Positions 1 through 32,144 of a stretch of DNA of 32,144 nucleotides are shown one piece after another (position 1 is the stretch's first letter; each line of letters starts with the position of its first letter). Below the pieces are notes generated by a model, which made no database searches, was not told where the DNA came from, and worked only from the letters and a program-made list of their open reading frames with translations. The stretch lies in NCBI GenBank assembly GCA_001799735.1, contig MGUA01000029.1:20748-52891 (forward strand), read 5' to 3'. This stretch comes from Elusimicrobia bacterium GWB2_63_22 (GTDB taxonomy: Bacteria; Elusimicrobiota; Elusimicrobia; Elusimicrobiales; UBA9959). The position numbers and the translations under genes are program-made.

Positions 1-32
1 CCCAGCCCCGCAACGAGAGTTGGATCGTGAAT

Positions 33-770
33 TTAGTCTATTCTGCCGATCAGGCGGAGGAGGGCGTCGAGGATGGTGGCGGGGTGGGGGGGGCAGCCGG
101 GGATGTAGAGGTCCACCGGGATGTCCTGGGGGATGCCGGCGCATTCCTCGTGGCCGGCGTAAGGCCCGCCGGAGATGGCGCAGGAGCCGCAGGCGATGAC
201 AACTTTAGGCGAAGGCACCGCGAAATAGGTCTTGCGCAGCGCCAGCTCCATGTTCTTGGACACCGGCCCGGTGATCAGGATACCGTCCGCGTGCCGCGGC
301 GAAGCCACGAACTGCACGCCGAACCGCCCCATATCCCAACCCGGCGTCCCCAGCACGTTGCAGTCGGCCTCACAGGCCCCGCAGCCGCCCGCGCTCACCT
401 GCCGCAGCCGGAAAGAACGCCCGAACATGCGCCGCAGCTGCCCGCCCAGCGCCTCGGCCCGCCTGTAGCCCCGGTCCGACAGCACCAGGTCTTTGCGCTC
501 CCGGGCGCAGAGCCGGTGCTCGCGCGTAAATTCTATGGCGCCCGGGTCCGCCGCGGCGCAGGCCCCGCAGAAAACGCAGCGCCCGAGGTCCAGCCCGGCG
601 CCGGGCCCCGCGGTGATGGCCCCGTATGGACAGGCCAGCGCGGCCCGCTCCAATTTGTAAGACTTCACCTTCGGCCGCCCGAGGTAGCGGGGCGGCAGTT
701 TTATCTCCGGGGACGGGAACGCCATGGTCCGGTAGCCCTGTTTGATCCTCGCCAGCAAAGCCCTTATCAT
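33..770 (-). CDS. Group 4 hydrogenase-type small subunit (HyfI/NuoB-like) fused to a one-cluster ferredoxin domain
   Basis: This is the electron-transfer subunit of the membrane complex encoded upstream on the same strand. The C-terminal part (about residues 120-240) is NuoB/HyfI-like and keeps the proximal [4Fe-4S] ligands: Cys130 and Cys133 (GGCGAC), Cys197 (CAISGG) and Cys226 (PGCPP). The N-terminal part is a reduced ferredoxin domain: Cys47 before Pro, then Cys65, Cys68 and Cys71, with Asp75 where the last Cys of a second motif would be. That set matches the ligands of only one of the two clusters of a normal 2[4Fe-4S] ferredoxin. In E. coli Hyf/Hyc these two parts are separate proteins (HyfH and HyfI). 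At 245 residues it is about HyfI size. Its start overlaps the large-subunit stop by four bases (ATGA), so translation is probably coupled. It is the last gene of the operon in the window. Family assignment is firm; the physiological partner is unknown. Confidence 0.9.
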   Translation of the reverse strand: MIRALLARIKQGYRTMAFPSPEIKLPPRYLGRPKVKSYKLERAALACPYGAITAGPGAGLDLGRCVFCGACAAADPGAIEFTREHRLCARERKDLVLSDRGYRRAEALGGQLRRMFGRSFRLRQVSAGGCGACEADCNVLGTPGWDMGRFGVQFVASPRHADGILITGPVSKNMELALRKTYFAVPSPKVVIACGSCAISGGPYAGHEECAGIPQDIPVDLYIPGCPPHPATILDALLRLIGRID

Positions 771-2218
771 AGGTCACGCCCGCAGTAGGAAAGATTGAAG
801 CTCTTGTTGCACAGCGGGAAATCAGAGATCTCGCCGCCGCGCAGCGCCATCGCCAGCGCCTGCCAGTTATGGAAGGACGGGTCCACCACCTTGTAGTGCC
901 GGAACCGCCCGTCGGCGCCGGTCAGCGCGAAGTGGCAGATCTGGCCGCGCCAGCCCTCTATCAGCGACACGGCGGCGCTGCCGGGCGCCAGCGGGCCGCA
1001 CTCGGTCTCTATCGGCCCTTCCGGCAGGGCGTCCAGCCAGCCGCCGACCAGTTCCACCGACTTCTGTATCTCCAGCCAGCGCACGTAGGCGCGGGAATAC
1101 ACGTCCCCGCTGCCCGAGACCGACATCGTAAAATCCTCGTAGGGGCCGTAAGGGAAGTTGCGGCGCGTATCCAGACCCACGCCGGAAGCGCGCGCGGCCG
1201 GCCCCACTATGCCCAGCCCCTCCGCCACCTCTTTGGACACCACGCCCGTCTCCTCAAGGCGGTCCGTCACCGAGCCGGTCTCCCACAGCAGCGACACCGC
1301 GTTCTCCACGTCGCGGTAGGTGTTGTCCAGCCGCAGTTTCAACTCCTTGATCAGCGCGAAATCCAGGTCAAAATTCACGCCGCCCGGCTTGAGCATGTTG
1401 CGGCCGAAGCGGTTGCCGCAGACCAGCGCCGTCATGTTGAGAAAATCGCCGCGCAGGCGGCCGCAGAAAGAAGCTGTCGGCAGGTAGGCCACGTCGCCGG
1501 CCAGGGCCCCGAGGTCGCCGGTGTGGTTGGCCAGGCGCTCCAGCTCCAGCATCAGGCCGCGCAGCGCCTGCGCCCGCGGGGGGACGTTCACCCCGGCCAG
1601 CGCCTCCACGGCGCCGCAGTAGGCCCAGGCGTGGCCGATGGAAGTGTCCCCGGCCAGCGTCTCGGCGTAATGTATCGAGCGCGCGTCGGGGCCGGCGGAC
1701 AGGCGCGCCTCTACGCCGCGGTGCTGGTAGCCGAGCATGATCTCCAGGTGGAAGACGCGCTCGCCGTGGCACTGGAACCGGAAATGCCCCGGCTCTATGA
1801 CCCCGGCGTGCACCGGGCCGACGGCCACCTCGTGCACCTGGCTGCCGTGCACGGTAAAATACTCCGTCACGCCGGGCACCGAGCCCGGCGTATTGAAGCG
1901 TATCGGCTTCAGCCAGGGATGCCCCTCGGGCTTGAGGCCGCTGGTCTCGTAGATCTCCCGCTCGAAAAGGTGCAGCTCCGGGAAAGAGGGGGTCAGGGAC
2001 CTGAACGACCCCGACGCCGGGGCGGAATATACCTCCAGCCGGCCCTCCCGGTCGAAAGCCACGGCCAGCACCAGCCTGAAGATGCCGTTGTCCGGCACGG
2101 CGAAATAAGCGATCGCCCGGCCGCCGGCATTAAGCCGCGAGCCCGCGGTCTCCAGGAAAAGCTCCGGGTCCACGGCCGCGGAGGCGAAGTCGAAGCGGGA
2201 AAGGTGTTCGGTCCTCAT
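767..2218 (-). CDS. Group 4 hydrogenase-like large subunit (HyfG/NuoCD fusion) lacking the [NiFe] ligands; Ehr-type
   Basis: The protein has a NuoC-like N-terminal domain (about residues 1-130) joined to a NuoD/HycE-like domain (about 135-483), the usual fusion of HyfG and HycE. Shared landmarks include a HERVFHLEI stretch followed by YQHRGVE, the GHAWAYC region and a VGPAARASG motif. The two Cys pairs that hold nickel and iron in true hydrogenases are gone. The N-terminal CGIC position reads A189-G-D-T192, and the C-terminal DPCxxC position reads N475-L-S477-Y-C479-G480. The protein therefore should not form a [NiFe] site and resembles energy-converting hydrogenase-related (Ehr) complexes, or complex I, where the pocket has another role. 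It overlaps both neighbours by four bases. Fold assignment is firm; loss of H2 chemistry is inferred from the missing ligands, and the substrate of the vacated pocket is unknown. Confidence 0.92.
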   Translation of the reverse strand: MRTEHLSRFDFASAAVDPELFLETAGSRLNAGGRAIAYFAVPDNGIFRLVLAVAFDREGRLEVYSAPASGSFRSLTPSFPELHLFEREIYETSGLKPEGHPWLKPIRFNTPGSVPGVTEYFTVHGSQVHEVAVGPVHAGVIEPGHFRFQCHGERVFHLEIMLGYQHRGVEARLSAGPDARSIHYAETLAGDTSIGHAWAYCGAVEALAGVNVPPRAQALRGLMLELERLANHTGDLGALAGDVAYLPTASFCGRLRGDFLNMTALVCGNRFGRNMLKPGGVNFDLDFALIKELKLRLDNTYRDVENAVSLLWETGSVTDRLEETGVVSKEVAEGLGIVGPAARASGVGLDTRRNFPYGPYEDFTMSVSGSGDVYSRAYVRWLEIQKSVELVGGWLDALPEGPIETECGPLAPGSAAVSLIEGWRGQICHFALTGADGRFRHYKVVDPSFHNWQALAMALRGGEISDFPLCNKSFNLSYCGRDL

Positions 2219-3702
2219 ATGTTAAGCGCCGCCCCCTCGAGCAGCCGGTGCAGCCAGTCCGGGATAAAAAGGCCGATGAACATTACGCAGGCGAAGAAAA
2301 CGGCCGCCGGCAGCAGCATCCCGGAGGGCTCCTTAAAAGCTTTCTCGCCGGGCCTGGCCTCGTGCTCGCCGAAGGTCATGGAGATGAAGACCTTGGCCAT
2401 CCCGGCGAACAGCAGCGCCAGGAAGACGAGGAAGACCCCGGCCAGCAAGTAATGCCGGCCCGCCAGCGCCTCACGGAGGATCACGAACTTGGAGAGGAAG
2501 ATGCCGGAAGGCGGCAGGCCGGTGATGAGGAAGAACCCGCCCAGCCAGAGCACCGCGGTGCGGGGCGCGCGGCGCCACAGACCGCGCACGTCGGCGATGC
2601 GCTTGGTCTTCTCGGCGGCCAGCACCACGCCGGAGGTGAAGAAGAGGCCGGCCTTGACCAGGGAATGGCTGACGGCCCCGAGCAGCGCGCCGTAGACGGC
2701 CCCGCCGCCCAGGCCGGCGCCGATGGCCAGTATGCCCATATGCTCGATGCTCGAATAGGCCAGCAGGCGCTTGTAGTCGCGCTGGCCCAGCATGAAGAGA
2801 GCCGCCGTCACCAGGGAGAACAGCCCGAAGAGGACCAGGATCCCGCCGGAGAAATCCGCAAGCCCGGCGGCCGAGCAGACCGAGCCGGCGCGCAGGATGC
2901 CGAGGAAGGCGCAGTTGAGCAGGGCGCCGGAAAGCAGCGCCGAAACCACCGCCGGCGCCTCGCTGTGCGCGTCGGGCAGCCAGGTGTGGAAGGGGGCAAG
3001 CCCCATCTTGGTGCCGTAACCTACGAAGAGGAAGAGGAAAGCCGCCTTCAGCAGGGGCTTGTCCAGCAGGTCGGCCCCGGCGAGCAGGCCGCCCAGGTCC
3101 AGGCCGGCGCCGCTCTTCAGGCCGGCCGCGCCGAGAAAGAGGTTGCCCATCAGCGCGAGCGCGATGCCGACGGAGCAGATCAGCAGATACTTCCAGGTAG
3201 CCTCCAGCGAGCGCTTGTGGCGGTGGAAGTAGATCAGCGGCGCCGAGAGCAGCGTGGTCGCCTCGACGAAAGCCCAGAGCAGGCCCAGGTGGCGGCTGGC
3301 AGTCACGGCGGTCATCGCCGCCAGGAAGAGCAGCAGGCAGCCGGTGAACACCGTCTCGGGCGCGTTGTTGAAGATGAACCCGTCCTCGGCGTCCTCACCG
3401 GGATTGCGCTTCTCGGAAGCCAGGTAGGCCACCGCGTAATGGGCGGCCCCCAGAAAGAGAGCGGAAGTGGTGCAGAGGAACAGCAGCCCCAGCGCGTCGT
3501 AGGCGAACCATTCGCCGGGAACGGGCGGGGGGAAGGAGCCGAGGGCGCTGCGGGCGGAAACGAAAGTATAGAGCAGCAGGGCGGTCAGCAGGGCGTGGCC
3601 CCTGGCCGTCCACAGCAGCAGCGACCGGCGCGCGAGGTCGCCCCGCACCAAAAAGGACAGGAGGCCGGCGGCCAGCGGCAGGAGCATCAGCGCTTTGATC
3701 AT
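2215..3702 (-). CDS. Proton-antiporter-like membrane subunit (HyfF/NuoN-MrpD family)
   Basis: This polytopic membrane protein of about 495 residues belongs to the proton-conducting transporter family found in complex I, Mrp antiporters and group 4 hydrogenases. The central region contains the family signatures SEAPAVVSALLSG and LAYSSIEHMG, the latter around the helix that carries pumping-channel lysines. Its role would be ion translocation across the cytoplasmic membrane, driven by the redox arm. I chose the ATG at 3702 because it begins the first hydrophobic helix (MIKALMLLPLAAG) and overlaps the previous stop as ATGA. The same frame is open up to 4284, but that extension runs through the upstream gene and is arginine-rich shadow sequence. 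The gene is the fourth of six in the complex. Confidence 0.9.
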   Translation of the reverse strand: MIKALMLLPLAAGLLSFLVRGDLARRSLLLWTARGHALLTALLLYTFVSARSALGSFPPPVPGEWFAYDALGLLFLCTTSALFLGAAHYAVAYLASEKRNPGEDAEDGFIFNNAPETVFTGCLLLFLAAMTAVTASRHLGLLWAFVEATTLLSAPLIYFHRHKRSLEATWKYLLICSVGIALALMGNLFLGAAGLKSGAGLDLGGLLAGADLLDKPLLKAAFLFLFVGYGTKMGLAPFHTWLPDAHSEAPAVVSALLSGALLNCAFLGILRAGSVCSAAGLADFSGGILVLFGLFSLVTAALFMLGQRDYKRLLAYSSIEHMGILAIGAGLGGGAVYGALLGAVSHSLVKAGLFFTSGVVLAAEKTKRIADVRGLWRRAPRTAVLWLGGFFLITGLPPSGIFLSKFVILREALAGRHYLLAGVFLVFLALLFAGMAKVFISMTFGEHEARPGEKAFKEPSGMLLPAAVFFACVMFIGLFIPDWLHRLLEGAALNI

Positions 3703-4364
3703 TTGCCGTACTCCCCGCGGCGCCAGTCGGAGAGCTCGGAAAGCTCCGCCGTGTCGATATGGTCGAACTCGCGGCTGATATGGAAAATGGCGATGCCCAT
3801 TACGAACACCGCCACGAACACGTCGAGCAGGATGGCCAGCTCCACCATCAGCGGCTGCTCCACGAACAGCGCCAGGCCGAAAATATAGATGCCGTTCTCG
3901 ATGACCAGGTAGCCCAGCACCTGGGTGATGGCCTTGCTGCGCGTGGTGATGAGCAGGAAGCCGGTGAAGATGGTCGCCAGCGACGCCGGGACGATCCAGG
4001 CCACGTTGGTCTCGGGCAGCGGCAGGCGCGAGCCCAGCCAGGAGGAGGCGATGAAGGCGCCGAGGCAGAGCATGATGGAGGCCGGGTAGGTGATGAGCGG
4101 CTCCACGTCCTTGCGGGCGCCGGAGCGGTCGCGCGCGCGGGTGAGCAGCCAGGGGAACACCACGCCCTTGAGCAGGATGATGAAGGCCGCGAAGGCCGCC
4201 GTCCGGGCGTGCGGCGTGCCGGAACCGGCCAGCAGCGGCAGGATGCCCGCCACCACGCCCTGCACGGCCACCAGCCGGATGCACGACGACAGCGAGCCGG
4301 TAACGGCCAGCGCGAGGTCCAGCAGTATGACGAAAACGATTATAAGTTCGGCGAAAGTATGCAT
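3699..4364 (-). CDS. HyfE-like (NuoK-type) membrane subunit
   Basis: This hydrophobic protein of 221 residues is the size of HyfE (about 216) and has the same arrangement: several helices with conserved acidic residues in the NuoK-like part, including a VIENGIYIFGLAL stretch and the later LLDVFVAVFVMGIAIFHISREF segment. It probably forms part of the ion path between the NuoH-like anchor and the antiporter-like subunits. The ATG at 4364 (MHTFAELIIVF) overlaps the stop of the preceding gene by one base, giving a coupled ATGA junction. The frame stays open to 4778, but that part is a shadow of the upstream gene. The identity rests on size, hydrophobicity, the motif and the canonical B-C-E-F-G-I gene order. 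Confidence 0.87.
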   Translation of the reverse strand: MHTFAELIIVFVILLDLALAVTGSLSSCIRLVAVQGVVAGILPLLAGSGTPHARTAAFAAFIILLKGVVFPWLLTRARDRSGARKDVEPLITYPASIMLCLGAFIASSWLGSRLPLPETNVAWIVPASLATIFTGFLLITTRSKAITQVLGYLVIENGIYIFGLALFVEQPLMVELAILLDVFVAVFVMGIAIFHISREFDHIDTAELSELSDWRRGEYGK

Positions 4365-5281
4365 CAGCGTCCCATCTGGAAGATCAGCGCCAGCGTCGAG
4401 AATGCGAAAGCGGTTATGAGCATATAGGGCACCTTGATCAGGCGGAGCCGGGCGATAACGGACTCGACCACCCCTACCGCGGCGGCCACGCCGGCCATCG
4501 CCAGCAGGAAAAGCCCGGTGTCGCCGGCCCAGGAGCCGCTGTGGCGCGGCAGCACCATGCAGGCGATGAGCGCCCCGAAGAACCAGAGCTTCAGCGCCGC
4601 GCCGTAAAGGATATAGGCCAGCTCCGGGCCGCTGTGGTCGAGCACCATCACCTCGTGGATCATGGTCAGCTCGAGGTGGGTGTTCGGGTCGTCGGCCGGC
4701 ACGCGCGAGTTCTCGGCCAGCAGGACGATGAAGAAAGAGGCGGTCAGAAGGGCCAGCACCGGCGCGGCGGTGCGCCACAGGTCACCGGTCAGCACGCCGA
4801 ACATGCCGGCCAGGGAGGTCTGCCCGGTGACGCGGGCCAGCGCGGCCAGGCCCAGGAAGAAAGCGGGCTCGGCGAAGACGGCGAACTGCATCTCGCGGCT
4901 GGCGCCCATGCCTTCGAAGGCCGATCCTGTGTCCAGCGCGGCCAGCACCGTGGCGAAGCGGGCCAGGCCCAGCAGGTAGAGCAGGAAGATGAAGTCCCCG
5001 TCGAAAGCCAGGAAGGAAGGCCTGCCGGCGAAGGGCAGCACGGCCAGCGACGTAAGGATGGCCGCCAGGCCGATCACCGGGCCGGCCCGGAAAACCCAGG
5101 TGGTCGTGCGGCTGTAGACAGGCGCTTTCTGCAGCAGCTTGTAGAGGTCGTAATAGAGCTGCAGCACCGGCTGGCCCCGGCGGCCGGCGAAGAAGGCCTT
5201 GACCCGGTTGATGATGCCGGGCAGCAGCGGCGCCAGCAGCAGCGCCGCGAGGTACTGGGTGAGGGGTTTTACAATTTCCAT
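4364..5281 (-). CDS. NuoH/HyfC-like membrane anchor subunit
   Basis: This 305-residue protein matches the NuoH/HyfC/HycD family, which anchors the hydrophilic redox arm to the membrane and lines the entrance of the ion channel. Supporting features are an N-terminal helix followed by a positively charged loop with LYYDLYKLLQK, where NuoH proteins have a conserved Q-x-DxxKLL-type loop, the NTHLELTMIHEVMVLDHSGPE acidic loop, and about eight hydrophobic segments. The HLELTMIHE segment holds the conserved glutamates of this family. It overlaps the upstream antiporter-like gene by 13 bases and the downstream HyfE-like gene by one base, so all six genes are probably one transcript. Confidence 0.92.
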   Translation of the reverse strand: MEIVKPLTQYLAALLLAPLLPGIINRVKAFFAGRRGQPVLQLYYDLYKLLQKAPVYSRTTTWVFRAGPVIGLAAILTSLAVLPFAGRPSFLAFDGDFIFLLYLLGLARFATVLAALDTGSAFEGMGASREMQFAVFAEPAFFLGLAALARVTGQTSLAGMFGVLTGDLWRTAAPVLALLTASFFIVLLAENSRVPADDPNTHLELTMIHEVMVLDHSGPELAYILYGAALKLWFFGALIACMVLPRHSGSWAGDTGLFLLAMAGVAAAVGVVESVIARLRLIKVPYMLITAFAFSTLALIFQMGR

Positions 5282-7236
5282 AGTAAAAGCCCCAGCAGGG
5301 TCACGACGATATACATGATATAGATCTGCAGGCGCCCGTGCTGCAGCCAGCTGAACCTGTAGGCCAGGTCCCGTATGCGGGCCGCCGCCGGGGCGTAGAC
5401 GGCGTTATAGACCACGGCCTGGGCCTCGGTGGAGAAGGAGGCCTTGCCCGGGAAATATTCGGCGATTACGGGGTACTGCCCTAGCTTGCGCAGCACCGGC
5501 TGGAAGAAATCGGTAAGCGGCTGGGCGAAGGAGGACGCCCCGTACTGCATCCTGGCCGTCGGGGCGGCGTAGCCGCAGTCCCAGGTGGGCACGTCGGCCG
5601 TGCGCGCGGCGGGGAACATGGAGCGGCGCTTGACCGCCGCTATGGCGGCCACCGCAGCCAGCAGCAGCGCCCCCGCCGAGATATACACCAGGGGCCCGGG
5701 AACTTCCAGGGCGGCGGCGGCGCCGAAACCTCCGCCGAAACCGGCCCCCACGGCGGAGACCAGCGGGACGAGGAGCAGCGGGGCGGCGGCGCACACGGCC
5801 AGGCACAGCGCTCCCAGGGCGTACATGGAGAACAGCATCAGGCCGTCCGGGGGATGCGCCGCGGCGGCGCGCTCGGTGCGGGGCTCGCCCAGGAAGGCCG
5901 CGCCGGCGGCGCGCGCAAAAGCGGCGGCGGCCAGGGCCCCCGCGACGGCGAGGGAAAGCCCGGCCAGCACCCCGGCCAGCGCCACGGCAGGATAAGAGCT
6001 GATGCCTTTGAAGGCCCCGAGGTACACCAGGAATTCCCCGGCGAAGCCGTTAAAGGGGGGCAGCGCGCAGGCCGACGCGGCTCCGGCGATAAAGAGCAGC
6101 GCGGTGCGGGGCATTTTTTTGGCGAGCCCGCCGAGCGCGTCCAGCTCGGCCGTGCCGGCCCCGTGCAGCACGGCGCCGGCGCCCATGAAGAGCAGGCCCT
6201 TGAAAAGCGAATGGTTAAACACGTGCAGCAGCGCCCCCGCGAAGGCCAGCGCCGCGAGGCGGTCGGCATTGTGCGCGGCGCCCACCATGCCCAGCCCGAC
6301 GGCCGCCAGGATTATCCCTATATTCTCTATGCTCGAATAGGCCAGCACCCGCTTGAGCTCGTGCTGGGCCAGGGCGAACAGCGCGCCGAGGACGCAGGAG
6401 ACGCAGCCCGCGGCCAGCAGCGTCCAGCCCCACCATTCCTGCCAGGGGCCGAGAAAAACCAGCACGCGGATCAGGCCGTAGATGCCGGTCTTTATCATCA
6501 CGCCGCTCATCACCGCGGACACATGGCTGGGCGCCGCCGGGTGGGCCTCGGGCAGCCAGACATGCAGGGGGATGAAGCCGGCCTTCAGGCCGAAGCCGCC
6601 CAGGGCCAGCAGGAAAATGGCCGAGGCCGCCGTCCCGGAAGGGGTGCGGAAAGAGGCGAAGTCCAGCAGGGGCGAGCCGGCCCCGAGCAGGGCGAAGGCC
6701 GCCATCAGCAGCAGCGCGCCGGCGCCGCCGGCGGCGAGATAGATGAATCCCGCCTTGCGGGATTGGGCCTTGTCATGCTCGAAGAGCACCAGCAGGAAAG
6801 AGGCTGCGGCCATCAGCTCCCAGCCCAGCAGGAACAGCACGGCGTTGGCGGCGGTGAAGACCAGCACCATCGCGGCGGTGAGCGTGTTGAAGGCCGCCCA
6901 GGCCAGGCCCAGCGGCTTGGATCCGGCGTAAGACCTGAGGTAGCCGACGCCGTAAACGGCCGCCAGCCCGGTGAGCAGGAAGACCGGCACAAGGAAAAGG
7001 GCCGAAAGCGGATCGAGGCAGAAGCTCAGGGAGCCGAGCGGCACGGACCAGGGGAGGGAGAGCGTTTCGGCCGAGCCGGCGGCAAGCGTGCGCACGGCGG
7101 CCCAGAGCCCGAGCGCGGAGGCCGCGACCGCCCCGTAGGCGCCGGCGTCCTGCGCCCTGGAGGGCTCGCGGGAAAAGAAAAGCGCAAGAGCGGAGCTGGC
7201 GAGCAGCAGGATAATGGAGAGTAGGACCAGTAACAT
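5269..7236 (-). CDS. Large proton-antiporter-like membrane subunit (HyfB/NuoL family)
   Basis: The first gene of the complex encodes a polytopic protein of about 655 residues, close to HyfB (about 672). It contains the proton-conducting transporter core with LPEAHPAAPSHVSAVMSG and VLAYSSIENIGII, both typical of the NuoL/HyfB family and mirrored in the HyfF-like subunit downstream. After the core it carries a soluble stretch with TWDCGY and ARMQYGASSFAQPL, seen in HyfB-like proteins, followed by a final membrane helix. I prefer the ATG at 7236 because it leads straight into the first helix (MLLVLLSIILLL). An in-frame ATG at 7290 would add 18 polar residues. Neither has a clear Shine-Dalgarno sequence. 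A promoter lies just upstream. Confidence 0.88.
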   Translation of the reverse strand: MLLVLLSIILLLASSALALFFSREPSRAQDAGAYGAVAASALGLWAAVRTLAAGSAETLSLPWSVPLGSLSFCLDPLSALFLVPVFLLTGLAAVYGVGYLRSYAGSKPLGLAWAAFNTLTAAMVLVFTAANAVLFLLGWELMAAASFLLVLFEHDKAQSRKAGFIYLAAGGAGALLLMAAFALLGAGSPLLDFASFRTPSGTAASAIFLLALGGFGLKAGFIPLHVWLPEAHPAAPSHVSAVMSGVMIKTGIYGLIRVLVFLGPWQEWWGWTLLAAGCVSCVLGALFALAQHELKRVLAYSSIENIGIILAAVGLGMVGAAHNADRLAALAFAGALLHVFNHSLFKGLLFMGAGAVLHGAGTAELDALGGLAKKMPRTALLFIAGAASACALPPFNGFAGEFLVYLGAFKGISSYPAVALAGVLAGLSLAVAGALAAAAFARAAGAAFLGEPRTERAAAAHPPDGLMLFSMYALGALCLAVCAAAPLLLVPLVSAVGAGFGGGFGAAAALEVPGPLVYISAGALLLAAVAAIAAVKRRSMFPAARTADVPTWDCGYAAPTARMQYGASSFAQPLTDFFQPVLRKLGQYPVIAEYFPGKASFSTEAQAVVYNAVYAPAAARIRDLAYRFSWLQHGRLQIYIMYIVVTLLGLLLWKL

Positions 7237-7317
7237 TTTATAGAAGCCTGAAAGCGAGCGCCGTGAGGTGGTCCCGACAACTGCGGCCATCGATTACGAA
7301 CTGCGGCGTATACATAT

Positions 7318-7346
7318 AATCTAAGAAAAAGCGCGGCGTGTGTCAA
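7318..7346 (-). promoter_or_regulatory. Promoter for the Ehr-type operon
   Basis: On the minus strand, TTGACA (7346 to 7341) is followed after exactly 17 bases by TAGATT (7323 to 7318). This is a consensus -35 and a four-of-six -10 at ideal spacing. Transcription would start near 7311. The leader would be about 75 nt if translation begins at 7236, or about 20 nt if it begins at 7290. The promoter lies just after the msrB stop, so the Ehr-type operon can be transcribed independently of the msrB operon on the same strand. Confidence 0.6.
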
Positions 7347-7369
7347 ATCCGCCGGGCCGGGCTGGCCGG

Positions 7370-7873
7370 CTATTTGTCTTTCTTCACCTGCGGAAGGTAG
7401 GCCCCGTAGCCTTCCTTCTCCATTTCCTCCGCGGGGATGAACCGCAGCGCGGCGGAGTTTATGCAGTAGCGCAGGCCGCCGGGGGCCGGGCCGTCGGAAA
7501 AAACGTGCCCCAGGTGGGAATCGCTGGACTTCGAGCGCACCTCCGTGCGGCTCATCCCGAGCGACGCGTCCGTCTTCTCCTCCACCGTCTCCTCCTTCAG
7601 CGGCCGCGTAAAGCTGGGCCAGCCGGAGCCGGAATCGAACTTGTCCGAGGACGAGAACAGCGGCTCTCCGCTCACGATATCGACGTAGATGCCGGCGCGG
7701 TGGTTGTCCCAGTATTCGTTCTTGAACGGCGGCTCCGTGCCGCAGTTGCGGGTCACGTCATACTGGAGGGGGGTGAGCTTTTTTATCTTTTCGTCCATAG
7801 TTTTATCCTCCGGGCCGGGCGCCGGCGCGCAGGCGGCCAGGCAGAGCGCCAGGGCCAGCGCGGCCCGCTTCAC
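7370..7873 (-). CDS. msrB: Peptide-methionine (R)-S-oxide reductase MsrB, predicted lipoprotein
   Basis: MsrB reduces the R form of methionine sulfoxide in proteins. The MsrB core is clear: GTEPPF at residue 45, SGSGWPSF at 81, SDSHLGHVF from 117, and the catalytic Cys137 in [11 protein letters not shown]. The two CxxC zinc pairs of many MsrB proteins are absent ([11 protein letters not shown] replaces the first), so this is the zinc-free form. The N-terminus is a lipoprotein signal: Lys-Arg, a short hydrophobic stretch and a lipobox LAAC ending at Cys15, which places the enzyme on the periplasmic side of a membrane. The start is GTG, overlapping the preceding stop as GTGA. A cytosolic start at Met26 is possible but would waste a good lipobox. 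A periplasmic repair role is inferred. Confidence 0.92.
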
Positions 7874-8232
7874 AGTTTCTCCAGGGGCCGGCAGGCCACC
7901 AGGTCCACCCCGAGGCCCAGAAAATCCGTGGCCACCACGGCCCCGGCCTTCACGGGGGAAGTCACCGTCAGGCGCTTGATAGCGTCCATTGCTTCAAAAA
8001 GTTTATCTTTAGGGATAGGGCGCGAGGTGCGCACGGGAAGCATCTTCAGCTCCAGGCCGCGGGTCAGCACCGACGTGGTGAGCGTGCGCATGGGAGCTTC
8101 CGTCTCCTGCCGGGCGTACTTGTCGCCGCGCCGGCACTGGTGGCCGCTCACGCTGATGACCCGGGCGCCGTCCGCCTCGATCTCGAGCGTGCAGCCCTTG
8201 GGGCATTCTATGCAGGTCATCGTTCTCTTCAT
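7870..8232 (-). CDS. DUF1667 protein with N-terminal Cys cluster
   Basis: This protein of about 120 residues belongs to the DUF1667 family, which usually sits beside GlpA-like and pyridine-nucleotide FAD oxidoreductases, as here. Four cysteines (Cys7, Cys10, Cys14 and Cys33, in CIECPKGC and HQCRRGDKY) form a likely Fe-S or metal site. The rest is a compact domain containing [10 protein letters not shown]. It may be the electron-transfer subunit of the two flavoproteins upstream, although the family function is not established. The ATG at 8232 overlaps the oxidoreductase stop by four bases. A second ATG four codons later (before Thr-Cys) is an alternative. Upstream in-frame sequence to 8319 is a shadow of the neighbouring gene. 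Confidence 0.87.
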
Positions 8233-9206
8233 GCGGCAGCGCCCAGATACTCCGCCGCCAGCCTGCCCGCCAGCTCGCTGTCCTTGGTCACGGAATCGGC
8301 CAGGTCGTAAACCTTGCACGCGTTGCCGCAGGCGAAGATCCCCGGCACGGAGGTGAGGTTAACGGCGGGGGCCACCGGGGTGTTGGTCCGGCGGTTTATC
8401 TCTCCGCCGGCCATCTCCAGCAGTTCGTTCTCGGGGATAAGGCCCACCGACACAAGCACCGTGTCGCAGGCGATCTCGAACCCCGTGCCTGGCAGATCCT
8501 TAAAATCGTCGTCCACTTTTACTACCGCTACCTTCTCCACGCGGTCGCGGCCATGGATCATGGAAACCCGGTGCTGGAAATAAAGGGGGATGCCGAAATC
8601 CTCGAGGCACTGCACCACGTTGCGCACCAGGCCGCGGCTGGTCTTCTGTATCTCCACCACGGCCTTCACCCGGACGCCTTCGAGCGCCATGCGGCGGGCC
8701 ATGATCAGGCCGATATCTCCGGAGCCGACGATGACGGCCTCCCTCCCGGGGATCCAGCCTTCGATATTGACCATCTTCTGGGCCAGGCCGGCCGGGAAGA
8801 CGCCGGCGGGGCGCGAGCCGGGGATGGCTATCATCTCGCGCGTGCGCTCGCGGCAGCCGGTGGCCAGTATCACGGCCCGGGCTTTAACTTCCTCCAGCGC
8901 GCCGGGGCGGAGGAAGGAGAGCTCCCTGGCGCCGGTAAGTTTGACCACGAAAGAGCGCAGGCTCACCTCTATGGCCGGATCCTCCCTGACCAGGCGGACG
9001 AAGCGGTCGGCGTATTCGGGGCCGGTGAGCTCCTCTTTGAAGTGATGCAGGCCGAAGCCGGGGTGGATGCACTGGTTCAGGATGCCGCCGAGGTGCTGGT
9101 CGCGCTCGAGCAGCAGCACGTCGCGCACGCCGGCGGCGCGCGCGGCCAGCGCGGCCGCCATGCCGGCCGGCCCGCCCCCCACTATGACCAGTTCGCGCTC
9201 TTTCAT
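8229..9206 (-). CDS. NAD(P)/FAD-dependent oxidoreductase (pyridine nucleotide-disulfide type)
   Basis: This 325-residue flavoprotein has an N-terminal FAD-binding Rossmann motif (VIVGGGPAGMAAAL), a second nucleotide-binding motif in the middle (GSGDIGLIMARR) and a C-terminal FAD motif ending in GIFACGNACKVYDLADSV. A conserved NQCIHPGFG segment places Cys46 near the flavin. This subfamily is typically encoded with a GlpA-like dehydrogenase and a DUF1667 protein, and both flank it here. The trio probably oxidises glycerol 3-phosphate or a related hydroxy compound and passes electrons on, but the substrate cannot be read from the sequence. It lies nine bases after the 76-residue unknown gene. 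Confidence 0.9.
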   Translation of the reverse strand: MKERELVIVGGGPAGMAAALAARAAGVRDVLLLERDQHLGGILNQCIHPGFGLHHFKEELTGPEYADRFVRLVREDPAIEVSLRSFVVKLTGARELSFLRPGALEEVKARAVILATGCRERTREMIAIPGSRPAGVFPAGLAQKMVNIEGWIPGREAVIVGSGDIGLIMARRMALEGVRVKAVVEIQKTSRGLVRNVVQCLEDFGIPLYFQHRVSMIHGRDRVEKVAVVKVDDDFKDLPGTGFEIACDTVLVSVGLIPENELLEMAGGEINRRTNTPVAPAVNLTSVPGIFACGNACKVYDLADSVTKDSELAGRLAAEYLGAAA

Positions 9207-9214
9207 CGCCGGAG

Positions 9215-9445
9215 TTAATTGAGGTCCAGGTCGGCGCCGCCGGTCCTGTAGACGAAGGCCAGCATCTCGGGCGAGACGTCGTTAAGGAAAGTCACCAGGT
9301 AATCCCGGCGCCTGGCCGGGGCGGGGGAAAGGCAGCAGTCGCCGGCCTCGATATCGTAGATGGAGCGGTCCGTTTCGCCGCGCAGTTCCTTCTTGATGAA
9401 CTTTTTCACTTTCGGCGTGGTGTGGCGCAAGTATATCAGGTTCAT
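9215..9445 (-). CDS. Small conserved-context protein of unknown function (76 aa)
   Basis: I do not recognise this protein. It is probably real because its ATG overlaps the stop of the GlpA-like gene as ATGA and the next gene starts nine bases after its stop, all on one strand. The N-terminal third is basic (KVKKFIKKELRG); the middle holds a Cys-Cys pair (GDCCLSPAP) followed by Arg-Arg-Arg; the end is acidic (GGADLDLN). There is no signal peptide or membrane helix, so it is probably cytoplasmic. The position between two flavoprotein subunits suggests an accessory or assembly role in that oxidoreductase, but nothing in the sequence proves it. Confidence 0.7.
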   Translation of the reverse strand: MNLIYLRHTTPKVKKFIKKELRGETDRSIYDIEAGDCCLSPAPARRRDYLVTFLNDVSPEMLAFVYRTGGADLDLN

Positions 9446-10872
9446 TTTCTTTCTTCCTTTATGAGCTCGGAGCCGGGGCCGCGCTTGGTGATCTCCGTCG
9501 CGGCCAGGCCCAGCTCCTCATGCATGATCTTCATGATGCGGGTGGTGCAGAACCCGCCGTGGCAGCGGCCCGCCTGGGCCCGGGTGCGGAACTTCACCCC
9601 GTCGAGGGTGCGGGCGCCGCGCTTTACCGCGTCGCGCACCTCCTGCGCCGAGACCAGCTCGCAGCGGCAGACTATGTCGCCGTAGGCCGGGTTCTTCTCT
9701 ATAAGGTGGCGGGTCTCCGCGAGGGTCACCTGGAACAGGTGCGCCGGCTTGGGCCGGAGGCGGTGGAACTCGGCCTTCGGCTCGAGGCGCAGGCCGTGGT
9801 CCTTCAGGATGCCGGCGACCATGGCGGCTATGGCGGGGGCCGCGGTAAGGCCGGGGGACTGGATGCCGGCCGCGTTAACCAGGCCCGGCGCCGAATCCTC
9901 GTGGCGGATGACAAAGTCCTTGCCCGCGGCCGGCCGCAGGCCCGCGAAATAGGCGATAATGTCGCTCTTCTCTATGGAAGGCATCATGCGGCGCGCGCCG
10001 GCCAGCACCTCGGCCAGGCCCTCGTCGGTGGTGGAGAGGTCCGCCTTGTCCTCCGTCTCGTGCGCGGTGGGGCCGATCATAGGATTGCCGTCGGAAGTCT
10101 TGATGATCAGGATGCCCTTGGAGGTCCGGGACGGCAGGGGGAAAATTATCCGGTTGGCGATGTGTTCGCGCTTCTTGTCGAGCAGGTATTCCTCGCCCTT
10201 GCGGGGGTGTATCTTGAAAGTAGGGGCGCCAGCCATGGCCGAGACTTCGTCGGCGGCCAGCCCGGCCGCGTTGACGAGGAACCTGGCGGTATGTACCTGG
10301 CCGCCGGCCTCCACGTAAAAACCGCCTTTTTCTATGCGGGTGATGCCCGTAACCCGGCAGGAGGTCTTAAGCTGCACGCCGTTCCTGACGGCGTTCTCCA
10401 CCAGCGCGTAGACGAAGCGGTAGGGGCTGATGATGCCGGCGGAGGGGACCAGCAGGGCGGCCTTGACCTCGGGCCCCAGGTTGGGCTCGTTGGCGTCCAG
10501 CCAGGCGCGGTCCACCAGCGCCATGCCCCTGATCCCCAGCGCTTCGCCGTCCGCCTTGATCTTTTCAAGCTCTTTGACGTCGGACTCCTCGAAGGCCACC
10601 ACCAGCTGCCCGCACTGCACGAAATTCAGGCCCAGGTCCTCAGCCAGCTCCTCGCGCATGAGGCGGTTGCCCTCTACGCAGAGCCAGCCTTTAAGGGAGG
10701 CGGGGGGATTCTGGGTGCCGGCGTGAATGATGCCGCTGTTGGATTTGGAAACGCCGAAGGCCGGCTCCGCCTCCCTCTCCAGCAGCAGCACGTCCAGCCG
10801 GTAGCGGGAGAGCTCCCTGGCGACGGCGGCGCCGGTTATGCCGGCCCCGACCACGATGACGTCATATTTCAT
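9442..10872 (-). CDS. GlpA-like FAD-dependent dehydrogenase with C-terminal BFD-type [2Fe-2S] domain
   Basis: This 476-residue flavoprotein of the DAO/GlpA family begins with an FAD-binding motif (VIVVGAGITGAAVARELSR) and has the second FAD contact region near residues 210-220 (FLVNAAGLAADEVSAMAG). The last 80 residues form a BFD-like [2Fe-2S] domain with CRC and later CHGGFC, the arrangement found in anaerobic glycerol-3-phosphate dehydrogenase subunit A and its relatives. It heads an operon with a small unknown, a second flavoprotein and a DUF1667 protein. Anaerobic glycerol-3-phosphate oxidation is the closest guess; a 2-hydroxyglutarate-type substrate is an alternative. No glycerol kinase or GlpF is visible nearby. 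Confidence 0.88.
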   Translation of the reverse strand: MKYDVIVVGAGITGAAVARELSRYRLDVLLLEREAEPAFGVSKSNSGIIHAGTQNPPASLKGWLCVEGNRLMREELAEDLGLNFVQCGQLVVAFEESDVKELEKIKADGEALGIRGMALVDRAWLDANEPNLGPEVKAALLVPSAGIISPYRFVYALVENAVRNGVQLKTSCRVTGITRIEKGGFYVEAGGQVHTARFLVNAAGLAADEVSAMAGAPTFKIHPRKGEEYLLDKKREHIANRIIFPLPSRTSKGILIIKTSDGNPMIGPTAHETEDKADLSTTDEGLAEVLAGARRMMPSIEKSDIIAYFAGLRPAAGKDFVIRHEDSAPGLVNAAGIQSPGLTAAPAIAAMVAGILKDHGLRLEPKAEFHRLRPKPAHLFQVTLAETRHLIEKNPAYGDIVCRCELVSAQEVRDAVKRGARTLDGVKFRTRAQAGRCHGGFCTTRIMKIMHEELGLAATEITKRGPGSELIKEERK

Positions 10873-10879
10873 CGGTCCA

Positions 10880-10890
10880 ATTCTACTATA
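10880..10890 (-). promoter_or_regulatory. Candidate -10 region for the GlpA-like operon
   Basis: On the minus strand, two overlapping -10-like hexamers occur directly before the GlpA-like ATG: TATAGT (10890 to 10885) and TAGAAT (10885 to 10880). Use of the first would give a leader of about six nucleotides; use of the second would place the start point at the ATG itself. No convincing -35 is visible and no Shine-Dalgarno sequence precedes the gene. Confidence 0.35.
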
Positions 10891-10927
10891 ATCGCGGGCA
10901 GCGGCGCACGGAGCCGCGGGCCGCCAC

Positions 10928-10956
10928 TTGTGCGAAAAGCGGCCTTATTATATAGT
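10928..10956 (+). promoter_or_regulatory. Promoter for the PspC-domain gene, apparently leaderless
   Basis: TTGTGC (10928-10933) and TATAGT (10951-10956) are separated by 17 bases. The -10 matches five of six consensus positions and ends seven bases before the GTG start codon at 10964, so transcription would begin at about the first base of the coding region. No Shine-Dalgarno sequence is present, which agrees with a leaderless message. Confidence 0.5.
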
Positions 10957-10963
10957 ATCTATT

Positions 10964-11152
10964 GTGAAACACTTATACCGCAGCAAAAACAACAAGGTCT
11001 TCTCGGGCGTTATCGGCGGCCTGGGAGAATATTTCGAAGTCGACCCGGTCATCCTGCGCCTCGCCTTCGTTTTCCTGATGCTGGCCACGGCCATACTGCC
11101 GGGCGTCATAGCGTACTTTGCCGCGGTTTTAATAGTGCCGCCCCAGCCTTAG
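10964..11152 (+). CDS. PspC-domain small membrane protein
   Basis: This protein of about 62 residues consists of a single PspC domain: a short basic start (KHLYRSKNNKVFSG), the GGLGEYFEVDPVILRLAF signature, and a hydrophobic C-terminal half that forms one or two membrane helices. PspC proteins are small inner-membrane proteins linked to envelope stress responses. Here there is no pspA or pspB neighbour. I chose the GTG at 10964 because the conserved domain begins there and a -10 element sits just before it. A TTG at 10928 is in frame, but it would place the promoter inside the gene. Confidence 0.83.
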   Translation: MKHLYRSKNNKVFSGVIGGLGEYFEVDPVILRLAFVFLMLATAILPGVIAYFAAVLIVPPQP

Positions 11153-11171
11153 CGGCCGCGCAGGGGCGTCC

Positions 11172-11200
11172 TTGCGGGGCCGTCCTTAATTTTATAGATT
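11172..11200 (+). promoter_or_regulatory. Candidate promoter for the receptor-kinase operon
   Basis: TTGCGG (11172-11177) and TAGATT (11195-11200) are spaced by 17 bases, ahead of the TonB-dependent receptor gene. The same TAGATT -10 is used in the Ehr operon promoter. A Shine-Dalgarno-like AGGGG stands just before the ATG at 11219. The leader would be about 12 nt. The -35 match is modest. Confidence 0.4.
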
Positions 11201-11218
11201 TACAGCGGGGTCAGGGGA

Positions 11219-13168
11219 ATGAAGAATAAACCGTTCATACAGTGCTTTCTCGCGCTCTCGCTCTGCGTGCCGGCTTGCGCCGGCCAGGACAGCGAGGCGG
11301 AGTTTTTCAGCCTCGAAAAGTCCTCGTTGGAAGAAAGCCTCAATATAAAAACCTCGGTCGCCACGCGCAGCGCCCTGCCCCTGCGCGCAGCGCCCGGACT
11401 GGTGACCGTCATCACGCGCGAAGAAATACAGGCCTCCGGCGCCAGGGACCTGATCGACGTGCTGAAGCTGGTGCCTGAATTCGAGTTCGGGGTGGACGTG
11501 CAGGGCAACCTGGGCCTCGGCGTGCGCGGCAACTGGGGCAACGAGGGCAAGGTCCTGCTGCTGTGGGACGGCCAGGCCTACAACGAAACCCTTTACTCGA
11601 CCATACAGTTCGACAGGTTCCCCGTAGACCAGATAGAGCGCGTCGAGATCATAAAGGGCCCCGGCTCGGTAGTTTACGGCGGCTTCGCGGAACTGGCGGT
11701 GATCAAGATAGAGACCTGCCAGCCGCGGGCGATAAACGGCAGCAAGGCCTACGCGGCCTACGGCCTCGGGCGTAAGGCCAGGGCCAGGAGCTACGCCGGC
11801 TACACCTACGGCAAGGACCTCGGCGGCACGGAAGTCTCGGCCAAGGTTTTCTGGGGCGACGCCCAGCGCAGCGACCGGCGCTACTCCGATTTTAGCGGCG
11901 CCTCCTACGGGCTGAACGGGAATTCGGACCTGTCCCCGAAGAGCGTCAACCTGTACGCCGCCCGCGGCCCGCTTTCGTCCCGGCTGATAATAGACGATTA
12001 TTCCCTGCGGAACAGAGACCACTTCGGCAGCGTCCTGTCCACAGGTTCGAGCCGCGTGGGCTTCCGTTCGGTGTTCTACGAGGCCAAGTACGGCTGGGAC
12101 GTCTCCGATTCGGTCCGCCTAGAACCCCGGCTGAATTACGCAGCCGCCGAACCGTGGCGGGAGGACGACGAGCACCTGCCCTACGACAAGAAGACCTCCC
12201 GGCTTACGGCCTCGCTCTATTCCTTCTACCGGCCGGGCGGCGCCTTTGACGGGATGCTCGGCGGCGAATATTACAACGACAGCGTAAGGATAGGAGAGGG
12301 AACCGGCGCCGCGTCCATGGCGGGCTCCGGCTCCGGGCAGAAATACGACAACCTGGCCCTCTTCTCCCAGGCCGCTTTCAAAGCGGGGGAGACGGATATC
12401 GCCGCGGGAGTGCGCTACGACAGGAACTCGCATTTCGGCTCCTCCCTCGTGCCCCGCCTGGCCGCCACCAGGGTCCGCAATAACTTTAATTTTAAAGCCA
12501 TCTACAGCGAGGCCTTCCGCGCCCCCTCGATAGAGAACATCCGCCTCAATCACGACATAAACCCGGAGAGGACCAAATCCACGGAAGTGGAGGCCGGCTA
12601 TAAGGTTTCGGACCATCTCTTCATCTCCGGGAATTTTTTCCATGTGGCGATATACGACCCGATAGTATACACGCTGACCGGTGGCGCGGAGACCTACCGG
12701 AACTACAGCAGGACCGGCACCAGGGGCCTGGGCGCCGCCGTTAAATACAAGAACGGGAGTACGCGCGGAGACCTCGGCTACGTCTACCAGAACACTGACT
12801 GCAACCGCGTCGCGCCCTACGCCGTCCCCGGGCATTCCTCGTATATGCTCGCCTTCCCGCGCCACAAGCTGACCGCCTCCGCCTCCCTGCCCCTCCTGGC
12901 CGGCGTCAGCCTTAACCCGTCGGCCGTCTACGTTTCAAAGCGGTACGGTTATTACGCCACGGGGGCCGTAAAGGCTTTCTCCGAGCGGGTCGTCCTGGAC
13001 GCGAATTTTCACCTGAAGGACAGGTTCCTGCCCCGCCTCTCGCTCGATATCGGGATAAAGGACCTTTTGGGCTCCGGCGACTCCTACCTCCAGCCGTATG
13101 ACGGCGGACACGCCCCCCTGCCGGCGGCCTCCAGGGAACTTTTCCTAAAGGCGGCCTATGAGTTTTAA
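11219..13168 (+). CDS. TonB-dependent outer-membrane receptor
   Basis: The protein has 649 residues. A signal peptide of about 21 residues (MKNKPFIQ start, cleavage after PACAG) is followed by a short acidic linker (SLEESLNIKTSVATRS) and a plug domain (about 55-160) with VTVITREEIQASGARDLIDVLKL and the IERVEIIKGPGSVVYGG signature. The rest is a barrel of alternating strands ending in a C-terminal Phe (KAAYEF), the usual outer-membrane insertion signal. This type of plug belongs to TonB-dependent receptors that take up or sense small ligands. The ligand is unknown. No TonB/ExbBD genes are in the window. The gene heads a six-gene operon of a binding protein and two-component proteins, which suggests a sensory rather than purely nutritional role. 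Confidence 0.9.
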   Translation: MKNKPFIQCFLALSLCVPACAGQDSEAEFFSLEKSSLEESLNIKTSVATRSALPLRAAPGLVTVITREEIQASGARDLIDVLKLVPEFEFGVDVQGNLGLGVRGNWGNEGKVLLLWDGQAYNETLYSTIQFDRFPVDQIERVEIIKGPGSVVYGGFAELAVIKIETCQPRAINGSKAYAAYGLGRKARARSYAGYTYGKDLGGTEVSAKVFWGDAQRSDRRYSDFSGASYGLNGNSDLSPKSVNLYAARGPLSSRLIIDDYSLRNRDHFGSVLSTGSSRVGFRSVFYEAKYGWDVSDSVRLEPRLNYAAAEPWREDDEHLPYDKKTSRLTASLYSFYRPGGAFDGMLGGEYYNDSVRIGEGTGAASMAGSGSGQKYDNLALFSQAAFKAGETDIAAGVRYDRNSHFGSSLVPRLAATRVRNNFNFKAIYSEAFRAPSIENIRLNHDINPERTKSTEVEAGYKVSDHLFISGNFFHVAIYDPIVYTLTGGAETYRNYSRTGTRGLGAAVKYKNGSTRGDLGYVYQNTDCNRVAPYAVPGHSSYMLAFPRHKLTASASLPLLAGVSLNPSAVYVSKRYGYYATGAVKAFSERVVLDANFHLKDRFLPRLSLDIGIKDLLGSGDSYLQPYDGGHAPLPAASRELFLKAAYEF

Positions 13169-14021
13169 AGCGCTCCTCCTGGCTCTCCTGCTAGCCCTGC
13201 CCGCCGGGGCCGCGGCCGAGACCGTCGCCGTCCTCTCCTCCGAAGGCGGGGCCTACATGGAGGCGTTTTCCGCTTTCCAGGCCGCCTACGGGCCCGAAGT
13301 CGCCCATTACAAACTTTCAGAGGGAAAGCCGGAGCTGCCGCCGCAGACCCGCACGGTGGCGGCTTTCGGCGGCAAGGCCGCCGCTTACCACTATCCGCCC
13401 GGCACCCGGGTAGTCTACTGCATGGCCCCCGGGATATTTCTTAAGCGCGGGGACCTGGCCGCCGCCGTAAAGATAAGCCTGATCCCGGATTTTACCACCA
13501 TCCTTTCAAAGCTCAAGACAATACAGCCCGACCTGAAGACCCTGAAGGTGCTGTGGATGGCGCCTGATTTCGGGCAGTTCGCCGGCGTTATTGGCAAAGC
13601 CGGGGCGGCGCTCGGGATGCAGCTGCTGCCGATACGGGTGCAGGACCCTTCCGACCTGCCCTCTATACTGCGCCGGGAGATGCAGGGAATGGACGCCTTC
13701 TGGCTGCCGCCGGACCCGCTGCTGATAACGCCCGAAAACCTGCTGATACTGCGGGAGTTCTCCTGGTCCAACGGCATCCCCTTCTACGGCTCCACCAAGG
13801 GGATGACCCGTGAAGGCGCGGCGGCCTCGGTGGGCCTCAGCTTCAAGGAGATGGGCGCCGCGGCCGCCGAGGCGGCGCTTAGGCTGGAGGCGGGGGAAAC
13901 CCTGCCCGAAGTGGTCTTCCCCGGCAAAGAGGAAATAACCCTCAACGCCACCGCGGCCAAAAGATGCCGCCTGCAATTTCCCCGCGCGATCATTGACGAG
14001 GCCGGTTACTTTTTCCCATGA
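13158..14021 (+). CDS. Periplasmic ABC-type substrate-binding protein (ABC_sub_bind-like)
   Basis: This protein of 287 residues has a clear signal peptide (MSFKALLLALLLALPAGAAA, cleavage near residue 20) and a bilobed-binding-protein pattern. It resembles the ABC_sub_bind family (the YtrX/TrpX-type proteins): a central KTIQPDLKTLKVLW segment and a later PDPLLITPENLLILREFSWSN segment are typical. No ABC permease or ATPase lies nearby; it is sandwiched between an outer-membrane receptor and a sensor kinase. It overlaps the receptor gene by 11 bases and the kinase gene by four. I infer that it presents a ligand to the kinase rather than feeding a transporter, which the sequence alone cannot prove. 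Confidence 0.84.
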   Translation: MSFKALLLALLLALPAGAAAETVAVLSSEGGAYMEAFSAFQAAYGPEVAHYKLSEGKPELPPQTRTVAAFGGKAAAYHYPPGTRVVYCMAPGIFLKRGDLAAAVKISLIPDFTTILSKLKTIQPDLKTLKVLWMAPDFGQFAGVIGKAGAALGMQLLPIRVQDPSDLPSILRREMQGMDAFWLPPDPLLITPENLLILREFSWSNGIPFYGSTKGMTREGAAASVGLSFKEMGAAAAEAALRLEAGETLPEVVFPGKEEITLNATAAKRCRLQFPRAIIDEAGYFFP

Positions 14022-15865
14022 AGCTCTACCTCAAGATCCTGATCTTTATCCTGCTGCTGATGGGTCTGGCCCTGTGGGTCAACATCTATTTCTCCCGCGT
14101 GGCGGTCACCGAAGCCATGAGCGCCCAGATAGCGGACGGCGCCGCCTCCGCGGCCTCCGACCTTACGCCCGCTCTCCAGAAGGTTTTCAGCGAGCGGCTC
14201 GAGCTGGAGGGGATAAAGACGCTGCACGCTTTCGCCCAGAAGACCGGGGCCCTCTACGCCGCCGCCGTAACGGCCGACGGCACCGTTATCGCCCACACCA
14301 ACGTGGCGCTGGCCGGCACCAATATTTCCGACGCCCTGATGCAGCGCGCGGCCAGGGGCGGGGCGTCCGTCTCGAGGCGGACGTACCACAACGGCGAAGA
14401 AGTGGTGGAGGCCGTTATCCCGGTCTCCGCCAGGAAAAGCGCCTCCGGCGAGGACATCCTGTTCGAAGGCCTCTCCGACTCCGGGGAGACGGCGGGCTTC
14501 CTGCGCGCAGGCCTGCCCCTCACCCCGGCCCGCAAGGCGGAAAAGGATATAATTTTCAAACTGCTGATCCTGGCGGTAGCCATAGCGGCCACGGCCCTGG
14601 CGCTCTCGGCTATCTTCACCAGGCTCATCCTGAGCCAGGTCTCCTTCCTGCGGGAAGGCATCCGGAAGGTGCGCGACGGCGACTATAATTTCTCCGTGCC
14701 CGTGGTCACCCACGACGAACTCGGCGACGTGGCGGTAAGCTTCAACAAGCTCAGCCGCGGCCTCTCGGAAACCACCGTCTCCAAACAGTACCTCGACTCT
14801 ATCGTGGAGAGCATGCCCGACCCGCTGATCATCACCGACGAGCGCGGGACCGTCATAAAGGCCAACAAGGCGGCGATAGATTTTTCCGGCTACGATTTCT
14901 CGCCGCCCGGCTCGCTGAACCTGAAGGACATCCTGGAACCGCAGGCCGAGGGCGCGGCGGATCCCCTGAGCCTGCTGGCCTGGAGCGGGCACATAAAAGA
15001 GCTCGACCTCTGGCTGCTGGCTAAAACAGGCGAGCGCCTGCCGGTGATGATGTCGGCGGCGCTTACCGGGCCGGAGGGCCGCCGCCAGGTAGTGGCCGTG
15101 CTCAAGGACATGGCGCAGCACAAGGAATCCGAAGCGCGCCTGGCCCAATACCTCAAGGAAGTAGAGATGGTCAACAGCGAGTTGGACGCCTTCGCCCACA
15201 CGGTCTCGCACGACCTCAAGGAGCCGCTGCGGGGCATAGAGATGTTCTCCAGCATGCTCCTGACCGATTACGCCCCGAAGATGGAACCGCAGGCGGCCGA
15301 TTACCTGGGCCGCGTGGTCAAGGCCTCGTCCAGGATGCGGCGGCTGATAGACGACCTGCTCAGCTACGCCCGCGTCTCGCGCGTGCGCAACCCCTACGAG
15401 AGCGCCTCCACGGCCCGGCTGGCGGCCGAGGCGGTCGCCGGGCTGGCGGCCCTTATCGAAGAGCGGAAAGCCGAGGTGAAGGTCCCGGAAACGCTGCCGG
15501 AGATCTTCTGCGACCCCGTGAAGATCCGCCAGGTGTTCCACAACCTGATCAGCAACGCGCTGAAGTACAACAGCACCCCGGCGCCATTGATAGAACTGGC
15601 CGCGGAGAAGTTCGGGGAATACTACTGGAAATTTTCAGTGAAGGACAACGGCATAGGCATCCCCGCGCAGTATTTCGAGGAGATCTTCAAGATGTTCAAG
15701 CGGCTGCATTCCCGGCAGGAATACGGCGGCGGCACCGGGGCCGGCCTGGCGATAGTGAAGAAGATAGTAGAGGAGCACAGCGGGAAAATCTGGGTTGAGT
15801 CCGTGGAAGGGAATGGTTCCGTCTTTTACATCCTTATCCCGGCGGACCTCAGAAAACAGCCCTGA
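14018..15865 (+). CDS. Membrane histidine kinase with periplasmic sensor, HAMP and PAS domains
   Basis: This 615-residue sensor kinase has a first membrane helix at about 4-26, a periplasmic Cache-like sensor region of about 150 residues, a second helix at about 180-203, a HAMP linker, a PAS-like domain (about 260-370, VESMPDPLIITDERG) and a HisKA/HATPase core. The phosphorylated His398 lies in VSHDLKEPLRG. The ATP site has NLISNALKYN, DNGIGIP and GTGAGLAIVKKI. This kinase core is the phytochrome-like type that pairs with Rcp1-type regulators, and such a regulator follows directly. The ATG overlaps the binding-protein stop as ATGA. The sensed ligand probably comes from the periplasm via the binding protein; that is inference. 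Confidence 0.92.
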   Translation: MKLYLKILIFILLLMGLALWVNIYFSRVAVTEAMSAQIADGAASAASDLTPALQKVFSERLELEGIKTLHAFAQKTGALYAAAVTADGTVIAHTNVALAGTNISDALMQRAARGGASVSRRTYHNGEEVVEAVIPVSARKSASGEDILFEGLSDSGETAGFLRAGLPLTPARKAEKDIIFKLLILAVAIAATALALSAIFTRLILSQVSFLREGIRKVRDGDYNFSVPVVTHDELGDVAVSFNKLSRGLSETTVSKQYLDSIVESMPDPLIITDERGTVIKANKAAIDFSGYDFSPPGSLNLKDILEPQAEGAADPLSLLAWSGHIKELDLWLLAKTGERLPVMMSAALTGPEGRRQVVAVLKDMAQHKESEARLAQYLKEVEMVNSELDAFAHTVSHDLKEPLRGIEMFSSMLLTDYAPKMEPQAADYLGRVVKASSRMRRLIDDLLSYARVSRVRNPYESASTARLAAEAVAGLAALIEERKAEVKVPETLPEIFCDPVKIRQVFHNLISNALKYNSTPAPLIELAAEKFGEYYWKFSVKDNGIGIPAQYFEEIFKMFKRLHSRQEYGGGTGAGLAIVKKIVEEHSGKIWVESVEGNGSVFYILIPADLRKQP

Positions 15866-15879
15866 CTCGAGGAGATATC

Positions 15880-16323
15880 ATGGTCAAGGAACAGACGAAG
15901 CTCAGCATCCTCCTGGTGGAGGACAACGAGGACGACGTGCTCATAGCCCAGCGCGCCTTCAAGGAATTCACGGTGATCTCCGAAGTCAGCGTGGCCCACG
16001 ACGGCCAGGAGGCGCTGGACATGCTCTACGCCGCCGGCAGGTACTCGGCCGCCAAGCCCCTCCGGCCGTCCATGATCCTGCTGGACATCACCCTGCCGCT
16101 GATGGACGGGATGGCCGTGCTGAAAAAGCTGAAGGCCGACCAGACCCTGCGCGGGATCCCGGTGATAATGCTCACCACCTCCTCGCGCCACGAGGACATA
16201 GTGCGCTGCTACGAGAACGGGGCGGCCTCCTACATAACCAAGCCGGCTTCCCTGGAAGAGTTCCTGGAGCTGGCCCGGAAGTTCGAAATGTACTGGGTCA
16301 GCGTGTCAAAGCTGCCGGTCTGA
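15880..16323 (+). CDS. Single-domain response regulator (Rcp1-like)
   Basis: This receiver domain of 147 residues has no output domain. The phospho-acceptor is Asp69 in MILLDITLPLMDG; the acidic pocket is in LLVEDNEDDVLIAQRAF, and the conserved Thr and Lys are in MLTTSS and ITKPAS. The EDNEDD start and long loop are typical of Rcp1-type regulators that pair with phytochrome-like kinases, as in the gene before. A good Shine-Dalgarno (GAGGAG) precedes the ATG. Without a DNA-binding domain it probably passes phosphate on or binds a protein target. Confidence 0.93.
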   Translation: MVKEQTKLSILLVEDNEDDVLIAQRAFKEFTVISEVSVAHDGQEALDMLYAAGRYSAAKPLRPSMILLDITLPLMDGMAVLKKLKADQTLRGIPVIMLTTSSRHEDIVRCYENGAASYITKPASLEEFLELARKFEMYWVSVSKLPV

Positions 16324-16330
16324 GGAATAT

Positions 16331-17020
16331 ATGGCCGAACATCATAGAATACGCATCCCCGAGATCGCCGTCCTTAAATGGCGCAACATCGCCGAGCTGC
16401 TGGCCCAGGTGGCGGCGGTGTCGGCCGCGACGGTGAACATGGTGGAGGAAGACAATATCCGCATCATAGGCGTCAGCGCGGGCCCGGACAGGCCGTTCGA
16501 GCAGGACGACCTCATTAACACCAAGAACGGCCGCAAGACGTACTGCGCGGCCGTGATACAGGCGCGGGAAAAACTGATAGTTACCGACGCCAGGGCCAGC
16601 GAGTTCTGGAAGGAAAGCGAAGGGGCGAAGGCCGGCTACATCGCCTACGCGGGCGTGCCGATAGTCTACCCCGACGGGGACATCTTCGGCAGCATCTGTC
16701 TTTTTGACAAGAAGCCCAACACCTTCGAGGGCCCCGTCGTACGCCTGATGGAGGAATTCAGCGAGATCGTCACGGGCCACCTGTCCCTTATCACCAAGAA
16801 CACCCAGCTGGAGGACGCGCTGAAAGAGGTGCGGACCCTGCAGGGGCTCATCCCGATCTGCGCCAACTGCAAGAAGATCCGCGACGACAAAGGCTTCTGG
16901 CAGAAAGTGGAGGTGTACCTGGAGGAGCGCTCCAACGCGCGCTTCACCCACGGCCTCTGCGAGGACTGCATCCAGAAGTTGTACGGCAAGGAAAAGTGGT
17001 TTAAGGACAAGGATAAGTGA
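16331..17020 (+). CDS. GAF-domain protein with C-terminal CxxC-CxxC tail
   Basis: This cytoplasmic protein of 229 residues has a GAF domain (about residues 15-155, with GYIAYAGVPIVYPDGDIFGSICLFD) and a C-terminal tail that carries Cys177-x2-Cys180 (IPICANCKKIRDDKGFW) and Cys210-x2-Cys213 (HGLCEDCIQ). The tail motif is one I recognise from many bacterial signalling proteins, where it stands after PAS, GAF or receiver domains; it looks like a small zinc-binding module, but its function is not established. There is no kinase, cyclase or DNA-binding output. It starts eight bases after the regulator stop and its own stop overlaps the next gene as GTGA. It is probably an intracellular sensor or adaptor for the flanking kinases. 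Confidence 0.83.
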   Translation: MAEHHRIRIPEIAVLKWRNIAELLAQVAAVSAATVNMVEEDNIRIIGVSAGPDRPFEQDDLINTKNGRKTYCAAVIQAREKLIVTDARASEFWKESEGAKAGYIAYAGVPIVYPDGDIFGSICLFDKKPNTFEGPVVRLMEEFSEIVTGHLSLITKNTQLEDALKEVRTLQGLIPICANCKKIRDDKGFWQKVEVYLEERSNARFTHGLCEDCIQKLYGKEKWFKDKDK

Positions 17021-18426
17021 CAAGACTGCTGATAAAAGCCTCAATCATCCTCGCGGTCTCGGAAATGGCGGTCATGACGCTGCTGCCGTACTCCGGCGCC
17101 TGGGGCCACACGTACAGCTACCTCCTGGACCCTTTGCTGATGCTGCTCTTCGCCCTCGGGCCGCTCTACCTGCTGCTCAGGGGGGAAAGGACCAAGCTGG
17201 ACAAGCAGAACGCCCTGGACAGCAAGCTGCACGTGATCGTCAACGACCTGTGGAGCGCCTCCCTGCATACTCTTTCCGCCGAGAAACTCTTCGACCGGAT
17301 CCTGAGCGAAATACTGGACAATTCCCCTATCACGCTGCAGCGCAAGGGCGCCATCTTCCTCGTAGAGGACGGGGAACTGCGGCTTAAATCCAGCGCCGGC
17401 TTTTCGGACGAGCATAAGCGCCTTTGCGGGACCGTGCCTCCCGGCCGCTGCCTCTGCGGCACCGTTCTCCAGACGGGCGAGCCCGTCTATGCCGGAGAGG
17501 TGGAGGAAAGACACCACATCCGCCCGCCGGGCATCACCCCACACGGCCACTACTGCATGCCCATAAAATCGGGGGGGCAGGTCATCGGCGTGCTGAACCT
17601 GTACCTGGACCAGGGGCACCGGCGCGACGCGGCCGAGGAGAAGTTCCTGGCTTCCGTCTGCGCCATAACCGCCAGGATAATAGAGGGGAAAAAACTGGAG
17701 TCTTCTCTCTTCCAGATGCAGAAGATGCAGGCCCTCAACCGCTTCGCGGCCGGGATCTCGCATGATTTCAATAATATTCTCGGTGTGATAGGCGCCTATT
17801 GCAGCACCGCAGCCAAGGCGCTGCCCCCCGGCAGTTCCGCCGGCGGAGACATCTCCGAGATCTGCGTCGCGGTGGAGCGGGGGGCACGGCTCACCAAGCA
17901 GCTCCACTTATTCTCCAGGCAGGCCAGCGCCGAAGAGCAGGCGATAGACATAAACCCGCTGATCGACAACTCCGCGGATATTATCCGCCGCCTGGCAGGA
18001 GGAGCGGTCAAGGTGGAGCTCAAAACCGCCGGCAGCCCGCTGATGGTAAAGTGCAGCAGGAGCCAGCTGGAGCAGGTGCTTCTTAACCTGGCCGTCAACG
18101 CCAGGGACGCCATGCCAGGCGGGGGAACGCTCTCCGTTTCCGCTTCCCGCCAGGCGATCTGTTTCCCCAGCACACGGCAATGCCTGGACGCCGCCCTGAT
18201 AACAATGGCCGATACCGGGGAGGGAATGACGCAAGAGGTGAGGGAAAAGATCTTCGAACCGTTCTTTACCACGAAACCGGAGGGCAAAGGCAGCGGCCTC
18301 GGGCTGGCGATAGTGCACGGCATCGTGCGGCAGCACGGCGGAGAGATCGTAGTGCGCAGCGCGCCCGGCTCAGGCACGCGCTTCGACATCTACCTGCCGC
18401 TGCACCAGGCGTCAAACCCCGAATAG
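17017..18426 (+). CDS. Histidine kinase with two membrane helices and a GAF domain
   Basis: This 469-residue kinase begins with two hydrophobic helices (about 5-25 and 36-55) and a short loop, followed by a GAF domain (about 85-225) and a HisKA/HATPase core. His249 in ISHDFNNILG is the phosphorylation site, and the ATP site has [24 protein letters not shown] and GSGLGLAIVHGI. The GAF domain has three cysteines in LCGTVPPGRCLCGTV, a feature of some redox- or nitric-oxide-related GAF domains, so metal or redox sensing is possible. The start is GTG, overlapping the previous stop. No receiver gene follows; the Rcp1-like regulator upstream is its nearest partner. The 3' end overlaps the convergent mntP gene by 15 bases. 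Confidence 0.9.
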   Translation: MTRLLIKASIILAVSEMAVMTLLPYSGAWGHTYSYLLDPLLMLLFALGPLYLLLRGERTKLDKQNALDSKLHVIVNDLWSASLHTLSAEKLFDRILSEILDNSPITLQRKGAIFLVEDGELRLKSSAGFSDEHKRLCGTVPPGRCLCGTVLQTGEPVYAGEVEERHHIRPPGITPHGHYCMPIKSGGQVIGVLNLYLDQGHRRDAAEEKFLASVCAITARIIEGKKLESSLFQMQKMQALNRFAAGISHDFNNILGVIGAYCSTAAKALPPGSSAGGDISEICVAVERGARLTKQLHLFSRQASAEEQAIDINPLIDNSADIIRRLAGGAVKVELKTAGSPLMVKCSRSQLEQVLLNLAVNARDAMPGGGTLSVSASRQAICFPSTRQCLDAALITMADTGEGMTQEVREKIFEPFFTTKPEGKGSGLGLAIVHGIVRQHGGEIVVRSAPGSGTRFDIYLPLHQASNPE

Positions 18427-18993
18427 CCCGAGGTGCCCGAGCAGGATCTTGAGACCTATGGCGATGAGGATGAACCCGCCGGCGGCTTCCATTTTATGTT
18501 CGAAGAAATGGCCGCCGGCGGAGCCTATTTTAACCCCGGCCACGGACATCAGGAAGGTGACCACGCCGATGACCAGCACCGGCCCGATTATTGAAAGCTG
18601 CAGCAGGGAGAAAGTGAGCCCCACGGCCAGGGCGTCTATGCTGGTGGCTATGGCCAGCACGGTAAGGGTGCCGGTGTCGAACGGGCAGGTCTTGGGCCCG
18701 CCGCACTCCTCCTCCTCTTTGATCTTGAAAGCCTCGTAGATCATCTTGCCGCCGACGGCCAGGAGCAGGCCGAAAGCTATCCAGTGGTCCCAGCCCGAGA
18801 TGAAATCTTTCATGCTCAGGCCCGCGGCCCAGCCTACCACCGGCATCAGCGCCTGGAAGCCGCCGAAGAAAAGCGCCATCTTCAGCGCGTTCGGCAGGTG
18901 GAGGCGCTTCATGGTGGCGCCGCTGGCCAGCGCGACGGCGAAAGCGTCCATGGAAAGCCCGAGGGCGATAAGGAGTATTTCGAGGATAGCCAT
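18412..18993 (-). CDS. mntP: Manganese efflux pump MntP (DUF204 family)
   Basis: This six-helix membrane protein of 193 residues exports manganese. Two copies of the family motif face each other in the repeat-type fold: LSMDAFAVALASG near residue 15 and ATSIDALAVGLTFS near residue 110, both with the acidic residue used for metal transport. Between them is a cytoplasmic loop rich in Glu and Cys (KEEEECGGPKTC). The ATG at 18993 (MAILEILLIALG) is chosen because it opens the first helix and lies just after a -10 element; in-frame codons up to 19056 read through the promoter. There is no room for a Mn riboswitch upstream. The gene is convergent with the sensory operon. Confidence 0.93.
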   Translation of the reverse strand: MAILEILLIALGLSMDAFAVALASGATMKRLHLPNALKMALFFGGFQALMPVVGWAAGLSMKDFISGWDHWIAFGLLLAVGGKMIYEAFKIKEEEECGGPKTCPFDTGTLTVLAIATSIDALAVGLTFSLLQLSIIGPVLVIGVVTFLMSVAGVKIGSAGGHFFEHKMEAAGGFILIAIGLKILLGHLGLFGV

Positions 18994-18999
18994 GGAGAA

Positions 19000-19008
19000 A
19001 TTATACCA
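19000..19008 (-). promoter_or_regulatory. Extended -10 promoter for mntP
   Basis: On the minus strand the sequence TGGTATAAT (19008 to 19000) is a perfect extended -10 element. It ends six bases before the mntP ATG, so the start point would fall at the ATG, giving a leaderless message. No -35 match is seen, which is acceptable for an extended -10 promoter. Confidence 0.55.
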
Positions 19009-19010
19009 AC

Positions 19011-19040
19011 TTGAACCGGCCGGCGCCCTTTTAATATAGT
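19011..19040 (+). promoter_or_regulatory. Promoter for the TIGR03546/TIGR03545-like pair
   Basis: TTGAAC (19011-19016) and TATAGT (19035-19040) are spaced by 18 bases. The -10 ends six bases before the ATG at 19047, again predicting a leaderless transcript; no Shine-Dalgarno sequence is present. This promoter and the divergent mntP promoter lie back to back within 54 bases. Confidence 0.55.
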
Positions 19041-19046
19041 GATAAT

Positions 19047-19559
19047 ATGAACCCAATAGCCATAATCCGACAGTTCTTCCAGGGCCTGACGGCCGAGACC
19101 ACCCCGGGCCAGATAGGCGCCGGCATCACGCTGGGTTTCCTGATAGGCCTGATGCCAAAAGCCACGCTCACGGCGCAGCTGCTGATAGTCCTCATGATGG
19201 CCACCCGCGTCAATATCCCCATGGCCATACTCACCGTCCTCGCCGTCAGCCTGGCCAACCCGCTGCTCGACAAGGTCAGCGACCCTATCGGCTACGCGCT
19301 GCTCACCAGTTCGGCGCTGCGCCCGCTCTGGACGAAACTTTACAACATGCCCATAATGCCGTGGACCGGGTTCAACAACACTGTGGTCCCCGGCGGCCTG
19401 GTGCTGGGGACCCTGCTGGCCGCGCCGGTATATTTCGCCGGGCGCCGCTTCGGGGTGTTCTACAACGATAAATTCCGCGCGCGGGTGATGAATTCAAAGG
19501 TGGTAAAAGGCCTGAAGGCCTCGTGGCTGCTGGACTGGTACTTCAAGGGGGAGGTGTAA
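19047..19559 (+). CDS. TIGR03546/DUF2062-like membrane protein
   Basis: This 170-residue protein has a short amphipathic start (NPIAIIRQFFQGL), then a Gly-rich hydrophobic stretch (GAGITLGFLIGLMPKATLTAQLLIVLM) like DUF2062 proteins and a second hydrophobic region (VPGGLVLGTLLAAPVYF). It is followed after one base by a large TIGR03545-like gene. TIGR03546 and TIGR03545 are known as a paired, uncharacterised two-gene unit in bacteria with outer membranes, and this arrangement matches. Function is unknown; an envelope role is likely. Confidence 0.8.
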   Translation: MNPIAIIRQFFQGLTAETTPGQIGAGITLGFLIGLMPKATLTAQLLIVLMMATRVNIPMAILTVLAVSLANPLLDKVSDPIGYALLTSSALRPLWTKLYNMPIMPWTGFNNTVVPGGLVLGTLLAAPVYFAGRRFGVFYNDKFRARVMNSKVVKGLKASWLLDWYFKGEV

Positions 19560-19560
19560 T

Positions 19561-21318
19561 ATGCGCTGGTCCTACGTCGCGCCCCGCCTGGCCCTGCTGG
19601 TACTGCTCTGGGCTTTCTTTTTCTTCGCCTTCGACCCGCTGCTGAAGTGGGGCCTTATAAAAGGAATAGAGAAAGGCGCCAAAGCCAAGGCCGAGATCGC
19701 CTCCCTGGAGACGAGCTTTCTCCACCCCTCGCTCAGGATAACCGGGCTTGCGGTCGCCGACTCCGGCAGCGAATACAGCAACCTGCTGGAATTCTCGGAG
19801 CTTTCCTTCGCGGCGGAGGGCGCGCCGCTGCTGGAGAAGAAGTTGGTGGTGGACGCGGCCTCCCTGAAAGGCCTGCGCTTCGGCACCCCGCGCAAGACCT
19901 CCGGCAGGCTGGCGTTCGTTAAAGAGGAGTCTTCGGAGCTGGTAGAGTCGATGAAGGCCGAATCCACGGGCTTCGCGCTGGACCGCGCCTCGGAGGCCAA
20001 GGCGGACCTCTCCGCCGACTATAAGGTGGACCCCGCCGGGCTGGAATCCGTAAAGCTGGCCCGGCAGATGGAGGAGACCTACCAGAAAGATTACGCGGAC
20101 ATCTCCGCGCGCTTCGACGCGAAGAAATACCAGGACGGGCTCGACGCGCTGAAGGCCCGCTACGAGAAGGCCAAAGGCGAGAAGAACCCGCTGAAGCAGG
20201 CCAAAGAGTACGCCGGGATAGCCAAGGAAGTCAAAGCGCTCACCGCCGATTTCAAGAAGGACAAGGAGGAGGCGGAGGCCGCGCTCGCAGCGGCCGGGGA
20301 CGCCTTCAAAGCGGTGGAGGACGCCCGCGCCAGGGATATGGCGGCGCTGATGGCGAAGATGAAGCTGCCGTCGCTGGACACGCAGTCCATCGCCCGGATG
20401 CTCGCCGGCCCGGTGATAGCCGAAAAGACCGCCCTGGCCATGAAATGGATGGGCATAGCCAAGAAGTACATGCCGGCCAACACCAAGGGCGTACTTAAGA
20501 ACGAGGCCAGGCGCGGCCGCGAAGTTCATTTCCCTAAAGAAAAGACCTACCCGACGTTACTGGTCCGGCGGCTGGAGCTGACCGGCGAGCTCGGGCTTGA
20601 AGACCCGCTCGGCTACAGCGGCACGGTAGAAGGCCTGACCACCCAGCCGCAGGTGTACGGCCGTCCGACGGTGGCCGCCATAAAGGGCGCCAAGGGCGCC
20701 CGCAGGCTGGACTTCTCCGCCTCCCTGGACGCCACCGGCGATATCATAAAAACGGCCTCCCGGCTTTCCTATACGGGCATGCCGGTCAAAGAACTGCGGC
20801 TCGGTTCGCCGGCCTCCTTCATGGTGGACATCACCGGCGGGACCGGCGCCCTGGAGGCGACGCTCGCCACCGAAGGGGAGAAGATAGCCGGCAAAGCCGC
20901 GGCGCGCCTGGCCGGGGCCTCCTTCAAGCCCCGGGCGGAAAACATAAAGGCCGCCCCGCTGCGCTCCGCCGTAGAATCCTCTTTCGCCGGGCTTTCGTCC
21001 GCCGTCATAGGCGCGGATATCTCCGGCACGGTCTCCAGCCCCCGGCTGGCCGTCAACACGGACCTGGCCAACGCCCTGTCGAAGGCCTTCACCGGGGCGA
21101 TGGGCGCCGAAGTGAAGAAAGCGCAGGAGGCGGCCAAGGCTAAGGTAGACGAGGCGCTGAAACCTCACCGCGCCAGGCTCGAAGGGCTGGCCGCGGAAAA
21201 GCAGGCGGAATTGGGCGAAAAGCTGAAGGACGCCGAAGCGGGCGTCGCCGGCAAAGCCGAGAAACTGCTAAAGGACCTCGTCCCCGGCAAAGCAAAGCTG
21301 CCCAAGTTCAAGCTCTGA
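19561..21318 (+). CDS. TIGR03545-like envelope protein with long coiled coil
   Basis: This protein of 585 residues has an N-terminal membrane anchor (about 8-28, LALLVLLWAFFFFAF), a domain resembling AsmA-type proteins (IASLETSFLHPSLRITGLAV), a long charged helical segment (about 150-270) rich in Lys, Glu and Ala and likely a coiled coil, a beta-rich region (about 320-480) and a second Ala-Lys-Glu helix at the end. This fits the TIGR03545 family, found in bacteria with outer membranes as the partner of the gene before it. The anchor plus long helices suggest a protein spanning the periplasm. No enzyme motif is visible. A strong terminator follows 29 bases after the stop. Confidence 0.8.
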   Translation: MRWSYVAPRLALLVLLWAFFFFAFDPLLKWGLIKGIEKGAKAKAEIASLETSFLHPSLRITGLAVADSGSEYSNLLEFSELSFAAEGAPLLEKKLVVDAASLKGLRFGTPRKTSGRLAFVKEESSELVESMKAESTGFALDRASEAKADLSADYKVDPAGLESVKLARQMEETYQKDYADISARFDAKKYQDGLDALKARYEKAKGEKNPLKQAKEYAGIAKEVKALTADFKKDKEEAEAALAAAGDAFKAVEDARARDMAALMAKMKLPSLDTQSIARMLAGPVIAEKTALAMKWMGIAKKYMPANTKGVLKNEARRGREVHFPKEKTYPTLLVRRLELTGELGLEDPLGYSGTVEGLTTQPQVYGRPTVAAIKGAKGARRLDFSASLDATGDIIKTASRLSYTGMPVKELRLGSPASFMVDITGGTGALEATLATEGEKIAGKAAARLAGASFKPRAENIKAAPLRSAVESSFAGLSSAVIGADISGTVSSPRLAVNTDLANALSKAFTGAMGAEVKKAQEAAKAKVDEALKPHRARLEGLAAEKQAELGEKLKDAEAGVAGKAEKLLKDLVPGKAKLPKFKL

Positions 21319-21346
21319 ACCCTGGCTATAAATAAGAATACAGACT

Positions 21347-21382
21347 TAAGCGGTCCCCTGGAGAGGGGGCCGCTTATTTTTT
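21347..21382 (+). terminator. Rho-independent terminator after the TIGR03545-like gene
   Basis: A 12-base-pair stem (AAGCGGTCCCCT paired with AGGGGGCCGCTT, one G-U pair, extendable by a T-A pair) has a four-base GGAG loop and is followed by six T residues. It ends the 19047-21318 transcript and insulates the hydrogenase control region downstream. Confidence 0.9.
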
Positions 21383-21551
21383 CGGCCAGCAAGCGGGCCG
21401 GGCGGGGGGAGCTGCCTCCGCGTCAGGGAACCGAGGCGATAACGGGGCCGTAACGCTCCATAACGCTGCCCTTTCCGGGTTGTCCCGCCTGTGTGTAACG
21501 CGGCATTAACGATGCCGCTCCGTCGTAAATTCACAGCACAGAAAATAGGTA

Positions 21552-21580
21552 TTGACAAAACAGGAACGATGACGTATACT
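21552..21580 (+). promoter_or_regulatory. Strong promoter of the [FeFe]-hydrogenase operon
   Basis: TTGACA (21552-21557) and TATACT (21575-21580) are spaced by exactly 17 bases: a perfect -35 and a five-of-six -10. Transcription would begin near 21587, giving an 86-nt leader before the response-regulator ATG at 21673, which has a GGAGG ribosome site. This is the best promoter in the window. Confidence 0.85.
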
Positions 21581-21592
21581 ATTTTTGTAGTC

Positions 21593-21612
21593 AACGTTAC
21601 CGAATTAACGTT
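21593..21612. promoter_or_regulatory. Palindromic operator, Rex-like geometry
   Basis: AACGTTA and TAACGTT form a 7-6-7 inverted repeat starting about six bases after the predicted start point. A Rex operator of the form TTGTTAA-N4-TTAACAA contains TGTTA-N6-TAACA; this site contains CGTTA-N6-TAACG, the same spacing with one changed base per half. An overlapping perfect 12-base palindrome (ATTAACGTTAAT) lies at 21604-21615. Because rex is the second gene of the operon, autoregulation by Rex is the leading reading. A response regulator is the alternative. Confidence 0.5.
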
Positions 21613-21672
21613 AATAAATAACGATAAAGCAGGTAGCGTTACGTTTCAAACGATGAGCGACCGGAGGAAAGT

Positions 21673-22089
21673 ATGGCTAAAATAATCTGCATAGACGACG
21701 ACAAGGACATCCTTGACACCTGCGAAGTGGTGCTGCAGGGCAAGGGCCACACCGTTGTGACGGCGATCAACGGCCAGGAGGGCTTCGAGAAAGCCTCCAA
21801 AATGAACCCCGACCTGATAATCCTGGACGTCATGATGGACAACTCCACGGAAGGCTTCCAGACCGCCCAGAAGTTCCGCCGCACCGAGCTGCTTAAATTC
21901 GTCCCGATCATGATGCTCACCTCGGTCAACGAGACCTCGCCCCAGAAGTTCGGCGCCAAGGACGGGGAATTCCTGCCCGTGGACGCCTTCATGGAGAAGC
22001 CGATAAAACCCAAGGAGTTCCTGGCCAAGGTCGCCGAGCTGCTCGCCCTTAAGAAAGACCAGGTCAACGTAGAAGGCCGCACCAAATAA
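21673..22089 (+). CDS. Single-domain response regulator, first gene of the hydrogenase operon
   Basis: This 138-residue protein is a lone receiver domain. Acidic residues in ICIDDDKD, the phospho-acceptor Asp52 in LIILDVMMDN, and Thr/Ser and Lys in MLTSVNE and MEKPIK are all present. The stretch after Asp52 (VMMDNSTEGF) closely resembles that in the second lone receiver of this operon (LMMENPDSGF at 29160-29570), so the two belong to one subfamily. It has no DNA-binding domain. The start is supported by GGAGG nine bases before the ATG. The H-cluster-domain kinase downstream is a likely phosphate donor. It lies eight bases before rex. Confidence 0.93.
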   Translation: MAKIICIDDDKDILDTCEVVLQGKGHTVVTAINGQEGFEKASKMNPDLIILDVMMDNSTEGFQTAQKFRRTELLKFVPIMMLTSVNETSPQKFGAKDGEFLPVDAFMEKPIKPKEFLAKVAELLALKKDQVNVEGRTK

Positions 22090-22097
22090 GGAGAGTT

Positions 22098-22739
22098 ATG
22101 ACCAGGATTCCACAGCGCACCGTAGAGAGATTCTTCCGCTACTGCCAGTTCCTGCACACCAGGCTTGAGGCCGGCTCGGAGTTCGTCTTCTCGCACGAGC
22201 TGGCCGGAGCGGTAGGCGTCTCTCCCGAGCAGGTCCGCCGCGACCTGATGAACTTCCGCCTCAAGGGCACCCCTCAGCGGGGCTACCCCATAAAGGAGTT
22301 CATGGGAGAGCTGTACTCGCACCTGGAATCCGGCTCGCTGACCAAGATGGTGCTGGTGGGGGTGGGCAACCTCGGAAAGGCCATACTTTCCTACTTCCTC
22401 AAGCGCAGACCCAACCTCTGCATCGTGGCCGCCTTCGACCTAGACCCGGAAAAAGTAGACCGGGTCTATTCGGGCTGCCGGGTACACCATATCGGCCAGC
22501 TGGAAAGGACCGTCTCGCGGGAAAAGGCCACGGTGGGCATCATCACGGTGCCCGCCTCCGCCGCGCAGGAGGCGGCCGACATGCTGGTGCGCGCGGGCGT
22601 GCGGGCGATAGTAAACCTGGCCCCGGCGCAGCTCAAGCTGCCGCCCGGGGTCTTCCTGGACCAGATAGACATCACTCTCTCCATAGAGAAAGCGGCATAT
22701 TTCGCCCGCAAGAATTCAATCAAGGAGCAACTTCGATGA
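22098..22739 (+). CDS. rex: Redox-sensing transcriptional repressor Rex
   Basis: This 213-residue protein has the Rex layout: an N-terminal winged-helix domain (about 1-75) with SHELAGAVGVSPEQVRRDLMNF, and a Rossmann NAD(H)-binding domain with VLVGVGNLGKAILSYF and AAFDLDPEKV, followed by TVPASAAQEAADMLVRAGVRAIVNLAP. Rex binds DNA when NADH/NAD+ is low and releases it when NADH is high, so it often controls fermentative and hydrogenase genes. Its location between a response regulator and hydC in the operon, behind a Rex-geometry palindrome, supports local control and autoregulation. Good ribosome site AAGGAG. The stop overlaps hydC as ATGA. Confidence 0.95.
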   Translation: MTRIPQRTVERFFRYCQFLHTRLEAGSEFVFSHELAGAVGVSPEQVRRDLMNFRLKGTPQRGYPIKEFMGELYSHLESGSLTKMVLVGVGNLGKAILSYFLKRRPNLCIVAAFDLDPEKVDRVYSGCRVHHIGQLERTVSREKATVGIITVPASAAQEAADMLVRAGVRAIVNLAPAQLKLPPGVFLDQIDITLSIEKAAYFARKNSIKEQLR

Positions 22740-23221
22740 GCGTACCCAGCAAAGTGGGGAAAGTCCTTGAAAGCCACAGCTTCGCCAAGCGCGACAAGCT
22801 GATCCCGATCCTGCAGGAAGTGCAGGCCGCCGACGGCTATATTTCCAAGCAGGCCGTCCTTAAGGTGGCGGCCCATCTCAACATCCCCGCCAGCAAGGTC
22901 TACGGCGTGGCGACTTTCTATAACCAGTTCCGGTTCAAGCCGGTGGGCCGGTACCACATCATGATCTGCCGCGGCACCGCCTGCCACGTAAAAGGCTCGG
23001 CCGGCGTGCTGAAGATGTGCGAGGAAGTGCTCGGCATAAAGGCCGGCGACACCACCCGCGACGGCCTGTTCAGCATAGAGACCGTCGCCTGCATAGGCGC
23101 CTGCGGCCTGGCCCCCGTCATCAGCATCAACGGCGAGTTCCACGCCAAGATCACCTCGGACAAGCTCCGCAAACTCGTGCAAGACATCAGGAAAACGGAG
23201 GCGCAAAATGCCGCAAAATAG
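22736..23221 (+). CDS. hydC: NADH-dependent [FeFe]-hydrogenase subunit HydC (NuoE-like)
   Basis: This 161-residue protein is the thioredoxin-fold [2Fe-2S] subunit of trimeric HydABC enzymes, like NuoE of complex I. The N-terminal helical part (LIPILQEVQAADGYISKQAV) and ATFYNQF motif are typical. Cluster ligands are in CRGTAC (Cys-x4-Cys) and CIGAC (Cys-x3-Cys). It passes electrons between NADH-linked HydB and other clusters in the cytoplasm. Its ATG overlaps the rex stop by four bases and its own end overlaps hydB by 14. Confidence 0.94.
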   Translation: MSVPSKVGKVLESHSFAKRDKLIPILQEVQAADGYISKQAVLKVAAHLNIPASKVYGVATFYNQFRFKPVGRYHIMICRGTACHVKGSAGVLKMCEEVLGIKAGDTTRDGLFSIETVACIGACGLAPVISINGEFHAKITSDKLRKLVQDIRKTEAQNAAK

Positions 23222-25169
23222 GGACCTCATCGCCAGTAACCTCGCCGGCCTGCCGGCCTCGGTACGCACGGCTTTCCTTACCCGCGTCTTCGGCACCGAA
23301 GACTACGCCGAAAAAGCCGCGGCCATGCGGCGCGAGAACATTTCCAGAGCGGTCGTCTACATAGGCGCCGGCACCTGCGGCCTGGCCGCCGGCGCGGCCC
23401 GGACCATTGAAGCCGCAAAACGTTACATTAAGGATAACAAGCTGGAAGCCGACATCCTGGAAGTGGGCTGCATCGGCTACTGCGCCGCCGAGCCCCTGCT
23501 CGACGTGCAGCTGCCCGGGCAGGCCCGGGTCTCTTTTCAGCGCGCCACCGGCGAGGTAGTCCCTGGGCTGCTGGACTCCGTTTTCAGGGATCAGGCCCCG
23601 AGCAAGGACTACGTGCTCGGCCAGTTCGAGGACGGGGGGAAGAAGTGGCCCCGGCTGCCGCTGATGAGCGAGCACCCTTTCTTCGCCAAGCAGCTGCGCT
23701 TCGTGCTCAAGCACGTGGGCATCGTTGACCCGCTCTCCATACAGGAACACATAGCCCGCGGCGGCTACGGCGCTTTTCTGAAAGTCATCCACACCATGAC
23801 CCCGGCCCAGGCCTGCGACGCGGTGGAGGCCAGCGGCCTGCGCGGCCGCGGCGGCGGCGGCTTCCCCACCGGCAAGAAATGGAAGATCGCCCTTTCCTCC
23901 GACGCCGATCAGAAATACATCATCTGCAACGCCGACGAGGGCGACCCCGGCGCCTTCATGGACCGCTCCGCCATAGAGGGCGACCCTCACCGCATCCTGG
24001 AAGGCATCGCCATCGGCGCCTACGCCATCCACGCCAGCAAGGCCTATGTCTACATCCGCGCGGAATATCCGCTGGCCATCAAGAACCTCAAGAAGGCCAT
24101 CTCCGACGCCAAGGCCTACGGCCTGCTGGGAGAGAACATCTACGGCAGCGGCTTCGACCTGGACGTCATCATAAAGATGGGCGCCGGCGCCTTCGTCTGC
24201 GGCGAGGAGACCGCCCTCATGAACAGCATCGAGGGCCGCCGCGGCATGCCCAAGCCCCGCCCGCCCTACCCCGCGGTGCGCGGTTTGTTCGGCAAGCCCA
24301 CCGTCATCAATAACGTCGAGACCTTCGGCAACGTCTCCGAGATCATCTCCCAGGGCCCCGCGGCCTTCGCGTCCGTGGGCACCAAGGGCTCCAAGGGCAC
24401 CAAGGTGTTCGCCCTCTCGGGCAAGGTCAACCGCACCGGCCTCGTGGAGATCCCCATGGGCACCACGCTCAAGGAGATCGTCTTCGACATCGGCGGCGGC
24501 ATAGAGAACGGCCTGGCCTTCAAAGCCGTACAGATCGGCGGCCCCTCCGGCGGCTGCATCCCAATGACCCACATGGACATAGAGGTGGACTACGAATCCC
24601 TCAAGACCGTGGGCGCCATCATGGGCTCGGGCGGCCTGGTGGTGATGGACGAGAAGACCTGCATGGTCGACGTCGCCAAGTTCTTCATGGAATTCATAAA
24701 GAAGGAGTCCTGCGGCAAGTGCATACCGTGCCGCGAGGGCACGCTGCGCATGCTGGAGATCCTCAAGGGGATCACCCGTCCCCGCCGCGGCGAGAAGGAG
24801 GCCGACACCCTGGCCCGCTTCTCCGGCATCATGAACCTCGAGAACCTCTCGCAGGTCATCCGGGAGACCAGCCTGTGCGGGCTCGGCCAGACCGCCCCCA
24901 ACCCGGTGCTCAGCACGCTGCGCTGGTTCCGCGACGAGTACGAGGCGCATATCTTCGAGCGCCGCTGCCCGGCCGGCGCCTGCACCGAGATGCTGGAGTT
25001 CACCATAGACCCCGTCAAGTGCAAGGGCTGCACGCTTTGCGCCAAGGGCTGCCCCACGCAGGCGATAGTGGGCAATCCCAAGACCCCGCACTACATCATA
25101 GCCGAGAAGTGCATTTCCTGCGGTTCCTGCAGGACCGTCTGCAAGTTCAAGGCCGTCAACGCCGCTTAG
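23208..25169 (+). CDS. hydB: NADH-dependent [FeFe]-hydrogenase subunit HydB (NuoF-like flavoprotein)
   Basis: This 653-residue flavoprotein has four parts: an N-terminal thioredoxin-like domain (about 40-120), the NuoF core with the NADH-site motif GRGGGGFPTGKKW and the FMN-site motif NADEGDPGAFMDRS, a [4Fe-4S] site in SCGKCIPCREG, and a C-terminal 2[4Fe-4S] ferredoxin domain (CKGCTLCAKGCP and CISCGSCRTVC). It exchanges electrons with NAD(H). In the N-terminal domain three Cys are seen (GTCG and CIGYC) rather than the usual four of a NuoE-type cluster, so its [2Fe-2S] site may be altered. It may also provide the ferredoxin contact if the enzyme is bifurcating. It begins within the end of hydC and is followed after 12 bases by hydA. 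Confidence 0.95.
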   Translation: MPQNRDLIASNLAGLPASVRTAFLTRVFGTEDYAEKAAAMRRENISRAVVYIGAGTCGLAAGAARTIEAAKRYIKDNKLEADILEVGCIGYCAAEPLLDVQLPGQARVSFQRATGEVVPGLLDSVFRDQAPSKDYVLGQFEDGGKKWPRLPLMSEHPFFAKQLRFVLKHVGIVDPLSIQEHIARGGYGAFLKVIHTMTPAQACDAVEASGLRGRGGGGFPTGKKWKIALSSDADQKYIICNADEGDPGAFMDRSAIEGDPHRILEGIAIGAYAIHASKAYVYIRAEYPLAIKNLKKAISDAKAYGLLGENIYGSGFDLDVIIKMGAGAFVCGEETALMNSIEGRRGMPKPRPPYPAVRGLFGKPTVINNVETFGNVSEIISQGPAAFASVGTKGSKGTKVFALSGKVNRTGLVEIPMGTTLKEIVFDIGGGIENGLAFKAVQIGGPSGGCIPMTHMDIEVDYESLKTVGAIMGSGGLVVMDEKTCMVDVAKFFMEFIKKESCGKCIPCREGTLRMLEILKGITRPRRGEKEADTLARFSGIMNLENLSQVIRETSLCGLGQTAPNPVLSTLRWFRDEYEAHIFERRCPAGACTEMLEFTIDPVKCKGCTLCAKGCPTQAIVGNPKTPHYIIAEKCISCGSCRTVCKFKAVNAA

Positions 25170-25181
25170 AGGAAAACCATC

Positions 25182-26906
25182 ATGAAACTCACCATCAACG
25201 GAAACCCGGTAGAGGCCCAGCCCGGCGACACCATCCTGGCGGCGCTGAAGCGCCAGGGCATACACGTGCCGACCCTCTGCCACATGGAAGGCATGCTGCC
25301 TTCGGGCGCCTGCCGCATCTGCGTCGTGGAAGTGGAGGGGCAGAACAACCTGATCCCCAGCTGCTCGTTCCCCGCCGCCGAGGGCATGAAGGTGCAAACC
25401 AACAGCCCGCGCGTGATAAACGCCCGCAAGACCGTGGTGGAGCTGCTGCTGGGATCGCATCCCGACGACTGCCTGTACTGCGCCAAGCAGCCCACCTGCG
25501 ACCTCAGCCGCCTGGCCCGCGAGTACGGCGTCAGGGACCGCCGCTTCCCTGTAGCCAAGAAAAAGAAGCCCCTGGACATCTCCAGCCCGTCGATCTCGCG
25601 CGATCCCGACAAGTGCATACTCTGCGGCAAGTGCGTGCGCGTCTGCGAAGAAGTGCAGAGCGTGGCCTGCATAGACTTCGTCAAGCGCGGCTCCGATTCC
25701 TTCATCGGCTGCGCTTTCGACTCCAGCCTTAACGTCTCCTCCTGCGTCAACTGCGGCCAGTGCATCAACGTCTGCCCCACGGGGGCCCTGATGGAGAAGA
25801 GCGACATCCAGCCCGTGCTCGACGCCCTGACCAACGGGGATAAATACGTGGTCGTCCAGCACGCCCCGTCCATCTCCGTCTCGCTCGCCGAGGAGTTCGG
25901 CCTGCCGGCCGGCAGCGACGTAAACGGCGTCATGACGGCCGCCTTGCGCAAGATGGGCTTCAAGGCCGTATTCGACACCTCCTTCGCGGCCGACCTCACC
26001 ATCATGGAGGAGGCTAGCGAGCTCGCGCACCGCGTAAAGAACGGCGGCGTCCTGCCCATGATGACCTCCTGCTCCCCGGGCTGGATAAAGTTCGTGGAGA
26101 CTTTCTACCCGGAACTGCTGCCCAACCTCTCCACCTGCAAGAGCCCCCAGCAGATGCTCGGCGCGATGATCAAGACCTATTACGCCAAAAAGCAGGGCAT
26201 CGACCCCGCGAGCATCTACAGCGTCTCGGTAATGCCCTGCACCGCCAAGAAATTCGAAGTCACCCGCCCGGAGATGGGCCGGGACGGGAACCCCGACATA
26301 GACGCCGTGGTGACCACCCGGGAACTCGCCCAGATGCTGCGCATCTACGGCATGGACCTCAAGACCCTGCAGCCCGAGGAGCCCGATCTGCCGTTCGGCG
26401 ACCGCAGCACCGCCGGCAAGCTGTTCGGCGCCTCCGGAGGCGTCATGGAAGCCGCCCTGCGCACCGCGCACTTCCTCCTCACCGGGCGTGAGCTCGGCAA
26501 CCTGAAAGTCGAGGCCGTGCGCGGCCAGAACGGCATCAAGGAAGCCAAACTTAAGATCGGCGCCCTGGAAGTGGGCGTAGCCGCCGTCAGCGGCCTCGGC
26601 AACGCCCGCAAGCTCGCCGAAGAGATAAAGAACGGGCGCAAGGACCTCCACTTCATAGAGGTCATGACCTGCCCCGGCGGCTGCATCAACGGCGGCGGCC
26701 AGCCCTTCGCCCGCAACAAGGCCGCCATCGCCGAGCGCATGCGCGCCCTCTACAACATAGACGCCACCGAGAAGGTCCGCACCTCGCACAGCAACAAAGC
26801 CGTCCAGTCCCTATACAAGGACTTCCTCGGCAAGCCCCTCGGCGAGAAGAGCCACCACCTCCTGCACACCAAGTACAAGGCGCGCAAAGCCGCCGACGTA
26901 GCGTAG
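25182..26906 (+). CDS. hydA: [FeFe]-hydrogenase catalytic subunit HydA (group A, trimeric type)
   Basis: This 574-residue enzyme makes or consumes H2. From the N-terminus: a [2Fe-2S] domain (Cys residues in LCHMEG, ACRIC and SCSFP), a His/Cys [4Fe-4S] site (HPDDCLYCAKQPTC), two [4Fe-4S] clusters (CILCGKCVRVC and CVNCGQCINVCP), and the H-cluster domain with L1 (TSCSPGW, Cys297), L2 (MPCTAKKFE) and L3 (MTCPGGCINGGGQP). This is the layout of NADH-linked HydA in HydABC. L1 has Ser298 where many homologues have a second Cys. HydG, encoded at the window end, would help build the H-cluster. The stop is followed by a hairpin-rich repeat element instead of a close next gene. Confidence 0.95.
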   Translation: MKLTINGNPVEAQPGDTILAALKRQGIHVPTLCHMEGMLPSGACRICVVEVEGQNNLIPSCSFPAAEGMKVQTNSPRVINARKTVVELLLGSHPDDCLYCAKQPTCDLSRLAREYGVRDRRFPVAKKKKPLDISSPSISRDPDKCILCGKCVRVCEEVQSVACIDFVKRGSDSFIGCAFDSSLNVSSCVNCGQCINVCPTGALMEKSDIQPVLDALTNGDKYVVVQHAPSISVSLAEEFGLPAGSDVNGVMTAALRKMGFKAVFDTSFAADLTIMEEASELAHRVKNGGVLPMMTSCSPGWIKFVETFYPELLPNLSTCKSPQQMLGAMIKTYYAKKQGIDPASIYSVSVMPCTAKKFEVTRPEMGRDGNPDIDAVVTTRELAQMLRIYGMDLKTLQPEEPDLPFGDRSTAGKLFGASGGVMEAALRTAHFLLTGRELGNLKVEAVRGQNGIKEAKLKIGALEVGVAAVSGLGNARKLAEEIKNGRKDLHFIEVMTCPGGCINGGGQPFARNKAAIAERMRALYNIDATEKVRTSHSNKAVQSLYKDFLGKPLGEKSHHLLHTKYKARKAADVA

Positions 26907-26918
26907 CGCAGGACGGAC

Positions 26919-27024
26919 GGGGTGTTGTCCCCCGAACCCTTTGGGGAAGGGGGGCCCCGCCCGGCGGGGGGGAACCGCGCAACGGTTCCCCTGCAGCAAG
27001 CCAGGGTTCGGGGGACAACACCCC
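26919..27024. repeat. Hairpin element, copy 1, with 22-base perfect terminal inverted repeats
   Basis: This 106-base element lies between hydA and the sensor kinase. Its ends (26919-26940 and 27003-27024) are perfectly complementary over 22 bases. Inside are two small hairpins: CCCCGC/GCGGGG (26955-26969, loop CCG) and GGGGAACCG/CGGTTCCCC (26969-26991, loop CGCAA). It is flanked by an 8-base direct repeat GGACGGAC (26911-26918 and 27025-27032). It has no T-run, so it is not a simple terminator, and no open frame of note. A related element lies at 30745-30862. It looks like a MITE or REP-type element that may also act as an RNA structure in the operon. Confidence 0.85.
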
Positions 27025-27091
27025 GGACGGACAGTGGCAGTCAGCCAGGAGCACGGGACTGGTTCCCGGACGGACCTGGAGATACAGTCAG
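27022..27091 (+). repeat. Imperfect tandem duplication next to the hairpin element
   Basis: CCCGGACGGAC followed by CAGTCAG occurs twice, at 27022-27032/27038-27044 and at 27065-27075/27085-27091, offset by 43 and 47 bases. The duplicated tract fills most of the gap between the element and the kinase start. The first CCC belongs to the end of the hairpin element. It could be a remnant of a second element end or a local duplication. Confidence 0.5.
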
Positions 27092-27100
27092 GCAACGACT

Positions 27101-29134
27101 ATGACACCCGAGAAAGAACCGCTGGTAAGGACCATAAAGGAACGCTGCAAAGCGTGCTATACCTGCGTCCGCGGCTGCCCCGCCAAAGCCATCCGCATCT
27201 CCGCCGGCCAGGCCGAAGTCATAAAAGAGCGCTGCATAGGCTGCGCCAACTGCGTCCTCATGTGCAGCCGCGGCGCCAAAGAGACCCTCGACTCCACGAC
27301 CAACGTAAAGACCCTGCTCAAGGGCGGCCAGCCCGTGGCCGCCGCCCTCGCCCCCAGCTTCCCCGTCGAGTTCGGCGGCATAGACCCCCTGCGCTTCGCC
27401 GGCATGCTCAGGGCCCTGGGCTTCAAGTACGTCTGCGAGGTCGCCTTCGGGGCCGACATCGTCTCCCTGCAGTACCGCAAGCTCATCAACGAAAGCCCCG
27501 GCAAGAAATTCATCAGTACCGCCTGCCCCGCCGTGGTCTCCTTCGTGGAGAAATACCACCCCGCCCTCGTACCCAGCCTCGCCCCCATAGTTTCCCCGAT
27601 GGTAGCCGAGGCCAGGATCATAAAGGACAAGTACGGCCCCGAAGTCAAAGTGGTCTTCATCGGGCCCTGCGTCGCCAAGAAAGAGGAAACCTCCCTCAAC
27701 CCCGCCGACATAGAGCAATCCATCACCTTCACCGAACTCCGCGCCCTCTTCAAGGACGCGGGCGTGGACCGCAACACCGCCCTGGACTCCCAGTTCGACC
27801 CGCCGCACCCCGCCAAAGGCGTGCTCTATCCCATGGGCGGCGGGCTGCTCAACTCCGCCGAGCTCGAAGAGGACCTGATGAGCGGCCGCTTCCTTTCCGC
27901 CGAAGGCCTGGAAAGCTTTCCCGAAGTGCTCAAGAACCTGGAGCACGGCGACATCGACGCCGATTTCATCGACCTGCTCTGCTGCAGCGGCTGCATCATG
28001 GGCCCCGGCATCAGCGTGAAGTCCTCCAAGCACGCCCGCGAGGCGGCCCTGCGCCGCTACGCCCGCAAGAGCTACTTCAGCATCCGCCTCAACGAGTGGG
28101 AGGAATCCATCCGGCGCTACCGCGGCCTGGACTACTCCGCCGCCTTCCAGCCCCAGGACCGCCGGATGAAGCTCCCCAACAAGGAAGAGCTTAAAGAAGT
28201 GCTGGGCAAGATGGGCAAGGTCAAGCCCGAGGACGAGCTCAACTGCGGCGCCTGCGGCTACCCCACCTGCATAGAGCACGCCATCGCCATCATCCGCGGC
28301 ATCGCCGAGAGCGAGATGTGCCTGCCCTACACCATAGACCGGCTCAAGAGCACCGCCGACGAACTGACCGTTTCCTACAACCAGCTGGCCAAGACCAGGC
28401 AGGCCCTGATGCAGTCGGAGAAGCTGGCCAGCATGGGCCAGCTGGCCGCCGGCGTGGCCCACGAACTCAACAACCCGCTGGGCGTGGTGCTGCTGTACGC
28501 CCACCTGCTGGCCGAGCAGTGCCAGAACGACTCGCGCACCTTCGCCGACGCCAAGATGATCACAGAGCAGGCCGACCGCTGCAAGAAGATCGTCGGCGGG
28601 CTGCTGAACTTCGCCCGCAAGAACAAGCCTTTCTTCCGCCAGACCGACCTGGTCAGGCTTGTGGACAATTACTCCAAGACGGCCTCCCTGGCGCCCGGGA
28701 TAAAGCTCGTCATAGACCCGTCCCCTGAGGACCTGCAGGCCGAGATGGACCCGGACCAGATCATCCAGGTGCTCACCAACCTCATCACCAACGCGGTGGA
28801 GGCGATGGGCGGCCTCGGCACCCTTACGGTACGCACCTTCGCAGAACGGGAGCAGGTGGCGTTCAGCGTGGCCGATACCGGCTGCGGCATAAAGCCCGAG
28901 AATTTCAAGAAGGTTTTCGAGCCCTTCTTCACCACCAAGCAGATAGGCAAGGGGACCGGCCTCGGCCTGGCCGTCTCCTACGGCATCATCAAGGTGCACC
29001 GGGGCAACATCACCGTGGTAAGCAATTCCGACCCCGCGGCCGGGCCCACCGGCACCACCTTCACGGTCACGCTGCCGCGCGTGGCCCGGGAAGCCGGCGC
29101 CATCAAGATGAAGGCCGAACCGTCCAGGAAGTGA
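27101..29134 (+). CDS. Sensor histidine kinase with an [FeFe]-hydrogenase-like H-cluster domain (candidate H2 sensor)
   Basis: In 677 residues it joins redox and signalling modules: a 2[4Fe-4S] domain (Cys16/19/22/26 and Cys45/48/51/55), an [FeFe]-hydrogenase-like domain (about 75-370), a third Fe-S domain ([10 protein letters not shown], then Cys in EMCLP), a short helical linker, and a HisKA/HATPase kinase with His454 in [34 protein letters not shown] and [13 protein letters not shown]-cluster motifs are modified: L1 is STACPAVV (one Cys), L2 GPCVAKKEE, and L3 [11 protein letters not shown], still giving four potential cluster Cys. This fits sensory (group C-like) [FeFe] hydrogenases. It probably measures H2 or redox state and phosphorylates the receivers of this operon. 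The ribosome site is weak. Confidence 0.9.
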
Positions 29135-29159
29135 TTTAAACAGCCCTCAGGAGAATACT

Positions 29160-29570
29160 ATGACCGACAAAACCAGAATAAAGATCCTCGTCGTGGAAGA
29201 CGATCCCGACATGATGGAGCAGATGAAGGTCTACCTCGAATCCGAGAATTTCGAGGTGGTTTCCGCCTCCACGCAGAAGGAGGCCGAACCGCTGATAAAG
29301 CCCGGCGCCTTCTCCGCGGCCGTGCTGGACCTGATGATGGAGAACCCGGATTCCGGCTTCGTGCTGAGCCACAAGATCAAGAAGATGGACGCCAGGATCC
29401 CGGTCGTCATCGTCACCTCCGTCACTAAGGAGACCGGCTTCTACTTCGACAAGGCCCACGACCCCAAGGCCTGGATCAAGGCCGACGCCATCATCCACAA
29501 GGAGCTGCGCTTCGAGCAGCTCAAGGCCGAACTCAAGCGCCTGCTGGGCGCGGGGGAAGGTCATGAGTGA
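29160..29570 (+). CDS. Single-domain response regulator, second in the hydrogenase operon
   Basis: This lone receiver of 136 residues has acidic residues in LVVEDDPDM, phospho-acceptor Asp57 in AVLDLMMENPDSGF, and the conserved Thr/Ser in IVTSVTKE. The usual conserved Lys lies in a divergent stretch (AIIHKELRF). The MMENPDSGF loop after the Asp resembles that of the lone receiver at 21673-22089. It follows the H-cluster-domain kinase by 25 bases with a clear AGGAG ribosome site, making it the likely direct partner. It overlaps the next gene by eight bases. No output domain is present, so it may relay phosphate or act by protein contact. Confidence 0.92.
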   Translation: MTDKTRIKILVVEDDPDMMEQMKVYLESENFEVVSASTQKEAEPLIKPGAFSAAVLDLMMENPDSGFVLSHKIKKMDARIPVVIVTSVTKETGFYFDKAHDPKAWIKADAIIHKELRFEQLKAELKRLLGAGEGHE

Positions 29571-30732
29571 CCAGCTCCCGGTCCACCAGCTCGACGTCCT
29601 GATCGTCGACGACGAAGCCGGCATGCGCGAAGGCGCCGCGCGGTCGCTCGAGGGCTTTTCCGTGCCGCTGCCGGACTTCAACGAGAACGTGACCTTCGCG
29701 GTGCGCAGGGCCGCCACGGGCGAGGAGGCCCTGGCCCAGCTCAAGGCCAAAAGCCCCGACATAGTGCTGCTGGACTACAAGCTGCCGGACATGACCGGCA
29801 TCGACGTGCTGACCGCCGCGCCCGGCGCCGGCGACTTCCTGACCATCATGATCACCGCCTTCGCCTCGCTGGAAGTGGCCGTCAACGCCACCAAACGGGG
29901 GGCCTTCGACTTCCTCGCCAAGCCGTTCACGCCGGAAGAGCTGCGCGCCACCATCTCCAAGGCCGCCCGCAGCATCTACCTGCACCGCAAGGCCCGCCGG
30001 CTGGAGGAAGAGAAGCGGCAGGTGCGCTTTGAATTTATCTCCGTGCTGGCGCACGAGCTGAAAAGCCCGCTGGCCGCCGTGGAGGGCTACATGCACCTGA
30101 TGAAGGAGCGCATGAAGGGCCCCGAGCTGGCCGCCTACGACTCCATGGTGGAGCGCAGCGTGGTCCGCATCGGCGGCATGCGCAAGCTGGTGATGGACCT
30201 CCTGGACCTCACCCGCCTGGAATCCGGCAAGAAAAAGCGCGCCATAGAGCAGGTGGACCTGGTCAAGGCCGCCGGCCTGATCCTCGAGAACGTCGCCGCG
30301 CTGGCCGCCGCGAAGAAAGTGACGCTGGAACTTAAGGCCCCGCCGGCGCTGGTGCTGTCCGCCGATCCGGGCGAGATCGACATGATAATTACCAACCTGC
30401 TCACCAACTCCGTAAAATACAACAAGGAAGGCGGCCGGGCCGTGCTGGAGCTCGACAGGAAAGAGGGCGGCGCCGTAGCCATACGCTGCTCCGACACCGG
30501 CATAGGCATGACCGAAGAAGAACTGGCCAAGCTGTTCGGGGAATTCGTGCGCATGAAGAACGAGCACACCCGCAACATCGACGGCAGCGGCCTCGGCCTG
30601 TCCATTCTCAAGAAAGTCGTCAAGCTATACGGCGGCGACGTAAAAGTACAGTCCAAGTACGGCGAGGGCACCACCTTCGAGCTCACCCTCAAAGACGCCC
30701 CCGTGCCCGCGGCAGCAGAAGCAGCACACTAA
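29563..30732 (+). CDS. Hybrid protein: N-terminal receiver domain and C-terminal histidine kinase
   Basis: This 389-residue protein has a receiver domain first (about 8-135; Asp71 in IVLLDYKLPDMTG, Lys in FLAKPFT) and a kinase core after it: His164 in VLAHELKSPLAAVEG, NLLTNSVKYN, DTGIGM and GSGLGLSILKKVV. There are no membrane helices. Receiver-first kinases usually take input by phosphorylation of the receiver, so it may be driven by the H2-sensor kinase two genes earlier. The target of its own kinase could be a lone receiver in the same operon. The start overlaps the previous gene. A hairpin element follows the stop. Confidence 0.92.
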   Translation: MSDQLPVHQLDVLIVDDEAGMREGAARSLEGFSVPLPDFNENVTFAVRRAATGEEALAQLKAKSPDIVLLDYKLPDMTGIDVLTAAPGAGDFLTIMITAFASLEVAVNATKRGAFDFLAKPFTPEELRATISKAARSIYLHRKARRLEEEKRQVRFEFISVLAHELKSPLAAVEGYMHLMKERMKGPELAAYDSMVERSVVRIGGMRKLVMDLLDLTRLESGKKKRAIEQVDLVKAAGLILENVAALAAAKKVTLELKAPPALVLSADPGEIDMIITNLLTNSVKYNKEGGRAVLELDRKEGGAVAIRCSDTGIGMTEEELAKLFGEFVRMKNEHTRNIDGSGLGLSILKKVVKLYGGDVKVQSKYGEGTTFELTLKDAPVPAAAEAAH

Positions 30733-30744
30733 CAGTGGGTTGGA

Positions 30745-30862
30745 GGGGCCAGCGGGGTGTTCCCCTAAGGCCCCAGTTGGGGAGGGGGACCCGTCCAGCA
30801 GGACGGGGGAACCGCGCAACGGTTCCCGGGTCTGGGGCACAGGGGAATACCCCGCTGGCCCC
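30745..30862. repeat. Hairpin element, copy 2, before hydG
   Basis: Related to the element at 26919-27024. The outer arms (30745-30776 and 30832-30862) are complementary over about 31 bases with a few mismatches. Inside are CCCGTCC/GGACGGG (30790-30807, loop AGCA) and GGGAACCG/CGGTTCCC (30807-30827, loop CGCAA). The core GAACCGCGCAACGGTTC and the end motif GGGGTGTT (30754) are shared with copy 1. The outer and first inner stems differ in sequence from copy 1 but are still paired, which indicates that folding is conserved. No flanking direct repeat was found; the arms simply continue outward. It fills the 153-base gap between the hybrid kinase and hydG. Confidence 0.82.
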
Positions 30863-30885
30863 GAACCCCTAACCAAGGAGGTCGT

Positions 30886-32144
30886 ATGCAGACCGTATCG
30901 GTAAACGCAGACACCTACGAGGGCTTTCTTAAAGACGGCAAGGATTTCATAGACGACAAGGCCCTTAAGGCCGCCCTCGCCGCCCCGGCCCCGTCGGCCG
31001 ACCGCGTGCGGGAGATCATCGCCCGCTCGCTCGCCGTTTCCGAAGCCCTCCCCGTAGAGGACACCGCCGCCCTGCTCGCCGTAACCGACCCCGCCCTACT
31101 AGAAGAGATCTACCAGGCCGCGCGCGACGTAAAACGCAAAGTCTACGACAACCGCGTAGTCACCTTCGCCCCGCTCTACGCCTCCAACTTCTGCGTCAAC
31201 AACTGCCTCTACTGCGGCTTCCGCACCGGCAACGCCGGCGCCGTGCGCCGCAAGCTCACCATGCCCGAAATAAAGGCCGAGGCCGAGGCCCTGGCCGGCA
31301 GGATAGGCCACAAGCGCCTCATCTTCGTCACCGGCGAGCACCCCGCCACCGGCGCGAGCTACATTGCCGAGGCTATGCGGACCATCTACGACGTTAAAGT
31401 GCCTACCCGCCGCGGCTTCGGCCAGATCCGCCGCGTCAACGTTAACGCCGCCCCGATGAGCGTGGACGACCTCAAGATCCTCAAGGCCGGCGGCATAGGC
31501 ACCTACCAGGTCTTCCAGGAGACCTACGACCGCGAACTTTACGCCAGGCTGCACCCGGGCGGCACGCCCAAGGCCGATTACCGCTGGCGCCTCTACGTCA
31601 TGCACCGCGCCTTCGCGGCCGGCATCGACGACGTCGCGCTCGGCGCGCTGTTCGGCCTGAACCCCGACTGGAAGTTCGAAGTGCTGGGCCTGGTGGCCCA
31701 CGCCCGCGAACTGGAGGCCCGCTTCGGCATCGGCCCCCACACCATCTCCTTCCCGCGCCTGGAGAACGCCGACGGCACCAGCCTGCCGGCCGACAGCCTC
31801 AAGAACGTCTCCGACGCGGACTTTAAAAAACTCGTCGCCGTGCTGCGCCTGTCGGTCCCCTACGCCGGCATGATCGTCACCGCCCGCGAGCGCCCGGAGA
31901 CCATCCGCGAAGTCATCGGCATGTGCACCCAGCGCGACGCCAGCACCCGCATCGGCATCGGCGCCTACTCCGAGCGCTACGGCTCGCAGGAGGCGGAGCG
32001 CCAGCAGTTCATGCTCGGCGACACCCGTTCCCTCGACGAGGTCATCGGCGAGCTCGCGGACCTCGGCCACATCACCTCCTTCTGCACCTCGGGCTACCGC
32101 TGCGGCCGCACCGGCGACCATATCATGAAGCTGCTCAAGAGCGG
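30886..32144 (+). CDS. hydG: [FeFe]-hydrogenase maturase HydG, radical SAM tyrosine lyase (3' end outside window)
   Basis: HydG cleaves tyrosine to supply CO and cyanide for the H-cluster of HydA. The 419 codons present begin at an ATG with a strong AAGGAGG ribosome site. The radical-SAM motif is CVNNCLYC (Cys103, Cys107, Cys110). Typical HydG segments follow, including FVTGEHP, GTYQVFQETYD and RIGIGAYSERYGSQE. The full protein is usually about 470 residues, so roughly 50 are cut off by the window edge. The C-terminal auxiliary-cluster motif, normally CTACYRxGRTG, reads C400-T-S-G403-Y-R-C406-GRTG: the second Cys of the CxxC is Gly and a Cys appears three residues later. hydE and hydF probably follow but are not visible. 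Confidence 0.94.
   Translation, partial: MQTVSVNADTYEGFLKDGKDFIDDKALKAALAAPAPSADRVREIIARSLAVSEALPVEDTAALLAVTDPALLEEIYQAARDVKRKVYDNRVVTFAPLYASNFCVNNCLYCGFRTGNAGAVRRKLTMPEIKAEAEALAGRIGHKRLIFVTGEHPATGASYIAEAMRTIYDVKVPTRRGFGQIRRVNVNAAPMSVDDLKILKAGGIGTYQVFQETYDRELYARLHPGGTPKADYRWRLYVMHRAFAAGIDDVALGALFGLNPDWKFEVLGLVAHARELEARFGIGPHTISFPRLENADGTSLPADSLKNVSDADFKKLVAVLRLSVPYAGMIVTARERPETIREVIGMCTQRDASTRIGIGAYSERYGSQEAERQQFMLGDTRSLDEVIGELADLGHITSFCTSGYRCGRTGDHIMKLLKS

Follow-up and report, generated by a model that had tools for sequence, protein, structure and literature searches.

The promoter of the NADH-linked [FeFe] hydrogenase operon of Elusimicrobia bacterium GWB2_63_22 stands within a real and conserved multi-site candidate operator region, in which an inverted repeat of the words CGTTA and TAACG (O1), a weaker inverted repeat (O2) and a half-site in the promoter spacer together form a putative operator of the redox-sensing repressor Rex, a reading that we consider about 80% probable. 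The operon, on the forward strand of the window (the whole stretch of 32,144 nucleotides that was analysed), begins with RR1 (21673-22089), a protein with a receiver domain only (PF00072), and continues with rex as its second gene (22098-22739; PF06971 and PF02629), hydC, hydB and hydA (22736-26906), and genes encoding a histidine kinase with a hydrogenase-like domain (27101-29134), a second receiver (RR2, 29160-29570) and a receiver-histidine kinase (29563-30732), as assigned by Pfam. A preliminary description of this DNA, made from the letters and open reading frames, had stated that the response regulators of the operon lack DNA-binding domains, and Pfam finds none in the receiver proteins. 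Full-length matches to the kinase were found in genomes with a linked Rex.

Upstream of RR1, past a terminator-like hairpin of the preceding gene (21347-21376, forward strand; a 13-bp stem followed by a T run), there are two groups of direct TAACG copies on the forward strand: cluster A (21440-21465), with three copies starting at 21440, 21451 and 21461 in steps of 11 and 10 bp, and cluster B (21496-21511), consisting of U1 (GTAACG, 21496) and U2 (TAACGNTGC, 21507), 11 bp apart. The promoter that follows (TTGACA-17-TATACT, 21552-21580, forward strand) matches the consensus at 11 of 12 bases and had rightly been called near-perfect; the half-site AACGATG (21565-21571, forward strand) lies between its -35 and -10 boxes. 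O1 (AACGTTACCGAATTAACGTT, 21593-21612), the proposed main Rex operator, is an inverted repeat CGTTA-N6-TAACG, the first CGTTA of which starts 14 nt past the -10 box. Its right half is overlapped by CGTTA-N5-TAACG (21609-21623), and O2 (CGTTA-CGTTTC-AAACG, 21637-21652) precedes the ribosome-binding site, its centre 42 bp, or four helix turns, from that of O1.

The ten copies of TAACG or CGTTA that had been counted in 202 bp (21440-21641) are all in place, as TAACG on the forward strand (the five starts given above, 21606 and 21619) and on the opposite strand (CGTTA at 21595, 21609 and 21637), where 0.14 would be expected from the remainder of the window (Poisson P ~7e-16). The densest 202-bp stretch elsewhere in the window contains three copies, and in 2000 dinucleotide shuffles of the 354-bp intergenic region the count never exceeded six. 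A genome-wide search, which the preliminary description had proposed, returned only three matches to TAACG-N5/6-TAACG in the 3.06-Mb genome, all within this region, and the single match to CGTTA-N6-TAACG is O1 itself; a genome-wide regulon built on the direct repeats was rejected, and so was one built on the palindrome in this genome.

Homologous promoters were reached through Rex homologues in 101 genomes, and 21 of them were superimposed on the -35 box as an ungapped alignment, with positions counted from that box. The left half of O1 (CGTTA, +43) is present in all 21 and the right half (TAACG, +54) in 19; the overlapping repeat has CGTTA at +57 in 17 and TAACG at +67 in 19; O2 has CGTTA at +85 in 20, and its right half (+96) is represented by AACG at +97 in 19. 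The promoter-spacer half-site is AACG at +13 in 19 promoters, five of which have the full TAACG. Spacing is kept in these relatives: measured from the -35 box, no indel displaces the downstream sites in 20 of the 21 promoters. Half-sites on the same strand follow one another in 42-bp steps (+12, +54 and +96), the first being a half-site only, with the -35 box occupying its would-be left half. The promoters come from related species, so that the counts are not independent events and what matters is how the columns differ: the major base has a frequency of 0.96 in the site columns (0.97 in the -35 and -10 hexamers), 0.71 in the other columns and 0.51 directly upstream of the promoter. Across 29 sequences O1 has the consensus AACGTTAATTAATTAACGTT, CGTTA being present in all 29 and the right half reading TAAC or TCAC. 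More distant genera (L026, L027 and L029) have the spacer TAACG and O1 and lack the upstream array, and two further loci (L028 and L153) have mainly O1, again with no upstream array. In these alignments the conserved core occupies the promoter and the DNA downstream of it, positions suited to a repressor.

The upstream copies had been interpreted as tandem activator sites on one helix face. Sites of PhoB/OmpR-type response regulators are direct repeats in 10-11 bp steps upstream, and the steps of 11, 10 and 11 bp here are as described and resemble them; unlike such sites, the conserved core of this region is inverted and downstream, and no DNA-binding response regulator is linked to it. The two clusters are 35 bp (3.3 turns) apart, so the five copies do not share one face. 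U1 occurs at -53 to -56 from the -35 box in 17 of the 21 promoters and U2 in seven, each time 11 bp past U1; cluster A has counterparts at about -110 in eight promoters (that of GWB2_63_22 included) and at about -89 in nine, and no same-orientation counterpart of the 21451 copy was found among the 21. With a jitter of 1-3 bp in a subset of promoters, against fixed positions downstream, the upstream sites show neither a single helical phase nor a fixed promoter distance, and, being limited to closer relatives, variable in number and spacing and partly out of phase, they do not establish the activator interpretation. By this comparison they are a younger, looser layer that the closer relatives have added; they may be further Rex half-sites or belong to another factor; direct repeats are ill-suited to a two-fold symmetric Rex dimer.

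O1 has the geometry of a Rex operator, with half-sites 11 bp apart in the form GTKA-N6-TMAC (GTTA-N6-TAAC). The general Rex motif is TTGTGAA-N4-TTCACAA (PMC6391272), and the Rex box of Thermoanaerobacter ethanolicus is ATTGTTA-N6-TAACAAT (PMC5886521); with these O1 shares the half-site spacing, the inverted repeat and the inner bases GTTA...TAAC, as well as the location at promoters that serve hydrogenase genes and rex. It differs in having C for T beside the conserved G, and in the several phased copies and extra direct half-sites around it. The canonical outer bases TTG...CAA are absent from O1, in which CG replaces TG, and 10 of 14 positions match the T. ethanolicus motif; O1 is therefore offered as a variant operator and not as a standard Rex box. 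The sites of L026-L028 and L153 (ATCGTTA-N6-TAACGAT) match that box at 12 of 14 positions, with one base per half-site changed, and divergent members of the genus (L022 and L023) and a member of another family (L025) have right halves of TTAACA and TTCAC, respectively, which are known Rex half-site forms. O1-type palindromes also precede rex operons in other families, and lie ahead of rex-hydC-hydB in genome G095 and of the rex operon in genome G167, the Rex of which is 41% identical. In G095, CGTTA-N6-TAACG is found in addition upstream of a pyruvate:ferredoxin oxidoreductase gene, one of the two palindromes there being inside a longer terminator-like hairpin; pyruvate:ferredoxin oxidoreductase genes are members of the Rex regulon of Caldicellulosiruptor bescii (PMC6391272). 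Genome-wide counts of the palindrome show no excess over a reversed-pattern control in many genomes (four versus six in G095). The core Rex pattern GTKAA-N4-TTMAC has nine sites in the genome of GWB2_63_22, versus none in the control.

The product of rex has the N-terminal winged helix (PF06971) and the C-terminal NAD(H)-binding domain (PF02629) of the family, and it matches Rex chains in the PDB (best E 9e-34). The GxGxxG motif, Tyr100 and Asp191 of the Thermotoga maritima NAD(H) site (PMC8836258) align with matching residues here. In T. maritima Rex, Arg48 contacts G5 of the operator, Lys49 contacts bases 7 and 8, and Arg60 and Gly61 of the wing contact T4 and T3 (PMC8836258); Ser52 is a further DNA-contact residue. 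In an ungapped alignment Arg48 is kept, whereas Lys49 is replaced by Arg, Ser52 by Met, Arg60 by Pro and Gly61 by Gln. Base 4 of the operator is the one that has changed, from T to C. The wing changes would fit this base change within the phylum, but they do not amount to a sufficient rule for the operator word, because a Bacteriovoracaceae Rex (L155) shares this GTPQ wing and no TAACG palindrome lies next to its gene. A rule that the GTPQ wing predicts TAACG fails at that locus, and a Bdellovibrionales Rex (L157, wing GNPRKGY) pairs with TGTGA boxes.

The binder had been expected to be either Rex or an unlinked regulator, and the evidence favours Rex for the downstream inverted sites. All the TAACGNTG half-sites, direct and inverted, might be bound by an unlinked regulator, such as a response regulator of the OmpR or NarL type that receives its signal from the operon kinase, with Rex acting elsewhere; half-sites that are direct, inverted and everted, with 10-11 bp steps upstream, would suit such a protein, as would the lack of a DNA-binding domain in the receivers of the operon. 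In addition, CGTTACAAATGTAACG is found at FadL-type promoters, including those of genome G002, in which no Rex is detectable, so another protein may read a similar word. In family f1 Rex and the hydrogenase module nearly always co-occur, and their distribution therefore does not discriminate between Rex and another linked factor. Against an unlinked regulator, the O1 palindrome accompanies rex at two loci without RR1 (L153, where it precedes the rex operon, and L025), its form fits the Rex box, and the hydCBA promoter of a Bdellovibrionales genome in which the kinase-receiver-Rex module recurs carries ordinary Rex-like boxes (TGTGA-TATTAT-TCACA and TGTGA-TGTTAA-ACACA). That genome contains no CGTTA-N6-TAACG. 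We regard the unlinked regulator as improbable. Control in two layers, in which Rex would occupy O1 and O2 and a second protein the direct repeats upstream, is compatible with the Rex operator and is a serious contender, if at somewhat less than even odds: the downstream sites are fixed in 21 promoters and the upstream ones jitter by 1-3 bp in a subset, but TAACGNTG is common to both layers and one protein would be simpler.

Complementary words in the leader could also act as RNA, in hairpins pairing CGUUA with UAACG, and the leader has a fold z-score of -1.8. However, the predicted folds are inconsistent among orthologues, the words are near-invariant and no covariation was seen, there is no Rfam match, and copies of the word in the promoter spacer and farther upstream fall outside the transcript, all of which makes an RNA element very improbable. 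Chance clustering, to which a word of just five bases might seem open, is refuted by conservation at fixed positions in 21 promoters and opposed by the Poisson and shuffle results, and its likelihood is negligible. A bolder form of the Rex operator hypothesis is speculative and rather unlikely: in this branch of Rex the DNA word would have shifted from TTGTTA to CGTTA along with changes to the wing and the recognition helix, and in one genus the protein would read an extended array that mixes inverted with direct half-sites, possibly as an oligomer or with the linked kinase-receiver chain tuning it via RR1.

Elsewhere in the Elusimicrobiota, the palindromes upstream of other Rex types have the same 6-N6-6 geometry as O1. 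TTGTGA-N6-TCACAA precedes some canonical Rex genes of the phylum, and TNGATA-N6-TATCNA precedes nine Rex genes with a GxPKxGY wing (four of them mutual close relatives) and is absent before others of this type. The latter word was observed before the homologues L192, L199, L201, L203, L205, L206 and L207-L210, most with the GxPKxGY wing, and the phylum may thus have a second Rex-type operator word that departs from the standard. In G095, a CGTTA-N6-TAACG lies just past a -10 box (L174:1885-2230), followed by a stretch with no long open reading frame that ends in a terminator-like hairpin; this is possibly a small RNA under the same control, and no Rfam family matched it at the Rfam cut-off. 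CGTTA-N6-TAACG is also located near the -35 position of FadL-type outer-membrane protein genes (L102, L109 and L115) in both Rex-containing and Rex-less genomes; the FadL promoters were not counted in support as further Rex targets, given the palindrome in Rex-less G002. The Bdellovibrionales module (L157:1-3624), in the order kinase-RR2-receiver kinase-RR1-Rex, is 44-58% identical to the window proteins and is possibly common to the two phyla by transfer, and the Rex-HydCBA operon in a metagenome-assembled genome titled Thermoanaerobaculaceae (L153), 58-67% identical to that of the window, owes its placement to transfer or misbinning. For a second copy of the kinase in genome G042, no TAACG array was seen in the 16 kb covered.

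By analogy with known Rex proteins, we infer binding, repression and a response to NADH at O1 and O2. At low NADH a Rex dimer would bind O1 and O2; with NAD+ it would lie over the start site and the leader and reach the promoter spacer, blocking RNA polymerase at the promoter and start site. Given the four-turn spacing of 42 bp between O1 and O2, the dimers bound there would face the same side of the DNA. A rise in NADH would release Rex, so that the NADH-linked hydrogenase would be made while NADH needs disposal, and rex, being the second gene of its own operon, would regulate itself. The NADH-sensing Rex of C. bescii represses both [FeFe] and [NiFe] hydrogenase genes and has rex in its own regulon (PMC6391272). 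The control proposed here likewise extends over hydrogenase genes and rex, but rex is inside the hydrogenase operon, together with receivers and a kinase bearing a hydrogenase-like domain, and the genome contains one perfect site only. If the proposed operator is correct, it would allow Rex control to be recognized from sequence in a phylum that is largely uncultured, and would indicate that the DNA specificity of Rex shifts between lineages, with three operator words and three types of binding domain in one phylum. It would also tie NADH sensing to hydrogenase genes that share their operon with a kinase bearing a hydrogenase-like domain.

Follow-up and report, generated by a model that had tools for sequence, protein, structure and literature searches.

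A putative sensory [FeFe]-hydrogenase joined to a histidine kinase in one polypeptide within a hydrogenase operon of Elusimicrobiota

The stretch of DNA analysed here (the window) comprises 32,144 nucleotides of MAG contig MGUA01000029.1 from Elusimicrobia bacterium GWB2_63_22, a groundwater-type member of the Elusimicrobiota. The plus strand carries an operon-like run of genes in the order RR1, Rex, HydC, HydB, HydA, sensor, RR2, receiver-first kinase and HydG. RR1 (21673–22089) and RR2 (29160–29570) are single-domain response regulators that keep the acidic pocket, the phospho-Asp and the C-terminal Lys. Between RR1 and the sensor lie the redox-sensing transcriptional repressor Rex (22098–22739), the NuoE-like [2Fe-2S] subunit HydC (22736–23221), the NuoF-like subunit HydB with FMN/NADH and Fe-S features (23208–25169) and HydA (25182–26906), an NADH-dependent group A6 [FeFe]-hydrogenase (NF040763, 828 bits against a cut-off of 765). 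The sensor gene itself, the subject of this analysis, occupies 27101–29134. Downstream of RR2 are the receiver-first histidine kinase (RR-HisKA-HATPase; 29563–30732), which overlaps RR2 by 8 bp, and the maturase HydG (30886–32144, running off the window; TIGR03955, 374 bits against a cut-off of 312). A minus-strand open reading frame at 31099–32121 was rejected as a gene because it is a shadow of HydG. The maturase HydF is encoded on another contig of the genome; next to it is a weaker HydG-family match, possibly HydE. This gene order bears out the initial annotation in placing the sensor in a hydrogenase operon, with two lone receivers and a receiver-first kinase as neighbours, but the claim that these form a complete local signal circuit was overstated: RR1 and RR2 have no output domain, and Rex is the sole DNA-binding regulator within the operon.

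No Rex operator pattern was found in the window, and a scan of the 194-bp gap preceding the sensor gene returned no promoter or terminator. A 105-bp GC-rich palindromic repeat of a REP/MITE-like family lies in that gap, between hydA and the sensor (26920–27024), and part of it recurs at 30777–30827, in the interval that separates the receiver-first kinase from HydG. The repeat has 33 matches genome-wide, and the palindrome was accordingly rejected as a private regulatory site. Elsewhere in the window, the minus strand at 33–7290 holds genes similar to those for NuoB, NuoD and hydrogenase-4 subunits B/F, an additional operon resembling those of membrane-bound hydrogenases or complex I.

The sensor gene begins with ATG and encodes 677 residues, arranged as a pair of [4Fe-4S] ferredoxin motifs, an H-domain, an FeS domain, a coiled-coil linker, HisKA and HATPase_c. 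The two ferredoxin-type CxxCxxCxxxC motifs (27146–27265; Cys 16–26 and 45–55) fall within a Pfam Fer4 dicluster at residues 11–59, and are followed by the H-domain (PF02906, Fe_hyd_lg_C; 27332–28006, residues 78–302; 157 bits against a cut-off of 22.1). A C-terminal Cx2Cx4Cx16C motif (28244–28321; C382, C385, C390 and C407) coincides with the FeS domain PF04060 (residues 380–409; 37 bits against a cut-off of 23). The kinase core (28433–29080) consists of HisKA (residues 445–508, 46.9 bits), with the phospho-acceptor H454, and HATPase_c (residues 550–660, 87.6 bits), with N564, D592 and G618–G620. No PAS domain was matched in the sensor by Pfam at E ≤ 0.01. The top matches among PDB sequences (phmmer) are [FeFe]-hydrogenases, namely HDCR HydA2 (7qv7), HydA1 (7q4v) and a periplasmic [Fe] hydrogenase. 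Across 28 aligned proteins from two phyla, the eight ferredoxin cysteines, C142, C190, C295 and C298 of the H-domain, the four cysteines of the FeS domain, and H454, N564, D592, G594, G618 and G620 of the H, N, G1 and G2 boxes are invariant. These domains and residues confirm that an H-domain, Fe-S motifs and a full set of kinase boxes share one frame, as the initial annotation had read it.

The gene is real and under purifying selection, with dN/dS of roughly 0.07–0.4 per domain and a higher value in the linker at residues 311–375; orthologues 73–87% identical exclude a chance open reading frame. A survey of 59 genomes of the host's family, 26 with a PF02906 protein and 33 without, recovered the full-length fusion in 25 of the 26 hydrogenase-bearing genomes and in none of the 33 hydrogenase-free ones, and the gene order is maintained across the family. 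An orthologous sensor locus (L033/L011) is interrupted by an internal TAA, and HydA there is likewise split into two frames; a frameshift, an assembly error or early decay would each account for it. Beyond the family, several Desulfobacterota genomes encode full-length fusions 38–51% identical to the sensor, and at the Desulfobacterota locus L155 the set Rex-HydC-HydB-HydA-sensor-RR2-receiver-first kinase is likewise present. Firmicutes yielded matches at about 30% identity as well as other fusions of an H-domain to a kinase, and Pfam confirmed HisKA/HATPase in those Desulfobacterota and Firmicutes relatives that were scanned. The kinase fusion is thus not unique to the host genome but conserved and cross-phylum. 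That an assembly artefact or read-through had joined two separate genes is a reading for which the origin of the window as a MAG contig is the one point in favor, and it is refuted by the recurrence of fusion, linker length and neighbouring genes in MAGs assembled independently and in a second phylum.

The segment from the last Fe-S cysteine to the phospho-histidine (28322–28459) spans 46 residues in the sensor and exactly 46 in 26 of the 28 aligned proteins, including those of the Desulfobacterota loci L155 and L156; in the remaining two (L157 and L158) it spans 53 residues, that is 46 + 7, one heptad longer. A constant length, or a change by precisely one heptad, fits the requirement of a continuous coiled-coil signalling helix, and we predict that the linker forms such a helix, rigid and in heptad phase. 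As no PAS domain intervenes between the FeS domain and the kinase, signals from the former should reach the DHp bundle directly.

The input module formed by the H-domain and FeS domain also occurs on sigma-54 AAA+ activators, PAS-kinases, and GGDEF-HD, MCP and CheX-type proteins. Fusions to sigma-54 AAA+ domains were seen in many Clostridia and some Desulfobacterota (L112–L116, L118, L120, L128, L131, L159, L161 and L162), several of them adjoining HydA; those scanned carry a Fis-type HTH, L161 and L162 being assigned by length and similarity only. They are possibly one-component activators responsive to H2 or redox state. At L130 (6502–8889) the H-cluster sensor module is joined to GGDEF and HD domains in what is possibly an H2/redox-responsive c-di-GMP enzyme.

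The loops that would hold an H-cluster in the sensor are partly conserved and partly altered. By alignment, L1 reads STACP, with C142 kept at the position equivalent to C300 and Ala141 replacing the proton-relay cysteine C299, and L2 reads GPCVAKK, with C190 and K193 kept as the equivalents of C355 and K358 and Gly188 at the position of M353; both framing methionines are replaced in the H-domain, and residues 84–86 preserve APS, a motif of the CN pocket. L3 holds three cysteines, C294, C295 and C298, among which the CxxC pair 295/298 alone is invariant in the 28 proteins. In groups A and B, in the group D-like rows of the alignment and in PAS-only sensors, L3 instead has the spacing C-x3-C, and proteins of the kinase clade, like almost every sigma-54 fusion, lack one residue and read C-x2-C. 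C294 restores the CxxxC spacing, but it is limited to Elusimicrobiota and the one Desulfobacterota relative at L155, the remaining relatives having Phe, Tyr or Ser at this position. C142, C190 and C298 fit canonical H-cluster ligands. The ligand set would therefore be either C142, C190, C295 and C298 with a shortened loop or one that involves C294.

These observations refine several statements of the initial annotation. Where it set the L1 to L3 regions apart from those of catalytic HydA, the single L1 cysteine does not by itself separate the two proteins, because the HydA of the window likewise has one (TSCSPGW), located one alignment column earlier than that of the sensor. That four plausible cluster ligands are kept is borne out, although the invariant L3 pair is spaced one residue short, and its account of L3 has to be corrected to three cysteines. 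Given the CxxC spacing in place of the canonical CxxxC, a normal H-cluster cannot be assumed, and a search of the accessible literature, outside which most subscription papers lie, found no characterised enzyme or H-cluster precedent with a CxxC L3. An AlphaFold2 model built from 17 orthologues had a mean pLDDT of 46.7, too poor for reading ligand geometry or the linker helix and for a search by fold.

The sensor does not qualify as a catalytic group A or B hydrogenase, as its scores lie far below the curated cut-offs (97.7 against 405.95 for TIGR02512, group A; 181.5 against 450 for TIGR04105, group B). These scores also weigh against the idea that the protein is primarily an enzyme, a hydrogenase of weak activity with a kinase that monitors its turnover, and only secondarily a sensor. 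Thermotoga maritima HydS, with Ala at C299, still slowly turns over (PMC10055695); the sensor, however, has lost both framing methionines along with the proton-relay cysteine, and a dedicated HydABC adjoins its gene, so that we regard this explanation as very improbable.

A more serious competitor is a redox-only sensor, in which a [4Fe-4S] cluster alone would occupy the old H-site with no [2Fe] subcluster, and the redox state of ferredoxin or NADH would be read through the Fe-S wire to control the kinase without H2. The L3 deletion speaks for it, as do five relatives (L157, L158, L159, L161 and L162) in which K358 is gone and the APS motif is changed, although the Fe-S cysteines checked are kept. 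In each of their genomes the sensor is the only PF02906 protein, leaving no catalytic [FeFe]-hydrogenase, and HydG was not detected; the five proteins are likely hydrogenase-derived redox sensors, and evidently there is a version that does without a hydrogenase. One Elusimicrobiota genome (G042) has a further, diverged kinase fusion (L073, 7067–9043), which sits beside a receiver and a receiver-kinase with no hydrogenase genes in its 16-kb neighbourhood, points the same way. Against this stands the pattern of pocket conservation: K358 is lost in 5 of 11 genomes without detected HydG and in 2 of 29 with it (Fisher p = 0.011, with no phylogenetic correction, the counts being non-independent since L157 and L158 are sisters and L159 groups with both). 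K358 is retained in six further genomes that gave no HydG match over the cut-off, several of which look like incomplete MAGs. The pattern of loss suggests that organisms able to make the [2Fe] cofactor keep the CN pocket, and that the pocket decays in those that are not. The sensor at 27101–29134 retains both the K358 equivalent and APS, which hold the CN ligands of the [2Fe] site, as do nearly all relatives from HydG-bearing genomes, and within the host's family the fusion is confined to hydrogenase-bearing genomes. The pocket pattern favours an H-cluster in the sensor, if only suggestively, and on balance we consider the redox-only explanation unlikely, though well short of negligible.

The concept of such a protein is already known. 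HydDB lists a putative sensory group C composed of histidine kinase-linked (C1), chemotactic (C2) and phosphatase-linked (C3) members (PMC5037454), and the sensor fits C1, "histidine kinase-linked (putative)"; no characterisation of a direct fusion of H-domain and kinase was found in the accessible literature. Group C, or M2f, is defined by two N-terminal [4Fe-4S] motifs, a C-terminal Cx2Cx4Cx16C motif and a PAS domain (PMC8163306). The sensor shows H-domain homology, the N- and C-terminal Fe-S motifs, an unconserved C299 and a link to a histidine kinase, and departs from group C in lacking PAS, in the presence of the kinase on the same polypeptide and in having CxxC rather than CxxxC as the invariant L3 pair. 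Among the group C proteins, T. maritima HydS shares with it the paired [4Fe-4S] N-terminus, the H-domain, the Cx2Cx4Cx16C motif, Ala at C299, the change of M353 to Gly and an operon that also encodes a group A hydrogenase, and binds an H-cluster (PMC10055695; PMC8163306). The group D (M2e) protein TamHydS resembles the sensor in its N-terminus, H-domain, C-terminal Fe-S motif, absence of PAS and position next to a HydABC operon, but lacks a kinase and carries Ser at M353, where group D is defined by Ser or Thr and the sensor has Gly188 (PMC8163306); the group D-like rows also keep CxxxC. Clostridiales sigma-54 activators with Fe_hyd_lg_C and FeS regulatory regions have been listed before (PMC6615313); these share the input module, the CxxC L3 and often the proximity to HydA, and differ in their AAA+ and HTH output in place of HisKA/HATPase.

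In a tree computed without the L3 columns, group A (support 100/100) and group B (94/70) stand apart from every FeS-bearing sensor. The Elusimicrobiota kinase fusions and that of L155 are joined in a single clade (100/96), the group D-like rows fall separately from the sensor's group, and many deeper sensor branches are unresolved. The phylogeny against groups A to D that the initial annotation had called for thus separates the sensor from A and B, rows for which were anchored by NCBIfam, while placement relative to C and D rests on rows defined by architecture, with no named TmHydS or HydDB sequences among them. The label "group C" would accordingly describe the architecture and residues of the sensor. 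The regulatory [NiFe]-hydrogenase HoxBC-HoxJ offers a broader parallel, in that a hydrogenase relative serves as the input to a histidine kinase; unlike the sensor, it has a NiFe active site and its kinase is a separate polypeptide with a PAS domain.

Our preferred explanation, to which we assign a probability of about 0.6, is that the protein is a cytoplasmic sensory [FeFe]-hydrogenase whose H-domain and accessory Fe-S clusters serve as input to a HisKA-type kinase on the same polypeptide. H2 and/or low-potential electrons would bring an H-cluster, bound through C142, C190, C295 (and/or C294) and C298, into a different redox state; the change would then reach the C-terminal [4Fe-4S] domain and be carried by the unbroken coiled coil, with no PAS relay, to alter autophosphorylation of H454. 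Phosphate would pass to RR2, the receiver-first kinase and RR1, the receivers encoded nearby, and the output would tune the adjacent NADH-dependent HydABC or related metabolism. H-cluster occupancy, H2 as the signal, the direction of the response, the phosphotransfer partners and the target genes are the elements of this scheme that we infer. HydG in the operon, HydF elsewhere in the genome and the HydS-like substitutions at C299 and M353 argue for it, and the L3 deletion and the lack of any DNA-binding output in the operon besides Rex argue against it. More tentatively, and with clearly less than even confidence, we propose that the kinase fusions belong to a lineage of their own among H-cluster sensors, marked by a shortened L3 (CxxC; CC-x2-C in Elusimicrobiota) and a non-canonical H-cluster, in which the kinase would be driven directly through the heptad-phased helix with no PAS domain. 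The input module would have been exchanged between several outputs, namely HisKA, sigma-54 activator, GGDEF-HD and chemotaxis proteins.

The little-studied sensory [FeFe]-hydrogenases continue to carry the label putative, as measurements of their signalling output are lacking. With sensor and kinase in one soluble chain, no PAS relay and receivers nearby, H2-dependent autophosphorylation would be directly assayable in this protein, and its altered metal-binding loop makes it worth testing as a sensor of hydrogen or of redox state. Together, the CxxC L3 and the relatives from genomes without detected HydG provide natural variants that may show which residues an H-cluster needs.
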